From Neomegalonema sp. (lineage in GTDB: Bacteria > Pseudomonadota > Alphaproteobacteria > Rhodobacterales > Rhodobacteraceae), in the NCBI GenBank assembly GCA_022760435.1, contig JALEFY010000004.1:1-64000 (forward strand): DNA of 64,000 nucleotides. The letters are read 5' to 3'. Positions 1-64,000 of this stretch are shown here, one piece after another. Within the stretch, counting starts at the first letter, position 1. Every line of letters starts with the position of its first letter. The position numbers and the translations under genes were made by a program. Under the pieces are notes generated by a model, which was given only the letters and a program-made list of their open reading frames with translations, was not told the DNA's origin and did not search any database.

Positions 1-1041
1 CCCCCTTCGCGGGGGCGTGGATTGAAACAGCAGCTGGAACGGTGACGCAAACAGGGATGACCCCGTCGCCCCCTTCGCGGGGGCGTGGATTGAAACCACG
101 CAACAGCGGCCTACTGGTCATGGCATATTTGGTCGCCCCCTTCGCGGGGGCGTGGATTGAAACCCCGATGCCATCCTGGTCCAGCTGGAGGATGGCGAGG
201 TCGCCCCCTTCGCGGGGGCGTGGATTGAAACAGCGGCCAGCTGGGCCGTGGCCGCAGCCGACGCCGCGTCGCCCCCTTCGCGGGGGCGTGGATTGAAACA
301 GCGGCCTGGTGCGTCACATCTTGCTGGTGCTTTATGTCGCCCCCTTCGCGGGGGCGTGGATTGAAACGGCTGCTCGATTGGGCGGATCACAAGAGCTGCG
401 CACGTCGCCCCCTTCGCGGGGGCGTGGATTGAAACGGTGCGCACGACTAAATCTTTGCACGTCATTGCCGAGTCGCCCCCTTCGCGGGGGCGTGGATTGA
501 AACGGCGCTGTCGAGATAGGCGTCGACAAGGCGGGCGGTCGCCCCCTTCGCGGGGGCGTGGATTGAAACGCCCGCCGCGTCCAGCAGCACCCCATACTGG
601 CCCGGTCGCCCCCTTCGCGGGGGCGTGGATTGAAACCTCTACACGCCCGCGACCAGCACCGCCGAGCCGTCGTCGCCCCCTTCGCGGGGGCGTGGATTGA
701 AACTTCATCTCGCATGTCGTGCATACGCTGGGGCCATGGGTCGCCCCCTTCGCGGGGGCGTGGATTGAAACAGCGCATTCGCGTCGGGTGCTGAGCCGCG
801 TCTGTGGGTCGCCCCCTTCGCGGGGGCGTGGATTGAAACCGCCGCCGAGCGCAACTGATTGCCGACATTATGGTGTCGCCCCCTTCGCGGGGGCGTGGAT
901 TGAAACCTTTGCGCAGGATTGCGCCTGCACCATCCAGTTCGAGTCGCCCCCTTCGCGGGGGCGTGGATTGAAACTGCTCGTCATCTGTGTCGGGCATCAC
1001 ATCACTCCGGTCGCCCCCTTCGCGGGGGCGTGGATTGAAAC
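1..1041 (+). CRISPR. Type I-C-like CRISPR array, leader-distal end
   Basis: There are 16 copies of a 32-bp repeat that begins GTCGCCCCCTTCG and ends GTGGATTGAAAC, starting at 1 (first copy lacks its first four bases), 65, 132, 200, 268, 336, 404, 472, 538, 605, 672, 740, 808, 875, 943 and 1010. The 15 spacers between them are 34-36 bp and all different. The repeat holds a CGCCCCC/GGGGGCG hairpin and the ATTGAAAC 3' end typical of type I-C. With ATTGAAAC as the 3' end, transcription runs on the + strand and the leader lies off the left edge. No cas3, cas5c, cas8c, cas7 or cas4 gene is in the window. All visible repeats are essentially identical, including the last one. The array lies outside the tRNA-bounded island. 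Confidence 0.97.
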
Positions 1042-1069
1042 CTAATCTGATCCCTGAATACACGTCACT

Positions 1070-1400
1070 CGAGACTAAACAGACCCGACTGACCTCTCTT
1101 GATTGTGTCGGTTCAGCACGAAGCAGACACCATGAAAAAGAGCGTGGCAAAAACCTGAAAGCCAAGCGAAAATACCCGTTGTGGCTTGCGGATGCGAAGG
1201 GCCGCTCGCCGCAATCGATCGACAAGGCCACCGCGGCAATCGACCACTACCAGACCTCCAACAATGAGGGAGATTTCGCAGCGCTCCATCCCGAGAAAGC
1301 GCGCCCGTTCAAGCAACATCTCGACAGAATGACACATGAGAAAATCGGCCGACTGCTCTCACCCTCTACGCTGGGCAGCGTCTTGCCACAAATGGCATGA
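1070..1400 (+). pseudogene. Decayed tyrosine recombinase N-terminal fragment (copy 1)
   Basis: From about 1070 the DNA matches 21471 onward, including about 60 bp ahead of the start codon. The ATG at 1131 opens a reading frame that stops after eight codons. A one-base loss relative to the copy at 21533 breaks the frame, and the reading then continues in another frame to a stop near 1400. The readable part corresponds to the SAM-like core-binding domain of a phage-type integrase (WLADAKG and SPQSIDKA motifs). The whole catalytic domain is missing. It lies between the type I-C array and the island's left att site and is a relic of an earlier mobile element. Confidence 0.8.
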
Positions 1401-1463
1401 CAATGGAATCCTGAGCGCGGACTCTTTTGTCTAGATCAATCCACTAGGTTATTGATTTCAAGG

Positions 1464-1512
1464 TGGCGATCCCACAGGGACTCGAACCCCGAACCTGCTG
1501 ATTAGAAGTCAG
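1464..1512. repeat. Left attachment site (49-bp copy of tRNA-Arg 3' end)
   Basis: The sequence is identical to 25572-25620 and includes the CCA complement (TGG), the T arm and the 3' side of the anticodon arm of tRNA-Arg(TCT). The match stops immediately beyond GTCAG, so this is not a functional tRNA gene. It is the duplicated end left by site-specific integration. Confidence 0.9.
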
Positions 1513-1639
1513 TGGATTGTGCCTTCTATTCACTTCACCGATCTTCGATATTGCCCGATAAAACCAGCCAAAACAGATACTTACGCGGCATCATCTCTCG
1601 TCAAACTTCGACGCGCCCCTTCCATTTTTCCGTTTTCCT

Positions 1640-1670
1640 GCTTACCTGCTGCTTACCCGGGGCTTACCCG
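1640..1670. repeat. GCTTACC repeats near left att (possible integrase arm sites)
   Basis: Three spaced copies of GCTTACC(C/T)G start at 1640, 1651 and 1662, between the left att copy and the integrase start. Related copies lie near the right att copy (25506 and 25517). Clusters of a short motif beside both att sites are the usual form of arm-type integrase or excisionase binding sites. That role is inferred. Confidence 0.5.
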
Positions 1671-1708
1671 AAATCGTCTGCAATCCTCAATCGAAATGGG
1701 AGTCGAGG

Positions 1709-2911
1709 TTGCCACAACAGAAGCTGACCAAGAAGAAAGTCGAAAGCCTGGTCGCTGCCGAGACCGACCTTCTGGTCTGGGACGAGGCGCTGCCGGGGTT
1801 TGGCGTCCGGGTCAAACCAAGCGGCGTTCGCAGCTACATTGTCCAGTATCGATCGCAGCCGAGCGGCACCTCCCGGCGCATGACCCTGGGCAAGCACGGC
1901 CCGCTGCTCAGTTTCGAGCAAGCCAGAAAACAGGCCCGCGCCATACTGGCCGATGCGCAGCGCGGCGAAGATCCGGCCGATGAGCGCCACAAGGCGCGCC
2001 GCGCCCCAACCATGGCCCAGTTGGCGGAAGACTATCTCGAGCGTCATGCCCGACCCAACAAGCGTCCGAAGAGCGTGCGCGATGATGAGGCAATGCTGCG
2101 CAACCACATCTTGCCAGCACTCGCGTGCTCGAAGGTCGAACATGTCAGCCGTCGCGATATTGAAAAGCTGCACCTGAAGCTCAAGGAAAAGCCCTATCTC
2201 GCCAACCGCGTCCTATCGCTGTTGTCAAAGATGTTCAATCTTGCCAAATCCTGGCACTGGCAGAGCGACAACCCGGCGACCGGCATCCCCAAATACCCTG
2301 AAGCGAAACGCCAGCGCTGGCTGAGCAATGACGAGCTGTCACGGATCGTCGAGATCCTGGAGCAGCACCCGAACCGCCGCGCCGCGGATGCGGTCTTGCT
2401 GCAATTGCTCACCGGTGCGCGCATCGGAGAAGTCCTGTCAGCACGGGTTCAGGATATTGACCTCACCCTTGGCGTGTGGACGAAAGCCTCGCATCAGACC
2501 AAGCAAAAGCGCACCGAACATTTGCCGCTAAGCGCCCAAGCGGTCGCCTTGCTCGCCGATATCATGACCCGGCTCGATGCTGGCGAGGCTTATCTCTTCC
2601 CGGGCGATCGGCCAGGGCGTCCGCTGACCTCGATCAAGCTGTTCTGGTGCTCGGTCCTTCGGCAGGCGGGCATCACCGATTATCGCATTCACGACAACCG
2701 CCACACCTACGCCTCGCATCTGGTTTCGAGCGGTCTGAGCCTTGAGATCGTCGGCCGACTGCTCGGGCATACGCAAGCGGCCACCACCCAGCGCTACGCG
2801 CATCTTGCGGATGATCCACTCAGAGCCGCAACAGAGCGCTTCGCGACAAAGATGGGAGAATTGAAGGGCAAGAATCCGACCGCGACATCGAAAGGGAACA
2901 CGGGCGCATAA
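1709..2911 (+). CDS. P4-type tyrosine recombinase/integrase
   Basis: This enzyme would catalyse insertion and excision of the island at the tRNA-Arg 3' end. The 400-residue protein has the N-terminal DUF4102 arm-binding domain (about 1-95), a SAM-like core-binding domain (about 100-185) and a catalytic domain (about 205-380). The full active-site set is visible: R238 in GARIG, a Lys near 265, H328-x-x-R331, H354 in LLGH and Y363 in QRYAH. The start is a TTG at 1709; the N-terminus (PQQKLTKKKVESL) is typical of the family and no in-frame ATG gives a better one. It sits directly inside the left att repeat and converges with the Cas6e-like gene. It appears intact, so the island may still be able to excise. 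Confidence 0.93.
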   Translation: MPQQKLTKKKVESLVAAETDLLVWDEALPGFGVRVKPSGVRSYIVQYRSQPSGTSRRMTLGKHGPLLSFEQARKQARAILADAQRGEDPADERHKARRAPTMAQLAEDYLERHARPNKRPKSVRDDEAMLRNHILPALACSKVEHVSRRDIEKLHLKLKEKPYLANRVLSLLSKMFNLAKSWHWQSDNPATGIPKYPEAKRQRWLSNDELSRIVEILEQHPNRRAADAVLLQLLTGARIGEVLSARVQDIDLTLGVWTKASHQTKQKRTEHLPLSAQAVALLADIMTRLDAGEAYLFPGDRPGRPLTSIKLFWCSVLRQAGITDYRIHDNRHTYASHLVSSGLSLEIVGRLLGHTQAATTQRYAHLADDPLRAATERFATKMGELKGKNPTATSKGNTGA

Positions 2912-2994
2912 TTAACTTCGGCACGGCGAAACCGTCCCGCCACCACTCCTGCGCATGGTTGGCTGGCGAGCTTTGCCTTGTACGCGCCGTCGAT

Positions 2995-3750
2995 CTACGA
3001 GGATGCCGCGCGGGCTGGCATGACCTCCCTTGCCACCGGACGCGGTAGGACGAGGCCGTATCCATAGCCGCGATGGCGACCGAGGCCGTGGCGCAGCAGG
3101 TCGAAGAAGGCGGCGCTATCCTCGATCCGCACCTCTCCATAGAGCCGCGCCTCCGGACCAAAACTCACCGCAGCAGATCTCGCTGAGCCCGTCTTCATTG
3201 GGCTCATCCGCCTCGACCCCGAGCGCAGCACTGGCATGCGGCGATAGCGGCGCAATTGGCAATACTCGAGCCGCGCTGCCCCGCCGAGCCGCTCGTCAAG
3301 CCATTGCGCATAATGCGCCTCACGGACTGCGAGATCGGCCTCTGGATCCGGGCAGGCATCGGCCGTTCCGCCATTGGTCAGACGCCGCTCGGGGCGGGTG
3401 ACGAGCTCGATCCCGGTCATCTCGCCCACCTGCCAGTCATTGACCACCGAGCGCACCGCCATCGAACCGGGATCGAGCACTGCCAGTATCTCGGGCAACG
3501 CGTAGCGACCAAAGCGCGCCGAGAGCTCGGTCGGTGCGAGGTCGGTGCAGGCGGTGAGGGTCGCGCCGCCTCGGCTCACCTGCAGACGAAATGGGCGCAG
3601 TGCTCCGGGGCCAAAGCATTCGTCAAGCAGATGATGCAGGGCCCGTCCTTCATCAATCCCGCGCGCATGAACACCGCAATGGCGCCCCCGCGCCCAGCGA
3701 TGCAGCCCCGGCACTGACAGATTACTGCGCAGCAAGTTAAATCCCATCAT
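2995..3750 (-). CDS. cas6e: Cas6e-like CRISPR RNA endoribonuclease
   Basis: The predicted role is cutting the CRISPR transcript within each repeat to make crRNAs. The 251-residue protein resembles the Cas6e/Cse3/CasE family. It has an N-terminal half with VPGLHRWARGRH and the family-like stretch ALHHLLDECFG, and a C-terminal glycine-rich element RHRGYGYGL that would form the RNA-binding loop. The start ATG at 3750 is followed by a second ATG codon. Cas6e normally serves type I-E systems. Here it is the only candidate Cas6 in a type III-D locus, and it lies 650 bp from the leader side of the first type III array. It is divergent from that array. Assignment to Cas6 is fairly firm; the exact subfamily is less so. 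Confidence 0.75.
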   Translation of the reverse strand: MMGFNLLRSNLSVPGLHRWARGRHCGVHARGIDEGRALHHLLDECFGPGALRPFRLQVSRGGATLTACTDLAPTELSARFGRYALPEILAVLDPGSMAVRSVVNDWQVGEMTGIELVTRPERRLTNGGTADACPDPEADLAVREAHYAQWLDERLGGAARLEYCQLRRYRRMPVLRSGSRRMSPMKTGSARSAAVSFGPEARLYGEVRIEDSAAFFDLLRHGLGRHRGYGYGLVLPRPVAREVMPARAASS

Positions 3751-4174
3751 CGGCTCGCCCTCCTCTCCCCGTCCAGACCCATCTTGGCTTCCGTCTTGGC
3801 TTCCATCTTGGCCTTAATCTTCGGCGCCCCCGGATCGCGTTCTTGCACCTATCGTTCGGCGGCTTCATGCCCTAACGCGATCATGCCCTACGTCATCATG
3901 GACAAGTCGCGCTGCAATGAAAACCGGAAAGGTCATGGTCACGCCGCACCGAAATCTCTCGAAGCGTGGAAGAGAGGCGCGCACACGCAAGGTCGTGATG
4001 CCGACAAGAGCTTGGCCTTCTCGCACTTGCAGCTCTTCGGCGGAAATCTTTCGGCACTTGACAGGGCAAGGATCGGCCATCGAAGGGTCGACCATTGAGA
4101 GATCAAGCATCGAGAGATCGAGCATTGGGTCAAAAGAGATGGATTGGATTGAAAGTCGAACTTTGGGGACAATT
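3751..4174. other. Noncoding region with two short tandem repeats
   Basis: No convincing gene is seen in these 424 bp; the small open frames have no recognisable products. Two internal repeats stand out. Three 12-bp units of the form ATCTTGGCTTCC run at 3781-3816. About three and a half 15-bp units of the form CATYGAGAGATCRAG run at 4078-4130. The region lies between the divergent Cas6e-like gene and the first type III leader, so it should hold the cas6 promoter. Confidence 0.6.
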
Positions 4175-4397
4175 GCAGAACGGATTCCGGCTTTTCTCGG
4201 TAAAGTTTTGGCTTTGCAAAAATTATGGAGCGCGTGTGGATTTAGACACTTCCTTACGCGGCCGATTCGTGGTACTAATCATTTGTGGCAGGTTTCGACC
4301 CGCTACATATTGCTCTCTGATACCGGTGTCCTACCAAGTACAGATGGCTCACGCAGAGAGCGATAATGCCTCAGCAGTGCAACTTTTTGGTGTACCT
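4175..4397 (+). promoter_or_regulatory. Leader of type III array A
   Basis: This A+T-richer stretch lies immediately before the first repeat of array A. It aligns along its length with 7673-7885, ahead of array B, sharing blocks such as GGTAAAGTTTTGGCTTTGC, AATTATGGAGCG and the closing GTGTACCT just before the repeat. Conservation next to the first repeat marks it as the leader, with the promoter and spacer-integration signals. It fixes array transcription on the + strand. Confidence 0.85.
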
Positions 4398-4779
4398 CTG
4401 AGCTGTTGATCCCGATCCGTCGGGAATGGAAACAAATCTTCATGCGGCTTAGTATTTTAACACGCCTGAGCTGTTGATCCCGATCCGTCGGGAATGGAAA
4501 CTCAACGGTGGTTAGCCGTTTAGCGCACACCACCCTGAGCTGTTGATCCCGATCCGTCGGGAATGGAAACCAAGGTCGGATTTCGTGCGGCGGAGCTCCT
4601 CGTCTGAGCTGTTGATCCCGATCCGTCGGGAATGGAAACTCATCTCAATTCCTCTTTTTGGGAAACACTAAAGATCTGAGCTGTTGATCCCGATCCGTCG
4701 GGAATGGAAACCAATGACATGATATCTTCCAAAGCATTGATACCTGAGCTGTTGATCCCGATCCGTCGGGAACTGACCC
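4398..4779 (+). CRISPR. Type III CRISPR array A (6 repeats, 5 spacers)
   Basis: The 36-bp repeats start at 4398, 4466, 4535, 4604, 4676 and 4744. They begin CTGAGCTGTTGATCCC and end GTCGGGAATGGAAAC. Spacers are 32-36 bp. The last repeat degenerates over its final 8 bases, which marks the leader-distal end. A CCCGA/TCGGG stem leaves AATGGAAAC 3' of it, so cutting near the stem base would give a typical type III ATGGAAAC 5' tag. The repeat shares its last 27 bases with array B but differs at the 5' end. Confidence 0.97.
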
Positions 4780-4857
4780 TTGATGCGATAAGGCTTCGCA
4801 AGAAGACGTGCGGCTGAGCTGACACACCCGATCTGCTCGCACGTAATTTTAACAAAC

Positions 4858-4888
4858 AAAAAGCCGCCCTTTATCCGGGCGGCTTTTT
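4858..4888 (+). terminator. Intrinsic terminator after array A
   Basis: AAGCCGCCC and GGGCGGCTT form a perfect stem around a 7-base loop, followed by a T run on the + strand. The A run on the left side means it can also end the converging reverse transcriptase transcript on the minus strand. Confidence 0.85.
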
Positions 4889-4908
4889 CGTATTGGAAAC
4901 ATCGCGGG

Positions 4909-5796
4909 CTACGGCTTTTCTGGCCAGACCCCATGATCGAGGAAGGTATAGCCGAGAAAGGACAGGCCGAAGCCAAACCGGCTCAACCGCGTTTTCTCGG
5001 CATTGAGGATCATGCCCCGCTCGGCGAGCAGCGCCGCCATCTTCTCCAGCGAAGACCGCGCCGCGGCTTCATTGCGGGTCAGCAGCACGAAATCATCTGC
5101 ATAGCGCACCAGCTTCACCCGCCTCGAATGAATCGCCCGATCCACCGGCGTCAGCGCGAGATTGGCGAGCAAAGGCGAGATTGGCGACCCCTGCGCGATT
5201 CCCCGCATGCCCGAAGGACCGGTGGCAAAGCTAGTCAGCCACAACTCGATGAGCGCCTCCAGCCGCGGCGCATCGCCGATCGCCTCACGCATGGCCGCGC
5301 GCAACACGGGATGCGGCAGCGTACCGAAGAAGTCGGCAATGTCGCTCTCGGCGATCCAGTCAAAGCCGAACAAGCGCCAAGTCGTGATCTGCCCCGCGGC
5401 ATGGGCGCGCGAGAGCTTCGGGCGATAGGCAAAGCTCGCCGGCGACATCCAGGACGCGAGTCGTCGCTCCAGCAGGCGCGCTGCCGCACTCTGCACCACC
5501 CGATCGCGCACCGCAGGGATGCGAAGCTCGCGCTGCCCGCCGCTCTTCTTTGGGATCCGCACAGAGCGAAGGGGGCGCGGACGATAGCGCCCGGCATGCA
5601 GCTCCTCGACCAGCACAGGGATCTCACGCGACAGGTCGGCGCCGAAATCGGTGATGCTCTGACCATCGCCGCCCGGCGCCCCCTTATTGCGGCGCACAGT
5701 CTTCCAGGCGGCGCGCAGGACCTGAGGATGGCTGATCAGATCGAACAGATCTGCGCTCGGGGCGCTGTGGGTGGTCGGCGGGGTAGACAAGGTCAT
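4909..5796 (-). CDS. CRISPR-associated reverse transcriptase
   Basis: RNA-dependent DNA polymerase of the group II intron-like RT family, probably supplying cDNA for spacer capture from RNA. The chosen start (ATG at 5796, with GGGAG upstream) gives 295 residues. Visible RT motifs are LRIPAVRDRVVQ (motif 2), D152 in SDIADFFGTL (motif 3), AQGSPISPLLANL (motif 4) and Y232-A-D-D235 (catalytic). It ends soon after LSFLGYTF, without maturase or HNH domains, so it is a stand-alone RT and not part of an intron. It is divergent from the Cas2-like/cas1/cas2 operon with 115 bp between starts, and the pair is bracketed by the two arrays. The catalytic aspartates are intact. Confidence 0.92.
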   Translation of the reverse strand: MTLSTPPTTHSAPSADLFDLISHPQVLRAAWKTVRRNKGAPGGDGQSITDFGADLSREIPVLVEELHAGRYRPRPLRSVRIPKKSGGQRELRIPAVRDRVVQSAAARLLERRLASWMSPASFAYRPKLSRAHAAGQITTWRLFGFDWIAESDIADFFGTLPHPVLRAAMREAIGDAPRLEALIELWLTSFATGPSGMRGIAQGSPISPLLANLALTPVDRAIHSRRVKLVRYADDFVLLTRNEAAARSSLEKMAALLAERGMILNAEKTRLSRFGFGLSFLGYTFLDHGVWPEKP

Positions 5797-5911
5797 GCGG
5801 CACTCCCTTAGCATTGGCATTGCTCGCCAGCATGCGCAAATCCGCAGCCCTGGCCGGGGCGGAGATCTCTCGAGCCAACCAAGCACTGGGGGCGCATGCT
5901 AGCGCTGCCCT

Positions 5912-6196
5912 ATGACCGAGCATGATCTATTTCTCATTGCCTACGACATCCCGGAGCCGCGCCGCGGGCAGCACGCTCTCCGAGCTGTGCGCGGCTGTGC
6001 TTGTGGTGGGCAATACTCTGCTCATGAGGTCGCGGCCGGTAGAACTGCTGCCCGTGAAATGCGAGAGCGCCTGCTGGCTCAGCTGGACCTCGCTTTCGAT
6101 CGCTTGCTCATCCTACGTCTTGATCCGCGCAGCGAGCCCGTCACGCTGGGGCTCGGCACGCCGCCCGATCCACAATTCCTTTATATCGGCGAATAA
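5912..6196 (+). CDS. cas2: Cas2-like protein (first of two)
   Basis: This 94-residue protein has the Cas2 start LFLIAYDIPEP, with the conserved Asp in YDI, and the ferredoxin-like spacing through FDRLLILRL to a short tail. Cas2 dimers bridge two Cas1 dimers in the spacer-integration complex. It is the first gene of the adaptation operon, 12 bp ahead of cas1. It diverges strongly from the second Cas2 (7234-7644): it is shorter, lacks the acidic tail and contains a CACGG stretch. It may form a heterodimer with the second copy or have a special role with the RT; both ideas are inference. Confidence 0.8.
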   Translation: MTEHDLFLIAYDIPEPRRGQHALRAVRGCACGGQYSAHEVAAGRTAAREMRERLLAQLDLAFDRLLILRLDPRSEPVTLGLGTPPDPQFLYIGE

Positions 6197-6208
6197 GAAG
6201 GGCTCTCT

Positions 6209-7234
6209 ATGACCACGCTCTATGTCGATCGCCGCGGTGTTGATCTCGATCTCGATGGTGAGGCGATCGTGATCCGTGCAAGTGAGGATCGGGTCGGGAC
6301 GGCGCCGCTGCGTTTGCTCGAGCGGGTGGTAATCCGGGCCGCGGCGCGGGTGACGGTGCGCTTGCTGGCGCGGCTGGCTGATCGCGGGATTGGGGTCTTG
6401 CTGCTCTCGGGCCGCTCAAAGAAGCCAGGGACGCTCTTGCCCGCGCGAATGGCTGGCGACCCGGCGCTGCGCCTCGCACAATACGCGGCACTGCTCGATG
6501 AGCCATACCGTGAGCGGGTCGCTCTTTTGCTGGTTGCCGGCAAGATTTGGCGTCAGATTGAATGCCTGCGCACGCTTGCCGGACCGGGTGAGGATTTACG
6601 CGCGGCGAGCATTATGCGCCTCGAAGAGCGTCTTGCCGCTCTTGGTACCACTGCCCCGAACAGGGCAAGTCTGCGCGGGATAGAGGGCACTGCTGCCGCC
6701 ACCTATTTTCCCGCCTTTGCAAGCACGTTGCCGCCATCGCTGCGCTTTCATGGCCGCAACCGCAGGCCGCCGCGCGATCCCGTCAATGCCTGTCTTTCGC
6801 TCGGCTACACGCTGATCCATTTCGAAGCCGCCCGCCAGCTTGCCGAAATCGGCCTCGATCCGATGCTCGGAATGTATCACGAGCCCCGTGCTGGCCGCGA
6901 GGCATTGGCGAGCGATCTTATTGAGCCCAGCCGTGCTGCGATCGATGCCTTCGTCTGGCGTCTGTTTCGTGATCGGGTGCTGCGGGTCGAGGGGTTCACG
7001 CTCTCGGGCGAGGCCTGCATGATGAGCAAGAGCACCCGGAAGGCATTCTATCGCGCCTATGAGGAAGCCGCACCGGCATTTCGGCACGAGTTGCAGCGCG
7101 GGGCGAAGGCGTGGCGCCGGGCGCTGATTGATCGCGGCTCAGGCCTCCCTGACCTCCCTGACCTCCCTGACCGCCCGGCCCAGGACATGGCCATGCAGGC
7201 TTGCTTCGCAGCCGATCCCGATGACGGGCTCTGA
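6209..7234 (+). CDS. cas1: Cas1 spacer-integration endonuclease
   Basis: The integrase subunit that inserts new spacers at the leader end of the arrays. The 341-residue protein has an N-terminal beta domain (LYVDRRGVDLDLDG, then RGIGVLLLSGRS) and the helical catalytic domain. Metal ligands are visible as E159 in GIEG, H224 in MYHEP and E239 in SDLIEPSR. The C-terminus carries a Leu-Pro-Asp tripeptide repeated three times, encoded by a 9-bp tandem repeat at about 7144-7171. An AAGAAGGG sequence precedes the ATG. The TGA overlaps the ATG of the next cas2 by one base, so translation is coupled. Confidence 0.96.
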   Translation: MTTLYVDRRGVDLDLDGEAIVIRASEDRVGTAPLRLLERVVIRAAARVTVRLLARLADRGIGVLLLSGRSKKPGTLLPARMAGDPALRLAQYAALLDEPYRERVALLLVAGKIWRQIECLRTLAGPGEDLRAASIMRLEERLAALGTTAPNRASLRGIEGTAAATYFPAFASTLPPSLRFHGRNRRPPRDPVNACLSLGYTLIHFEAARQLAEIGLDPMLGMYHEPRAGREALASDLIEPSRAAIDAFVWRLFRDRVLRVEGFTLSGEACMMSKSTRKAFYRAYEEAAPAFRHELQRGAKAWRRALIDRGSGLPDLPDLPDRPAQDMAMQACFAADPDDGL

Positions 7235-7644
7235 TGCGCGCGCGCCGAGCCTATCTGATTGCCTATGACATCCGCTCACCCAAGCGGTTGCGCGCCGTGC
7301 ACCGCTTTGTTTCTCAGCGCGCTTACCGCCTGCAATACTCGCTCTATGTCATCGCCCTCACCCCGCGCGGGCTGGAACGGATGACTGAGGCCCTGCGCCG
7401 CCGCATTGATGAGGCGGTGGACGATGTCCGCATTTACCCGATCCCCGAGCCGCCGCGCGGCGCCTGGTTCGGCCCCTTGCCCGAGGCGGAAGGCATCATG
7501 CTTCTCGGAAATCCGGCCGCTGAACTTGCCCGCCGGCTCAAGGAAAAGGCCGAGGCACAATTACCGGAAATGATGCCTGACATGGACGATGATGGCGGCG
7601 ATCATGCTGGGGAGGATCCAGAAGATTTTGGTGCGAACGAGTAA
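7234..7644 (+). CDS. cas2: Cas2 (second copy, acidic tail)
   Basis: Canonical Cas2 with RAYLIAYDIRSPKR at the start, SLYVIALTP in the middle and VRIYPIPEP near the end of the core. The core is about 95 residues and is followed by an unusual extension of about 40 residues rich in Asp and Glu (DMDDDGGDHAGEDPED). It overlaps the cas1 stop codon by one base. Having two Cas2 homologues around one Cas1 is uncommon. The acidic tail may regulate DNA binding or contact another subunit, which is a guess. Confidence 0.93.
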   Translation: MRARRAYLIAYDIRSPKRLRAVHRFVSQRAYRLQYSLYVIALTPRGLERMTEALRRRIDEAVDDVRIYPIPEPPRGAWFGPLPEAEGIMLLGNPAAELARRLKEKAEAQLPEMMPDMDDDGGDHAGEDPEDFGANE

Positions 7645-7672
7645 GCACAAAGCAAAACAGAAGCAGAACGAA

Positions 7673-7885
7673 TTTCGGCTTTTTTCGGTAAAGTTTTGGC
7701 TTTGCTAAAATTATGGAGCGATGATGAATTTTGACATTTCCTTACACGCCAAAATCGTGGTTCAAGAAAAATGTAGTTGGATCAAACCCACTACATTTTG
7801 CTCTTTGATATTGACGACCGACGAAATATTGAGACTTAATGCAAAGAGTGGAGTTTACTCAGCAGCACAACTTTATAGTGTACCT
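7673..7885 (+). promoter_or_regulatory. Leader of type III array B
   Basis: Homologous to the array A leader (4175-4397) over its length, starting at GCAGAACG and closing with GTGTACCT next to the first repeat. It begins about 30 bp after the second cas2. The two leaders are similar enough that one Cas1-Cas2 complex should recognise both. Confidence 0.85.
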
Positions 7886-8270
7886 GTTGAGCTTTGATCC
7901 CGATCCGTCGGGAATGGAAACCCCGCCCATCTTCGGGGAGGGATGGCGGTTGGGGTTGAGCTTTGATCCCGATCCGTCGGGAATGGAAACCATATATGGG
8001 GGGGGCTGCCATCAAGGTCCCTGCCGTTGAGCTTTGATCCCGATCCGTCGGGAATGGAAACTCAACAAGTCGGGGAGACACTCGGTAGCTATAGGGTTGA
8101 GCTTTGATCCCGATCCGTCGGGAATGGAAACTATCTCGCTGGTGAGACTCAATGAGAGCATACGTTGAGCTTTGATCCCGATCCGTCGGGAATGGAAACC
8201 GCATTGCGGGGTTGCCATTGCTGTTGCGTCTGGGGTTGAGCTTTGACCCCGATCCGCCGGGAATAAACCC
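7886..8270 (+). CRISPR. Type III CRISPR array B (6 repeats, 5 spacers)
   Basis: The 36-bp repeats start at 7886, 7955, 8026, 8096, 8164 and 8235. They begin GTTGAGCTTTGATCCC and end GTCGGGAATGGAAAC. Spacers are 32-35 bp and differ from those of array A. The last repeat has several changes (GACCCC, CCGCC and AATAAACCC), marking the leader-distal end. It is similar in size and orientation to array A. Confidence 0.97.
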
Positions 8271-8337
8271 CAAAAGCATCTCCGAGGGTGGCTCTTTTAA
8301 GGCGGCGCCGCGCGGCGCTGCCCAACCAGTCAAAAAT

Positions 8338-8373
8338 AAATCCCCGCCCGAGAGATTTCGGGCGAGGATTTTT
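8338..8373 (+). terminator. Intrinsic terminator after array B
   Basis: CGCCCGA and TCGGGCG form a stem around GAGATT, flanked by partly paired TCC/GGA, and are followed by TTTTT. It would end array B transcription before the CARF gene at 8471. Confidence 0.8.
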
Positions 8374-8470
8374 CGTGTCGGGGTGGTAAATTCATCCCCC
8401 AAAGAAGGAGGAATCGGCGCGGGGACACAGAAGACTGTCCGGCCCGATCGACAACAGGGATTGGGGGCAT

Positions 8471-9697
8471 ATGAGCAAGGCCGATCCGACGATTATCCAA
8501 GAAGGTGGCGGCCAGGTGGGCACCGCTGATGGCGGCGGCTCATCGGTTCAGCGGGGGCCGGAGCAAAAGCAGGGGCTGGCTCTGGATCCGCGCCAGCCCG
8601 AGCGCTACGCGCGCCGTGTGCTCGTCGCATCGCTGGGTCTGGCGCCACAGGTGCTCACGGAGACGCTGCACGCGCTGGGCACCGACGAAACGGCCCCCTT
8701 TCACGCCACCGAAATCCATATCGTCACCACCGAGCAAGGAGCGCAGCGCGCGCGCCTTACCCTCATCGATCCCGAAACCGGCGCCATCGCCCGGCTGGCA
8801 TGCGAGCATGCGCTGCCCGCGCCGGGAGCGGTCCAGATCCATGTCATCGAGAGTGATGGGGTCGCACTTGATGACATCGATACAGAAAGCCACAATGCCG
8901 CCGCCGCCGATCTGATCGTCGATCTGCTGCAACGCCTCACCGACGACCCGACCGCGGCGCTGCATGTCTCGATCGCCGGGGGCCGCAAGACCATGGGCTT
9001 TCTGATGGGCTATGCCCTTTCGCTCTATGGGCGCGCACAGGATCGACTGAGCCATGTCCTTGTGAGCAAGCCATTCGAGGGGCATCCGCAATTCTTCTTC
9101 CCGCCAAAGCCGGCGCAAGTGCTGCTGGACCGGGACAACACGCCGGTCAGCACCGCCTCGGCGATCATCACCCTTGCCGAGATCCCGTTCGTGCGCCTGC
9201 GCGAGCAATTGCCCAAACCAATGGGCGCGGGAAAAGCCAGCTTCTCGCGCACGGTGGCGCTGGCGCAGGATCGGCTCGACCCGCCGGAACTTGTGCTCGA
9301 TACCGGTCACAAGCTGCTGATCGCGCAAGGGCAGGAAGTGCGGCTCGCTGATAGCGAGTTCACCTTCGCCCTCTGGGTGGTCGAGCGTATGCAGCGCCTC
9401 TCAGAGGATGATGGCGGGGTAGCGACCTTCGAGCGCGATCCGCGCGAATGGCTCGACATCTACACACGGGTCGTCGGGCCAGAAAACACGCGCGAGGATC
9501 TGCTCGACACCTATCGCAAGGGGCTGGAAGAGGATTTCTACGCCCGCCAGAAGTCGCGGTTCAACCGACAGATCTCCGACCAGCTCTGGCCGCTCGATGA
9601 GCGGTACAAGTTACGCCAGAAGGGCAAGCGGATCTGGTTCGATCTGCCGCTCGATGCACTGCATGTGGTCTGTACCAGGGAGGATGGGAATGACTGA
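8471..9697 (+). CDS. CARF-domain protein, NE0113/Csm6-like family
   Basis: A predicted sensor or remover of the cyclic oligoadenylate made by Cas10. The 408-residue protein has a variable N-terminus of about 45 residues. It then has a Rossmann-like CARF domain with RRVLVASLGLAPQVLTE (48-64), EIHIVTTE (81-88) and the ligand-loop motif G170-G-R-K-T-M-G. The C-terminal part (about 300-400) looks like a winged-helix region (RFNRQISDQL, then GKRIWFDLP). I find no R-x(4-6)-H motif, so it probably is not a HEPN RNase. Members of this family have been annotated as Csm6 or as ring nuclease. It overlaps csx16 by 8 bases and heads the three-gene signalling cassette. Confidence 0.85.
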   Translation: MSKADPTIIQEGGGQVGTADGGGSSVQRGPEQKQGLALDPRQPERYARRVLVASLGLAPQVLTETLHALGTDETAPFHATEIHIVTTEQGAQRARLTLIDPETGAIARLACEHALPAPGAVQIHVIESDGVALDDIDTESHNAAAADLIVDLLQRLTDDPTAALHVSIAGGRKTMGFLMGYALSLYGRAQDRLSHVLVSKPFEGHPQFFFPPKPAQVLLDRDNTPVSTASAIITLAEIPFVRLREQLPKPMGAGKASFSRTVALAQDRLDPPELVLDTGHKLLIAQGQEVRLADSEFTFALWVVERMQRLSEDDGGVATFERDPREWLDIYTRVVGPENTREDLLDTYRKGLEEDFYARQKSRFNRQISDQLWPLDERYKLRQKGKRIWFDLPLDALHVVCTREDGND

Positions 9698-9980
9698 CTA
9701 TTTCGTAACCCGCCATAGCGGCGCGGTTGATTGGGCGCAGAGGCGAAACATCAAGGCGACCCTCGTCCGGGACTTTGATGTGACGGATGTCAAGCCGGGC
9801 GATCGGGTGCTCGGGACCCTGCCGGTCAACCTCGCCGCAGAGGTCTGCGCGCGCGGCGGCACATACCTGCATCTGAGCATGGACGTGCCCTTCGAGCTGC
9901 GCGGCAAGGATCTGTCGGCGGACGATATGGATGCCTGCAAGGCCGAACTGATCGAGTATTTTATTGAGAGGAGAGGGTGA
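9690..9980 (+). CDS. csx16: Csx16-family CRISPR accessory protein
   Basis: A 96-residue protein starting MTDYFVTRHSGAVDWAQ, followed by GDRVLGTLPVNLAAEVC and YLHLSMDVPFELRGKDLS, all characteristic of the Csx16 (VVA1548) family. Csx16 proteins occur with type III systems, and I understand them to be linked with cyclic-oligoadenylate turnover; I hold that function with moderate certainty. The ATG at 9690 lies inside the end of the CARF gene, and its stop TGA overlaps the next ATG, so the three genes are translationally coupled. Confidence 0.88.
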   Translation: MTDYFVTRHSGAVDWAQRRNIKATLVRDFDVTDVKPGDRVLGTLPVNLAAEVCARGGTYLHLSMDVPFELRGKDLSADDMDACKAELIEYFIERRG

Positions 9981-10528
9981 TGGAGACTATGGGACGATTG
10001 TGGAGTATTTTTTCCGAAATGATGCACACCATTGAACCCGTCAATACGTTGATTGGTTTGGGAACATTTGTTTTCACCGTTTTGATCTGGTGGATGGTGC
10101 GCCGTCAAAATCAGCTGCGTTATGCGCGTTGGCTTCAAGAGGCGTCATCTGAGTCCGGGGAAAGGCCTGCTGCACTCATCATCGACTATTGGGACAAGGG
10201 GGAAATTGACGTTCAAGTCAAGTCCTTTTTGAGAAAACGTTATCCAGATAGCTTCCCTGACGAAAGCATCTTTCAAATTGGCAGCAACATCCAATTGACC
10301 CCCCTGGAGATGCCGACAATTGCAAGGGAGTTACGTGAGGCAGGTTTTTTGATCTCAAAGTATGGAGCAAACAAGCTTCACGTTTTTATTGCTGCTCCGA
10401 TGCCAGTGGCGATGCTCGTTGGCGCGGAGCTCTCAAACTGGGGGCGAGTTCACATATATCATATGAACAGGAGCGCTCAACAGAATGAGTATGAAGATTG
10501 GGGGCCGCTCAAGCATTTCAATCTCTAA
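9980..10528 (+). CDS. Membrane-anchored SAVED-like protein
   Basis: A protein of about 182 residues with one N-terminal membrane segment (about 21-41, TLIGLGTFVFTVLIWWMV), a basic stop (RRQNQLR), and a soluble domain. The C-terminal part reads KLHVFIAAPMPVAMLVGAEL, then NWGRVHIYHMNR and YEDWGPL. That pattern matches the end of SAVED domains (hLFiaaP, ..aGq.l, G.vhlYe, Y.p.l.L). SAVED domains bind cyclic nucleotides in CBASS and in some type III CRISPR effectors. No attached nuclease, protease or other effector is visible, so the membrane segment may itself be the output. ATG at 9980 overlaps the csx16 stop, with GAGAGGAGAGGG upstream; GTG at 9977 is possible. The SAVED call rests on motif pattern only. 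Confidence 0.65.
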   Translation: METMGRLWSIFSEMMHTIEPVNTLIGLGTFVFTVLIWWMVRRQNQLRYARWLQEASSESGERPAALIIDYWDKGEIDVQVKSFLRKRYPDSFPDESIFQIGSNIQLTPLEMPTIARELREAGFLISKYGANKLHVFIAAPMPVAMLVGAELSNWGRVHIYHMNRSAQQNEYEDWGPLKHFNL

Positions 10529-10540
10529 TATTATCTCTCC

Positions 10541-10570
10541 CCCAGCCACCTGCAGTTGGGGGAGGGGGGG
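10541..10570 (+). terminator. Hairpin after the SAVED-like gene
   Basis: CTCCCCCA and TGGGGGAG pair around a 12-base loop, 12 bp after the stop codon. There is no clear T run on the + strand, so it may be a weak terminator or an mRNA-protecting structure. Confidence 0.5.
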
Positions 10571-10734
10571 GAGCATACAATGTACCTCAAGTCCCAGAGC
10601 GTCGTCGAACGCTTCGCTATGCGCAAAGCCCGGTTTCCTCGTTTTGACATCGTTGGTTTGCATCGAACGGTAAAGGCCCGCCATTCCCTAGATCCGGAAA
10701 GCAAAATCTTTGGCCAACTCGTTTCATTTTTCCA

Positions 10735-10913
10735 TTTTCATTCTCAACATACCAATTGAAATTCTTGCCCTTGGGATCTGGCTCGTTCCAGGTTCCGTTT
10801 CCGTTTGCGACACGAGGGTAGTGGATACCCAGACCATCATCGTGCCCTCGGGCTGCGATAAGGAAGCTGGCGAGATGTGGAAGGTCCTCGGCGCGATCAG
10901 CGCCGCTGCCAAT
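10735..10913 (-). pseudogene. Fragment of the large Cas7 gene 3' end
   Basis: Nearly identical over much of its length to 11241-11419, inside the C-terminal coding part of the TIGR03986-type gene, but detached from any start. It is the left-unit relic of the 506-bp tandem duplication. Confidence 0.75.
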
Positions 10914-10920
10914 GATCTTG

Positions 10921-11033
10921 CTCGTCGGCGCGGAGCTCTCGAATTGGGGGGAAGTTCGTATCCATCATTAGGAGCAAGGCCCTAAAGAAACAGGGTACCA
11001 ACCATAGGGGCGCCTGACTAATTTCGACGTTTA
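10921..11033 (+). pseudogene. Fragment of the SAVED-like gene 3' end
   Basis: The first about 35 bp match 10415-10450 closely (CTCGTYGGCGCGGAGCTCTC), and the similarity then fades toward a closing TTTAA near 11033. It is the right-unit relic of the 506-bp tandem duplication and has no start or membrane segment. Confidence 0.65.
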
Positions 11034-11125
11034 ACAGACTGTCCGAAAAGTGGCAGTGCAGCTGCTACCTGTCCAATCCGCCCTCGTCATTCGCCAAACA
11101 CTAAACAATCGACATCGGTTCAAAA

Positions 11126-13585
11126 TCACCTTCGTCGCCGTCGCGAATTGTCTGGTGGGTAGAATGGCAGTGCGACTTCATTACCCTCAGTTGGATTATT
11201 CTCCGCAGCGACAAGGTCCGGAAGCGATTTCTTTTGACGCTTCTCATTCTCACCAAACCACTTGAAGTTCTCGCCCTTGGGATCTGGCTCGTTCCAGGTT
11301 CCGTTTCCGTTTGCGACACGAGGGTAGTGGATACCCAGACCATCATCGTGCCCTCGGGCTGCGACAAGGAAGCTGGCGAGGTGTGGAAGGTCCTCGGCGC
11401 GATCAGCGCCGCCGCAAAGAGCTCTCGATGCCTCTCTAAATGTTTCGACGAGTGTAGCTGCTGTAGTTGCGCCTTCTTCCGGCATGGCTGCCTCCGGCTT
11501 GCGATCCCAGCAGATTGTGGCGCCGCCTGCATCCTCGCTGCCTCCAAATGCATCAGCATACTCCGACCGCTTGGCGCCGCCGTCACGTAGGTCCACTCCC
11601 GTGAGCGAGACTTTTACTGAGCCAAACCCAAGCGGCTTGCCGCCCCCGAGCCTAAGATGGGCTGGCCGATTGCCGCCTGCGAAGGCATTCATGTCGAGCA
11701 ACCAGAGCAGAGCACCGAGCTCGGCCGGGTTGAGATTGGTCACCTCCAGCGTGGCTCGGAACTTCGTTTTTGGCTTAACCCACTCGCCGATGCTGCGGTT
11801 CTGAGAGTCTTGCTCCCCCCCCCAACGCAGAAACTCACGCGGGCGCCCGCTCTCCCCATCCGGAGCATCGCAATTCTTTCTTTCATCTGCGTTGCGCACC
11901 TGCTCGGCCGACCAATAATCGGTCTGCGGAATGTTGTGATGCGGATAGACCTTCGGGCCGCGCAGATGCTTGCCCTTCTTGTACTCCGAGCCCGCCCCAG
12001 CGTCTTGCGCGCGCACCCATCCGTGCCGCTTCGTCCCCAGATAGAACCGCCCCTGATTGGGCTTGGGCTGGCCGAGGATCGCGAGCGGGATCGGGGGGGC
12101 AAATGTCTCTATCGCCCCTTCAGTATCGCAGGACACATCGACGATCCGCAACTGCCCCTTATGGGTATTGCCGCCCCGCTCTTTTGCCTCAGCCCCACGC
12201 TGCGCCACCCAACCAAAGACGCGATCCGCAGGCGTTAGCTCCACAAGCTTCCGAGCAGTTCGGTAAGCGTCGGGAAGGAGATCCGCAGGGCTTACATCGT
12301 CGAGCTTTCGGGTCAGAAGAACCGGCACTAAGTCAGTCACGCCATGTGGTGCGTCTGGCTCGTTTGATTCCACGACTGCGTAAAGAATGTCGTTCGGTTT
12401 CAGCGTCGCGTCATCCCGTGTATGCACATGCCGGGACCATGCCGGTTTTCCCGGGGCCTTACCCAGAAAAGCATCAGCGGTTTTCTTTTTAGACAGCCGG
12501 ACCGCGATGTCCTGTCTATGAATCTCCTGATAGTCTAGGATCAATGCTTGGTAGCGTTTAATGAGGCGCCTTGCGGCTGCACCAAGAATTTCAACGGTCG
12601 GAACGTCGGGCTTTGCGCCTGTTGCTTTGACAAAAAACAAGCGTTCATCATGTTTTTTGCTGAAGTTTTGACCAGTTACGCAGCCATAACCATGCGCAAA
12701 GCAGTCATCTGTGAGGGCTTCATGAAAATTTTGCCCATCAGGCACTTTTCCAGTTTCTCTAGGTTGGTTCCAACTGTCGCATTCGTTTGGATCAAGAAAG
12801 CCACTTTTTAAATCGATTACTGACCAATATTCAAAGGTGTTCGTTTTGTGACGCCTGTCTTTTTTGTCCCACGTATGGTGCCTAACCTTTTGAAGGCGCG
12901 CTGTATAAGGCTCCCCATGACGTAACCGATTATTGTCCGTGACCCCCTTCCGATAAACCGGTCCGCGATCGCTCGTTCCCCCATTTGTGTCGTATTGCGG
13001 CACCCATGCAGCCCATAATGGGCCCGTCGAAGAAGCTGGCAGTTTTGAATCTTTGCTGATCGTAGAATTATCAGTTCCAAGGAAAAACTCGAATTTAAGG
13101 CGACTGCCATTGTCAGGTCCTTCAGAGAGGTCAAGCTCACATTCAAGAATGCGAATCGGCAGCTTATTGAGACCATCACTGGCAGTGTCCCGCCGTCCTA
13201 AAGGTTCATAATGACCAGCGAAGACGCCCATGCGGGAGAGCGTGATTGCCTCATAGGCGCTGCGCAGAGCGCCTTTGAGCGAGGAGGGGCGGAGCATCGG
13301 ACAGTCGTTACGTCCCGGGCGCGGATCTCTCATCACCTTCGGATGGGTGGCGTGGTTTTTATCGCCGAACGTCGTTTGCGAGGTGTCGGGCAAGAGAAGT
13401 GGCGTGGCGGCCTCGATCTCCACCTCGATCCGGCCGGACCAGGTGTCTTTGTGATATCGGTCATGCCCTAATGGCGCGCCTTCGCCTAGACCGTTTTCTT
13501 CCTCTGAGTTGGACTGATCGCTCCACCCACGAAAAGGGATAAAGTTATACGGATTGTGAAATCTCTTTTTCCTAGGGTCGTTCAT
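11126..13585 (-). CDS. Large type III-D Cas7 with insertion (TIGR03986-like)
   Basis: RAMP-fold subunit of the type III-D effector backbone, 819 residues. The N-terminal RAMP elements are IEVEIEAATPLLLPD and the helix motif LRPSSLKGALRSAYEAI. The C-terminal elements are ELGALLWLLDM and the glycine-rich loop LRLGGGKPLGFGSVKVS. The long middle carries the family's large insertion. ATG at 13585 is preceded by GGGGAGGGGG; a GTG lies one codon upstream. In III-Dv complexes the Cas7-insertion subunit caps the backbone and takes part in target RNA cleavage; whether that holds here is inferred. It is the last gene of the cas10 operon. Its 3' end was tandemly duplicated. Confidence 0.87.
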   Translation of the reverse strand: MNDPRKKRFHNPYNFIPFRGWSDQSNSEEENGLGEGAPLGHDRYHKDTWSGRIEVEIEAATPLLLPDTSQTTFGDKNHATHPKVMRDPRPGRNDCPMLRPSSLKGALRSAYEAITLSRMGVFAGHYEPLGRRDTASDGLNKLPIRILECELDLSEGPDNGSRLKFEFFLGTDNSTISKDSKLPASSTGPLWAAWVPQYDTNGGTSDRGPVYRKGVTDNNRLRHGEPYTARLQKVRHHTWDKKDRRHKTNTFEYWSVIDLKSGFLDPNECDSWNQPRETGKVPDGQNFHEALTDDCFAHGYGCVTGQNFSKKHDERLFFVKATGAKPDVPTVEILGAAARRLIKRYQALILDYQEIHRQDIAVRLSKKKTADAFLGKAPGKPAWSRHVHTRDDATLKPNDILYAVVESNEPDAPHGVTDLVPVLLTRKLDDVSPADLLPDAYRTARKLVELTPADRVFGWVAQRGAEAKERGGNTHKGQLRIVDVSCDTEGAIETFAPPIPLAILGQPKPNQGRFYLGTKRHGWVRAQDAGAGSEYKKGKHLRGPKVYPHHNIPQTDYWSAEQVRNADERKNCDAPDGESGRPREFLRWGGEQDSQNRSIGEWVKPKTKFRATLEVTNLNPAELGALLWLLDMNAFAGGNRPAHLRLGGGKPLGFGSVKVSLTGVDLRDGGAKRSEYADAFGGSEDAGGATICWDRKPEAAMPEEGATTAATLVETFREASRALCGGADRAEDLPHLASFLVAARGHDDGLGIHYPRVANGNGTWNEPDPKGENFKWFGENEKRQKKSLPDLVAAENNPTEGNEVALPFYPPDNSRRRRR

Positions 13586-13623
13586 CACCCCCTCCCCAAT
13601 AGTGTTTTAAGTCCGCTCCAAGC

Positions 13624-14244
13624 TTATTGGATAAAGCTTTTTGGCTTTCCACCGCCTGCTGCCCCGACAAACCGCTGCGCGATGACCGCGTAGTTGCCGC
13701 TGTCTTGCCGCTGCGCGTATTCGACGGCACGGATCCGGCAGAGTTGTCGCTTTTCGCCCTTGGAATCTTTCGCATCGGTTTGTTCGACAACATGCTCCGG
13801 CACCCACAGCTTTCCAATGCGAGCGGCCGACAAGGCGAGCCAACCGACTTGGGTTTGGTCTACATTTACCTGCCCCCAAAGCACGTAGCATTGCTTGATC
13901 ACGCGGACATTCTCCTCAGTCTCGGCCTTGCCGGCCCAAGTCTGTTCTTTTTCTGCGATCACGGCAGCCTGTCCGCTGTCTCCGTTTCGTTGCCAGCGCA
14001 GCTCCCAATCGCACGTGAAGATCACCGCCTCATAGATTTGGTCGATCGCCAGCGCATTGCCCTGCTCATCGAACAGCTCCGCACGCTTGACCACGGCAAA
14101 CCGTGCTTCACGCAGGCCATGGACGAAGGCGACGGGCTCAGTTCCATCCGGCAATTGCTTGAGAACATCGGGCAAACTGAGGTCGCTGCTGATAGTGGAG
14201 CGGTAGAGCTTGGCCGGAGTTGGATCCTTCTCTAGCGCGCTCAT
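13624..14244 (-). CDS. csx19: Csx19, type III-D subunit (TIGR03984-like)
   Basis: A 206-residue protein with the Csx19-type features CDWELRWQR and VIKQCYVLWGQ and a C-terminal AVEYAQRQDSGNYAVIAQRF. Csx19 is a hallmark of type III-D and is a structural subunit in III-Dv complexes. The start is the ATG at 14244, with AGGGAG upstream. It overlaps the TGA of the double-Cas7 gene by four bases (ATGA); an upstream in-frame extension is ignored. A short gap separates it from the large Cas7 downstream. Confidence 0.87.
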   Translation of the reverse strand: MSALEKDPTPAKLYRSTISSDLSLPDVLKQLPDGTEPVAFVHGLREARFAVVKRAELFDEQGNALAIDQIYEAVIFTCDWELRWQRNGDSGQAAVIAEKEQTWAGKAETEENVRVIKQCYVLWGQVNVDQTQVGWLALSAARIGKLWVPEHVVEQTDAKDSKGEKRQLCRIRAVEYAQRQDSGNYAVIAQRFVGAAGGGKPKSFIQ

Positions 14245-15878
14245 GCCGTGTCTCCCTGTTTGGTGTTGGCTGAAGCAGCCTCGATGGCCTCGCTCCACGC
14301 TTTGCCCAATGCTTCGAATTTGGTCAGAGCATCCCAATGCGCGGCGCCAGTTGCACTGGGATCCGGCACCTGCTCCGGCAAAGTGACGGCGTCGATGACG
14401 CGCTGTCCCTCGAAGGCGATCTTGCTGACCTCAATCGAGCCAAGCCCGCGATTGCCGCCGAAACCGATTGCGAGGCGACCCCTAGCCAGATCGCGCAGCA
14501 CAAGCAGCAAGAGCGCCAGGCTCGTGAGTTGCTGATCTTTGGCGATGCGATGCAGGGCGAGAGTGATCTCGAAGACCTGATCCTCCTCAGGGATCGCGGG
14601 CTCGAGACGGGAATAGAGAAAGCCCTCCGCCGCGCCGCCGGTCCAACGGTCGATCGCGACCATGGCCACTGGCAGGGGGGCGCCCGAGGCAACTTCGTCA
14701 GTTGCCTCGGGCGACCGATCTTGGCCCTCAGCGTCAGCGGTGAAAAGAGGTTGCCATTTGTTTCGATCGACAGAGAGCGGCATCAGGCAGTCATCGACCG
14801 TAATCGCCGACAGGCCGCGGCGGATCTTCTTGGCTTCCTCTGTTTTCTCGGCGCGCGCCGGGGCGCCGAAGAGCCACTCGACCTGATCAAGTTCGAGTTG
14901 CTTCAAAAAACGCTCACGGCCCGTATTTTCGGTCGGCGCGTCGGTACCCGTGACCGTGCGCCAGATCCGCTCGGCATGGTTGCGCAGTACGCCCTTGACC
15001 GAGGAGCCGGGGATCACTTGCCGGAGCTTGCCATCTCGGCGCCGCGTCATCAGCGGCAATTGATCGACCAGCGAACCCTCTGCGCCATCCTTGACCATCA
15101 CCGGCAAGCAGGGGCGCCAATGCACTTTGATCGTGAGCGCGTCGGCCGCAGCTTCTGCATCCGGTTTGTACTCCTCTCCGCCCGCGATTTGTCGCCAACC
15201 GGGCCCGTCGCCACGATCGGCGGGTGCAGGCGCTGAGACGAGAGAGGCCAGCACATCCGCTTTCGCCCACTCGAGGCGCTCGAGCCGCGGATCGAGCAGC
15301 GCCAACCGGCCCAGACCTCGGGTCTTGGCGGCACCGATACGGATCTGGCCGGAGGCGAGAGCGTTCATCAGCGCTTTTAGATGTGTTTCGATCAGGTGAA
15401 CCTTTTTGCAGGCTGCCGTGGTCAAATTGACCCTGAGTTCGAAAGTGAAAAACGAGCCAGCGGGCAGCACCTCGCGGTCATATTTGATGCCGTCCGCAGC
15501 CGTACCAGTCACCCGGTCAATGCCGACACCGTCGCGGATCTCCGGCCGGATCTGGCTGTGCGCGCAGATCGGCGCATCGTCGATCGCAAGATGGCTGGCG
15601 CTGGGCCGTTGGTTCTCCCGGGTCGGGGTGTTGCCCCAGAGATAGTCAAAGAGGTCGCTTCCGGCAGCGGCCCCATCGGTCTCGCCGCCGAGTGTACGCC
15701 TCGACCAGTCGCGCAGCGCACCGGCGAGCGAGGTGCCGGGAATGTAAAGCTCGCCTGCTCCATTGCGCGCCAGGGTCATGTCGATGCCGAGATCATCGGC
15801 CATCCCGCCGATATGCATCGGGCCGAGGCTCTCGAGCGTGCCTTTCAGGCGATAGATTGCGCAGAGCTTACGCGCCAT
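14241..15878 (-). CDS. Double Cas7 (two RAMP domains fused)
   Basis: A 545-residue backbone subunit with two tandem Csm3-like domains. Domain 1 has GPMHIGGMADDLGIDM, YIPGTSLAGALRDW and IRIGAAKTRGLGRL (about 15-205). Domain 2 has VIPGSSVKGVLRNHAERI and FGGNRGLGSIEVS (about 255-490). Each domain carries the Gly-rich RNA-binding loop and acidic residues that could cut target RNA (for example DDLGIDM). ATG at 15878 has a perfect AGGAGG upstream and overlaps the end of the preceding gene by 11 bases. The arrangement equals the Cas7-2x protein of III-Dv systems. Confidence 0.88.
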   Translation of the reverse strand: MARKLCAIYRLKGTLESLGPMHIGGMADDLGIDMTLARNGAGELYIPGTSLAGALRDWSRRTLGGETDGAAAGSDLFDYLWGNTPTRENQRPSASHLAIDDAPICAHSQIRPEIRDGVGIDRVTGTAADGIKYDREVLPAGSFFTFELRVNLTTAACKKVHLIETHLKALMNALASGQIRIGAAKTRGLGRLALLDPRLERLEWAKADVLASLVSAPAPADRGDGPGWRQIAGGEEYKPDAEAAADALTIKVHWRPCLPVMVKDGAEGSLVDQLPLMTRRRDGKLRQVIPGSSVKGVLRNHAERIWRTVTGTDAPTENTGRERFLKQLELDQVEWLFGAPARAEKTEEAKKIRRGLSAITVDDCLMPLSVDRNKWQPLFTADAEGQDRSPEATDEVASGAPLPVAMVAIDRWTGGAAEGFLYSRLEPAIPEEDQVFEITLALHRIAKDQQLTSLALLLLVLRDLARGRLAIGFGGNRGLGSIEVSKIAFEGQRVIDAVTLPEQVPDPSATGAAHWDALTKFEALGKAWSEAIEAASANTKQGDTA

Positions 15879-18333
15879 TGGCGGCCTCCTGTTGTTGGGG
15901 GTGCATTCCGCCGTTGCCGACTTCCAGTCGGCGCTTATGGCCGCGCATCGCCGCATGCAGGAGCGCGAATAGCGCCGCCCGGCGGATCTGCGGGTCTTGT
16001 TTCAGCGCCTCGCAGCGCCCGGCTCGTAAGGCTGGCCATGGATCCTCTTCGCTTTCAGGCAGCTTCGACCAGATTTGCTCGGTTATAGCTCCCGCGGGTG
16101 CAGTAGAACCTTCTTCTTCAGGATGTCCGAGGATCTTGAGCAGGGCGTCGACGGTAGCTTCAGGCCATTTCGCACCGCGCCTTCTGTGCTCGGAGATGCC
16201 ACGAAGAAGGTCGTAGAGCGCATCAACCTCATCGTCACTCTCAAGCCGCCCCATCGCCGACCGCATCGCACCGAGCTGGCTCATCGGCGGCTGTGTTTTA
16301 GTGAAACCGAGACCCGCATCGGGCTTCGCTGCGATACGTTCGGCCTGCCGCCGTACTGCACGCAGGAACAGTTCTTCCTCGATTCGTTCGAGATGGTTTT
16401 GCTCTTCTTTTTTCAGATCATACCGCGCGCCATCGGTGCTTCTATTGCTTGCCCTGTCCTCTTCTTCTTTCCATTTTTCACAACGATGTAGCAGGCCCTC
16501 GTCTCCGTTCAGCGCCTTTCTCACCCAATCCTTGTTGAAAATCACTTGGCCAAAACCTTCGACCCGACGCTCCCCAATCCCGCTCTCTTGCAGCGCTTTG
16601 AGCGCATCGGTCTTGCCGTCCAGCACCTCAAAAGTAGCGCAAGAGCCCGCCTGGAGGGCGATCAGGCTCGGGCGCGGGAGCCCCCAGGAGCTTTGCCAGC
16701 TCTCAATCCGGCGCATCCGCAGGGCGTGGTCCTTGATCTCGACGCCAGCGCCCAGCGCTGCGGCCAGAGCACTGCGCAGCATCGCGACCGGAGCGCCGGA
16801 GCAAAGGTAGCTGTCCTGAAGCAGAAGATCGCTGGCGCAGTAGATCGTGAGGAGGTTGCTGGCGGTCCCGGCAACGTCCTTCTTATCATCGCTGACCAAA
16901 GACAGCTCGAGGGCGACACGGCCATAGCCGCTGCTGCGCGAGCGCCCCAAGCAGTCGGCTCTACGGAAATCGCGGGCGAAGGCCTCGGGATCGCTGCCCA
17001 ATATATCCGTCGCCACCCGGATGCGGGAGATGAAGACTTGCCCCGCCTCCAGCGCCTCATAGGCATAGAGGCCGCCGATTTCGCTGGTCGGGCGGCTTTT
17101 TTCATCGTCGATCACATTGAGAGTGCGCAACGATTTCTTGGGCTCTGCGAAATGCAGTTTGCTTTCGCTCAAAGCCATATAGCCGCTGCGCATCGGCTTC
17201 CATTGCCCGACCGCCCCCTCATCAGCAAAGCGGTTGCGCAGCGCGCCCTTGCCGTCAGGACCAGCGGTGTCGTCTTTCTTGCGCTCCCAGCACATCGGCA
17301 CCGGCAGACAGGCTGTCTCACCATCGGGCTCCGCGATGAAGGCCGGCCCGACACTGATCTGATTGGCTGCCAGCGCTGCCGGGATATCGCCTTTCATTGC
17401 TCGCAGAACCATCGGCAGCAGCACCTGGCCTGGGATATGCTCATGGCACAGGGTGACGTTGCCCCGGATCTCCGAAGCAATCAGCAGAGGCTGTTCGAGC
17501 GTGATCGTCAGGTCGAATTCCGAGTATGCGCCGCCGTTACTCTCGCTCGAGCTTTTGTCGCTGGGCGGGTCCGAACGGCTTTCGTCGTTCGCGCTCTCGA
17601 AGCTGGGCAGGGGCGGACTGTTTTCGTCGCTCGTGGTGGCAATCGCCGGTGCCGCGGCGGTTTCTTGCAGCTCCGCGACCGCACCAGACAAGGTGAGCTT
17701 CCCACCGACGACGACCCGGCACTTGCCCGATCCGCGATGCCTTGAGCCGCCGATGCCGGTGATCAGCTTAGCTGCCGCCACGAGGAAGGCGCGCGTGGTC
17801 TCATCCGTCGCAAGCGGCCCGCTCAACTCCGCGCGCGCCTCGAGAACCGCGCCTTTCCGCGCCACTTCCTCGAAGCGCAGATGGTCGGGCTTGGCGGTGC
17901 CGCTGAACGGATCAATGGCAACGCCCGGCTTGACGAGCGTGAAGGCCTGGCGGAGCGCGGCAAACTCCGAGCCCAGGACAGCGCTGCGCAAAGCTTCGCT
18001 GTAGCGCGCATCCCCCACCGACAGATGCGCCGGAGATGGGGCGTGCGCGCTCTCGCCCTTGACCAGCCCCGGTTGCGAGCCGAACAAGTGTTCGACAAGC
18101 GCAGCCCATGTGTCGGCCTGCGTGTCATCGAGTGCTTGCGTGCCATCGAGTGCTTGCGCCAGCTTCTCTGCCGCATCGCGCCAGACGCCGCGCAGGCTGG
18201 AGGCGGGCACATAAGGCAATCCGCTGTCATCACGCGCGATGAGTCGATCCACCGAACCTTGCCGCCCCGAGCCGGTGCCGATCATCCAGTCGCTCTCGAA
18301 GGTGATGGTGATGGGGAGTTCCGTCTCGCTCAT
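15868..18333 (-). CDS. Cas7-Cas5(Csx10)-Cas11-like fusion
   Basis: An 821-residue multi-domain backbone protein. Residues about 1-215 form a Csm3-like Cas7 (YVPASSLRGVWRDA, then GIGGSRHRGSGKC). An acidic, Ser-rich linker follows (about 235-270). Residues about 275-640 form the Csx10/Cas5-like part (LPMVLRAMKGD, SSGYGRVALEL, LLLQDSYLCSGAPV, SWQSSWGLPRP, RRVEGFGQV). The last about 170 residues are helical and charged with no RAMP motif, consistent with a Cas11-like small subunit. The Cas7-Cas5-Cas11 order is that of the III-Dv fusion. It overlaps cas10 by four bases (ATGA). The Cas11 part is inferred from position and helix-like composition. Confidence 0.85.
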   Translation of the reverse strand: MSETELPITITFESDWMIGTGSGRQGSVDRLIARDDSGLPYVPASSLRGVWRDAAEKLAQALDGTQALDDTQADTWAALVEHLFGSQPGLVKGESAHAPSPAHLSVGDARYSEALRSAVLGSEFAALRQAFTLVKPGVAIDPFSGTAKPDHLRFEEVARKGAVLEARAELSGPLATDETTRAFLVAAAKLITGIGGSRHRGSGKCRVVVGGKLTLSGAVAELQETAAAPAIATTSDENSPPLPSFESANDESRSDPPSDKSSSESNGGAYSEFDLTITLEQPLLIASEIRGNVTLCHEHIPGQVLLPMVLRAMKGDIPAALAANQISVGPAFIAEPDGETACLPVPMCWERKKDDTAGPDGKGALRNRFADEGAVGQWKPMRSGYMALSESKLHFAEPKKSLRTLNVIDDEKSRPTSEIGGLYAYEALEAGQVFISRIRVATDILGSDPEAFARDFRRADCLGRSRSSGYGRVALELSLVSDDKKDVAGTASNLLTIYCASDLLLQDSYLCSGAPVAMLRSALAAALGAGVEIKDHALRMRRIESWQSSWGLPRPSLIALQAGSCATFEVLDGKTDALKALQESGIGERRVEGFGQVIFNKDWVRKALNGDEGLLHRCEKWKEEEDRASNRSTDGARYDLKKEEQNHLERIEEELFLRAVRRQAERIAAKPDAGLGFTKTQPPMSQLGAMRSAMGRLESDDEVDALYDLLRGISEHRRRGAKWPEATVDALLKILGHPEEEGSTAPAGAITEQIWSKLPESEEDPWPALRAGRCEALKQDPQIRRAALFALLHAAMRGHKRRLEVGNGGMHPQQQEAANGA

Positions 18334-20258
18334 TGCGCGTCCTCCATGGCGTTCCCCGAGCCCTCAGTCGATCTTCCGTTGTCGCCGCTGTCGTCGGTCT
18401 TCTCGGGCGGAAATGTATCGGTGCCCAGATCCATGATCTCCATGGCATCAAGCAGACGGGTGACACGGCCCTCGGTGTCATCCATGAACAGGCCCTCCGG
18501 CCACTTCCGAGTGAGCGAATAGCGCTGCTCGATCAGGCTCAACCGGGCTTTGGCCACCGCCTCGCCCTCGAACAGTGCTTCGCGCAGCGTGTGGAGCTGA
18601 GAGCGGGCAACGCCTCCAGCGCGCTCCCCGTTATCCGTTTCCTCGGAGGGCTCGAGGGCTCTAACAAGAGCAGCCAGATCATCCCAACGGCGCACCCGAT
18701 CCCAACCATCAAGGGCGGGCTCTACGCGAGTGCCGTCGTCGTTCTTCGGCATGTCCACCACATAGGGGCGCGCGGTGAGCGACAGGTTCTTGCCGCCCTT
18801 GCCCTCGCCCTTGAGCAACCAATGGGCGCGTTGGGTTTTCAAATCATTCGACGCACTGTCGAACTGGATGTGGAAATCGAGCGCACATGCACGCGGGGCG
18901 ATCTGTTGATCCCAATGCTGTTTGGTTTTCTTGGCCGATCTGACCAGTTCTTCGGCAAGTTGATAGGCGTAATGGAAGGGATAGTTCGGCTTTATGATCG
19001 CCACCCCTGCCGCAGCGCCAAGCCCCTCCCCGCCAGTTGCCGCGGGAATGACCGAATCCATTCCGAGGATTTCGTCGAGGCGCGTCGCCGCAGCAAAGGC
19101 CTCGATATACGCGGCCGCAAAGCGGATCGCCTTCTTGCCCTCGCAAATGACCGTTAGATCGTCTCCGCCGACGACAACGGGTACGACCTCAATGCATTTG
19201 AGATCGCGCGTTCCAGGCTCTACGCTCTTTTCAACCTTCTTGGTCCGATCGGCGAAATCGGTCTGCTTCAACGCCTCGCGTAGAGCATGGATGGAGCACA
19301 ACTCGAGGCTTAGCGAAAACCGCCGATAGGCATTGAAATAGTCATACAGAGGCGCAGTCTCCGGACAATCGCCGCCAATGATCTTCTTGGCGTAGTCCCC
19401 GAAATTGAGGAAGATCTGCCCGAAGCCGTTGCCGTCAGCGTGTACGACCGCGAGCCATTCCCGCTCCTGCATCCGGTCGAGGGTCGCCTGTGCTTCAGCC
19501 TCGTCAGCATCAATTGCTTCTGGCCCGCTCTTGGCTTGGTTCTCGGAAAATGTGTAGAGCAGATTATTCCCCGGGCCGGCGATACGGTTCATCCGGGTCA
19601 GAGCAGACTTGCGCTTCGCCCGTTTCGCGAGCGCAGGCGCGCTGAGCAGGTCTTTGGTCGCATCATTGGCGAAACCAGAGGCTGGTAGCGCCGTCGTGGT
19701 GCAAGGCGCCATGAACGGCGCGGTTGGAAACCGTGCTTCGGGCGACGGCAATTCAGCACGCAGCTTCTCGAGGCCTTGAAAGACGCCCTTCATCGCCTCC
19801 GAGGCCTCTTTCCCGTCGCCGAGTTCCGCATCCAGATGGATCGTTTTTTCGGAGACCACACCGCGCGCTATCACACCGGGCGCGTTGACCAGCAGATCGA
19901 GGGTCAGTGCAGCGATGATGCTCTGTCCGACCTCGCGCTCTCGAACCAGCAGCAGCGCCTTGCCTGAAGTGGCCAAAAGGATCTCGACACCGCACTGTGC
20001 GAGCTTGCACTTATCAGGCATTTTCGCGAGCGCCGCGGTCAGCGCCGCCGGTTTGAGTGTCAGCGTCTTCAGTTCCTCGACGAACAGGGGTTTTCCCAAG
20101 GCTTCGTCGATCGCCCGGAAAAGCACGTTTGTCCCGACCTCGTGCACCAATTGCGAAGCGCCGATATTTTCACGCAGCTTGTTGGAGCCAAAAATGAAGT
20201 TCTGATTGCTCGAAGTTTCAATCAGTAGAAGATGGGCCTCGCCCCTGCTTTCCGGCAC
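18330..20258 (-). CDS. cas10: Cas10, HD-less with intact GGDD cyclase
   Basis: The large signature subunit of the type III complex. The 642-residue protein starts with an inactive first palm (HLLLIETSSNQNFIFGSNKLRE) and has no N-terminal HD nuclease domain. The second palm carries D275 in VVHADGNGFG and the catalytic G364-G-D-D367 in VVVGGDDLTVI. It should therefore make cyclic oligoadenylate on target RNA binding but not cut DNA. The start is GTG at 20258 with GGGGGG just upstream; an ATG two bases earlier is out of frame. It is the first gene of the minus-strand effector operon, which is translationally coupled down to csx19. Confidence 0.95.
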   Translation of the reverse strand: MPESRGEAHLLLIETSSNQNFIFGSNKLRENIGASQLVHEVGTNVLFRAIDEALGKPLFVEELKTLTLKPAALTAALAKMPDKCKLAQCGVEILLATSGKALLLVREREVGQSIIAALTLDLLVNAPGVIARGVVSEKTIHLDAELGDGKEASEAMKGVFQGLEKLRAELPSPEARFPTAPFMAPCTTTALPASGFANDATKDLLSAPALAKRAKRKSALTRMNRIAGPGNNLLYTFSENQAKSGPEAIDADEAEAQATLDRMQEREWLAVVHADGNGFGQIFLNFGDYAKKIIGGDCPETAPLYDYFNAYRRFSLSLELCSIHALREALKQTDFADRTKKVEKSVEPGTRDLKCIEVVPVVVGGDDLTVICEGKKAIRFAAAYIEAFAAATRLDEILGMDSVIPAATGGEGLGAAAGVAIIKPNYPFHYAYQLAEELVRSAKKTKQHWDQQIAPRACALDFHIQFDSASNDLKTQRAHWLLKGEGKGGKNLSLTARPYVVDMPKNDDGTRVEPALDGWDRVRRWDDLAALVRALEPSEETDNGERAGGVARSQLHTLREALFEGEAVAKARLSLIEQRYSLTRKWPEGLFMDDTEGRVTRLLDAMEIMDLGTDTFPPEKTDDSGDNGRSTEGSGNAMEDAQ

Positions 20259-20837
20259 ATGGCCCCCCTTTTCAAGTCGCCTGTCGAATCTCTAGCCCAT
20301 CTATATTAGTGATAAATCTTGCGTTGGGACAACTGTGGATAGATTTCCAACTACCGATTTCGCCTGAACCCACCCTAGCAATCCACAGCCTTCCAGTGGG
20401 TGGTCATTCGAACCATCACACCCGCATTAGCTTTCCGCGACGGCGTCGCAATGGTTGCGGAATATTTCGTTACATAATTGGCGAACGAATGCGGCTTGAT
20501 CCGAAAAGCGTATCAGCCGCTGAATAGTTACTTGGCTCATGCGCGCGGAGAGTTCGATACAACAATAATCATAGCAGGAAGAGTGGTGTTGAGGGGTCAT
20601 CCACAGCTAACAGCATCGACAAGCGCAATGCCATCGATCAAGCCAAATCTCACAAGCCTAGCAGGAAACGTCACTTCATCGCCTGAGAAACCGTTTAAAT
20701 TCAGCACATAGCGCCCCGAATTTCTCACGCGAAGTTCTCTGACCATCCACAGACTTCGGCCCCGACGCGCGCCATCGTAGAGGCGGAAGTTGCGGCGTGC
20801 TTTGCCGCAGCGAGCGAAGATGGATCGGAGCAGAAGC
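20259..20837. other. Noncoding region upstream of cas10
   Basis: No supported gene in 579 bp; short open frames here have no recognisable product. It separates the divergent cas10 operon from the small HTH genes and should hold the cas10 operon promoter. I see no CRISPR repeat or clear palindrome. Confidence 0.55.
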
Positions 20838-21044
20838 ATGCAGCATCTTACCCAGAAGCAACTGGCCGAACGCTGGCGTATGTCGCCGCGCACGCTCGAG
20901 CAATGGCGCTGGCGCGGCGTCGGGCCGAAATATCTGAAACTTGGCGGGCGGGTTCTGTACCGGGTCGAAGATGTCGTGAGCTTTGAGAATGCGCGTCAGC
21001 ACAGCAATACGGCTGGCCCGCTCCCGCTTGTGTTCCGGAAGTAG
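20838..21044 (+). CDS. Small HTH protein, excisionase/AlpA-like
   Basis: A 68-residue protein with a MerR/AlpA-type winged helix: LTQKQLAERWRMSPRTLEQWRWRG, then GPKYLKLGGRVLYRVEDV. The ATG at 20838 has GGAG upstream. Proteins of this kind act as recombination directionality factors or small regulators of integrated elements, so it is the best candidate excisionase for the island integrase. It is followed 4 bp later by a second HTH gene. Confidence 0.75.
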   Translation: MQHLTQKQLAERWRMSPRTLEQWRWRGVGPKYLKLGGRVLYRVEDVVSFENARQHSNTAGPLPLVFRK

Positions 21045-21048
21045 CGCG

Positions 21049-21492
21049 ATGCCGAAACTGCCCGATGCAAGGCGGATCAAGGCGCATCGCGTCTACTCGG
21101 TCGTGGAGGCCGCCGAGGCGCTGGGCTGCCATCGCCAGACCGTCACGCGCTGGATCAAGTCCGGCGCGTTGCAGGCCGATACCAGCGCTCGTCCCTGGCT
21201 AATTCGAGGCTGCGATCTCAAGGCCTATGCGCAGGAGCGGCGATGCAAGAACCGCCAATGCCTCGCGCCGGGAGAGCTCTTCTGCCTGTCCTGTCGAAAG
21301 CCCAAACGACCCGCGTTTGAAATGGCTGACTTTATTTTCGACGGACCCGCTCATGGTCGCCTCGTTGGGCTTTGCCCCACCTGCGGCGGGCTCATGCACC
21401 GCTTTGCGCGCCACGACCGAATTGCGCAAATCGCCGGAGATCTGGACATCACGATGAAAGGCGCTCTCCCGAGACTAAACGGACCTGACTGA
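21049..21492 (+). CDS. HTH plus zinc-ribbon DNA-binding protein
   Basis: A 147-residue protein. The N-terminal excisionase-type HTH (SVVEAAEALGCHRQTVTRWIKSG) is followed by a zinc-ribbon-like region with Cys pairs C-x4-C, C-x2-C and C-x2-C (CKNRQC, CLSC, CPTC). Likely DNA-binding regulation of the island, together with the preceding HTH gene in one transcript. The last about 20 codons overlap the block shared with 1070 onward, so its 3' end was part of the duplicated mobile-element DNA. Confidence 0.7.
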   Translation: MPKLPDARRIKAHRVYSVVEAAEALGCHRQTVTRWIKSGALQADTSARPWLIRGCDLKAYAQERRCKNRQCLAPGELFCLSCRKPKRPAFEMADFIFDGPAHGRLVGLCPTCGGLMHRFARHDRIAQIAGDLDITMKGALPRLNGPD

Positions 21493-21532
21493 CCACTCTT
21501 GATTGTGTCGGTTCAGCACGAAGGAGACACCC

Positions 21533-21967
21533 ATGAAAAAGAGCGTGGCAAAAAATCTGCGCGCCAAGCGCAAATACCTGTTGTGGCTCGCGGATGCGAA
21601 GGGCCTGTCGCCACAATCGATCGACAAGGCTGCCGCGGCAATCGACCACTACCAGGCGTTCAACAGTGACGGTGATTTCGCGGCGTTCCATCCCGAAAAA
21701 GCGCGCGCGTTCAAGCGGCATCTTGACAAAATGACAAATGAGAGAACCGGCGAGCCGCTCGCACCCAGTACCCTGGGCAGCATCTTGCGCGATGTGAAGG
21801 CGTTCTTCCAATGGCTGGCGGATCAGCCTGGCTACAAGTCAAAAATCGCGCACTCGGAGGTTGCCTATTTCAGCGCGGCGCGGAGCCAGGCGCGATCGGC
21901 GTATGACAATCGACTCCCGGAAACGGACTCTTATGCCTCAATCAATCCACGATCATGGAGGCTTTAG
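21533..21967 (+). pseudogene. Truncated tyrosine recombinase (copy 2)
   Basis: 144 codons encode only the SAM-like core-binding domain of a phage-type integrase (WLADAKGLSPQSIDKA, EPLAPSTLGSILRDVKAFF, ADQPGYKSKI). Where full-length relatives continue into the catalytic domain, this one runs into unrelated sequence and stops. AAGGAG precedes the ATG. About 300 bp, including the upstream region, match 1070-1400. The 3' end overlaps the converging DUF262 gene by 15 bases. It could still be translated as a DNA-binding remnant. Confidence 0.75.
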
Positions 21968-23887
21968 ACCGAAGCACTCCCAAAGTTCGAGGCGCATCCG
22001 TTTTGTGCGGGCTTGAAGCTCCACCGGACCAAAAGGGTTCAATTGCGCTACATCAGCGAGCGTATGAAAATCGGTCGAAAGCTGCGATAGGCGCGTGCGC
22101 TTGTCATCAAACCCCGCAGCGCCAAGGTCCTTATTCAGGGAATGGGGTATCACCGCAAGATTGCCCAGGGCGAAGCAGACATCATCATAAGCGTCCACCG
22201 AACCTGCGGTCGCTACCATATAGGGATGATCAGGCTGGCGTGGGTGTAAATGCTCAACTGTCGATCCACGAAGTAGATCAGGCATCCCGTCCCTCCAAAC
22301 GTATGCTTCGCGCCACATCATCAACGCGCGCCAGATCTGATGATCACGGATTTGTCCGCGGAGCAAACGATCTGCATTCTCACGCTGACGCTTACTAGCC
22401 ATCAAGGCTCCATTTCTCGTCGTCGGATCATATTTCCAGTAGGTACTTGAATTGGGCTGCTCTTTCGCGGCACACATCGCTTTGGCAAAAATCTTTGCCC
22501 TGTCCGCATCGGAGAGGCCAGATATTGCCAGTAAAATGCAGCGCTTGTGGAGCCTGCCGAACATTTTGTTCAAACTTTTCGTCGATCGCCCGTTTCGGCG
22601 CGCGTTAAACGTGGCGCTCCACCAGAAAAGGGCAAGCGGCCGCCAGTCCTGCCAAGGAATAAATTTCAACCGCCAAATATTTATCTCCGGTTGGCGATCA
22701 CCCGGTTCTCTAAGAATTTCATTGATTGCGCTCCAACCTTTCGCGTTGGCGCGAAGTCGATTCATCGTTATAATGGCGCCCTCACGCGCGATAACTCCCC
22801 GAACGTGCTCACCGAAATCGGTTGGCCAAGAAGGATTTTGCGGCTGGCTCCTCCAAATCATGTCAACAGCCTTTAGAAACTTCTCTCGCTCGCTCAGCCT
22901 AAAGACAGGTTCGGGTGCCCGAGGCTGAGTTTCCCCAGAAGCGAACTGAGCATGCGGATCTGTAACGATCTGGCCAATCTCGTCCCAGATCCTTGAGATC
23001 TCCTGCTCCTCGTCGTCGCTCTGTGCTCCGGCAATCAATTGTCCTTTCAGCACCTCCATCGCATCCAGTGGCTTGGCATAGAGATTCACAGACACAAAGA
23101 TCTCTCTTGCCATGGCGGGCGATTGAACTTTGATGAAATTGACTAAGGCCCGCTGTGCAATGAATTCCGCGAGCAAGATCAATTGCTCAACAGGCTCGCC
23201 GTTCAATGATTTACGAAGCTTGTTCTTGACCGTCTGTAAGCTCCGGCCGATTGGACGGTTCCGAGTCACCCTCATTTGCCGAGCAGTCGCGCCCGGTTTT
23301 TGGACATCTTCCACCAAAGTAGCATCGCGTTCGGCCAAAGTTAGGCGCGGCCGCCCATGCTTATCGCGCACCATCTCGTCGGCAATCGGCGCCTCGCCAC
23401 CTTTCTCTGCGATCAGATCACGCAGTACGGCAAACAGGATGGTGAGGGTCGTGGTCCGCTGCAGGCCATCATAGATCTCCAAGGCGCCATCTGGTGCGGC
23501 GCAGCAGACCACACTTCCCAAGAAAATCGAGCCAGTTTCGTCGGAGCTGCCCGCTGTGTTTGGGAGACCCCATGGCATCGTCGGATAGAAATCCTCCGGA
23601 TCGATTTCTTCTTTGGTCGTTTCCAGTTCGGTATCATCTTCGAGACCCAAACCCACATCATCAGGATCGTAATTCGGATCCTCCGGATCATCTGCGTGGA
23701 GCGCTCTCTCGTCATTGCGCCCTGCGGCCTCTTGCAAGGCCGTAAGCAAATTTTCTGCCTCGGCCTCTCCCCAACGGTAGCTGCGCTGTACTGAGGCAGG
23801 GCGAAAGCGCCCAAAATTAAAATACTGCTGAAGACACGCAACTTGCGAACCAATCGGCGCCTCCACATTAAAGCTCCCGGCCGCCAT
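21953..23887 (-). CDS. GmrSD-like restriction protein (DUF262 + DUF1524)
   Basis: Predicted nucleotide-dependent endonuclease against phage DNA, of the GmrSD/type IV family. The 644-residue protein has an N-terminal DUF262 domain (SVQRSYRWGEAEAENLL, then the DGQQR-type motif as DGLQRTTTLT) and a C-terminal DUF1524 HNH region (STVEHLHPRQ, then ALGNLAVIPHSLNKDLG). The catalytic His and Asn are present. An acidic insertion lies near residues 65-105. ATG at 23887 has GCGAGG upstream; GTG at 23893 is possible. It lies 48 bp downstream of the truncated QueC-like gene on the same strand, so the three minus-strand genes may be one transcript. Confidence 0.85.
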   Translation of the reverse strand: MAAGSFNVEAPIGSQVACLQQYFNFGRFRPASVQRSYRWGEAEAENLLTALQEAAGRNDERALHADDPEDPNYDPDDVGLGLEDDTELETTKEEIDPEDFYPTMPWGLPNTAGSSDETGSIFLGSVVCCAAPDGALEIYDGLQRTTTLTILFAVLRDLIAEKGGEAPIADEMVRDKHGRPRLTLAERDATLVEDVQKPGATARQMRVTRNRPIGRSLQTVKNKLRKSLNGEPVEQLILLAEFIAQRALVNFIKVQSPAMAREIFVSVNLYAKPLDAMEVLKGQLIAGAQSDDEEQEISRIWDEIGQIVTDPHAQFASGETQPRAPEPVFRLSEREKFLKAVDMIWRSQPQNPSWPTDFGEHVRGVIAREGAIITMNRLRANAKGWSAINEILREPGDRQPEINIWRLKFIPWQDWRPLALFWWSATFNARRNGRSTKSLNKMFGRLHKRCILLAISGLSDADRAKIFAKAMCAAKEQPNSSTYWKYDPTTRNGALMASKRQRENADRLLRGQIRDHQIWRALMMWREAYVWRDGMPDLLRGSTVEHLHPRQPDHPYMVATAGSVDAYDDVCFALGNLAVIPHSLNKDLGAAGFDDKRTRLSQLSTDFHTLADVAQLNPFGPVELQARTKRMRLELWECFGLKPP

Positions 23888-23941
23888 CAACACCTCGCAC
23901 TCATTTGAAGAATTTCGCTTCCAAGCGTCGAGAAGGGTGAA

Positions 23942-24664
23942 TTAGGATCCCACAAATGTAAAGTCTTTCGAGAGACATCCCTGAGCAGTAAAGGACCGCG
24001 CCCGGTGCGTGCTCTCGCGGTTTGCCCCGTCGGTCAATTGCAGTTTGGCCGAGACTTGCTGCAGACGCCGGTCTTCCGTCTTCGCTCGGAGGTCATGAAT
24101 GCGACGCAATTGCGCTCTTTCCAGAGCGTTATCGAACAAATGCGTGACCAGAAGGACGTTTCTTTGCCTGGAGATAGTCTCGTCAAGTGCCCCGCCGAGC
24201 GAGTCGAGCCCACCTGAAAACAGCATGACTGTCTCGGGCTGAAAATTCGTATCGGCGCCGAATTGCAGACTTGGCTGCTCCCCTGTTTGGGCGGCTCGCT
24301 GCCGGAATGAAAACCGATATTCATCGTCCGAAAGAAAAGCCAGGGTACTCGCCAAATGCTCGGCGAGCGGCGGCGAGCGCCACAGGTCTAACGCTCGAAC
24401 CGGTACATCAAAAAACAACTTGCGCCGCCAGCTTTCGCCGAAAAATCGCTCGCGATCGCCGCCACGCGTGATGATTGCATCCGCCGCGTAAACATAAGCG
24501 GCGAGCTCAACCAGATCGAGCGCCGCGTCCGTGAGAACGCCTGACAGGCGATTGCTGAGCGTATCAACACTGAAATTCGCGAAATAGCGTTCGCCATCGA
24601 TCGTGACGCTGATCTGCCCAGCCGAGTTTGCGTCGCCGCAGATGATCGAGCGTTCAGGCTGCAT
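23942..24664 (-). CDS. QueC-like PP-loop ATPase, probably 3'-truncated
   Basis: A 240-residue protein with an N-terminal region of about 140 residues followed by a PP-loop: S150-G-G-L-D-S155 in VMLFSGGLDSLGGA. QueC-like PP-loop proteins with extra N-terminal domains occur in anti-phage systems such as Qat (QatC). Here the reading frame ends shortly after STHRARSF, where family members usually continue for well over 100 residues. The last 15 residues look foreign, suggesting loss of the 3' end. It overlaps the upstream unknown gene by 11 bases. No QatA, QatB or QatD is seen, so Qat itself is not claimed. Confidence 0.65.
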   Translation of the reverse strand: MQPERSIICGDANSAGQISVTIDGERYFANFSVDTLSNRLSGVLTDAALDLVELAAYVYAADAIITRGGDRERFFGESWRRKLFFDVPVRALDLWRSPPLAEHLASTLAFLSDDEYRFSFRQRAAQTGEQPSLQFGADTNFQPETVMLFSGGLDSLGGALDETISRQRNVLLVTHLFDNALERAQLRRIHDLRAKTEDRRLQQVSAKLQLTDGANRESTHRARSFTAQGCLSKDFTFVGS

Positions 24665-25433
24665 TGTCGCGGCGCTCGAGTTCTGCGCGAAGTTTTTTCA
24701 ACGCGTATTGTGCGAATCTCTTCGACTCTGCTCGGCCGAACTCGCCCTTTTGCCAGACATGCTTGCCATACCAATCGCCGGAGTAGCTCTCGACGATCCG
24801 CGCACTTTCCGAGCAATGGCGCCGAAAGGCGTGCTCGAACGCACGGCGCTCTGCATCACTGGCAAAGCGTTGATCCGCTCCGACATGGTTCGCCAATTCG
24901 CGGCTGAGAAAAGAATCGAGCGTCCGATACAGAAGATCGCCAAAGAAATCGCGCGCGAGCTGGGCGAAACGGTCTCCCCCGGCCAGACGCCCGAGAGCTG
25001 TTCTGGTATCTTCCGGCGTTGCTTCCAGCAAAGTCGGCAATTGCGGCTCGATTGCCCGGATCAGCGATCCGACCAGCGCTTGCTGGGCCATTTCGCCGAA
25101 GTCGGTTTTCCCGCTCTGCTCGGCCGCGAGGCGGTCCAGCGAAGCATTGATGGCGGCGGTTAGATCAAAGAGCGCTGGCGTTTGCGATGTTTGCACGCCG
25201 AGTAGAGAAAGATCCTCAAGAAAGCCGGGGCTGCGCGCCGCCAAGGGAGCGTTGAGCAGGATCCAGACCGCCTGCTCGAAGACCGGATCGTTTGCAACTT
25301 TCTTCAGTGCAGACTTGGCCGCCTCACTCGAGGCCGCCGCGATTTCGGACACCGGATGGCCGTCTGCAATCAGCCCAACGACTTGTTGCCACTTGCGGCT
25401 CTGAGGAAAAAGTTGAAGACGAATGTGCCCCAT
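24654..25433 (-). CDS. Unknown protein upstream of the QueC-like gene
   Basis: A 259-residue, mostly helical soluble protein without motifs I recognise. It starts MGHIRLQLFPQSRKWQQVV, has an Ala-rich helical middle, and ends in a charged helix (RFAQYALKKLRAELERR). No signal peptide or membrane segment. Its stop codon overlaps the start of the QueC-like gene by 11 bases, so the two are coupled and probably work together. It begins about 140 bp inside the right att site. Possibly a partner subunit of a defence system. Confidence 0.7.
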   Translation of the reverse strand: MGHIRLQLFPQSRKWQQVVGLIADGHPVSEIAAASSEAAKSALKKVANDPVFEQAVWILLNAPLAARSPGFLEDLSLLGVQTSQTPALFDLTAAINASLDRLAAEQSGKTDFGEMAQQALVGSLIRAIEPQLPTLLEATPEDTRTALGRLAGGDRFAQLARDFFGDLLYRTLDSFLSRELANHVGADQRFASDAERRAFEHAFRRHCSESARIVESYSGDWYGKHVWQKGEFGRAESKRFAQYALKKLRAELERRDNAA

Positions 25434-25505
25434 TGCCGCAGCAATTTACGCGGTGAAGGGGCTGATCAGAATTGCGCAGAAACCCGGCAAACTTCTTCCT
25501 CCAAT

Positions 25506-25525
25506 GCTTACCCCGTGCTTACCCG
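25506..25525. repeat. GCTTACC repeats near right att (possible arm sites)
   Basis: Two copies of GCTTACCCSG start at 25506 and 25517, about 50-65 bp inside the right att copy. They match the three copies near the left att site. They are candidate arm-type binding sites for the integrase or excisionase; the role is inferred. Confidence 0.5.
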
Positions 25526-25571
25526 AGAAAAACGCAGGACATCCACTCCAAGCGTAAGTCTTTAATTTTAT

Positions 25572-25620
25572 TGGCGATCCCACAGGGACTCGAACCCCGA
25601 ACCTGCTGATTAGAAGTCAG
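25572..25620. repeat. Right attachment site (3' 49 bp of tRNA-Arg)
   Basis: Identical to 1464-1512. Here it is part of the complete tRNA-Arg(TCT) gene, so integration kept the tRNA functional. Confidence 0.9.
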
Positions 25621-25648
25621 CTGCTCTATCCAGTTGAGCTATGGGACC
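25572..25648 (-). tRNA. tRNA-Arg (anticodon TCT)
   Basis: The 77-nt reverse strand folds as a cloverleaf. The acceptor stem is GGTCCCA with TGGGATC, discriminator G, and an encoded CCA. The anticodon stem GCTGA/TCAGC encloses CTTCTAA, giving anticodon TCT, and there is a normal GGTTCGGGTTCGA-type T arm. It is the insertion site of the defence island, and its 3' 49 nt are duplicated at 1464-1512. Confidence 0.97.
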
Positions 25649-25892
25649 TTTGGATCAGTGGTTAGCTGTTTCGCGCGACATCCGCAACGCCCAATGGTTC
25701 TGGGGTGACGCCGAAACGAGCAGGGCGCTCCATCCAGAGGCGCGGCGTATAGGGCTTTCGTCGGCAGCAATTCTGAAGCTGCGCAGAGGATTGAGAGGTC
25801 GACAAGCTGCCTTACCGGCCTGAACATGTCGCCTCACGCATCGCGGTACCGAGCCTAGAACGCCGAGCGATAACTTGAAACAAAGATGGTTT

Positions 25893-25969
25893 TGGCGCAC
25901 CGGGGAAGATTCGAACTCCCGACCCCCAGATTCGTAGTCTGGTGCTCTATCCAGCTGAGCTACCGGTGC
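25893..25969 (-). tRNA. tRNA-Arg (anticodon ACG)
   Basis: A 77-nt cloverleaf on the minus strand with acceptor stem GCACCGG/CCGGTGC, discriminator G and encoded CCA. The anticodon stem CCAGA/TCTGG encloses CTACGAA, giving anticodon ACG (read as ICG after editing by TadA). It lies 244 bp from the tRNA-Arg(TCT). Confidence 0.97.
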
Positions 25970-26357
25970 AAAGTGAAGCGCTGCGCTTCGGAAGCGCTTT
26001 CCTAGGCCCGCGCGACGTGATTGGCAAGGGTTAATTTGCGCCCTTTCGATTTTTCGACGCCATAGCCTGGTCCTCATAGCCTGGTCCTCATGGCCTGGTC
26101 CTCATGGCCTGGTCTTGCGGGGGAATGCCGACGGATCGGGGGCTGGAGCATCCTACGGCAGGAGAGCGGCGGGATGGACGGCCAGCGGCTGGAACACCAA
26201 AGGGTCGGAGCGCTAAAGATTGGAGCACCAAAGGGGCGAGAGAAGGATGCCCCGGCACCTCAGAGCGCCGGGTCCTTGCCGCCCCCCCCGAACCCCGCAT
26301 CGCAAGGCTCGGCTCAACGACCCGCCGCCCAGCTCACGCGCCCTCTGGCTCGGTGCC
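25970..26357. other. Noncoding region between tRNA-Arg(ACG) and the RNase T2 gene
   Basis: No supported gene in 388 bp. It contains the 14-bp tandem repeat at 26061-26116. Small open frames over the rest are out-of-frame extensions of the RNase T2 gene's antisense strand. Confidence 0.6.
26061..26116. repeat. Four tandem 14-bp repeats
   Basis: CATRGCCTGGTCCT occurs four times head to tail at 26061, 26075, 26089 and 26103, with A in the first two and G in the last two at the fourth base, and one change at the end. A minisatellite-like tract with no visible coding role. Confidence 0.9.
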
Positions 26358-27137
26358 TCACCGTGCCGGGGCAGGCAGCTCGATCGAGGCGATCGGGCAA
26401 TCTCGGCTGACATCGGCGCCGCATTTGCGCGGCTTGAGGTCCTTGGTCAGGCAGATCCGGATCTCTGCCAGTCGTCGGTCCTTGCAGGTCACGGTCACGC
26501 CATTGGCGCGCATCTGCGGATTGGCCTCAAGAAACGCGGCTTCGGCGACCTTGGGCGAGATCTGCCGGTCCTGACGCAATTGCTCGAGCACCTTGGGGAT
26601 CGCCACCCGCTCGGTCGCCGCACGCATCGTCGCGAAGTAAGCTTGCGGCGGCATGCCCGCGCAGGCACCGTGCTTGCGCCATTGATAGCCCAGCAGGCCA
26701 ACGCTCTCGGTCAGATCGGCATAGCGCTCCATCAAGGAGCGAGGCGGGCGCGGGGTGTTCGTCGGGCAGTCCTGCGGGTAACCCCGCTCATGCTGCGGCC
26801 AAAGCCCATGGACGATGAAGGCCTTGCCCTGCCCGCATTGATCGGCATCCGGTCGCGACTTGCAATAGGAGGGCGACCAGCTCAGCGCGAGGACGTAATA
26901 ATCGAAATCATCCCCCGGCTTGGGAAGCAGGGCGGATGAGCCGGTCTTGCCCCCTGCGATGCGCTCGGCCTGCCCGCGCTCGGATGAGACTTGCGCCGTT
27001 TGCGCGGGCGATGAAGGCTCGACATTGCCGCGCTCTTGTGAGAGATAGGTGATCAGCGCGGCGACGCAGGCGACCACGATGCCGATCAGGCTCGGTTTGG
27101 CTGCCGTTTTGCCAAGGCTGGCATGCTTTTTCCCCAT
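26358..27137 (-). CDS. Membrane-anchored ribonuclease T2
   Basis: An RNase of the T2 family that cuts single-stranded RNA to 2',3'-cyclic phosphates, acting outside the cytoplasm. The 259-residue protein has an N-terminal hydrophobic segment (about 16-32, SLIGIVVACVAALITYL) that is a signal or anchor. The two catalytic segments are complete: CAS-1 FIVHGLWPQ with H110, and CAS-2 WRKHGACAG with H156. Several Cys (for example YCKSRPDADQC and CLTK) could form disulfides. AAGGA precedes the ATG. It is divergent from trcR with about 105 bp between starts. Confidence 0.93.
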   Translation of the reverse strand: MGKKHASLGKTAAKPSLIGIVVACVAALITYLSQERGNVEPSSPAQTAQVSSERGQAERIAGGKTGSSALLPKPGDDFDYYVLALSWSPSYCKSRPDADQCGQGKAFIVHGLWPQHERGYPQDCPTNTPRPPRSLMERYADLTESVGLLGYQWRKHGACAGMPPQAYFATMRAATERVAIPKVLEQLRQDRQISPKVAEAAFLEANPQMRANGVTVTCKDRRLAEIRICLTKDLKPRKCGADVSRDCPIASIELPAPAR

Positions 27138-27243
27138 GTCTGGTCCTTTTCGTCGCTGCTGCCACTGTCTATGTGACGGATAATCCTCGACATAGCGAAG
27201 GTTTGAAGCGTGGGGAAGTCACCCGCGCATGGAGGTTTGTATT

Positions 27244-27984
27244 ATGTCTCAGCCCCTGATGCCCAAAGCGACCGCCGTCTGGCTGATCGACAACACGACA
27301 TTGACATTCAAGCAGATCGCCGACTTTGTCGGGCTGCACCCGCTGGAGATTGCCGGCATAGCCGATGGCGAGGTGGCCGTGGGGATCAAGGGCATGGACC
27401 CTGTCGCTGGCGGCCAGCTCACGCGCGAGGTCATTGAGGCTTGCGAGAAGGATTCAAGCAAGCCGCTGAAGATGCGCGCGCCGCTCAAGCTGCCCGAGCA
27501 AAAGAAGCGCGCCCCGCGCTATACGCCGCTCTCCAAACGTCAGGAGCGCCCTTCCGCCATTGCCTGGCTGGTGCGCAACCATCCCGAAGTGCCTGATAGC
27601 GCCATCTCCAAGCTGCTGGGCACCACCAAGCAGACGATCCAAGCGATCCGCGACAAGACGCATTGGAATGCGGCCAATATCCAGCCGGTGGACCCGGTGG
27701 CGCTTGGCTTGTGCGCGCAATCGGCGCTCGATGCGATCGTGCGGGCCGCAGCGGAGAAGCGCGCCAAGGAGCAGGCTGGCTCGGAGGAAGAGGGCGAAGG
27801 CGTCCTGATGTCGACGGAGAAATCGCTCTCCAATCCGTTTGAAGAGGGCGAGCCGACGGATCAAATGCCGTTCGACCCGTTCGCGGATGCCGGTAAATCG
27901 ACCTATGACAAGGAAGAGCGCCGCGAGACGCCGGATATCAACCCCGAGGATCTGTTCAACCTGCCCAAGTCTTCGGAAGAGTAG
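27244..27984 (+). CDS. trcR: TrcR-type cell-cycle transcriptional regulator (DUF1013)
   Basis: A 246-residue DUF1013 protein. The N-terminal part reads MPKATAVWLIDNTTLTFKQIADFVGLHPLEI, and a second HTH-like part has AIAWLVRNHPEVPDSAISKLLGTTKQTIQAIR. The tail is acidic (about 185-246). TrcR is an alphaproteobacterial DNA-binding protein tied to CtrA cell-cycle control in Rhodobacter-type species. ATG at 27244 has GGAGG 8 bases upstream; the earlier in-frame codon is not favoured. A hairpin terminator follows the stop. Confidence 0.92.
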   Translation: MSQPLMPKATAVWLIDNTTLTFKQIADFVGLHPLEIAGIADGEVAVGIKGMDPVAGGQLTREVIEACEKDSSKPLKMRAPLKLPEQKKRAPRYTPLSKRQERPSAIAWLVRNHPEVPDSAISKLLGTTKQTIQAIRDKTHWNAANIQPVDPVALGLCAQSALDAIVRAAAEKRAKEQAGSEEEGEGVLMSTEKSLSNPFEEGEPTDQMPFDPFADAGKSTYDKEERRETPDINPEDLFNLPKSSEE

Positions 27985-27995
27985 GAAAAACAGCA

Positions 27996-28030
27996 GCGCC
28001 GCCGATCATGATGTCGGCGGCGCTTGCGGT
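27996..28030 (+). terminator. Hairpin between trcR and tadC
   Basis: GCGCCGCCGA and TCGGCGGCGC form a 10-bp perfect stem around an 8-base loop, followed by TTGCGGTTTTC. An A run lies on the left side. It can serve both converging genes. Confidence 0.75.
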
Positions 28031-28055
28031 TTTCTGATAAACGCGGGCGATCGCC

Positions 28056-29000
28056 TCAGAGATCCATCATCGTCAGGATCGCCGGGCCCAGGATCACGAT
28101 AAAGAGAACCGGCACGAAGAACACCATCATCGGCACGGTCAGCTTTGCGGGCAGCGAGGCTGCCTTTTGCTCGGCCTTGGACATACGCTCATCGCGGCTC
28201 TCCTGAGCGATGACCCGCAGGGCCGAGCCCATCGGGGTCCCGTATTTCTCCGCCTGGATCATCGCCGAGACGATCGAGCGCACTTGCGGCAGCCCGGTCC
28301 GCGAGGCGAGGTTCTCGAAGGCCTGCCGACGATCGCCGACAAAGGACAGCTCGGCGGTGGTGAGCTGCATCTCTTCCATCAGCGCCAGGGACTGACCGCT
28401 GATCTCATGTGCAACCCGGTTGAAGGCTTGCTCGATCGACATGCCTGCCTCAACACAGATGGTGAGCAGATCGAGCGCATCGGGATAACCGCGCAGGATC
28501 TCTTGCTGGCGCTTTTGCGCGGCATTGGTCACGAGGATCGGCGGCAGGTAATAGCCGATGCCTGCGGCGATCAGGCAGATGCCGGAATACTCGAACATCC
28601 CCCAGCCGACGGGCTTGAGCAGGACGTTGAGATACAGGAACGCGCCCAGCGCCAGAACCGGCGGACCGGCCAGTTGGAAGAAGAGATAGCGCACCGCCGC
28701 CTCGCGCCCCCGCCAGCCCGCCGAGGCCAGCTTCATGCGCAATTCGGTGCTGGAGATCATCTCCTCCATCTTCATCTTCTCAAGCGCGCCCTTCATCATC
28801 TCGAGCTGCTTTTCGGCTTTGACCGATTTCTTGTCCTTGCCCAGATGCGCGGCGCGCAGTTCGGCACGCCGGTTATCCACGGCGGCCTGTGCGCGCTTCT
28901 TCATCTTGCTCTTGCCGTCATCGGGACCGAAGAAGGCGAAGAAGGCAAGAATGCTGCTGATCACGGCGATCCCGGCGACAAGCGGGGCAACGGCTTCCAT
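28056..29000 (-). CDS. tadC: TadC, type IVc pilus inner-membrane platform
   Basis: A 314-residue type II secretion F-domain protein that, with TadB, forms the inner-membrane platform of the Tad (Flp) pilus. There is a membrane segment at the N-terminus (about 4-24), two in the middle (about 105-155), and one at the C-terminus (about 290-312, MMVFFVPVLFIVILGPAIL). The T2SF core is GYPDALDLLTICVEAGMSIEQAF. ATG at 29000 has a perfect AGGAGG upstream. Last gene of the cpa/tad operon, 17 bp after tadB. Confidence 0.93.
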   Translation of the reverse strand: MEAVAPLVAGIAVISSILAFFAFFGPDDGKSKMKKRAQAAVDNRRAELRAAHLGKDKKSVKAEKQLEMMKGALEKMKMEEMISSTELRMKLASAGWRGREAAVRYLFFQLAGPPVLALGAFLYLNVLLKPVGWGMFEYSGICLIAAGIGYYLPPILVTNAAQKRQQEILRGYPDALDLLTICVEAGMSIEQAFNRVAHEISGQSLALMEEMQLTTAELSFVGDRRQAFENLASRTGLPQVRSIVSAMIQAEKYGTPMGSALRVIAQESRDERMSKAEQKAASLPAKLTVPMMVFFVPVLFIVILGPAILTMMDL

Positions 29001-29017
29001 GTCTGTTCCTCCTGCGC

Positions 29018-30016
29018 CTAAACGTCGAAATTGATCATGGAGCGCATCATCAGGATGCCGCAGGACATCCAGACGAGGCCGACCCCGATCATGATCTGCC
29101 CGGTCGGGTCGATGAATAGCGACTCGATATATTCGGGGCGTACCAGATAGACGAGAAAGCCGACGATGAAGGGCAGCGAGCCGATGATCATCGCCGACAT
29201 CTTCGCCTCCGAGGACAGGGCCTTGATCTTGCCCTTGAGCTTCTTGCGATCGCGCAGAATGCTCGACAGGTTGCTCAGCGCCTCGGCGAGGTTACCACCC
29301 GTCTGCTTTTGAATCACCAGCACGGTGCGAAAGAAGCTGACCTCTGGCAGATCGACCCGCTCATGCATCTTGGTCAGCGCATCTTCGAGCGCCACACCCA
29401 CCGATGTCGCGTCGATGACGCGGTGAAACTCGGTCTTGATCGGATCCGGGATCTCGTTGCCGATCACCTTGAGCCCCTCATTGACCGGCAGGCCCGAGCG
29501 CACGCCGCGCACCAGGATGTCGATGGCGTTGGGGAATTGCTCGAGGAACTTGCGCTTGCGGCGGTTGATGAGCTTGCCGAGCCAGAATTTGGGCAGGAAG
29601 AACGCAAAAACACCGGCGACGCCAACAGCGGCGATGGGCGGCGCACCCGCGCCGATCGTGCCCAGAGCCGCGATGGCGCCGAGCACATAGAAATACATCA
29701 AGAAGCGCGCGGGCGGGGTCTCATCAAGGCCCGCCTGCACCAGCCGCTTTTTCATGTCGAGCGACTTGCGCGCCTTTTCCTTGTCCGAGGCTTCCCGGAT
29801 CTTGGCCTGCATATTGGCCTGGGCCATCTGCTTGGCGCGATCGCGCGCAGCGCCAGCTTTGTTCTTTTTCTTTTTGCTGGACGGAGCGACGCCCTCGATC
29901 CGCTTGTTCTTGCGAGCCTCGGCTTCAAACTTGCCGCCGAACAGGGCGAACATCAGTCCGCCAACACCCACAACGGCGAGCACCCCGATCAGCAGGGTGA
30001 GTTTCATCGGATCCAT
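29018..30016 (-). CDS. tadB: TadB, type IVc pilus inner-membrane platform
   Basis: A 332-residue paralogue of TadC. It has an N-terminal membrane segment (about 5-27), a basic Lys-rich cytoplasmic stretch (KKKKNKAGAARDRAK), a membrane pair (about 105-150), the T2SF core (FPNAIDILVRGVRSGLPVNEGL) and two C-terminal membrane segments. The start has GGGAGG upstream. It sits between cpaF and tadC, as in other Tad operons. Confidence 0.93.
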   Translation of the reverse strand: MDPMKLTLLIGVLAVVGVGGLMFALFGGKFEAEARKNKRIEGVAPSSKKKKNKAGAARDRAKQMAQANMQAKIREASDKEKARKSLDMKKRLVQAGLDETPPARFLMYFYVLGAIAALGTIGAGAPPIAAVGVAGVFAFFLPKFWLGKLINRRKRKFLEQFPNAIDILVRGVRSGLPVNEGLKVIGNEIPDPIKTEFHRVIDATSVGVALEDALTKMHERVDLPEVSFFRTVLVIQKQTGGNLAEALSNLSSILRDRKKLKGKIKALSSEAKMSAMIIGSLPFIVGFLVYLVRPEYIESLFIDPTGQIMIGVGLVWMSCGILMMRSMINFDV

Positions 30017-30036
30017 ACGCGCCTCCCTTCCCTGCC

Positions 30037-31797
30037 TTACAGCCCGGCTTCTTCATCCATTTCAGCGAGCAGGCTCTTGAGTTCTTCACCGCGGTTATAG
30101 GTGCGGGCGCGGTCATAGAAATTCGGCTGACCGATTCCGCAGCCGATATGGCGACCGACCAGCTTGCCGTTCTCATCCTCGCCATCGATCTTGTAGAGCA
30201 CCAGATCCTGGGTCACGATCGTCTCGCCCTCCATCCCGATCACCTCGGTGATATGGGTGATGCGGCGCGAGCCGTCGCGCAGGCGCTGGGCCTGAACGAT
30301 CACGTTCACTGCCGAGCAGATCATCTCGCGGATGGTCTTGGAGGGCAGGGTGAAGCCGCCCATGGTGATCATCGATTCAAGACGGCTGAGCGCCTCACGC
30401 GGGGAGTTGGCGTGCAAGGTGCCCATCGAGCCATCATGGCCGGTGTTCATTGCCTGCAACAGATCGAACGCCTCGGCACCGCGCACCTCGCCGACGATGA
30501 TACGTTCGGGACGCATCCGCAGACAGTTCTTGACGAGCTGGCGCATAGTGATCTCACCCTTGCCCTCGATATTGGGCGGGCGGGTCTCAAGGCGCACCAC
30601 ATGCGGCTGCTGAAGCTGAAGCTCGGCACTATCCTCGCAGGTGATGATCCGCTCATCCATCGCGGCAAAGCCGGACAGACAGTTGAGCAGCGTCGTCTTC
30701 CCCGACCCGGTACCGCCCGAGATCAGCACGTTACAGCGCACATGCCCGATGATCTCGAGGATCTTGGCCGCTGTTGGCGAGATCGACTTGAACCGCACCA
30801 GATCGGCGAGCTTGAGCTTGTCCTTCTTGAATTTCCGGATGGTAAGGGCGGTGCCATCGATTGCCAGAGGCGGCGCGATGACGTTGACCCGCGAGCCGTC
30901 GAGCAAGCGCGCATCACAGATCGGGCTGGACTCATCGACCCGCCGGCCGACCTTGGAGACCATCCGCTGACAGATCTCGAGCAGATGGGCGTTGTCGCGA
31001 AAGCGAATATCGGTGAGGTGGATCTTGCCGCTGGTCTCGATGAAGGTCTGGCGCGCGCCATTGACCATGATATCTGCGATGTCATCGCGCTCCAGCAGCG
31101 CCTCGAGCGGGCCGTAGCCGAGCACGTCATCGCAGATCTCGGTGATCAGCGTGTCCTGCTCGGCGGTGCCCAGAACATAGTTCTTTACCGCGATGATATC
31201 GACGACGATGGCCGAGATCTCCGCCTGCGCCTCATCGCGCTGCAAGGCGGCGATCCGGGTCATGTCCATCGCATCCATCAGCGAGACGAACACGTCAGCC
31301 TTGATCTCGTAATAATTGTCCGAACGCGACGCATTCGCCCGGCGCTCGGGGGCCGGAGCTGGTGCCGATTGCGCAGCGGCCGCATCGGCGCCCGCCGAGG
31401 GTTTTGGCGCGGAAGCGGGCTTCGAGCCAGGCTTCGAGCCGGGCTTGGCGCCTCCTATCGCCGCGGCCTTGCCCTTGGCTTGCGAGCGTGCCTGAGCGAG
31501 CCGGGCCGCACCCGCGCCCGAGGGCGGAAGACGGCGGCTCGGGGCGACTCCTGGCGTCTGCCCCGCGGCAGCGCCTCCCGACCCACCTGCCGAAGGTCCT
31601 GCCGATGCTCCTGCCGATGCGCTCGCGCTTTGCGGCGATCCAGCTTGCGGTGAAAGCGGGCGAGGCTGCTCAGGACGCGCTTGCGCCTGACGCGACTGGT
31701 CCGGCTGGCTCGACGCTGCCGGATCACCACCCGGCATCGGGGCCGGAGGCGCCTTGCGCTCCTGCGGTCCTGCGCCGCCCTGACGTTTTCCAAACAT
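30037..31797 (-). CDS. cpaF: CpaF/TadA secretion ATPase
   Basis: Hexameric ATPase that powers Tad pilus extension and retraction. The 586-residue protein is long for the family because of a low-complexity Ala/Pro/Ser/Gly N-terminus of about 155 residues. The ATPase part then has Walker A G361-GTGSGKTTL, the Asp box ([11 protein letters not shown]), Walker B-like RIIVGEVRG (432-440) and the His box [15 protein letters not shown]. It lies downstream of cpaE in the operon, 20 bp before tadB. Confidence 0.95.
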
Positions 31798-31871
31798 CTC
31801 TTCTACCCTTTGTCACTCACCGCCAAGCCGCTGGTCACGCGCCACAAGGCCACTGCGCACCGACCTGACGC

Positions 31872-33185
31872 CTATTTGGACCCGCCCGCGTTTTTGCCTG
31901 CCCCTTTGCCAACACCACCAAGCAGACCCTTCAGGCTCAGGCCCTTGACCGCTGGCAGAGCAACCTTGCCCGCCTTCTCGCTCTTCAGGCCCAGCAAGGT
32001 GCCAGCAAATTTGTGCAATTGATCGATGCCCTTATGGGTTCCCGACACTTCGGAGAGCATCTGACCGTTATTGATCGCCGAACCGAACAGCGCGCCATCA
32101 TAGGGGATCTCGAGATCGATTTCGGCGCCCAGGATCTCGGAGAAATCCGAGGCCGGGATCTCGGGCCGCTTTTGCACGCCGGTCTGGTTCAGCACCACGC
32201 GCGGAGCGGCGTCATTGCTGCGCTCGGCCTGCAAGTAATCATAGATGGTCTTCACGTTGCGCAGGCTCGCCAGATCGGGCGTGGCGACCAGCACGATCTC
32301 GTCAGCGGCCTGCAACGCAGCGCGGGTGCCGGGGGTCCACATATGCGGGACATCCAGCACGATCACATCGGTCGAGTGGCGCAGGGCCTCGATCAGGGCG
32401 GTGACCTCTTCTTCATCGACCACGACAGCGGTCCCCATCGAGGCCGGCGCCGGTAGCAGCCTGAGCTTGTCGTTCTGCGCATAGAGCAGACGGGCGAGCT
32501 TGACCTCGTCGAGCCCTTCGATATCGACCAGCGCATCGGCGAGGCTGTGCTTGGTCTCGATATTGAAGTCGAGCGCCGCGGTCCCGAATTCCATATCGAG
32601 ATCGATCAGGATCGTTTCCTTGGCCACATCCGCGGAGATCGCCCAGGCGATGTTATGCGCGAGGATCGAGGCACCGACCCCGCCCTTGGCACCATAGACC
32701 GCGATGGTCTTCGCCGCCGGAGCCGTCGCCGGATCGGAATAAAGGGTGGCAATCGCTTCGATCACCTGCATCGCCGAGCAGGGCGTCACCAGATACTCGC
32801 TCACGCCCTGACGGATCAGCTCGCGATAGATGGTAACGTCATTGCTGGGGCCGACCACGATCACACGGGTATCGACATCGCAGACCTGGGCGAGCTGCTC
32901 GAGCTCGCCGAACATCGCAAAGCCGCCCTCCTGGCTTTCGACGATCAGGACATTGGGGGTGCCGGTATGGGTGAAGCGTTTCGCCGCGCGCTCGACCCCG
33001 CCCATCGTCACCGAACACAGCGCCTTGGCCATCCGGCGGTCCTTGATCGCCTCTTGCATCGCGCTCGCAAATTCGGCGGTGGTGCAAAATGCCTCGACCG
33101 AGATCCGCGGCACGATTGTATCGACCGGACCAAAGCCTGCGCCCATCTGTGCCCCGGGCTCGAGTTGTTCGGCTGCGTTACCCAT
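31872..33185 (-). CDS. cpaE: CpaE/TadZ pilus localisation ATPase
   Basis: A ParA/MinD-type protein that places the Tad pilus machinery, often at a pole. The 437-residue protein has an N-terminal receiver-like domain (NVLIVESQEGG, VIVVGPSND, then VSEYLVTPC) and a C-terminal P-loop domain with the variant Walker A VYGAKGGVGAS, followed by ILIDLDMEFG and VIVLDVPH. The usual second Lys of the Walker A is Ala/Ser here, as in many TadZ proteins. GAGGAG precedes the ATG. Confidence 0.93.
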   Translation of the reverse strand: MGNAAEQLEPGAQMGAGFGPVDTIVPRISVEAFCTTAEFASAMQEAIKDRRMAKALCSVTMGGVERAAKRFTHTGTPNVLIVESQEGGFAMFGELEQLAQVCDVDTRVIVVGPSNDVTIYRELIRQGVSEYLVTPCSAMQVIEAIATLYSDPATAPAAKTIAVYGAKGGVGASILAHNIAWAISADVAKETILIDLDMEFGTAALDFNIETKHSLADALVDIEGLDEVKLARLLYAQNDKLRLLPAPASMGTAVVVDEEEVTALIEALRHSTDVIVLDVPHMWTPGTRAALQAADEIVLVATPDLASLRNVKTIYDYLQAERSNDAAPRVVLNQTGVQKRPEIPASDFSEILGAEIDLEIPYDGALFGSAINNGQMLSEVSGTHKGIDQLHKFAGTLLGLKSEKAGKVALPAVKGLSLKGLLGGVGKGAGKNAGGSK

Positions 33186-33236
33186 TGCGTTTGTCTCCTC
33201 ACACGGATCCGAAATCCGCTTGGCTCTTGCTGCCCG

Positions 33237-33902
33237 TTATTCCTGAATGCGGGTGTCGGTCTGGCTCAGTTCACGCTCGGCGGCGGTGCGCTCGCCGGCA
33301 CGGTATTTCTCGACCACGGTCTGGCGACGCTCGGCATCCGCCGGCGTGCTGGTGCGCGGCTCGAGCAGATCCTTGGGCCGGTCAATCATCGCGGCGAAGT
33401 TCTGCTGGACCGTGCAGCCAAAGCGCAGCGGGCTACCATTGCCGCTATCGCGGGTCGGGTCGCCCCATTCCTTCGGACATCCCGAGCCCACCGCGGCCAG
33501 GGAGGTGAAGGAGACCACCAGATCAGGCCGGGCATTCTCGGCTGGCTCATAGGGGCCGCGCAGGATCTTCTCGCTCGGCACGCCCATATCGCGCAGCGCC
33601 GTCGCGGTGGCGATCACCGCATCATCGGCCTGCATATTGGCCGGATAGGCAATGGTCACCGGACCGTTTCCGCTCGCCATGTACTGGCGGCCGAACAGCT
33701 CGAGACGGTGGCTGTCCTCGCGTGAATGCGGCGCGGCGATCGGCAGATACAGCATCTGAGGCGCTTCTTGCGCGTGGACGCGGTGCAGCAGATCGGGGCG
33801 TTCCGAGACGCCATCCCCCGAGCAGGCCGCCAGCAGGCTCAGCGCCGCTGCCGAGGCCGCCAGACGAAGGATGAGCGTAAAGCGAGAGGTCATGTCATTC
33901 AT
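33237..33902 (-). CDS. cpaD: CpaD pilus assembly lipoprotein
   Basis: A 221-residue lipoprotein. The signal sequence ends in the lipobox LLAACSG, with the lipidated Cys near residue 27. The body contains VTIAYPANMQADDAVI and the CpaD-type SGCPKEWGDPTRDSGNGS and FGCTVQQNFAAMIDRPKDL. It would help the secretin CpaC in the outer membrane. Starts 5 bp after the cpaC stop. Confidence 0.93.
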   Translation of the reverse strand: MNDMTSRFTLILRLAASAAALSLLAACSGDGVSERPDLLHRVHAQEAPQMLYLPIAAPHSREDSHRLELFGRQYMASGNGPVTIAYPANMQADDAVIATATALRDMGVPSEKILRGPYEPAENARPDLVVSFTSLAAVGSGCPKEWGDPTRDSGNGSPLRFGCTVQQNFAAMIDRPKDLLEPRTSTPADAERRQTVVEKYRAGERTAAERELSQTDTRIQE

Positions 33903-33907
33903 CGTCT

Positions 33908-35515
33908 TTACTCCAGAATGAAGCCAAGCGGCGCCTTGAGCGCCTTTTGCGCCTCGGCGGTGTCCTGGGGGCCGGCGCCATACATGTCGTAGAGGCGACC
34001 GAGCAGATACATGTCCGAGTCAGAGGCCGGCGCGAAACCATCGGTCGGCAGGGTGAAATCGCTTTCGCGGCCCTGCTTGACGACGAACGGGGTCACCAGA
34101 ACCACCAGTTCGGTCTCGTTGTTCTCGAACTCCTCGGAGCGGAAAAGCTGGCCAAGCACCGGCACCTGACGCAGGCCCGGCAGGCCGTTGGAGAGCCGCC
34201 GCGTGGTCTGCTCGATGAGCCCGGCCATCATGATGGTGCCGCCCGAGGCCAGCTCCAGCGTCGTGCTCGCCCGGCGCACGCTGAGCGCGGGGATGGTCAG
34301 ACCGTCGATGGTCACCGCACCATTGTCCGACAGATCCGAGACTTCGGTTGCGATCTTCATGCTGATCCGGCCTTCGCCGATCACCACCGGGGTGAAATCG
34401 AGGCCAACGCCGAATTTCTTCCACTCGATGCCGATGCCATCACGGTCACGCACCGCCGGGATCGGGAACTCGCCGCCCGCCAGAAAGCTCGCGCTTTCGC
34501 CGGAAACCGCTGTCAGGCTCGGCTCGGCGAGGGTGCGCACCATCGAGTGCTGCTCGAGCGCCTTGATGAAACTGTCCAGGGTCTGCGAGCCGACCTGGAT
34601 CGGACGGCGCTGGTTATAGATGATATCCTGAACGCCATTGCCATCGGCATCGATGACATTGCCGTCCTGATCGACGAGATCGGTGACTTCCCAGCCTTGC
34701 AAGAACCCTTTGAGCGTCGCGCCGGAGAAGCCGACCGAGCTGGTCAGGGTCGAGGCTTGCAGGCCCGCATTCCAGTCGATGCCGAGCTGCTTGATCACAT
34801 CGCGGCTCACTTCCGCAACGCGGACCCGCAGCATGATCTGCTCTTCATTGGTGACGTTGATGCGGTTGACGACGCCATCCGCACCATCATCGCCGCCGCC
34901 TTCGCCGCCCATCATCGAGGTCAAGCCGCCACCACCGCCGCCGCCACCCGATTGCGCGCCGCCGCTGCCCGCCTGCGCCTCATTGGAGGCCTTGCGAAAG
35001 CGCTCGGCCAACCCACCGATTGCTGCGGCCTCGGCCGAGCTGGGCGAGGTACCCGAGAGAATGATCTCTCCCAGAACCGACTCAACCCGAATATCCGAGC
35101 TGGGGAACTGCTCGCGCACCATGCGCTCGAGCATGCGAACATCGTGCTCGACCCGCACTTCCAGCGAGCGCATCGGATTGCCAGCGGCATCGAAGAACAA
35201 CACATTGGCCTGGCCGATCTTCATCCCGAACAGCACCGGCTGGCGCGCGGTCCGCAGCACCGTATCGACAATGCTGGGCTCGGAGACCAGCACATCCTGG
35301 GCCGCACGGGGCAGGCGGATCGGGGTTGCCTTGCCGATATGCACGGTCAGGCTCTCGGACGGGATCGCGGTCTGCACCCCTTGCGCCAGCACTGGGCTCG
35401 GCGTGGCGAGGGTCAGGGCGAGAGGCAAGGCGGTCGCCGCGAGCACAGAGACCACCCCCAGTCGGGCAAGAGTGGCGGATCTGTGCAAGACCTGAGCAAT
35501 CAGGGCCTTTTGCAT
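33908..35515 (-). CDS. cpaC: CpaC/RcpA outer-membrane secretin
   Basis: The outer-membrane channel of the Tad pilus. The 535-residue protein has a signal peptide (about 1-44), a pilus-assembly N domain (PIRLPRAAQDVLVSEPSIVD), BON-like sequences (VESVLGEIILSG), a Gly-rich linker near 195-215 and the secretin domain (LAEPSLTAVSGESASFLAGGEFPIP, and PGLRQVPVLGQLFRSEEFENNETELVVLVTP). GGAAGG lies 9 bases before the ATG. Confidence 0.95.
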   Translation of the reverse strand: MQKALIAQVLHRSATLARLGVVSVLAATALPLALTLATPSPVLAQGVQTAIPSESLTVHIGKATPIRLPRAAQDVLVSEPSIVDTVLRTARQPVLFGMKIGQANVLFFDAAGNPMRSLEVRVEHDVRMLERMVREQFPSSDIRVESVLGEIILSGTSPSSAEAAAIGGLAERFRKASNEAQAGSGGAQSGGGGGGGGLTSMMGGEGGGDDGADGVVNRINVTNEEQIMLRVRVAEVSRDVIKQLGIDWNAGLQASTLTSSVGFSGATLKGFLQGWEVTDLVDQDGNVIDADGNGVQDIIYNQRRPIQVGSQTLDSFIKALEQHSMVRTLAEPSLTAVSGESASFLAGGEFPIPAVRDRDGIGIEWKKFGVGLDFTPVVIGEGRISMKIATEVSDLSDNGAVTIDGLTIPALSVRRASTTLELASGGTIMMAGLIEQTTRRLSNGLPGLRQVPVLGQLFRSEEFENNETELVVLVTPFVVKQGRESDFTLPTDGFAPASDSDMYLLGRLYDMYGAGPQDTAEAQKALKAPLGFILE

Positions 35516-35582
35516 GAGTGGTGTCCTTCCTTCTGGGAGGCGGCGCTGGTCAGCGGCCAGTGTTCGGCGTTCTGACGCTGGG

Positions 35583-36467
35583 TCACTTCTGAATGACGGT
35601 CGGTTGCTTCATGGTCGAGCGGATCATCATGATCCGATGATCGCCCTTTTCCTTTTCCGGCTCTTCGACACCGCGGCGAATATCGCGCACGGTCACCGGC
35701 ATCGGCTCGGCGGGGGCATCGCTATCCGCGTTCAGCAATTCGGTAATGCCGCGCAAAGCCAGTTGCAGATTGCCGTCCTTTTCCGCGAGCGCGAGGATCT
35801 CGGCCTGTTCCGGCTTCACCTCTACCGTCGCGGTGCGGCCGATGGTCGAGACGCCCGAGCTGTCCTCGCTGAAGGTCTGGTCAATCGCCAGAACCCGAAC
35901 CGAGGAAAGGATCGTCTGAGAGACCGTGAGCTTTTGCGACTCGCCGGTGGTGCTCAGCGCCTTTTGCTCGCGCACAAAGATGACATCGACATAGTCGCCC
36001 GGCAGAATGAAACCGCCAGCGCTGGTCTCGGCCCCGATCTTGATCGAGATCGCGCGCATGCCATCACGCAGCAGCGCCGACATGATGCCGGGGCGATCAA
36101 GCCGGATCAGCTTTTCCTCGCGGATCGGCTCGCCGGAGACAAAGCCCTGACGCACGACGATACCCACCGTATCCTCACGCGCCTGAGGGGCGTTTTCGGC
36201 GGTGATGTAGAATTCGGAGACCTTTTCGATCGGCCAGGGCTCCCAGCGCAGGTCTTCCGGGCGCAGGGTCTGCCCCATGCGCAGCTCGCGCGAGGCAACC
36301 AGCACATCGACCGCCGGTGCCTTGGGTTGCGGGGGGGGCGGCGGAACCATGGCTTGCGTTTGCGGGACGGCTTCGCGAGCGCGCTTGAGCTCGCCCTGTA
36401 CCAAAGCGATGGCGCCGACCCCGGCACCCACGGCTATTGCCAAAATCAAAAATCTCAGGCCGCGCAC
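35583..36467 (-). CDS. cpaB: CpaB/RcpC pilus assembly protein
   Basis: A periplasmic SAF-domain protein with an N-terminal membrane anchor (FLILAIAVGAGVGAIALV). It has the SAF segment VASRELRMGQTLRPEDLRWEPWP and the Flp-assembly part GFILPGDYVDVIFV. I prefer the GTG at 36467 because GGAGG lies 7 bases upstream and it puts the anchor at the N-terminus; an ATG at 36518 is the alternative. First visible gene of the cpa/tad operon. No Flp pilin or CpaA peptidase precedes it. Confidence 0.92.
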   Translation of the reverse strand: MRGLRFLILAIAVGAGVGAIALVQGELKRAREAVPQTQAMVPPPPPQPKAPAVDVLVASRELRMGQTLRPEDLRWEPWPIEKVSEFYITAENAPQAREDTVGIVVRQGFVSGEPIREEKLIRLDRPGIMSALLRDGMRAISIKIGAETSAGGFILPGDYVDVIFVREQKALSTTGESQKLTVSQTILSSVRVLAIDQTFSEDSSGVSTIGRTATVEVKPEQAEILALAEKDGNLQLALRGITELLNADSDAPAEPMPVTVRDIRRGVEEPEKEKGDHRIMMIRSTMKQPTVIQK

Positions 36468-36651
36468 GGGCGATCCTCCATCCTCATGGAAAGCGGCCAG
36501 AACGCGCGCGCCTTTCATAGGCACAATCACGCCTGCCGCCGGGGGGCTGACGCGATCAAACTAGGGGAGGATCGTTTATTTTCCGTAAGGGCCTGTCGTC
36601 GGGACGAAGCCGCTGCTAAGCAAAATGGAGGAAAACCGGCCTTTGAGGCGG

Positions 36652-37689
36652 TTATTTTTGCGTCGCGGCGCGCATTTCGCCGACAATCTGCCCCTTGCGG
36701 TCGCGAATGTGGGCTTGCGACCGAGCGAGAAGGCGCGGGTCTTGCGGCTCTGCCAGCCCGAGCTTGATCAGCAATTGCGCCATCACCGCTTCTGCGGCCG
36801 GGATCGAGCCATCATCCATCTTGAGCGCCAGACCGAGCCCGCGCTCGGCGATGATCGCGGTATAGACCCCGTCAGCGCCGAACTTGCAGACTGCGCGCTG
36901 TCCCGTGCTTTCAATGAAATCGGTGCAGGCCCGGCCCTTGCCTGCGATCATCTGCGGATGGGCCGCCATCGCCTCGCGCAGCGCGATCGCTGCCGCCTGA
37001 CGGGCAGCAGGAAGCCGCGGCGCGCCCGCCTGCCCGGCCCCGGCGATGCGCGCCATTGCCAAGGCAAGCCCCTTGAGAGAGACAGCGAAATTGGGCGCGG
37101 AACACCCATCAATACCATGACCGAGCGGCGCAGGCGTGTCGGTCATCTGCGCGATACTCTCCTGGATCGCGACCTGCACCGGATGATCGGGCGCGGTGTA
37201 GCCTTCGTGCCCTGCCCCGCAGCCACAAGCCAGCGTCAGCATCCCGGCATGCTTGCCCGAGCAGGTGTTGTGCAACGCCGTGCCCTTGCTATGGATCGCT
37301 TCGCCCGCCATCTCGCGCCGCAGCGCCGCGCGCAACTCCGGATCAAGGGGCCATTGCGGCCCGCATTCGAGCGCCTGTGCGCTGAGCCCCAGCCGCGCCA
37401 GCCAAGCAGAAATCCGCTGCGTATGCATCAGATCGGCGCTATGCGAAGCGCAGCTCAGTGCCAGTTCGCGCTGCCCCAGCCCGAACTTCTCCGCCGCGCC
37501 GCTCTCGACCATCGGTAAAGCCTGAAGGATCTTGCACGACGAGCGCGGGAAGGTCAGCCGCTCGACATCGCCGCACCCCTCGATCAAGGTTCCTTCGGTC
37601 GTAACGATCGCGATCGCACCGCGATGGCGGTTCTCGACAATGCCGCCGCGGGTGGTTTCGACCAGAACCGGGTTCGCCTCATCCGTCAT
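36652..37689 (-). CDS. R. etli-type L-asparaginase (asparaginase II)
   Basis: Hydrolyses L-asparagine to aspartate and ammonia. The 345-residue protein belongs to the serine-hydrolase-fold class of Rhizobium etli ReAV, not to the E. coli type. The class's two Ser-Lys pairs and metal-binding Cys/Lys are visible as S50/S51-C-K53, S82 in CASHS, C143 with K146 in TCSGKH and C196 in DGCSAP. The start codon lies inside the 3' end of the sigma-factor gene (11-base overlap), so the two are probably co-translated. Confidence 0.92.
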   Translation of the reverse strand: MTDEANPVLVETTRGGIVENRHRGAIAIVTTEGTLIEGCGDVERLTFPRSSCKILQALPMVESGAAEKFGLGQRELALSCASHSADLMHTQRISAWLARLGLSAQALECGPQWPLDPELRAALRREMAGEAIHSKGTALHNTCSGKHAGMLTLACGCGAGHEGYTAPDHPVQVAIQESIAQMTDTPAPLGHGIDGCSAPNFAVSLKGLALAMARIAGAGQAGAPRLPAARQAAAIALREAMAAHPQMIAGKGRACTDFIESTGQRAVCKFGADGVYTAIIAERGLGLALKMDDGSIPAAEAVMAQLLIKLGLAEPQDPRLLARSQAHIRDRKGQIVGEMRAATQK

Positions 37690-38326
37690 AATCTATCTCG
37701 TCCCGAAACTGAGCGCCCAGCGCAGCGCGCAATCGCCCGAAGGCGAGGCGTAGGCGTGATTTCACCGTACCGAGCGGCAAGCCCAGCTTCTCGCCGATCT
37801 GAGCATGGGTGAGCCCGTCATAAAAGGCCAGCCGGACAATCTCCAACTGCTCTTGCGACAGGCTGGGCAGCGCCTCGCGCAAGGCTGCATCGCGCTGCTG
37901 GGCATAAAGCGCGCTATCGACCGGTTCCGGCGGCTCGGGTTGCAGATCGGGATCTTCGCTATCGAGCTCCGGCTTGGCCATGCGGCGAATAAGATCGATG
38001 CGCTTGTTGCGGGCGATGGTGAATATCCAGGCCGCTGGCGATGCGACGCCGGGGTTGAAACTGTCGGCGCGGCGCCAGATCGCCAGCATGGCCTCCTGCA
38101 TCGCCTCTTCAGCGAGGTCGCCGGAGCCGCCCTTTCGCATCATATACGCCTTGATTTTGCCGCCATAGCGGTTGAACAGTTGCGCAAAAGCCACCCGGTC
38201 CCGATCCTCGGCAATCCGGCGCAGGAGTTCCTCATCACCGGGGCCCAGATCTTGCGTGGAGCGCTCGGGCGGGGTCTTGCCTGCAGGATCCGTCACACTG
38301 TCACCGCTTCCGCCACTTCGAGCCAA
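37679..38326 (-). CDS. ECF-type RNA polymerase sigma factor
   Basis: A protein of about 205-215 residues with sigma region 2 (AFAQLFNRYGGKIKAYMMRKG, then PAAWIFTIARNKRIDLIRR) and region 4 (LPSLSQEQLEIVRLAFYDGLTHAQIGEKLGLPLGTVKSRLR). The long TTG-started form begins at 38326; a GTG at 38296 is a good alternative. No anti-sigma gene is adjacent; the coupled downstream gene is the asparaginase. Confidence 0.92.
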   Translation of the reverse strand: MARSGGSGDSVTDPAGKTPPERSTQDLGPGDEELLRRIAEDRDRVAFAQLFNRYGGKIKAYMMRKGGSGDLAEEAMQEAMLAIWRRADSFNPGVASPAAWIFTIARNKRIDLIRRMAKPELDSEDPDLQPEPPEPVDSALYAQQRDAALREALPSLSQEQLEIVRLAFYDGLTHAQIGEKLGLPLGTVKSRLRLAFGRLRAALGAQFRDEIDYDG

Positions 38327-38571
38327 TGATGCAGTTGCGAAAGGCTCGGAAACTTGGGTTTAAAAACTTGCGCAAAATGCTTATGCACGTTCTTACAAGC
38401 CATCTGAGAAATGTCGAGAATTACCGCATTCGCCATCATCGCCGCCAAACAGGGACGCCGCACACCGCATCTGACCGCCTTGTTGCAAGACCAAGAAACA
38501 GAAAGTTGCCGGATCGCCGGGTTACAGAACCGCCCGCCCTTTCGAGAAATTCAGAAGACTTGAGGAGTTCC

Positions 38572-39132
38572 ATGTCACGCAGCCGAGTTACCCGCACCGC
38601 GCTCACCCTTTTCACGCTCGCATCGCTTTGCCTGACGCCGCTCTTCGCGGTTTCGGCCTTTGCGCAGGAACGTCTCGTCCAGCGCCGCGACGCCTTTCGC
38701 GACTGGGCTGTCTTTGTCGATGAGTCGGGCGCGCGCAAGGTCTGTTTCGCCGCGACCGTCCCGACCGAGAGCGAAGCCCGGCGCGGCGGCCGCGTCGTGA
38801 ATGTGCGCCGTGGGCCGATCTATCTGGTGGTCTCCAGCTTCCCTGCTGAAAACGTGACCAATGAGATCTCGGTCAAGCTGGGCTACCCTTCGGACACGAA
38901 CAAGACCCCGGTCATCAAAATCGACGACAAGAGCTTCAAGATGTTCGGGGATGGCGAGGAGATCTGGCTGGAGTCGCCGGATATGGACAAGCAGGCGGTC
39001 GACGCGATGAAAGCGGGCCGCGGCTCGACGGTCACGGCGATCTCCAAACGCGGCACCGAGACGACCGACAAATTCTCGCTGCTCGGCTTCACCGCCGCCA
39101 TCGACAGAATGAACGAGCTCTGCCAAGAATAA
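38572..39132 (+). CDS. IalB-family periplasmic protein
   Basis: A 186-residue secreted protein of the invasion-associated locus B family. The signal peptide ends near AFAQE (about 1-32). The mature part has [32 protein letters not shown] and the C-terminal [14 protein letters not shown], with the two family Cys. GAGGAG precedes the ATG. In most alphaproteobacteria the role is envelope or stress related and not invasion. Confidence 0.88.
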
Positions 39133-39172
39133 GGTCAGAGCAGGCCCGTCTGGCCTATCGCCATCGCCCTGC

Positions 39173-39203
39173 GGCTCCGACCCGGATGATCCGGGCCGGG
39201 GCC
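39173..39203 (+). terminator. Hairpin after the IalB-like gene
   Basis: GGCTCCGACCCGGAT pairs with ATCCGGGCCGGGGCC (two mismatches) and is followed by TTTG. It separates the ialB-like gene from rlmN. Confidence 0.6.
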
Positions 39204-39229
39204 TTTGCTATTTGCAGAGATCCAGAAAC

Positions 39230-40396
39230 ATGACCGCCCCCATCACCCCCGATCTGCTCACCGTGCCGCGCAAGGACGAGCCGCAAAAGCCCAATCTCAT
39301 CGGCATGAGCCGGGAGGCGCTGCAAGAGGCCATGATCGCGGCCGGGGCGAGCGCCGGGCAGGCGAAGATGCGGGCGACCCAGCTCTGGTCTTGGCTCTAT
39401 ACCCGGGGCGTGCAGGGCTTTGACGAGATGACCAATCTCGGCAAGCCCTTCCGCGCCGCGCTCGATGAGCTTTACGAGATCCGCCGCCCCGAGATCGTCG
39501 AGCGGCAGGTGTCGATCGACGGCACCCGCAAATATCTGCTGCGCATCAATGGCGGGCATGAAGTCGAGATGGTCTATATCCCCGAGGAAGACCGCGGCAC
39601 GCTCTGCGTCTCCTCGCAGGTCGGCTGCACGCTCACCTGCTCCTTCTGCCATACCGGCACGCAAAAGCTGGTGCGTAACCTCACCGCCGCCGAGATCGTC
39701 GGCCAGGTGCTGCTCGCGCGTGATGATCTGGGCGAATGGCCCCAGCCCGGCCAGCGCCCGCAGGACATCCATGACAGCGGCAAACGCCTGCTGAGCAATG
39801 TCGTGATGATGGGCATGGGCGAGCCGCTCTATAATTTCGACGCGGTGCGCGATGCCTTGAAGATCATCATGGATGGCGACGGGCTCTCGCTCTCGCGCCG
39901 CCGGGTGACGCTCTCGACCAGCGGCGTGGTACCGGCGATGGCGCGGGCGGGTGAAGAGATCGGCTGCCTGCTCGCCATCTCGCTGCACGGGACCACCGAC
40001 GCGATCCGCGATCCGCTGGTGCCGATCAACAAGCGCTGGAATATCGAGGCGTTGATGCAGGCGTGCCGCGACTATCCGCGCCTCTCGAATGCTGAGCGCA
40101 TCACCTTCGAATATGTGATGCTCAAGGACGTCAACGACAGCGACGCCGATGCCAAGCGGCTGATCAAGATGATCGCGGGGATACCGGCGAAGGTGAACCT
40201 GATCCCGTTCAACCCCTGGCCCGGCGCGCCCTATGAGTGCTCGGACTGGGAGCGCATCGAGGCCTTCGCCGAGATCGTCAACAAGGCCGGTTACGCGAGC
40301 CCGGTGCGCACGCCGCGCGGTCGTGATATCCTCGCGGCATGTGGCCAACTGAAAAGCGCCACCGAACGCGCCCGCCGCGAGCGGGTGGGGCTGTAG
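39230..40396 (+). CDS. rlmN: RlmN, dual-specificity RNA methyltransferase
   Basis: A radical-SAM enzyme that makes C2-methyladenosine at A2503 of 23S rRNA and A37 of some tRNAs. The 388-residue protein has the C-x3-C-x2-C cluster motif in [45 protein letters not shown] and the C-terminal catalytic Cys region [14 protein letters not shown] at 39230 is favoured over the upstream TTG. Confidence 0.97.
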
Positions 40397-40407
40397 GAGA
40401 CGCTCTC

Positions 40408-41007
40408 ATGGCCGAGCCCGCACGCAAGCGCGCCACCTATGAGGATATCCTCGCCGCTCCGCCGCATGTTGTGGCCGAGCTGATCGAGGGCGTGCTCCAC
40501 ACTCAGCCGCGTCCGGCGGCGCGCCATACCCGAGCGGCGTCCAAAATGGGGATCAGGATCGGGGGCAGTTTTGACGAGGATGACGAGGGCGGCGGTCACA
40601 ACGGGCCAGGCGGCTGGTGGATCCTTGATGAACCGGAACTGCATCTTGGCGAGAACGTGCTCGTCCCCGATCTGGCGGGCTGGCGGCGCGCGCGGATGCC
40701 GGTGATCCCGGACGAGCCCTATTTTACCCTGCCTCCGGACTGGGTCTGTGAGGTGCTCTCGCCCTCTACCCGCCGTCTCGATGTGACGGTGAAGGCCGAT
40801 CTCTATGCCGCGGCCGGGATCGGGCATTTCTGGCAGGTTGATCCCGATGCCAAGACCCTGACCGTTTTTGAGCTGAGCGATGGTCGCTGGCTGCGCGTCG
40901 TTGCCTTTGCCGGAGACGACAGCGCCATCGCGCCGCCCTTCGAGGCGGTCCCGCTGCCGCTTTCCGCGCTCTGGCTGCCAGACCCACCCGGCCAAGGGCC
41001 CGGCTAA
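40408..41007 (+). CDS. Uma2-family (DUF820) putative endonuclease
   Basis: A 199-residue PD-(D/E)XK-like protein with PPHVVAELIEGVLH, LVPDLAGWRRARMP, CEVLSPSTRRLDVTVKADLYAAAGIGHFWQVDPDAKTLTVFEL. The candidate active site is D (VPDLAGW), E (CEVLSPST) and K (VTVK). Function is uncertain. Starts 11 bp after rlmN, with GGAGA upstream. Confidence 0.88.
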   Translation: MAEPARKRATYEDILAAPPHVVAELIEGVLHTQPRPAARHTRAASKMGIRIGGSFDEDDEGGGHNGPGGWWILDEPELHLGENVLVPDLAGWRRARMPVIPDEPYFTLPPDWVCEVLSPSTRRLDVTVKADLYAAAGIGHFWQVDPDAKTLTVFELSDGRWLRVVAFAGDDSAIAPPFEAVPLPLSALWLPDPPGQGPG

Positions 41008-41038
41008 GAGCAAAGGCACCTGCGATACCGCAAACGAT

Positions 41039-41074
41039 TTGCCCCCACCCCTTCAAGACGAGGGATGGGGGCAA
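41039..41074. terminator. Hairpin between converging Uma2 and prpE genes
   Basis: TTGCCCCCA pairs with TGGGGGCAA, with a further CCCT/AGGG inside. There is no long T run, so it is a plausible but not certain terminator for the converging genes. Confidence 0.55.
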
Positions 41075-41119
41075 GGCATTCAAGCAACCAAAAGAAGCGC
41101 AAATCAGGCGAGCGGCGCT

Positions 41120-43012
41120 TTACTGCGCGAGGCCGAGGCCCTTGAGCGCTTCGCCGATCTCGCCCAGGATCGCCGGGTCGTCGATCGTCGCCGGCATCTT
41201 GTATTCCTGGCTGTCGGCGATCTTGACCATCGTGCCGCGCAGGATTTTGCCCGAGCGGGTCTTGGGCAGGCGATCCACCACCGCCACCAGCTTGAAGGCG
41301 GCGACCGGGCCGATCTTCTCGCGCACCAGCTTGACGATCTCCTTCTGGATCTCCTCATGCGGGCGGTTGCAGCCCGAGTTCAGGCAGACAAAGCCGACCG
41401 GCTGCTGGCCCTTGAGCGTATCAGAGGCCCCGATCACCGCGCATTCGGCGACATCGGGGTGGCTCGCGATCACTTCTTCCATGGCGCCGGTCGAGAGGCG
41501 GTGGCCAGCGACGTTGATGACGTCATCGGTGCGGGCCATCACATAGACATAGCCGTCCTCATCCATCATGCCGGCATCGCCGGTCTCGTAATAGCCGGGG
41601 AAGGTGGTGAGATAGGATTTGCGGAACCGCTCCTCGGCATTCCACAGCGTCGGCAGCGTGCCCGGGGGCATCGGCAGCTTCACGCAGATGGCGCCCATTT
41701 CGCCAGCCGCAACCGGACGCCCACCCTCATCGAGGATCTGGATGTCATAGCCCGGCATGGCGACGGTCGGCGAGCCGAGCTTGATCGGCATTTCTTCGAT
41801 ACCCAGCGGGTTGCCCGCAATCGCCCAGCCGGTCTCGGTCTGCCACCAGTGATCGACCACCGGCACGCCGAGCTGCTGCTGTGCCCAGACAATGGTGTCG
41901 GGATCGGCGCGCTCACCGGCGAGATACAGCGCGCGCAGGCCGGAGAGGTTGTATTTCTTGACAAACTCACCGGTCGGATCGTCGCGCTTGATCGCGCGGA
42001 AGGCGGTCGGGGCGGTGAACAGCGCCTTGACGTCATGCTCCTCGATTACCCGCCAGAAGGTGCCCGCATCGGGCGTACCAACCGGCTTGCCCTCGAATAC
42101 CACCGTCGTCGCCCCGAGCGCCAGCGGCGCGTAGACGATATAGGAGTGGCCCACGACCCAGCCGACATCCGAGGCCGCCCAGAACACTTCGCCCGGCGCG
42201 ATGTTGTAGAGGTTCTTCATCGTCCAGAGCAGCGCCACCAGATGCCCGCCATTATGGCGCACAACGCCCTTGGGCTGGCCGGTGGTGCCGGAGGTGTAGA
42301 GCACATAGAGCGGGTCATTGCCCTTCACGGTGACGCAATCGGCGGGCTCGGCGGCCGCGCAGGCGGCGACCCAGTCGAAATCGCGCCCCTCGATCATGTC
42401 CGCCGCTTTTTGCTCGCGCTGATAGACGATGGTGAAATCCGGCTTGTGGGCGGAGAGCTCGATGGCGCTGTCGAGCAGCGGCTTGTAGGCGATGACCCGG
42501 CCCGGCTCGATCCCGCAAGAAGCGGCAAGAATGGCCTTTGGCTGCGCATCCTCGATCCGCACCGCCAGCTCATTGGCCGCAAAGCCGCCGAAGACCACCG
42601 AATGCACCGCGCCGATCCGGGCGCAGGCGAGCATCGCCACCGTCGCTTCGGGGATCATCGGCATGTAGATGACCACCCGGTCACCCTTCACGATGCCGCG
42701 CTCGGCCATGGCCCCCGCGAGGCGCGCGACCTGATCCTGAAGCTCCATGTAGTTGATCTTGCGCTTGGCGCCAGTGATCGGGCTGTCATAGATGATCGCG
42801 GTTTGCAGGCCCTTGCCATTGGCGACATGGCGATCGACGCAGTTCCAGCAGGTGTTCAGGCTCGCATCGGAGAACCACTCATAAAGCGGCGCGTTACTGT
42901 CATCGAGAGCCTTGACCGGCGGCAGCACCCAATCGACTGCCTGTGCCGCTTCGAGCCAGAAGGCTTCCGGATCGGCTTTCCAGCTATCATAGACTTCCTT
43001 GTAAGACGACAT
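41120..43012 (-). CDS. prpE: Propionyl-CoA synthetase PrpE
   Basis: An acyl-CoA synthetase that activates propionate (or acetate) with ATP and CoA. The 630-residue protein starts MSSYKEVYDSWKADPEAFW and has the AMP-binding P-loop YTSGTTGQPKG, WWQTETGW, the YYETGDAG hinge region and the C-terminal catalytic Lys motif PKTRSGKILRGTM. ATG at 43012 has GGGAGG 6 bases upstream; the in-frame extension to 43084 is not needed. Confidence 0.94.
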   Translation of the reverse strand: MSSYKEVYDSWKADPEAFWLEAAQAVDWVLPPVKALDDSNAPLYEWFSDASLNTCWNCVDRHVANGKGLQTAIIYDSPITGAKRKINYMELQDQVARLAGAMAERGIVKGDRVVIYMPMIPEATVAMLACARIGAVHSVVFGGFAANELAVRIEDAQPKAILAASCGIEPGRVIAYKPLLDSAIELSAHKPDFTIVYQREQKAADMIEGRDFDWVAACAAAEPADCVTVKGNDPLYVLYTSGTTGQPKGVVRHNGGHLVALLWTMKNLYNIAPGEVFWAASDVGWVVGHSYIVYAPLALGATTVVFEGKPVGTPDAGTFWRVIEEHDVKALFTAPTAFRAIKRDDPTGEFVKKYNLSGLRALYLAGERADPDTIVWAQQQLGVPVVDHWWQTETGWAIAGNPLGIEEMPIKLGSPTVAMPGYDIQILDEGGRPVAAGEMGAICVKLPMPPGTLPTLWNAEERFRKSYLTTFPGYYETGDAGMMDEDGYVYVMARTDDVINVAGHRLSTGAMEEVIASHPDVAECAVIGASDTLKGQQPVGFVCLNSGCNRPHEEIQKEIVKLVREKIGPVAAFKLVAVVDRLPKTRSGKILRGTMVKIADSQEYKMPATIDDPAILGEIGEALKGLGLAQ

Positions 43013-43380
43013 GCGAACCTCCCTGAATTGTCCTGTCTTTCCATGCAACCGGCATACCGGATACTGCGGATGACAGAACGTCACCTGTTAATGGGATCTG
43101 CATAAATTGGCCGCGCGCAGAAGCAAGAATACGAATGCGCGCAGGCCGGTCTTTATCCGTTAATTCGGGAAGCTTGAGATCGCGCGCGCAAATTTCGAAA
43201 GGAACTGAGCGCAGCCGCGCAACATTCATACCGAAACACTGTTTCGCAAGATTGATTCAGATTGCCCTGTCAGCACAGCCGAAACTGATTCGCGGTCCAA
43301 AGGCTGGCCTGTAATCCATTTGCCTCGCCTCCTGGCGGCCTGTATGCCTGAGCGCAGTTACGCGTCCTGAAAGGCTTGCC
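43013..43380. other. Noncoding region between prpE and the small membrane gene
   Basis: No supported gene in 368 bp. It holds the promoters of the divergent prpE and the downstream small membrane protein gene. No clear regulatory repeat seen. Confidence 0.5.
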
Positions 43381-43728
43381 ATGTTTCGTCTGATCATCGC
43401 CATCGCGCTTGCCGGTGGACTGGGCAGCGTCGCAGATTTTGCGCTCGGCTCGGAATTTTTCGGCTCCGATATCCTGTCCGACAATGATCATCTGCTCAAG
43501 CGGCTGGGCATCAACATGAGCGGCGCGGTGGCGCTGCCGGTGATCTTTTTCATCCTGCGCGGGCTGTTCAGCTATATCGTGTCGATGGCGCTGCTGGCGG
43601 GCGGGGCTGCGGTGGCGGCAAAGCTCTATTTCGGCGTCGAGCAGGACTGGGTCCCGCTGCTGACCCAGACCCTCGTCTATGGCCTGATCGCGACCACGCT
43701 TTACCGCGTGCTGATCCCAAGCCGGTAG
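43381..43728 (+). CDS. Small integral membrane protein, unknown function
   Basis: A 115-residue protein with an N-terminal hydrophobic segment (LIIAIALAGGLGSVA) and further membrane segments at about 48-62 and 65-85 and a shorter one near the C-terminus. No family recognised. AAAGG precedes the ATG. It is followed 42 bp later by the aminotransferase gene on the same strand. Confidence 0.75.
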   Translation: MFRLIIAIALAGGLGSVADFALGSEFFGSDILSDNDHLLKRLGINMSGAVALPVIFFILRGLFSYIVSMALLAGGAAVAAKLYFGVEQDWVPLLTQTLVYGLIATTLYRVLIPSR

Positions 43729-43770
43729 GTCGCCGCCCCTCCCCTTACCACCAGCAATCCGGAAACCACC

Positions 43771-45003
43771 ATGAGCCTCTCCCACGGCAAGAAAGTGCTC
43801 GCCATTCCCGGCCCGACCACGGTGCCGGACGAGGTGCTGCAAGCGATGCATCGCCCGGCGGTCGATATCTACCAGGGCGAGCTGGTCGCGGTCACCGAGC
43901 AGATTCTTGCGGACCTTGGCGCGGTGTTTCGAACGCAGAGCGCGCAGCCCTTTATCTACATCGCCAATGGCCATGGGGCCTGGGAGGCGGCGCTCTCGAA
44001 CACCCTGAGCCGAGGGGACAAGGTGCTCGTGCTCGAGTCGGGTCGCTTTGCTATTGGCTGGGGCGAGACGGCGAGCGAGTTGGGCTGCGTGGTCGAGATA
44101 TTGCCTGCCGGTGCGCACGGGGCGGTGGATCCGCAAGCGGTGGCGGCGCGGCTCGCGGCCGACAAGGCTCACGCGATCAAGGCGGTGCTGGTGGTCCAGA
44201 TTGATACCGCCACCAGCGTCTGGAACGATATCGCCGCCATCGGCGCCGCGATCGCGCAAACCGGACATCCGGCGCTCTACATGGTCGATGGCATCGCCTC
44301 GATCGGCTGCGTGCCGTTCGAGATGGAGGCATGGGGCGTCGATCTGGCGTTGACGGGCTCGCAAAAGGGGCTGATGACGCCGCCGGGCCTGTCCTATGTG
44401 CTCGCCGGTCCGCGCGCGGTGGAGGCGCATGGCCGGGCGGATCTGAAGACCCGCTATTGGGACTGGGGCTTTCGCCAGGGGCCACTGCATTACCACAAAT
44501 ACTGCGGTACCCCGCCGGTGCAGATGCTGTTCGCGGCGCAACGCGCCCTGCACCTGCTGCTGCGCGAAGAGGGGCTGGAGGCAGCCTGGGCGCGTCATGC
44601 AGCGCTCGCACAAGCGACACGGGCCGCCGTGCAGCACTGGGCGGGAGCGGCGGAGGCACCGCCGATATCCTTCGCGATCCCGGATGCCGCCCATCGCGCC
44701 GATACCGTCACCACCCTGCGGGTCGAAGCGCCGCAAAATGCCGAAGCCCTGCGCGCGTTCTGTGCGCAGACCTGCGGCGTAACGCTCGGTGTCGGGCTTG
44801 GAGATGCGCGGGGCAACAGTTTCCGCATCGCCCATATGGGGCATATCAACGCCCATGGCCTGCTCGGCATTCTCGGCTCGGTCGAGCTTGGGATGCGGTA
44901 CCTGGGGTGGGCTTGCCCCTCTGGCGGGGTCGAGGCCGCAATCGGCGCGCTCGCGCAGATTCTTGATGGCCCACAGATGACGCCGAGCGCGCACAAAGGC
45001 TGA
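43771..45003 (+). CDS. Class V aminotransferase, serine-glyoxylate type
   Basis: A PLP enzyme, probably alanine- or serine-glyoxylate aminotransferase. The 410-residue protein starts GPTTVPDEVLQAMHRPAVD. It has NGHGAWEAAL for cofactor phosphate binding, YMVDGIASIGC with the PLP-binding Asp, and the Schiff-base Lys in TGSQKGLMTPPG. Substrate choice cannot be read from sequence alone. Confidence 0.92.
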   Translation: MSLSHGKKVLAIPGPTTVPDEVLQAMHRPAVDIYQGELVAVTEQILADLGAVFRTQSAQPFIYIANGHGAWEAALSNTLSRGDKVLVLESGRFAIGWGETASELGCVVEILPAGAHGAVDPQAVAARLAADKAHAIKAVLVVQIDTATSVWNDIAAIGAAIAQTGHPALYMVDGIASIGCVPFEMEAWGVDLALTGSQKGLMTPPGLSYVLAGPRAVEAHGRADLKTRYWDWGFRQGPLHYHKYCGTPPVQMLFAAQRALHLLLREEGLEAAWARHAALAQATRAAVQHWAGAAEAPPISFAIPDAAHRADTVTTLRVEAPQNAEALRAFCAQTCGVTLGVGLGDARGNSFRIAHMGHINAHGLLGILGSVELGMRYLGWACPSGGVEAAIGALAQILDGPQMTPSAHKG

Positions 45004-45117
45004 ACTTTTGCGGGTGACACATCCCGCATCTTGCGTTAAGGAAGCTCAGGAGCGGCAGTCGGCCTGCGAACAGGGCCGCGGGTGCACGCGGGTCATTAAT
45101 GGTGAGGGGGACAGAAT

Positions 45118-46017
45118 ATGGCGGCAGATCAGGCAAGCGGCGGCGACGGGAGCCGGACCTTCCTTATCTGGGGCTTTTTTCGAGCGCCGATCACCTTTTC
45201 GCAGGCCCAGTTTGCCGACGATCTCAAGCGGCGCTTCCCGGTTCTCGGAGAGGTGGGCGCGCTCGGTGGGCCGGGTGAGGGCGAAGCGGTAGCGCTGACA
45301 ATCGATGGTCATATGGGGGTCGCGATGGCGGTCCCGGCGCCCTATCCGATCGCCGAGTTGCAGCTCGAAATCGCGCTCTCGCGCCTGACCTGGCCGCGCA
45401 GTGCGCCGCAGGATATCGAGACGATGCTGCATGCGCATAAGGCCCATGTCGCCTGCTCCGTGACTGCCTCCGGCAATAGCATCAAGGAGTTGCGCCACGC
45501 CGCGATGCTGGCAACGATGCTGGCGGCGGTGGTGTTCGAGCATCCCGATTGCCTTGGGGTCTATCTGCCCTCCGCGCGGCTGATCGCACCGGTGGATCGC
45601 GTGCAGGAAGGGGCCGAGCAGGCCGCCACCGGCGCTTCGCCGCTCGCGCTGTGGCTCGGTCTGCATCCGTTGATGGATCAGAACCTGCAAACCAGCGCGC
45701 AGCTCTTCAAGGTGCAGACCCATGGCCTCGAGTTTTTCACCGGCCGCGAGATCGACCACGAAGCCGCACCGGTTGCCCCGAATATGGCGATCAATGTGAC
45801 GCTTGGCGCGGCGGCATTGCTGCTCGATCACGGCGCAATCTTTAACGACAATGATACCATTGGCGGCGAAGGCGGCGGACCAGCCTACCGAATTCGCCAT
45901 GCCGTGCGGGTGGCCTATGGCACTCAGGTGCCAAGCTATCTTTTGTTGCACCCCGAAGCGCCCTATGATCCGCAGACGCTGCAACCCACGGCGCGCCTGC
46001 GCTCGCAAACCCATTGA
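45118..46017 (+). CDS. DUF4261-domain protein
   Basis: A 299-residue cytoplasmic protein of the DUF4261 type (AAPYPIAELQ-like and GLEFFTGREIDHEAAP segments, ending in a region with YLLLHPEAPYDP). No catalytic function known. GAGGGGG precedes the ATG. Confidence 0.75.
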   Translation: MAADQASGGDGSRTFLIWGFFRAPITFSQAQFADDLKRRFPVLGEVGALGGPGEGEAVALTIDGHMGVAMAVPAPYPIAELQLEIALSRLTWPRSAPQDIETMLHAHKAHVACSVTASGNSIKELRHAAMLATMLAAVVFEHPDCLGVYLPSARLIAPVDRVQEGAEQAATGASPLALWLGLHPLMDQNLQTSAQLFKVQTHGLEFFTGREIDHEAAPVAPNMAINVTLGAAALLLDHGAIFNDNDTIGGEGGGPAYRIRHAVRVAYGTQVPSYLLLHPEAPYDPQTLQPTARLRSQTH

Positions 46018-46156
46018 GCAGCAGCGCCCAAAGAGCAGCAGCGCCCAAAGGTGCGCAAGCAAATGCAGCGCGAACGCAACGAACCGCGCCATTGTGTAGG
46101 CTTGGCGTAGGATAGGCGTGGTGTAGGTTAGGCTTGGTGTCGAATAGGAGAGTATC

Positions 46157-46786
46157 ATGAGCCCCGATATCTGGCTGGCCTTTGCCCTGGCCTCATTGGT
46201 CGTTCTGGTGATCCCCGGCCCGACCATCCTGCTGGTCTGCACCTATGCGCTCTCCGCGGGCCGCTCGGTCGGGGCGTGGATGGTGCTCGGGGTGGGGCTC
46301 GGTGATCTGGTGGCCATGAGCGCCGCCATGCTCGGGCTGGGAGCCTTGATGACCAGCTCAGCCGAACTCTTCACCCTGCTGCGCTGGATCGGGGCTGCCT
46401 ATCTGATCTATCTGGGGATCAAGCTTTGGCGCGCGCCCACCGAGCTTGATGCCGCTCAGGCCCCGGCAAAGCCAAGCTCTGGCCCGATGATGGCGGCGCA
46501 TGCCTTCGCGGTGACCGTGGCCAACCCCAAAAGCATTCTGTTCTTCGTCGCCTTTGTCCCGCAATTTCTCGATCATGCGGCACCGTTCTGGCCGCAGGTC
46601 AGCGTGATGGTGGCAACTTTCACCCTGCTCGGGATGCTCAATGCCTTCGCCTATGTCCTGCTCGCGGCGAAAGCGCGCCAGCGGCTACGCAGCCCCGGTG
46701 CCCTGCGCTGGGTCAACCGTGTGGGCGGCTCGGCCCTGATCGCGATGGGAGCCCTGGCGGCAGCGACACGCCGCGCATCGGCCTAG
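46157..46786 (+). CDS. LysE/RhtB-family exporter
   Basis: A 209-residue inner-membrane exporter of amino acids or similar small molecules. It has the family start LVVLVIPGPTILLVCTYALSAGRSVG, about six membrane segments, and AVTVANPKSILFFVAFVPQFL. AGGAG precedes the ATG. The 60 bp upstream contain degenerate repeats of the form GTGTAGGCTTGG. Confidence 0.92.
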   Translation: MSPDIWLAFALASLVVLVIPGPTILLVCTYALSAGRSVGAWMVLGVGLGDLVAMSAAMLGLGALMTSSAELFTLLRWIGAAYLIYLGIKLWRAPTELDAAQAPAKPSSGPMMAAHAFAVTVANPKSILFFVAFVPQFLDHAAPFWPQVSVMVATFTLLGMLNAFAYVLLAAKARQRLRSPGALRWVNRVGGSALIAMGALAAATRRASA

Positions 46787-46888
46787 GTCAAGAGCGAATA
46801 AGCCTCGCTCCGTCAGCGCCGCACGGCGAGCCTTGCCTTGCGGTCGGCACATTTCGTGCTTCTTGGCCGATTAATTCTTGCGGCCAAG

Positions 46889-49210
46889 CTACTTCTTCTT
46901 CCCAAGCGCCCGGTCGCGCTTGGCCTTGCGCGCCGCTTTCGCCCGCGCGATCTTCGCCTTGGGGGCTCGGCGCGAGGATTTCGCCGGATTGGCCACCGCC
47001 CCGCGCTGGCTCCGACTGCGCCCGCCCCCCCGACCGGTGCGCTTCCCCGAAGGCAGATCCAGGATCTCGAGAATAAGCCCGCCGGTCACCGGCGTCGCCT
47101 CGACCAGCCGCGTGCGCACATCATCGCCCATGCGCAGCTCGATCCCCGAACGCTCGCCAACCAGACGCGCCCCGGCCTCATCGAAATGGAAGAACTCATC
47201 GCCAAGGCTGGCGATCGGCACAAAACCATCGGCGCCGCTCTCATGCAGCTTCACGAACAGCCCGAAGCGCTGCACGCCCGCGATGCGCCCGGCGAACTCG
47301 CCGCCCTCGCGCGAGCCGAGATAGGCGGCCAGATAGCGGTCGATCGTGTCACGCTCGGCGGTCATCGCCCGGCGCTCGGTCATCGAGATATGCTCGCCGG
47401 TCGCCGCCAGCCCCTCGATCTCCTCCATGGTCTGACCATCATCGCCAAGACGCAGCCCGGCAATCAGCGCGCGATGGACGACGAGATCGGCATAACGCCG
47501 GATCGGCGAGGTGAAATGGGCATAGCGCGGCAAGGCCAGGCCAAAATGCCCGTAATTCTCCGGAGTGTAATAAGCTTGGGTCTGCGCGCGCAGTACCGCC
47601 ATATTGACAAGCTCGGCATGCTCGCCCCCCGCAACCGCTTCCAGCGCGCGGTTGAGGATCTTCGGGGTCATCACCTGCCCCTTGGCCAGCGGCACATCCA
47701 CACTCGCCAGCACCTCGCGCAGTGCCTCGATCTTTTCGGGGTTGGGCTCCTCATGCACCCGGTAGAGCAAGGGCCGCCGCGCCTCCTCCAGCGTCTCGGC
47801 GGCGCAGACATTGGCCAGGATCATGAAATCCTCGATCACCCGGTGCGCGTCGACGCGCTCGCGAAACCGGATGCTCTCCACCGCGCCCTCGTCATTGAGC
47901 GTCACCTTGCGCTCGGGCAGATCGAGCTCGAGCGGTCCGCGCCGCTCACGCGCGGCCTCGGCGGCATGGAAAGCCTTGAACAGCGGATCGATCACGCTCT
48001 CGATCAAGGGCTCGGTCACCGCATCCGGCTCCCCCTCCCAGGCCGATTGCGCCTGCTCATAGGTGAGCGAGGCGAGCGAGCGGATCATCACCCGATAGAA
48101 CTTGTGGCTGCGCTTGAGGCCATCGCTGCTAAGCACCATGCGCACGGCAAGGCAGGGCCGATCGACCCCCTCATGCAGCGAGCATAGATCTCCCGACAGG
48201 CGCTCGGGCAGCATCGGCACCACCCGATCGGGGAAATAGGCCGAGTTGCCACGGCTCCGCGCGGAACGGTCCAGCGCCGAGAACGGGCGCACATAATGGG
48301 CAACATCGGCGATGGCGACCCAGACCACCCAGCCGCCGGGATTGGCTTCATCAGCATCGGGCTCGGCCAGCACCGCATCATCATGATCGCGCGCATCGGC
48401 CGGATCGATGGTCACGAAGGGCAGATGCCGCAGATCGAGCCGATTGCCCAGCGTTGCCAAGGGCTCGGCGTTCTCGGCCTCCTCCAGAACCTCAGGGTCA
48501 AACTCGATCGGGATGCCTTGCTCATGGATCGCGATCAGCGAGAAGGCGCGCGGCTCTGTTGGATCGCCGAGCCGGTCGATCACCCGCGCCTTGCGCAGCC
48601 CGAACCTCGTGCCGGGCAACAACTCGACCTCGACCAGCTCCCCGGTTTTTGCATCGCCGCAATCGAGCCGATCTACCGCGAACTCGTCCTGATTTTTCTT
48701 GTCGGTCGGCAAGATGCGCCCACCACCGCGCGGCTCCTCCTGAAAGAGCCCCAGAACCCGCCGGGCCAGTTTGGGAATTTTCTTGACGATGCGCGCCTCG
48801 AACGCATAGGGGCCGCCATCGCTGAGTGCCCGGTGGCGGCCCAGAAAGCGATCGCCGGGCGCCAGAACCGGGTCATGCTTGCGCGGCGGCGCCAGCACCA
48901 TGCGCGGCGGCGGCCCTTCCTCATGCCAATTGGCCGGCGTCACCGGCAAATCGCCATTCTCGTCCGGCTCCAGAACATCGAGCGGCAAGACCGGCGGCAA
49001 GGCATGCTCACGCGGCGGCGCCATGCGGCGGCGCCCGCCCTCGATCAGCCCTTCGTCCTTGAGCTCGGCCAGCAAGCGCTTGAGCTCGATCCGGTCGCCG
49101 GATTTGAGATTGAAGGCGCGGGCGAGCTCACGCTTGCCGATCACGCCATCCTGAGCGCGGATAAATTCCAGCAGCTCATCCTTGGTCGGCAGGGGGGACG
49201 TTTTAGGCAT
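46889..49210 (-). CDS. rnr: Ribonuclease R
   Basis: A 3'-5' exoribonuclease of the RNB/RNase II family that degrades structured RNA. The 773-residue protein has an N-terminal winged helix (about 8-65), cold-shock domains, the RNB core with the metal-binding run DPADARDHDDAV, SPIRRYADLVVHR, a C-terminal S1 domain (GGEFAGRIAGVQRFGLFVKL) and a Lys/Arg-rich tail. ATG at 49210 has GAGAGG upstream. Confidence 0.95.
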   Translation of the reverse strand: MPKTSPLPTKDELLEFIRAQDGVIGKRELARAFNLKSGDRIELKRLLAELKDEGLIEGGRRRMAPPREHALPPVLPLDVLEPDENGDLPVTPANWHEEGPPPRMVLAPPRKHDPVLAPGDRFLGRHRALSDGGPYAFEARIVKKIPKLARRVLGLFQEEPRGGGRILPTDKKNQDEFAVDRLDCGDAKTGELVEVELLPGTRFGLRKARVIDRLGDPTEPRAFSLIAIHEQGIPIEFDPEVLEEAENAEPLATLGNRLDLRHLPFVTIDPADARDHDDAVLAEPDADEANPGGWVVWVAIADVAHYVRPFSALDRSARSRGNSAYFPDRVVPMLPERLSGDLCSLHEGVDRPCLAVRMVLSSDGLKRSHKFYRVMIRSLASLTYEQAQSAWEGEPDAVTEPLIESVIDPLFKAFHAAEAARERRGPLELDLPERKVTLNDEGAVESIRFRERVDAHRVIEDFMILANVCAAETLEEARRPLLYRVHEEPNPEKIEALREVLASVDVPLAKGQVMTPKILNRALEAVAGGEHAELVNMAVLRAQTQAYYTPENYGHFGLALPRYAHFTSPIRRYADLVVHRALIAGLRLGDDGQTMEEIEGLAATGEHISMTERRAMTAERDTIDRYLAAYLGSREGGEFAGRIAGVQRFGLFVKLHESGADGFVPIASLGDEFFHFDEAGARLVGERSGIELRMGDDVRTRLVEATPVTGGLILEILDLPSGKRTGRGGGRSRSQRGAVANPAKSSRRAPKAKIARAKAARKAKRDRALGKKK

Positions 49211-49494
49211 GCGCGCACCTCTCACGGAACCATGGACTTCGCGTCATTACGCGCCAACAAGCTGTGGAGGCAAACTGTTTTGATCGAAACAGCCGACGAG
49301 CCCCCAGATCTGGTAAACCCTGCCTTGGTACCCGGAGAATATGGATATCCGATCCACTGTGCCCCCATCGCCTCACCAAAACCAGCGATGATGCAAGGAT
49401 GCCGCATCCCCTAGCCCGATCCTCCGGGAGGCGCTTGCACCAAGGCCCGACGCCCGTGCATATGTTACCAAGGGGCATGGAAGGGTACAGCACA

Positions 49495-50328
49495 ATGGCA
49501 CTGGCGAAGTCGGCGACCAATCCCGTGTCCTGGATCGCACAAAAGATAAGCCGCGCTCAGGAGCGCGAGCAAACCGGCCCACGGCGCTTCGACACGCGCC
49601 GGATCGATGAGTTTCCGGCCTTTTCCCATCTCGACCCGGATCTGGCCTTGCCTGATGGCGGGCAGGGCTACAGCGCGCCCGTTGCCGCCGCCAACGGCAT
49701 CGCCTGGCTCGCCCAGCGAAGCGGCCTGCCGCAATTGAGCCCGGATGGATCCGTCAGCACCGCCGCCTTTATCGGCAGCATGGCCCTGTCGCTCGGCGAT
49801 CGCGCCGCCATGTCCACCGCGCCCAAAAGCGCCGCCACCGTGAGCCAATTCCTCAACGGGCTCGAGCAGTTCCTCAGCACCAGCGGCGCGCACCCGGTGC
49901 TGCGCTATCGCGGTCTCTGGCGTGTCGAGCGGCGCTTTCATGATGGCGATGCGCCGCCAGAGCTTGATTGGCTGACACGGCGCTTCAATGAGGGGGATGC
50001 GGTCTGGATCAGCATCGGCCTCTACCGACGCGAACGCACCGATGAGATCCGGCGGATCAGCGGCCATATCGTGCCGATGCTCGGTTACGGGCTGGATCTG
50101 CATGATCGCATTGATCCGCGCGTGGTCATCTGTCAGGATTGCGACGAAGAAACCTCGCAGATCCATCGGCATCATCTCACCGTTACCCCGATGCGCACGG
50201 GCTGGATCGTCAATCGCGAGCAAAAACGGGTGAAGGAAACCCAAGGGCTGCTGGCTATTCGCGGCGGCTTGCCACTCGCGGCCAATCTGTTTGCCGCAAT
50301 CGATAGCGCCGTGGCGCTGTCGCTCTGA
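49495..50328 (+). CDS. C39-peptidase-like protein with Cys replaced by Ser
   Basis: A 277-residue protein. The segment DGGQGYSAPVAAANGIAWLA has the shape of the first active-site motif of C39-type cysteine peptidases (usually QxxxxCGPTAAANxLAWL), with Ser where the Cys is expected. A later ISGHIVPMLGYGLD supplies the His motif and RVVICQDCDEE the usual acidic end. ATG at 49495 is chosen because GGAAGGG lies 9 bases upstream; ATG 49477 is possible. Likely a non-proteolytic or altered family member. Confidence 0.65.
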   Translation: MALAKSATNPVSWIAQKISRAQEREQTGPRRFDTRRIDEFPAFSHLDPDLALPDGGQGYSAPVAAANGIAWLAQRSGLPQLSPDGSVSTAAFIGSMALSLGDRAAMSTAPKSAATVSQFLNGLEQFLSTSGAHPVLRYRGLWRVERRFHDGDAPPELDWLTRRFNEGDAVWISIGLYRRERTDEIRRISGHIVPMLGYGLDLHDRIDPRVVICQDCDEETSQIHRHHLTVTPMRTGWIVNREQKRVKETQGLLAIRGGLPLAANLFAAIDSAVALSL

Positions 50329-50369
50329 TCTGACTTGATCTGATCTCGAACGGCCGCGCATACGCCTAA

Positions 50370-50404
50370 GAAAAAAGGCGGGCGAGACCAGCGCCTCGCC
50401 CTTC
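50370..50404 (-). terminator. Intrinsic terminator of the RTX protease gene
   Basis: On the minus strand, AAGGGCGAG and CTCGCCC form a stem around GCGCTGGT and are followed by a run of T. It lies 12 bp after the protease stop codon. Confidence 0.8.
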
Positions 50405-50416
50405 CTGTTTGCCGGT

Positions 50417-52852
50417 TTACGCGAACACGAAATCCGCCGCGTCCCACTCTTCCAGAGCGCTATTGCGCACGATCACGTAATCATCACCGCTAAAGGCGAT
50501 CCGTACGCCGGTCGAGCCATAGGCGAAGATCGACGCTTCGATCTCTTCAAAACCAAGATAGCCGAGCGCAGAGACATCGACCTGGTCGGAGCCTTGCTCG
50601 AAGTCATAGATCGTGTCCAACCCGCTATCCACCGCGAAGACGAAGGCATCGGCGCCGTCCCCACCATAGAGACGGTCATTCCCGGCACCGCCATCGAGCC
50701 GGTCATCGCCTTCATGCCCATAGAGCGTATCGGCACCAAGACCGGCCGAAAGCACATCATCGCCGCTGCGACCGAACAGCCGATCAGCGCCGTCGCCGCT
50801 ATCGAGCAGATCGGCCCCCTCGCCGCCATCGAGGTAGTCGGCACCAATGCCGCCGGTCAGCGCGTCATCGCCGGCCTCACCGAACAGGAAGTCATCGCCC
50901 TCCCCGCCATCGAGCGTATCGGCATCGTCGCCGCCATAAAGCCGGTCGGCGCCCTCATCGCCCCAGAGCGTGTCATTGCCGCCCTCGCCATAGAGGTAAT
51001 CATCGCCAAGCTCGCCCCAGGCGCGGTCATTGCCCTCGCCCCCATAGGCAAAGTCATTGCCCTCGGATGTGTAGAGGCGATCCGCATCGGCGCCGCCATA
51101 GAGCCAGTCATTACCATCGCCGCCGACCAGCAGATCCGCGCCTTCATCGCCGTAAAGGGTGTCGGCATCATCACCGCCATAGAGCCGGTCGATCCCGAGC
51201 CCGCCGCGCAGATCATCGCTACCACCATAGCCGCTGATCAGGTCATCGCCGCCCTGGCCCCAGAAGATATTGTCGCCACCATCGCCATAAAGACGGTCGG
51301 CATTGTCACTGCCGCGCGCGCCCTCGATATTCAGGAGCGTGTCGGTATCGCTGCCGCCATCCACGATGACGCCGGTGGTGAAATTGACCACCAGCCCCTC
51401 GACCGAAGCGCCGAAGCCGACCATGTCCATCCCGGCACCGCCATCGAGCACGTTGGACGCCTCATTCCCGTAGAGGACGTCATCGCCCGACCCACCGGTC
51501 GCATTCTCGATCAGCGTGCCATGGGCGATGGAAAGGGAGGATGTTGCCGACCCCAGCCCGGTCGAAAGACCGCCTGCCGAGAGCTCCGAGAGATCCAGCC
51601 GCGCCGAACGCAAGTCGATCACCGCGTCATACCCGCCCAGAACGACGATCGTATCAGTTCCGCCCACATCATAGATGGTCTCATGCGAGCGATCATCGAG
51701 GCCGGTGACATCGACCGTATAGACATCATCACCGGCGCCGGTGCTCAGATTGGCCCCATACCAATCCTGGAGCACCTCGATATCCCAGGCCCCCAGCGTC
51801 TCGATGGTCCAGCCATGCGAGACCTCGGTCTCTTCGATCGTGAAAATCGGATTATACGACATGATCGTGGAGACCGTCGCATTGAGCCCACCATAGCCAC
51901 TGCTCTGCGGATCAATGGGATCAACGCCCAGATAGACTTCCGACCCGAACCCGGTGTCATGCGGATGGCCAAGCCCCAGCATATGGCCGACCTCATGCAA
52001 GAAGGTCTGGTAGCCTGCGCCACCGGGCACCAGATCCGGCTCGGTCCCGCTCAGCAAGAGATCGGACAGCGCGATGTAGGAGTTCACCCCGTAATAGGCG
52101 GTACCGGTTTGGCCTTGCCAGCTCTGTGTCTGGGCGAAGAACAACACCACATCCGCGCTGGCCGCATCACTGGCCTGTGAAAAGCTCAAATCGAGGACCG
52201 TGGAGTAATAGTCGAACCCCGCCGCGGCAGAGGCTTTGCTTGCCTCGGTCCAATCAGCGCTGGCGACAAGCCCTGTCGAGCTCTCGACATAGCCAGCATC
52301 GGCAAAGTAATAGGTCAATTCCCGATCCGTGCCCGGATCGATCGGCGAGCCCCGCAAAGCGCTCAGCGGATCGAACTCTCCTTCATCGACATAGCTGACC
52401 TCGTAATCGCCGGTGAAGAAACCGCCCAATCCTTCGGCAGAGAGGTAGATCACACCGTCTTCCAGCGCTTCAAAACGCGAATAGCTGTTGACGCCTTCGA
52501 GACTGTCATCGGCCCGGTCGATCAATTGTCCGGTCGTGTCATAGACCCCCATATACGGGTCCCCAAGCGGCGAGGCGCTGCCTTCATCCGAGCGCAGCCA
52601 GAACTCATAGACATGGCCCGCCGTGACATTGACCTTGAAGAGGTCATTCTCTCCGAAATTCTCGATGCTTCCAGCCAGCAGGACCGGATCGGTGAGATCG
52701 ATCGCGCCTGCCATTTGCTCGGGGCTGAGAAAATCGAGGGCCAGCGCATCCAGATCAATCGGTTGCGATGCTGGCGCCGCACCGGATGCGGTTTGCGGGA
52801 ATGGACAGTCCGGCACCGTCGGCAAGGTCTGCAAGTGACATACAAAGCACAT
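50417..52852 (-). CDS. RTX serralysin-type secreted metalloprotease
   Basis: An extracellular zinc protease exported by a type I system. The 811-residue protein has a pre-peptidase C-terminal-like region (about 45-150), and a peptidase M10/serralysin domain with the zinc motif HEVGHMLGLGH (about 286-296) and Met-turn SYNP. About 300 residues of GGxGxDxLYGGxGxD RTX calcium repeats (roughly 450-750) follow, and a C-terminal secretion region ends in hydrophobic residues. ATG at 52852 has GGGGAG upstream. No type I transporter genes are in the window. Confidence 0.94.
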   Translation of the reverse strand: MCFVCHLQTLPTVPDCPFPQTASGAAPASQPIDLDALALDFLSPEQMAGAIDLTDPVLLAGSIENFGENDLFKVNVTAGHVYEFWLRSDEGSASPLGDPYMGVYDTTGQLIDRADDSLEGVNSYSRFEALEDGVIYLSAEGLGGFFTGDYEVSYVDEGEFDPLSALRGSPIDPGTDRELTYYFADAGYVESSTGLVASADWTEASKASAAAGFDYYSTVLDLSFSQASDAASADVVLFFAQTQSWQGQTGTAYYGVNSYIALSDLLLSGTEPDLVPGGAGYQTFLHEVGHMLGLGHPHDTGFGSEVYLGVDPIDPQSSGYGGLNATVSTIMSYNPIFTIEETEVSHGWTIETLGAWDIEVLQDWYGANLSTGAGDDVYTVDVTGLDDRSHETIYDVGGTDTIVVLGGYDAVIDLRSARLDLSELSAGGLSTGLGSATSSLSIAHGTLIENATGGSGDDVLYGNEASNVLDGGAGMDMVGFGASVEGLVVNFTTGVIVDGGSDTDTLLNIEGARGSDNADRLYGDGGDNIFWGQGGDDLISGYGGSDDLRGGLGIDRLYGGDDADTLYGDEGADLLVGGDGNDWLYGGADADRLYTSEGNDFAYGGEGNDRAWGELGDDYLYGEGGNDTLWGDEGADRLYGGDDADTLDGGEGDDFLFGEAGDDALTGGIGADYLDGGEGADLLDSGDGADRLFGRSGDDVLSAGLGADTLYGHEGDDRLDGGAGNDRLYGGDGADAFVFAVDSGLDTIYDFEQGSDQVDVSALGYLGFEEIEASIFAYGSTGVRIAFSGDDYVIVRNSALEEWDAADFVFA

Positions 52853-53189
52853 AATTCTCCCCTCACGCGCAGCGCGCGTCGTCAACCTCTCCAAATGGCA
52901 AAAGGGGAGAGAGGCAGGCCCATGCAGCGCCAATAGCGCTCCATCTGACCACCACCTATAGTGGTGAAGTCTCCCAACAACACCACATCAACGATTTTCG
53001 TGACTCCCCTCGAGCCGGGTTGACCTTAGCACAGCACCACGCGGCGAAAAGGGCAAACCTGTCGGAGAACTCCAGAATCGTTAAAATTTTATTAAAACCG
53101 GCGCAACAGTGCTGCGGCACAACCGCAACAAGAATGCCGCCCCCTGCCTGCGCAAGGGACGGCATCATTCGCCAGGCTGTAAAGGCCGA
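52853..53189. other. Noncoding region upstream of the RTX protease
   Basis: No gene in 337 bp. It should hold the protease promoter. A short palindrome CACCAC-CTATA-GTGGTG at 52950-52966, about 100 bp before the start codon, is a possible operator; that role is speculative. Confidence 0.5.
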
Positions 53190-54698
53190 TCAGATGGTCT
53201 GATCGTAATCGCCCACGCTCGGCTCGCTGCGGATCACCGCGTCGAGATCCTTGAACACCGCCCGCATTTCCTCATCGGATTTCGGGCTTTCGACCACAAC
53301 CACCAGCTTGGGCTCGTTCGAGGACGCGCGCACCAGCGCAAAGGCGCCGCCTTCCAGGATCACGCGCGCACCATTGACGGTGACGACATTCTCCATCTTC
53401 AGCCCGCCCAGGGTCTCGCCCTTCTGGTGCATGTCGACCAGCTTGGCTTGCAGGCGCTCGATCACCGGATATTTTTCCTCATCCGGGCAGAAGGGCGACA
53501 TGGTCGGCGAGGAGAAGGTGGTCGGCAGATCGCGGCGCAGGTCGGCCATCGACTTGCCGGGGTTGCGATCGAGCATCCGGCAGATCTCGAAGGCGACGCG
53601 CATGCCGCAATCATAGCCGCGGCCGATCGGCTCGGCGAGGAAGTAGTGGCCCGATTTCTCAAAGCCTGCGAGCGCGCCGAGTTCCTTCACCCGGCGCTTC
53701 ATGTAGGAGTGGCCGGTCTTCCAGTAATCGGCCTTCGCCCCGCCCGCGAGCAGGGTCGGATCGGAGGCGAACAGGCCGGTCGATTTCACATCGGCCACGA
53801 AGGTCGAGCCGGGGTATTGCTTGATGAGATCGCGGGCCATGATCACCCCGACCTTGTCGGCGAAGATCTCCTCGCCCTCATTGTCCACCACCCCGCAGCG
53901 ATCGCCATCGCCATCGAAACCGAGTGCGAGATCGGCGCCCGAGGCCTTCACGCTGTCGGCCATGTCATGCAGCATGGTCAGCGCTTCGGGGTTCGGGTTG
54001 TAGTTGGGGAAGTTGTAGTCGAGCTCGTTATGCGAGGCGACGACCTCACAGCCGATGCGGCGCAGGATCTCCGGGGCGAAGGCCGATGCGGTGCCGTTGC
54101 CGGTCGCGCAGACGACCTTGAGCGGGCGCGACATTTTGAAATCGCCGCAGATATCGTCGATATAGGCTTCGCGAATGCCCTCGACCTTCTGATAGGCGCC
54201 GCCCTCACGCAGCACGCCAAGGCCGTTCATCACGATCTCTTTCAGGCGGCCCATCTCCTCGGGACCATGGGTGAGCGGCTTGTCGGCACCGATCTTCACA
54301 CCGGCCCAGCCATTGGGGTTGTGCGAGGCCGTGACCATCGCCACCGCCGGCGCGTCGAGATGGAATTGCGCGAAATAGGCCATCGGCGAGAGCGCCGGGC
54401 CGATATCGCAGACCTTGGCACCGCCCGACATCAGGCCGACCATCAGCGCCTGCTTGATCGCCGGTGAATAGGAGCGGTAGTCATTGCCGACCACGATCAC
54501 CGGCGGCACGCCCATCTCGTGGAGCTGGGTGGCAAGGCCGAGGCCCAGCGCCTGAAAGCCCACCAGGTTGATCTGATCGGGGAATCTCCAGCGCGCATCA
54601 TATTCGCGAAAACCGGTCGGGGTGATCATCGGCACCGACATCTCTTCCCAGGTGTTCTGGGACACTTCGGTCAGCGGTTTGGGCAAAGCTTGGGTCAT
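53190..54698 (-). CDS. Phosphomannomutase/phosphoglucomutase
   Basis: Interconverts hexose 1- and 6-phosphates for surface polysaccharide synthesis. The 502-residue alpha-D-phosphohexomutase has the phosphoserine loop TASHNPNGWAGVK, the metal loop DGDGDRCG, the sugar-binding GFEKSGHYF and the C-terminal phosphate-binding region (VRASSNEPKLVVVVE). ATG at 54698 with GGGGAAG upstream. Confidence 0.94.
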   Translation of the reverse strand: MTQALPKPLTEVSQNTWEEMSVPMITPTGFREYDARWRFPDQINLVGFQALGLGLATQLHEMGVPPVIVVGNDYRSYSPAIKQALMVGLMSGGAKVCDIGPALSPMAYFAQFHLDAPAVAMVTASHNPNGWAGVKIGADKPLTHGPEEMGRLKEIVMNGLGVLREGGAYQKVEGIREAYIDDICGDFKMSRPLKVVCATGNGTASAFAPEILRRIGCEVVASHNELDYNFPNYNPNPEALTMLHDMADSVKASGADLALGFDGDGDRCGVVDNEGEEIFADKVGVIMARDLIKQYPGSTFVADVKSTGLFASDPTLLAGGAKADYWKTGHSYMKRRVKELGALAGFEKSGHYFLAEPIGRGYDCGMRVAFEICRMLDRNPGKSMADLRRDLPTTFSSPTMSPFCPDEEKYPVIERLQAKLVDMHQKGETLGGLKMENVVTVNGARVILEGGAFALVRASSNEPKLVVVVESPKSDEEMRAVFKDLDAVIRSEPSVGDYDQTI

Positions 54699-54754
54699 CG
54701 CGGTTCTTCCCCTCGTATCAGGCGGCAAAAGTCTTTAAACGCCGCAGCTTACGC

Positions 54755-54783
54755 AAAAAAAAGGCCAGCTTGCGCTGGCCCCT
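54755..54783 (-). terminator. Intrinsic terminator after kdsA
   Basis: On the minus strand GGCCAGC-GCAA-GCTGGCC is followed by eight T. It overlaps the kdsA stop codon region and separates kdsA from the phosphohexomutase gene. Confidence 0.88.
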
Positions 54784-55630
54784 AAATGGATAACGGCCTG
54801 GCTTTCGCCAGATCGTCAAAGGCTTTGAGATCGCCGAGCAGCGCCGACATCTCGTGAAGCGGGATCATGTTCGGCCCATCGCAAGGTGCGTTCTCGGGGT
54901 CCTGATGGGTCTCGATGAACACCGAGGCCACCCCGACCGAGACAGCGGCGCGCGCCAGCAGCGGCGCGAACTCGCGCTGCCCGCCCGAAGAGGTGCCCTT
55001 GCCGCCCGGTTGCTGCACCGAATGGGTAGCATCGAACATCACCGGATAGCCCGCGCTCGCCATGGTCGGCAGGCCGCGAAAATCGGTGACGAGGGTGTTG
55101 TAGCCGAAAGAGGTGCCGCGCTCGCACAGGATGATATCCTCATTGCCGGTGCTGGCGATCTTGGCCGCGACATTGGCCATGTCCCAAGGCGCAACGAACT
55201 GGCCCTTTTTCACATTGACCGGCTTGCCGCTCTGCCCGGCGCCGAGCAGCAGATCGGTCTGACGGCACAACAGCGCCGGGATCTGGATCACGTCCGCAAC
55301 CTCGGCGGCCGGTGCGCATTGCCCGGCCTCATGCACATCGGTGAGCACCGGCAAGCCGAGCCGCTCCTTCACCGCCGCCAGCATCGCCAGCCCCCCCTCG
55401 AGCCCCGGGCCGCGATAGTTGCCGATCGACGAGCGGTTGGCCTTGTCGAAGGAGGCCTTGAAGATATAGGGCACGCCGACCTTCGCGCAGATCTCGGCCA
55501 GCTTCTCGGCCATCATCAGCGCATGATCCGTGCTCTCGAGCGCGCAAGGCCCGGCAACTAGCACGAAGGGCTTGTCCTGCGCGATCTCGATCGCCCCCAC
55601 TGTCACGGTCTTGCACGCGCTTTTGGCCAC
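54782..55630 (-). CDS. kdsA: KDO-8-phosphate synthase
   Basis: Condenses phosphoenolpyruvate and arabinose 5-phosphate to KDO-8-phosphate for LPS core. The 282-residue protein has LVAGPCALEST, FKASFDKANRSSIGNYRGPG, TDVHEAGQ, IQIPALLCRQTDLL, VKKGQF and FDATHSVQQPGG. The GTG start at 55630 has GAGG 8 bases upstream. The Cys in VAGPC fits the metal-dependent class. Confidence 0.96.
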   Translation of the reverse strand: MAKSACKTVTVGAIEIAQDKPFVLVAGPCALESTDHALMMAEKLAEICAKVGVPYIFKASFDKANRSSIGNYRGPGLEGGLAMLAAVKERLGLPVLTDVHEAGQCAPAAEVADVIQIPALLCRQTDLLLGAGQSGKPVNVKKGQFVAPWDMANVAAKIASTGNEDIILCERGTSFGYNTLVTDFRGLPTMASAGYPVMFDATHSVQQPGGKGTSSGGQREFAPLLARAAVSVGVASVFIETHQDPENAPCDGPNMIPLHEMSALLGDLKAFDDLAKARPLSI

Positions 55631-55892
55631 TCTGGTATCCTCACGATGAATTCATCGCGTGTCTAGCCTGCTCCCCGCCCCCGAGAAAGCCCTTAATGTT
55701 CGAATCACCGGCGCAGGCGACGGAAATGTTGCACGAATTTCGTGGCAGGAGCTCTCCGATGAGCCGAATGACGCAAGCAGACTGCACCCGAAAAACGGCA
55801 CCGGGCGGCGGGCATGCCCCCCTTTGGGCCCGAAACTGGACGCAGCCGCCGCCGCGCGGTAGACGGGCCGCAAATGGGAAAGGGGAGAAACC

Positions 55893-56990
55893 ATGTTCCT
55901 TCATGAATGGCAAAGGCGGCTCTGCGGCACGGCGCTCACCACAATCACCATCGCAGCCATCCTCGCCGCAACGGCTTCGGCGCTCAGCGCCAAATCGATC
56001 ACGCTCGATGACGGCGCCTATCTGATGACCACCCCCGATGCCAGTTTTGTCGATGGCGCAGACAACGTCGCCGATCAGCCGGAAGACACCGACCTGGATG
56101 GCGATCTGATCGAAGGCGGCATGCGGTTCAATTTCGACGCCAAGGGCGATCCCGGCACCATTCGCATCTGGAAAGATGGTCAGGTCAGCTTCAATGGCAG
56201 CCACTCGCTGGCCTATGAGGTCCGCGATCCCGGTGCCACGGGCGAGACATGCCCCGGCGCGACCAACAAGCTCATGCATCAGATCTATGGCGGGCTGCAT
56301 CGCAACCCGATCTATCCGGTTCTGGTCAGCCAAGACCCCGAAACCAATGCCTGCGGCCCGCGCCGTGCGGTGAAATGCACGCAGGAATTCCAGCGCTTTG
56401 GCGAGCGGCGTTTCTTCAGCTTCTCGATCTTCATCCCGCCCGAGCCCTATTACATCGCCCCCTTGCTAGAGGCGAAACGCTCGATCATCTACCAGCTCTG
56501 GCAAGGCTCCCCCTTCTCCCCCGCCATCGCCGGTGTGCTGGAAAGCGGCGACGAGGCGAGCGTGCACCTGCGCTTTGTGATCCGCAATGACGCAACCGGC
56601 GGCGCCTCGGCCTGTAGCGCCCAAGGCTGGAACGACCCCTCGATCCCGCTGCATGCCGAGCCGATCAAGTTGCAGCGCAATGTCTGGAACCGCCTGACGA
56701 TCATGACCCTGCCCCATCATATGGGCGAGAGCAGCCAGGGTCAGATCAAGATCTGGAAGGTGAGCCAGGCCACCCTGAAGAATGAGCCGGTCGTTGATTG
56801 GCAAGGGCAATTCGGCTTCGATCCCGCCACCGCCCGCCTGCGAGGCCGCGCGCCGATGCCCTTCTTTCAAGTCATGATCGGTATCTATCGCGAACGACAG
56901 GCAACGCGGCAAAGGCTCTATTTCGATGCGATCTATGAGGGCGAGCGCTATATCGACGTGAAACCCAATCTGATCGACGCGCTGCAATAA
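55893..56990 (+). CDS. Heparin-lyase-I-like secreted protein (probable)
   Basis: A 365-residue protein with an N-terminal signal sequence (about 1-33) and a beta-jelly-roll-like body: GTIRIWKDGQVSFNGSHSLAYEVRD, FFSFSIFIPPEP, IIYQLWQG, VWNRLTIMTLPHH and FFQVMIGIYRERQ. This arrangement resembles the polysaccharide lyase family 20/heparin lyase I group. Catalytic residues cannot be assigned from sequence alone. GGGGAG precedes the ATG. Confidence 0.6.
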   Translation: MFLHEWQRRLCGTALTTITIAAILAATASALSAKSITLDDGAYLMTTPDASFVDGADNVADQPEDTDLDGDLIEGGMRFNFDAKGDPGTIRIWKDGQVSFNGSHSLAYEVRDPGATGETCPGATNKLMHQIYGGLHRNPIYPVLVSQDPETNACGPRRAVKCTQEFQRFGERRFFSFSIFIPPEPYYIAPLLEAKRSIIYQLWQGSPFSPAIAGVLESGDEASVHLRFVIRNDATGGASACSAQGWNDPSIPLHAEPIKLQRNVWNRLTIMTLPHHMGESSQGQIKIWKVSQATLKNEPVVDWQGQFGFDPATARLRGRAPMPFFQVMIGIYRERQATRQRLYFDAIYEGERYIDVKPNLIDALQ

Positions 56991-57032
56991 TCACTGCTTT
57001 GCAAGGGGCAAGCGCTTCGTTAGAGCTTGTCC

Positions 57033-57419
57033 ATGAATATCTTGTTTGTAGCCATCGGCGGCGCTTGCGGTGCAGTGCTGCGCTATCTGAGCGTCGGGCT
57101 GGCCGCCCGATGGCTGGGGGTCGGCTTCCCCTATGGCACGCTGTTCGTCAATGTTGCGGGCTCGTTGCTGATGGGGCTTCTCGCGGCATGGCTGCTGCCA
57201 AAGGGCACGACCCAAACCGGCCTGTTGCTGATGACGGGTATGATGGGTGGGTTCACCACCTTCTCCGCATTCTCACTTGATGTGATCGTTCTGGTTGAAC
57301 GCGCCCGCTGGGAGGCCGCCTTGCTCTATATCGGCGCCTCTGTGCTGCTGGCTGTGCTCGCCCTGACGATCGGTCTGATGCTCGGCCGCGCGCTTGGCTT
57401 TGAGCAGATCGGGAGCTGA
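57033..57419 (+). CDS. crcB: CrcB/Fluc fluoride exporter
   Basis: A 128-residue four-helix membrane protein that exports fluoride as a dual-topology dimer. It has the family signature GGACGAVLRYLS, FPYGTLFVNVAGSLLMG and GMMGGFTTFSAFSLDV. ATG at 57033 is used; an in-frame TTG lies 6 bp upstream. The ribosomal pseudouridine synthase gene follows after 3 bp. No fluoride riboswitch is apparent upstream. Confidence 0.95.
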   Translation: MNILFVAIGGACGAVLRYLSVGLAARWLGVGFPYGTLFVNVAGSLLMGLLAAWLLPKGTTQTGLLLMTGMMGGFTTFSAFSLDVIVLVERARWEAALLYIGASVLLAVLALTIGLMLGRALGFEQIGS

Positions 57420-57422
57420 TCC

Positions 57423-58478
57423 ATGAGCGCCGTACAGCATGTCCAAGTCGCCCCGGACGAGGCCGATCAGCGCCTCGATCGCTGGTTCAAGCGCCGCTTC
57501 CCGCATATTCCGCATGGGCGGATCGAGAAGATGCTGCGCAAGGGCGAGATCCGGATCGATGGCGCCCGGGCCAAGGCCGCCGACCGGGTGAGCCCGGGGC
57601 AAAGCATCCGCATCCCGCCGCTTCCCGACCCTGAGAGCATGGAGGATCGCCCGCTGCGCCCGATCGAGCGCCGGGCCCGCCTCTCGCGCGAGGATGAAAG
57701 CTTTATCCAATCGCTGGTGCTCTATCGCGATGATGCGGTGATTGCGCTCAACAAACCCGCCGGGATCCCGGTACAGGGCGGAACGGGGCAGAGCCGGCAT
57801 ATCGACGGGCTGCTGGCCGGGCTGAGCTTTGGGCGCGAGGACTTGCCCAGGCTCGTCCATCGCCTCGACAAGGATACATCGGGCGTGCTGTTGCTGGCGC
57901 GCACCGGTCAGGCGGCGGTGGCGCTGGCGCGCAGCTTTCGCTCCAGAGCGACGGAAAAGATCTATTGGGCAGCGGTCTCCGGCGTGCCGCGCCCGAAAGC
58001 CGGGACGATCCGCTACGGGTTGGTCAAGGCCCCAGGCCATGGCCCCAATGGCGCCGGAGAGAAGATGATCTGCCTGCATCCGGACGAGATCGACGCGCAT
58101 GAAGGCGCCAAGCCCGCGCGCACGGATTATGCGACGGTCGACAGCCTGAGTGAACGCGCCGCCTGGGTCGCGCTCAAGCCGATCACCGGCCGCACCCATC
58201 AGCTCCGCGCCCATATGGCGGAATTGGGCTGCCCGGTCGTGGGCGACGGCAAATACGGCACTAACCGCATCGAAAAGGAACATGGCCGCTATGGCGCGCA
58301 GCTCGGCGGCGAAATCAGCCGCAAGCTGCATCTGCACGCGCGCAAGCTGACCCTGCCCGCTCCCGATGGCAAGGGCACGCTCTCCTTCACCGCCCCCTTG
58401 CCCGAACACATGCGCCGCACCTGGGCTCAATTCGGCTGGCAGGAAGAGGATCTGCCAGAAGACCTCTTCCCACAATAA
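57423..58478 (+). CDS. RluC/RluD-type pseudouridine synthase
   Basis: Makes pseudouridine in 23S rRNA. The 351-residue protein has an N-terminal S4 RNA-binding domain (RLDRWFKRRFPHIPHGRIEKMLRKGEIRI), the catalytic motif HRLDKDTSGVLLLA with the catalytic Asp, and ITGRTHQLRAHMAELG. Probably co-transcribed with crcB. Confidence 0.94.
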   Translation: MSAVQHVQVAPDEADQRLDRWFKRRFPHIPHGRIEKMLRKGEIRIDGARAKAADRVSPGQSIRIPPLPDPESMEDRPLRPIERRARLSREDESFIQSLVLYRDDAVIALNKPAGIPVQGGTGQSRHIDGLLAGLSFGREDLPRLVHRLDKDTSGVLLLARTGQAAVALARSFRSRATEKIYWAAVSGVPRPKAGTIRYGLVKAPGHGPNGAGEKMICLHPDEIDAHEGAKPARTDYATVDSLSERAAWVALKPITGRTHQLRAHMAELGCPVVGDGKYGTNRIEKEHGRYGAQLGGEISRKLHLHARKLTLPAPDGKGTLSFTAPLPEHMRRTWAQFGWQEEDLPEDLFPQ

Positions 58479-58488
58479 CCTCCCCCCC

Positions 58489-60102
58489 TTACGGCCCCGG
58501 CGCCGTGAAGAAGGGCAAAATGGCAATGCGGACGGGCTGATCCTTCATATATCCACGCAAGCCGCTCCAAAGCGTAGCATAATCACTTGTGCCATCCACC
58601 GCCTCGAGCAAAGCAATCACGTTGTGATCCAATCGCTCCGTCTCGATATAGACCATGTGATCAGCTCCAAATGGAGGGGCCGATTCGAGCGGCACTTCGA
58701 TCATTTGGGCGGCAGGCGATGTCAACGCATCGCCGTATTGCTCCAGCGGATAGGAAAACTGAATCGTCCCATCAGCCGCCAGATCGAAAACCACTCCGAA
58801 CGCGCCTTTGCGATTGGTAATCTGCGCCGTGATCGGTGCCCCTTCGATATGACGCTCATTGCCCTCAGAAAAAGTGAGCCGAGGCCGGTCGGACTGTGCA
58901 AGTGCCGCCGCCTTCAGGGCAGCGGCAACGCGCATCTTGTCAATCAAGGCCTGCATAGGCCGCAGATCCTCTGGAGCAACCGTGTGGATCAAATCGCCTC
59001 CGGAAGAGAAGACCTCGCCGCTTGACAAATCCCAGGTCAAATCAGCAACACCCGATTTCTCTGCCCAGACGATGCCATGCAGCGTTTCAGCGCTGGTTTG
59101 CGGTAAGTCCCCACCGCTCACTTCAAACACAAGGCTCGGCAGCTCATCAAAGGTGGTTCCAAAGACATGATCCGCCGCGGCGGGCTGCTCTTGTTCCGCG
59201 TCCAGGATAAACAATATCTCGGCGTCACGCCCTCTCGGCTCGATCTGCGGGGTCTGAGCACCATCGCTGACGATCATCACCTCGTCCTCGACAAAGCGTT
59301 GCATCTCACCCTTGCGCAGCACACCGTCGCGATCAATGTCGGCCGCCCCGCGCAGGGCTTGCGCCAGAGCGTAGGACAGTGCGCCGCGCATCTGGCCATG
59401 GATCTCTATCTCCTGAACCGTCAGAGCCTCGGGAACCGCAGCGATGAAAAACTGGTTGTCGATCTCCGACGGTACCGATTGATCAGGCTCGGGCGGTGGC
59501 GGCGGTAGCGGGTCATCGTCGATCTCATCAATACGATGGTAGCGTGAGGCTCCCTTGCGGGAGCGGCCGCGCAGCACCGTCCCCGAATGGCAGCTATCGG
59601 CGACAAAAACGACCTTTGCCTGCGGGACGCTGGCCAGCAGCTCGGCAACCTCGTTGTCCCGTATCCGATGCCGCGCCGGATCGCCCTTCGCATCGAACAG
59701 CGAAAGGATGAGCGTCTCATCGAGGTGATCCTTTTTTTCCTCGCCCTTGAAGAATTCCGGCTCCTGCCCACCATGCCCGGCAAAGGTGAACAGCAGCGTG
59801 TCGCCAGCCGTGATCTTGTCGCGCACATCATCCCAGGCAGCGTAAATCGTCTCTCTTGTGGCTTGGTCATTGAGCAAGAGCTGAACGTCGAAACCCGCAG
59901 CCAAGGCGGCATCTGCGATATCACGCGCATCATTCACCGCGCCGCCGAGGTCGTTGAGATAGGCATATTCATCGATGCCCACGATGATCGCATAGGTCTT
60001 CGCCTGCGCTGAAGCGGCGATGCCGAGCCCGCCAAGAAACGCGAGCGCCGCGAAAACGGCGCTGCGCCTTTTGGGCCGGAATTGCCCCTTCACTGCTTCC
60101 AC
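58489..60102 (-). CDS. Secreted caspase-like protease with EF-hand loop (A)
   Basis: A 537-residue protein. Signal peptide about 1-34 (ends SAQAKT). A caspase p20-type domain holds H110 in FAGHGGQ and C171 in ADSCHSG, the catalytic dyad. After a proline-rich stretch (DDDPLPPPPPEPDQ), an exact EF-hand loop D-I-D-R-D-G-V-L-R-K-G-E lies at 255-266. The C-terminal half (about 300-530) contains a DUF4384-like region. It begins inside the end of the OmpA-type gene (13-base overlap). Confidence 0.9.
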   Translation of the reverse strand: MEAVKGQFRPKRRSAVFAALAFLGGLGIAASAQAKTYAIIVGIDEYAYLNDLGGAVNDARDIADAALAAGFDVQLLLNDQATRETIYAAWDDVRDKITAGDTLLFTFAGHGGQEPEFFKGEEKKDHLDETLILSLFDAKGDPARHRIRDNEVAELLASVPQAKVVFVADSCHSGTVLRGRSRKGASRYHRIDEIDDDPLPPPPPEPDQSVPSEIDNQFFIAAVPEALTVQEIEIHGQMRGALSYALAQALRGAADIDRDGVLRKGEMQRFVEDEVMIVSDGAQTPQIEPRGRDAEILFILDAEQEQPAAADHVFGTTFDELPSLVFEVSGGDLPQTSAETLHGIVWAEKSGVADLTWDLSSGEVFSSGGDLIHTVAPEDLRPMQALIDKMRVAAALKAAALAQSDRPRLTFSEGNERHIEGAPITAQITNRKGAFGVVFDLAADGTIQFSYPLEQYGDALTSPAAQMIEVPLESAPPFGADHMVYIETERLDHNVIALLEAVDGTSDYATLWSGLRGYMKDQPVRIAILPFFTAPGP

Positions 60103-60989
60103 TCCACCCGACGCGCCAAGCGGTAATGTTCTTCGCTGTCGGCGCTGATCCCCGCGGGAGGCGGGGGGACCTGTTCCTCGCCATGGCCCTCGGTCATGAT
60201 CTCGCCGTCATAGCCCGATTGCCGCAACGCCGCGGCAACAGCCTCGGCACGGCGGAGCGACAGCTTGAGATTATTCGCCTCCGACCCAACCGGGTCGGTA
60301 TGCCCCGCCAGCACAACCCGCCGCTCGCCTTGCGCCTTCACCGCTGCGATGAATTCTTCGAGCCACGCCTCCCCCAGCTCATCAGGCTCGGCAGTACCCG
60401 ATTTGAAGGTGATCGGTACATTCACCGCCGCAACCTTGAAGCCCCGGATCGACGGCTTGAGCAGCGCACCGGCTTGGGCGTCTGACGCCCGGCTCGCCGC
60501 AGGGGGTGTTGACATCAAGGGCAGCGTTTCCGCCATTTTCCGGTAGAGAAGCTGCATTTCGTCTTCGCGGATATCGGCTTCGGGCGGTTCTTTCTCGGCC
60601 AAGGCCCGCGCCTCAAGGAAATATTTCCCGGCCTGATTGTAATTTTTCATGCCCCAATAAAGATCGCCGATCAGTTCAGCCACGCGCCAATGCGGCTCGA
60701 TTTGTCGGGCCAACCGCGCATATTCGAGCCGCTTTGCCGCTGATCGCCGCTCATCGAGAGCAGTCCGATAGAGGCGCTTTTTCAGCAGGTTGTCGGCGTA
60801 GGTCTTGATCGCCTCATCGCAACTTGCATCCGCCATCAAGTCTTCATGCAACTTCATTGCCTGCTCGATCGACCACCCGGAGCTGTGAATATTGGGCGCC
60901 TGCCCCCGAAGCGAGCAGGCCGCGGCCGCCGGTGCCGCGAGGAACAAGAAGCCGACGCAAATCCAAATCCCCTGAAAAATCCGCATCAT
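60090..60989 (-). CDS. OmpA-family cell-wall-binding protein
   Basis: A protein of about 299 residues with a signal peptide (IWICVGFLFLAAPAAAACS), a helical, TPR-like region (about 35-150), and a C-terminal OmpA domain (PITFKSGTAEPDELG, VLAGHTDPVGSEANNLKLSLRRAEAVAAAL) that binds peptidoglycan. Two ATG codons at 60989 and 60986 follow GAGGGG; either could start. Sits between two caspase-like genes and overlaps the downstream one. Confidence 0.88.
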   Translation of the reverse strand: MMRIFQGIWICVGFLFLAAPAAAACSLRGQAPNIHSSGWSIEQAMKLHEDLMADASCDEAIKTYADNLLKKRLYRTALDERRSAAKRLEYARLARQIEPHWRVAELIGDLYWGMKNYNQAGKYFLEARALAEKEPPEADIREDEMQLLYRKMAETLPLMSTPPAASRASDAQAGALLKPSIRGFKVAAVNVPITFKSGTAEPDELGEAWLEEFIAAVKAQGERRVVLAGHTDPVGSEANNLKLSLRRAEAVAAALRQSGYDGEIMTEGHGEEQVPPPPAGISADSEEHYRLARRVEWKQ

Positions 60990-60996
60990 CTTCCCC

Positions 60997-62622
60997 TCAC
61001 TCGATGTGATAGTCATGATAGGCGACCGACCAGCGAAGTGCTTCGTTACGACCGTTATTGACCCGAAGCGTCCGCATGCGGCGGGCCAGCTCGCGCAAAT
61101 GCGCCGCTGCGTTTGCGATCGGATCGCCGGTCATGTTCTGGGAGAACAAGGTCGGCAAATCGGGCGCATCCCCTTCTATGAGCAGAGCGATCAGCTGCCC
61201 ATGCCCCCGCGGCTCCTCGGCAATCAAGCGAAGCGCCCGACCATCAGCCCCCAATACCGAAGGAACCGTGATCCGATCTCCCGCTTGCACACGCTCAAAG
61301 CCTGGAAAAGCAATGACCGAAGGGGATAGCTGGCGCAGATGACAGTCGGCCGAGACATCAAGAACGAGCAATGTACCAGTGCGCGCAGTGGAAACATCGA
61401 TATGGAAAGGCATGCCGACCTTGATCGAGCCGCTTCGCGATGGTGCGATGGTCAGGTTTGCATCATTCACGAAACCGAGAAGATCACTGGGCGAGAAACT
61501 GTTGACGTCGCCGCCCCCCCAAGCGAGCTCGGAGCATCCTTTGTCACCGCGATCGAAAACCGAGCCAAAGCTCGCGGGCTCTGCCTCCGGCTCGGATTGA
61601 TCGCGCTCGGAATTCTCTCTCTGATCAAGCGACAAAGGCGCGTTCCAGAGGGAGGTTTGGGAACCGCTTTGCGCCGGGTCGTGCCCCAGCCTCACCGGTC
61701 GCAGCTTGGTCAGATCACCCTCGAAAATGGGTGTGAAGGCCTTACATTCGCTCGCCCTGACACACCAAATATCCGCTTCGGCACGCAAAAAATCCTGCGC
61801 CTCTGCATTGCTGATTTGGCCATTGCCATTGCGGTCAACCTGCTCGCTCCGATGCGCCTCGATGAAGAGCCGCGTGAACACACCGCCATACTGATCTTCC
61901 CAAGCGTACTGGTCCGGCGCGGCCGCCGACCAGACCTCTCGATCCAACATCGGCTCGAACTGACTGATTTCACGCAAGGTTTCGGGATGTAGAGTCTCGG
62001 CGCGCTGAAGGGTGCCGCGCATTGTCCCATCGGCCAGGCGCTCTCGGGCGAAGCTCACCGAGCGGCGGCGCAACTGCGTGCCATCCTCCCCCGCCGCCCC
62101 GCGCGTAACGGTGCCTGAATGGCAGGCATCGATCACGACGGTGACGTCGCGCCCCTCCAATTGGTCAAGCAGAGCGCCGAACTCATCATCCGTCAAATGC
62201 CCATACTGCCAATTCGCCTCATGCATGAGCAAAGTCTCGTCCAAACCATCATCTTCGTCGCCATCCTCATCAGGAAATTGCGAGCCATGGCCTGCAAAGA
62301 AGAAAAAGACCCGATCGCCAGGACGCGTTCCCGCGATCAATTCGCGTTCTATCGCCTCGACAACATTCGCCTTTGTCGCCTGATTGTCGAATAAGAGCGT
62401 GATGTCACCTGGCGCGAACCAGCCTTCCTCAATCAGAAAATCTCTCATCGCCTCAGCATCGTAGGTCGGCGAGTTTAGCTGTCCATTCGGCATCAGCGCC
62501 GGGTAATGGCCCACGCCAACGAGAAGCGCCCTGTCCGCGTCAGCATCGCTGCTCATGCCTGCTACCAGCATGGCCATGGCGATCAGCTGCGCAGCCAGTA
62601 CCCGTCTGAACAACAAGACCAT
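60997..62622 (-). CDS. Secreted caspase-like protease with EF-hand loop (B)
   Basis: A 541-residue protein with a signal peptide (about 1-28). The p20 domain has H112 in FAGHGSQ and C167 in IDACHSG. An EF-hand loop D-R-N-G-N-G-Q-I-S-N-A-E lies at 263-274, so calcium control is plausible as in metacaspases. The rest includes a Cys-containing region and a DUF4384-like C-terminus (GMPFHIDVSTARTGTLLVLDVSADC). It is 7 bp upstream of the OmpA-type gene. Confidence 0.9.
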   Translation of the reverse strand: MVLLFRRVLAAQLIAMAMLVAGMSSDADADRALLVGVGHYPALMPNGQLNSPTYDAEAMRDFLIEEGWFAPGDITLLFDNQATKANVVEAIERELIAGTRPGDRVFFFFAGHGSQFPDEDGDEDDGLDETLLMHEANWQYGHLTDDEFGALLDQLEGRDVTVVIDACHSGTVTRGAAGEDGTQLRRRSVSFARERLADGTMRGTLQRAETLHPETLREISQFEPMLDREVWSAAAPDQYAWEDQYGGVFTRLFIEAHRSEQVDRNGNGQISNAEAQDFLRAEADIWCVRASECKAFTPIFEGDLTKLRPVRLGHDPAQSGSQTSLWNAPLSLDQRENSERDQSEPEAEPASFGSVFDRGDKGCSELAWGGGDVNSFSPSDLLGFVNDANLTIAPSRSGSIKVGMPFHIDVSTARTGTLLVLDVSADCHLRQLSPSVIAFPGFERVQAGDRITVPSVLGADGRALRLIAEEPRGHGQLIALLIEGDAPDLPTLFSQNMTGDPIANAAAHLRELARRMRTLRVNNGRNEALRWSVAYHDYHIE

Positions 62623-62662
62623 GATACCCTCACCTCTCGTACCGTTTTCGGGACCAGAAATC

Positions 62663-64000
62663 CTATTCCCCAGTAAACTGAACCAACGGGAAGTTACTGC
62701 TGCCGGAATTGATCACTTGTGCGTTTTGTCGGTGACCGCGCTCACTCGCCAGTTCAGGAATGCGGTCGCGCAGATAGTCAGCGACGAGTGCCGCCGTGAT
62801 CCGCGGCGTGTTGGCGCGCCGTGCCAATCCCTGGCCAAGCGCCTCGACCAGGGTCGTTGCAACTGGCCCCATATCGTCGATCAGATCCAGCGCCTCCTGA
62901 TCCGATTGCGAAGCTGCGAAGACGAAGATCCCTCCCTTGTTCGACATCCGCCCAGCGGCCTCATGATCGGCGTGAAAGGCGCCGGAATGGCAGGTATCCA
63001 GTACCAGAAGCTTATCCGCCGCCTGGATCTCTGCCAACGAATCGACGAGGTCGGCCTCCGATATCCCGGTCTCTTCCAGATCAGCAACGGAAACCGCATC
63101 GACCGGCACATAGTAGAACGTATCAATCTGGGTCCGGTCGTCGCGCTCGCGTATGCCATGACCGGCGATATAGATCACCACCCCATCCTCTGGCTCGACT
63201 GTCGCCGCCACGGCCGCGAAACCAGCGAGCACTTGCTGCCGCGTCGCTTTGCTGCCAGTGAGAGGATAGACTTCGACCTGATCATAATGCTTCTTGTCGA
63301 ACTTTTCTTCCAACAACGCGGCAACGCGCTGCGGATCCGTCTGCGCCCCGGTTAACGGCGCAAAGTCGCCCTTGTAGTCGTTGCCGCCGATTGCGAGGAC
63401 ATGAAGCACGCGCTTGGCTTGGCTCGGGGGGGAGCCGATCACCGAGAGATAGGCCGATTGACCAGATGCCCGGGCTTCATTGTAGATGCGCAGCTGGATC
63501 TGGTTAAGGCCCTTGCCAATGCGCACCGAACGCGTATCCGAGCGCCAAGTCTCGGCTTTTTGCGCGGGTGCCGCCCCTTGCGCCCCGGCGGAAACGGGCT
63601 GGTCACGACGTTTCACGCCGCGCGTTTGGCTGTAATCCACGGCCCGACCGTTCACCTGCACAAATACTTCCGAGGGCTCGCCTAACATGGCGAAGTCGTA
63701 GCGCAAGGTGATCCGGTCCACGCCCTCAGGCAGCGCGAAATCTCGCGTGTTGGTCACCGTCCGATCGCGCCGACGCACGCCGCGGGTGGTCTTCTCGGGA
63801 TCGACGCAAATCTCGTCGCCCTTACGGTCCGGTCGGTAACAAAATCCCGTGACCCGAACCTTGGGCACTTCCATTTGTGCGAGAAGGGCCTTGGCATCGA
63901 GCGCAGGCGCGTCCGCTAAGCGCTCGATTGCATCCGGGTCCAAGCCGAGCCGAGCCTTTATCTGGTCCGAGCCGTACATACGATCAAAAAGCTGAACGAA
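62663..64000 (-). CDS. Caspase-like protein (C), N-terminus beyond window
   Basis: The reading frame is open to the right edge, so the gene start is outside. The visible part has a beta-rich middle (GVDRITLRYDFAMLGEPSEVFVQVNGR) and a C-terminal caspase domain with HVLAIGGNDY, the His in YIAGHGIRERDD and the Cys in LDTCHSG (about 274 and 330 from the Met at 63979). The first visible residues read FVQLFDRMYGSDQIKARLGLDP, the kind of link found between WD40 repeats and caspase domains. No EF-hand loop is seen in this part. Confidence 0.88.
   Translation of the reverse strand, partial: FVQLFDRMYGSDQIKARLGLDPDAIERLADAPALDAKALLAQMEVPKVRVTGFCYRPDRKGDEICVDPEKTTRGVRRRDRTVTNTRDFALPEGVDRITLRYDFAMLGEPSEVFVQVNGRAVDYSQTRGVKRRDQPVSAGAQGAAPAQKAETWRSDTRSVRIGKGLNQIQLRIYNEARASGQSAYLSVIGSPPSQAKRVLHVLAIGGNDYKGDFAPLTGAQTDPQRVAALLEEKFDKKHYDQVEVYPLTGSKATRQQVLAGFAAVAATVEPEDGVVIYIAGHGIRERDDRTQIDTFYYVPVDAVSVADLEETGISEADLVDSLAEIQAADKLLVLDTCHSGAFHADHEAAGRMSNKGGIFVFAASQSDQEALDLIDDMGPVATTLVEALGQGLARRANTPRITAALVADYLRDRIPELASERGHRQNAQVINSGSSNFPLVQFTGE

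What the first reader, a model, noticed from the sequence alone, without database searches (positions are those of the whole stretch)
4909..7644. RT plus Cas1 with two different Cas2 proteins
A stand-alone RT with YADD is divergent from an operon Cas2-like, Cas1, Cas2. The two Cas2 proteins differ clearly; the second has a strongly acidic 40-residue tail. A Cas2 heterodimer, or one Cas2 dedicated to RT-made cDNA, is possible.
Basis: partly seen in the sequence, partly recalled or inferred. Interest (0 to 1): 0.65.

Follow-up and report, generated by a model that had tools for sequence, protein, structure and literature searches.

The report
Paired-Cas2 CRISPR adaptation module with RT
A bacterial CRISPR memory-writing machine here uses two different, anciently separated Cas2 scaffold proteins around one Cas1, plus a later-acquired reverse transcriptase; relatives in at least two phyla keep the same pair (most also with a second, apparently dead Cas1), which suggests that the normally symmetric spacer integrase has become asymmetric.

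Summary
RT (4909-c.5796, minus), Cas2A (5912-6196), Cas1 (6209-7234) and Cas2B (7234-7644) are real and sit in a type III-D locus, between two CRISPR arrays with homologous leaders. Both Cas2s pass Pfam's cut-off and their models match solved Cas2 structures. The new result is that the pair is conserved: all 14 loci with the region intact (window included; Pseudomonadota and Acidobacteriota) have Cas2A, Cas1A, Cas2B in that order. Cas2A (98/96), Cas2B (99/95) and Cas1A (100/100) are each one clade, apart from the ordinary Cas2/Cas1 proteins compared. Eight of the 14 also encode Cas1B, a shorter Cas1 homologue without catalytic motifs. The RT is a later addition: only three loci have it, their RTs (98/97) and Cas1s (95/90) form matching clades, and all three lack Cas1B. 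So 'one Cas2 for RT-made cDNA' is unlikely; a Cas2A-Cas2B heterodimer is the best reading but is untested. The acidic tail is peculiar to the window protein. The order cas2-cas1-cas2 was listed once without comment (Gallibacterium, PMC3554606); I found no description of the pair as a system or of Cas1B. New variant of a known kind.

The parts
4909..5796 (-). Stand-alone group-II-type reverse transcriptase (RT0-7, YADD), ends about 10 residues after RT7 (no thumb/maturase domain)
   Evidence: ORF formally opens at 5886 (GTG), start inferred
5912..6196 (+). Cas2A: first, divergent Cas2; clade signature (G/D)GQ(K/Y)SxxE
6209..7234 (+). Cas1A: Cas1 with intact catalytic residues, member of the paired-Cas2 clade
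7234..7644 (+). Cas2B: second Cas2; overlaps the cas1 stop codon; private acidic tail in the last c.25 residues
4175..4397 (+). Leader of array 1 (74% identical to leader of array 2 in a 259-nt match)
4398..4779 (+). CRISPR array 1, 6 repeats (last one degenerate), repeat CTGAGCTGTTGATCCCGATCCGTCGGGAATGGAAAC
4858..4888 (-). Strong terminator-like hairpin between array 1 and the 3' end of the RT gene
   Evidence: consensus match only
7663..7885 (+). Leader of array 2
7886..8270 (+). CRISPR array 2, 6 repeats (last one degenerate), repeat GTTGAGCTTTGATCCCGATCCGTCGGGAATGGAAAC (5' end differs from array 1)
2995..3750 (-). Cas6-like protein
8471..9697 (+). NE0113/Csx1-type CARF protein
9690..9980 (+). 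Csx16
9977..10528 (+). SAVED/CARF-like protein with transmembrane segment
11126..20258 (-). Type III-D effector operon: Cas10 (18330-20258), Cas5/Cas7 fusion (15868-18333), Cas7 fusion (14241-15956), Csx19 (13624-14337), TIGR03986 RAMP (11126-13588)

Best explanation
This is the spacer-acquisition module of a type III-D CRISPR system in which the usual Cas2 homodimer is most likely replaced by a Cas2A-Cas2B heterodimer, giving an integrase core with two unlike sides. Shown: both proteins are Cas2, belong to two separate clades, and are always encoded together around one Cas1A with intact catalytic residues; many relatives add Cas1B, a Cas1 homologue without the active site. Inferred: Cas2A and Cas2B pair and each holds one arm of Cas1, so that the two ends of a prespacer are handled differently. 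In four-gene relatives Cas1B would take a non-catalytic Cas1 position. Inferred purpose: fixing spacer orientation, which type III needs because its complexes recognise RNA. In the window's lineage an RT was added once and Cas1B is absent; the RT, close to the RT domains of RT-Cas1 fusions but separate, would let this integrase also take spacers from RNA or cDNA.
For: Order Cas2A-Cas1A-Cas2B in 14 of 14 loci with the region intact. Separate clades: Cas2A 98/96, Cas2B 99/95, Cas1A 100/100. Both model as Cas2. Cas1B in 8 of 14 loci: N-terminal domain matches Cas1 by profile (hhalign probability 96%; Pfam), catalytic motifs absent, distances track those of Cas1A (r 0.90). RT of the same clade in the same locus in three genomes, overlapping cas10 by 4 nt in one (L073). 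RT and Cas1 trees agree for these three. Near-fixed differences between A and B, e.g. residue 64 Arg/Ser in A, Asp in B.
Against: No complex was modelled or measured; two homodimers would fit the gene content too. The A-B distance correlation is weak (r 0.22, p 0.04), lower than either with Cas1A. Both Cas2s keep the features of ordinary homodimeric Cas2. RT function, RNA-derived spacers and fixed spacer orientation are all untested. Absence of Cas1B with RT is one evolutionary event (3 of 6 against 0 of 8, p 0.055 without correcting for kinship).
Confidence: 0.5

Rival explanations
1. Two alternative Cas2 homodimers share one Cas1, making two integrases for two arrays or two substrates.
For: The window and L012 each have two arrays flanking the module, whose repeats differ at the leader-proximal end.
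Against: The two leaders are homologous and the 3' parts of the repeats identical; several relatives show one array next to the module; Cas2 is mostly a scaffold and does not choose the array in known complexes (established knowledge).
Confidence: 0.2
2. Only one Cas2 works in integration; the other is an accessory nuclease or regulator (Cas2 belongs to the VapD-like nuclease family).
For: Both keep the Asp12 that serves catalysis in Cas2 nucleases; PMC6452270 notes that the role of Cas2 nuclease activity is open.
Against: Both are always kept with Cas1A in the same order, and Cas2A and Cas2B distances both follow Cas1A (r 0.75 and 0.52).
Confidence: 0.2
3. One Cas2 is dedicated to RT-made cDNA.
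For: RT and paired Cas2s share the locus in the window, G603 and G067.
Against: Eleven of 14 loci have the pair with no RT of this clade found; no RT match at all in G358, G488, G808, G837, G878, G798, G973, G1076 and G1077.
Confidence: 0.05
4. A chance or recent gene duplication without functional meaning, or an RT that is a degenerate group II intron remnant.
For: The RT gene lies on the other strand, and its position differs between loci.
Against: A and B are old separate clades; RTs form one clade that parallels Cas1; YADD intact; no Rfam intron match.
Confidence: 0.05

Closest known systems
RT-Cas1 / stand-alone RT adaptation modules of type III systems (RT-CRISPR clades, PMC5541045, PMC6013744)
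   Same: Group-II-type RT with YADD, Cas1 and Cas2, type III effector; nearest RT kin outside the module are Azospirillum-type RT-Cas1 fusions
   Different: RT not fused; two Cas2 clades; Cas1A is not close to the Cas1 domain fused to the nearest RTs, so the RT seems to have changed partner
Canonical Cas1-Cas2 integrases of solved Cas4-Cas1-Cas2 complexes (PDB 8d3l type I-C, 7mi4 Cas4/Cas1 fusion)
   Same: Cas1A active-site residues and Cas2 fold; best sequence matches among solved structures
   Different: One cas2 and a Cas2 homodimer there, with Cas4; here two cas2 genes, often two cas1 genes, no Cas4 seen in the module
Gallibacterium anatis type III-A locus csm1..csx1-cas2-cas1-cas2 (PMC3554606)
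   Same: Same gene order listed, with csx16 in the locus
   Different: Mentioned only in a gene list, no RT named; membership in the A and B clades not tested here
Cas6-RT-Cas1 with Cas2 (PDB 7kft/7kfu, PMC8102632)
   Same: RT works with Cas1 and Cas2
   Different: Covalent fusion and two copies of one Cas2

Membership tests
Cas2 | Pfam PF09827 above cut-off | tested here: met
   24.9 and 53.5 bits against 23.8; Cas2A only just, its relatives 44-52 bits
Cas2 | Ferredoxin-like fold matching solved Cas2 | tested here: met
   Foldseek: Cas2A to 4es1 E 2e-5, Cas2B to 1zpw E 3e-6; core confidence good, C-terminal part low
Cas2 | Assembly with Cas1 | not testable with these tools
   No multimer prediction or assay available
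Cas1 integrase (Cas1A) | Catalytic Glu, His, Asp/Glu | tested here: met
   E159, H224, D236, E239 identical in 15 of 15
Active Cas1 (for Cas1B of relatives) | Catalytic motifs | tested here: not met
   RPPxDxxN absent in 8 of 8; only the N-terminal domain aligns to Cas1
RT-associated type III CRISPR adaptation module | Group-II-type RT with YADD next to cas1/cas2 | tested here: met
RT-associated type III CRISPR adaptation module | Type III effector genes in the locus | tested here: met
   Cas10, Cas5/Cas7 III-D, Csx19
RT-associated type III CRISPR adaptation module | RT groups with other CRISPR RTs, not with intron RTs | tested here: met
   Set of 8 rows with RT-Cas1 fusions 96/98 in a small tree; the two rows labelled II in it are the Cas6-RT-Cas1 fusion of L078. 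Toro clade number not determined
RT-associated type III CRISPR adaptation module | Spacers acquired from RNA | not testable with these tools
   Needs a spacer-acquisition assay
Group II intron | Intron RNA and maturase domain | tested here: not met
   No Rfam match in 1-22000; ORF ends just after RT7
Canonical single-Cas2 adaptation module | One cas2 gene | tested here: not met
   Two Cas2 clades in all 14 intact loci

The most novel reading that the evidence does not exclude
A class of inherently asymmetric CRISPR integrases: an obligate Cas2A-Cas2B heterodimer, in many members with a dead Cas1B partner for Cas1A, which fixes which prespacer end meets the leader; in one lineage Cas1B is gone and a stand-alone RT adds RNA-derived, strand-oriented spacers.
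Probability: 0.35. Interest if true: 0.82.

Novelty: new variant of a known kind. Interest (0 to 1): 0.64.

Why it matters
Solved Cas1-Cas2 integrases are built on a symmetric Cas2 pair, and where spacer orientation is controlled it is thought to come from added factors such as Cas4 or exonuclease trimming (established knowledge). A naturally split Cas2 pair, plus a dead Cas1 in most relatives, offers a genetically simple system in which the two ends of the integrase can be changed separately. It makes the question of how type III systems, with or without RT, obtain usable spacer orientation directly testable.

Tried and rejected
Genome-contig scan with Cas1 found only two relatives; whole-genome searches were needed. 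Viral contigs: no true relative of Cas2A. Rfam: nothing in 1-22000. Literature phrase searches for two, second, paralogous or heterodimeric Cas2 and second or inactive Cas1 (mostly Cas13 noise) found no description; the 2025 classification was searched by term only and showed none in the passages returned. 'Acidic tail as a functional feature' rejected: not conserved. 'Pair made by recent duplication' rejected by the tree. The weaker Cas2A-profile hits (below about 67 bits and not partner of a strong hit), taken at first as possible members, are mostly ordinary single Cas2s. Spacer origins were not searched: few spacers of 30-34 nt.

Full report
OBSERVATION. Pfam: RT PF00078 E 2e-25; Cas2A PF09827 E 2e-5, just above the cut-off; Cas1 PF01867 E 2e-68; Cas2B PF09827 E 3e-14. 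RT and cas2A diverge; cas1 and cas2B overlap by one base. RT0-7 with YADD is intact and the protein ends about 10 residues after RT7, so it is an RT domain without thumb or maturase part.

SURROUNDINGS. Two arrays of one system flank the module, both with the leader on the left; the leaders match at 74% over 259 nt and the repeats share 26 nt at the 3' side but differ at the 5' end. The 26-nt core occurs nowhere else in this genome. Further right come an NE0113-type CARF protein, Csx16 and a SAVED/TM protein, then a type III-D effector operon: Cas10, Cas5/Cas7 fusions, Csx19. A third array, 1-1042, has a different repeat, and the genome holds a second, ordinary Cas1 and Cas2 on another contig. 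I did not establish the species.

ARE BOTH CAS2? Models from small alignments give the Cas2 fold for both and match solved Cas2 structures (Cas2A: 4es1 E 2e-5; Cas2B: 1zpw E 3e-6). Profiles of both families match 17 solved Cas2 sequences each.

RELATIVES. Cas1 and Cas2A searches over whole genomes and plasmids gave 14 loci, window included, in which the region is complete. All have Cas2A, Cas1A, Cas2B in that order: window, L003 (Terriglobia), L004 (Pseudomonadales; 4.3 kb between Cas2A and Cas1A), L009 (Sphaerotilus plasmid, annotated cas2-cas1-cas2), L012, L013, L014, L015, L046, L047, L048, L050, L051, L052. In the 398-genome phylum sample about 2% carry it. L049 is cut by its contig end and L053 is an exception (see noticed in passing).

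TREES. Of 52 Cas2 sequences, 16 Cas2A form one clade (98/96) and 15 Cas2B another (99/95), apart from 21 ordinary Cas2s (few columns, inner forks unsure). Cas1A is one clade (100/100). The pair is thus old and inherited as a unit. Differences between A and B are near-fixed at residues 23 (L/H), 35 (K/Y), 64 (R or S/D), 68 (L/Y) and 71 (D/P).

CAS1B. Eight loci (L003, L013, L015, L046, L047, L048, L050, L051) have a further gene between Cas1A and Cas2B. Its N-terminal domain matches Cas1 (Pfam above cut-off in two of three tested; hhalign probability 96%). It is 257-293 aa long and lacks RPPxDxxN in 8 of 8; the region with the catalytic residues does not align to Cas1A. Cas1B distances track Cas1A (r 0.90). 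It is probably a non-catalytic subunit; that is inference.

THE RT. RTs of one clade (98/97) occur in the same locus in the window, in G603 (the RT gene overlaps cas10 by 4 nt; effector genes in the window's order; 16-17 kb from the module) and in G067 (beside a mini-array with one of the module's repeats; 12 kb from the module). The same three genomes form a Cas1A subclade (95/90). The nearest other RTs are those of Azospirillum-type RT-Cas1 fusions, but their Cas1 domains lie far from Cas1A: the RT seems to have moved to a new integrase. None of the three has Cas1B, and no Cas1B locus has this RT; as the three are one lineage this is suggestive only (p 0.055 uncorrected).

MECHANISM. Known integrases place two Cas1 dimers on a Cas2 dimer, with one active Cas1 in each dimer (established knowledge; PMC9048733 for the hexamer). 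Conserved pairing of two Cas2 clades is most simply read as a heterodimer with unlike arms. A type III system must make crRNAs that match transcripts, so an integrase that knows which end is which would be useful, more so if RNA or RNA/cDNA is the substrate. Shown: genes, folds, clades, order, missing Cas1B motifs. Inferred: dimer, asymmetry, orientation, RNA source.

KNOWN OR NEW. Stand-alone and fused RTs in type III systems are well described (PMC5541045, PMC6013744). The order cas2-cas1-cas2 was listed for Gallibacterium without comment (PMC3554606). Searches of the open library found no account of paired Cas2 clades or of Cas1B; subscription papers and preprints are mostly not held. Hence new variant of a known kind.

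Noticed in passing
window 4398-4779 and 7886-8270; L012 6835-7384 and 9204-9404: In two genomes the arrays on either side of the module differ in the 5' (leader-proximal) end of the repeat while the 3' part is identical.
   Followed up: partly
L053 (G766:C20) 339-1623: Cas2A is followed by an RT whose first c.34 residues are the N-terminus of a Cas2B; no Cas1A-type Cas1 found in that genome. A deletion, a fusion or an assembly fault.
   Followed up: partly
L078 (G871:C42) 3597-6470: A 957-aa Cas6-RT-Cas1 fusion in a genome that also has the paired-Cas2 module on another contig.
   Followed up: partly
window 1-1042; G000:C30: A 16-repeat array with another repeat (I-C-like from memory) and an ordinary Cas1/Cas2 pair elsewhere in the genome, so two CRISPR systems coexist.
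   Followed up: partly
window 10722-10912 and 11228-11418: 191-nt direct repeat, 92% identical: a partial copy of the 3' end of the TIGR03986 RAMP gene next to it.
   Followed up: no
window 8471-10528: CARF (NE0113), Csx16 and SAVED-TM proteins in one run: a cyclic-nucleotide signalling set of the type III system.
   Followed up: no
L009 8412-9386: Sphaerotilus plasmid: an endonuclease/exonuclease/phosphatase-family gene next to the module, with BREX genes upstream.
   Followed up: no
window 1709-2911: Phage-type tyrosine integrase beside the CRISPR region, so the locus may lie on a mobile island.
   Followed up: no
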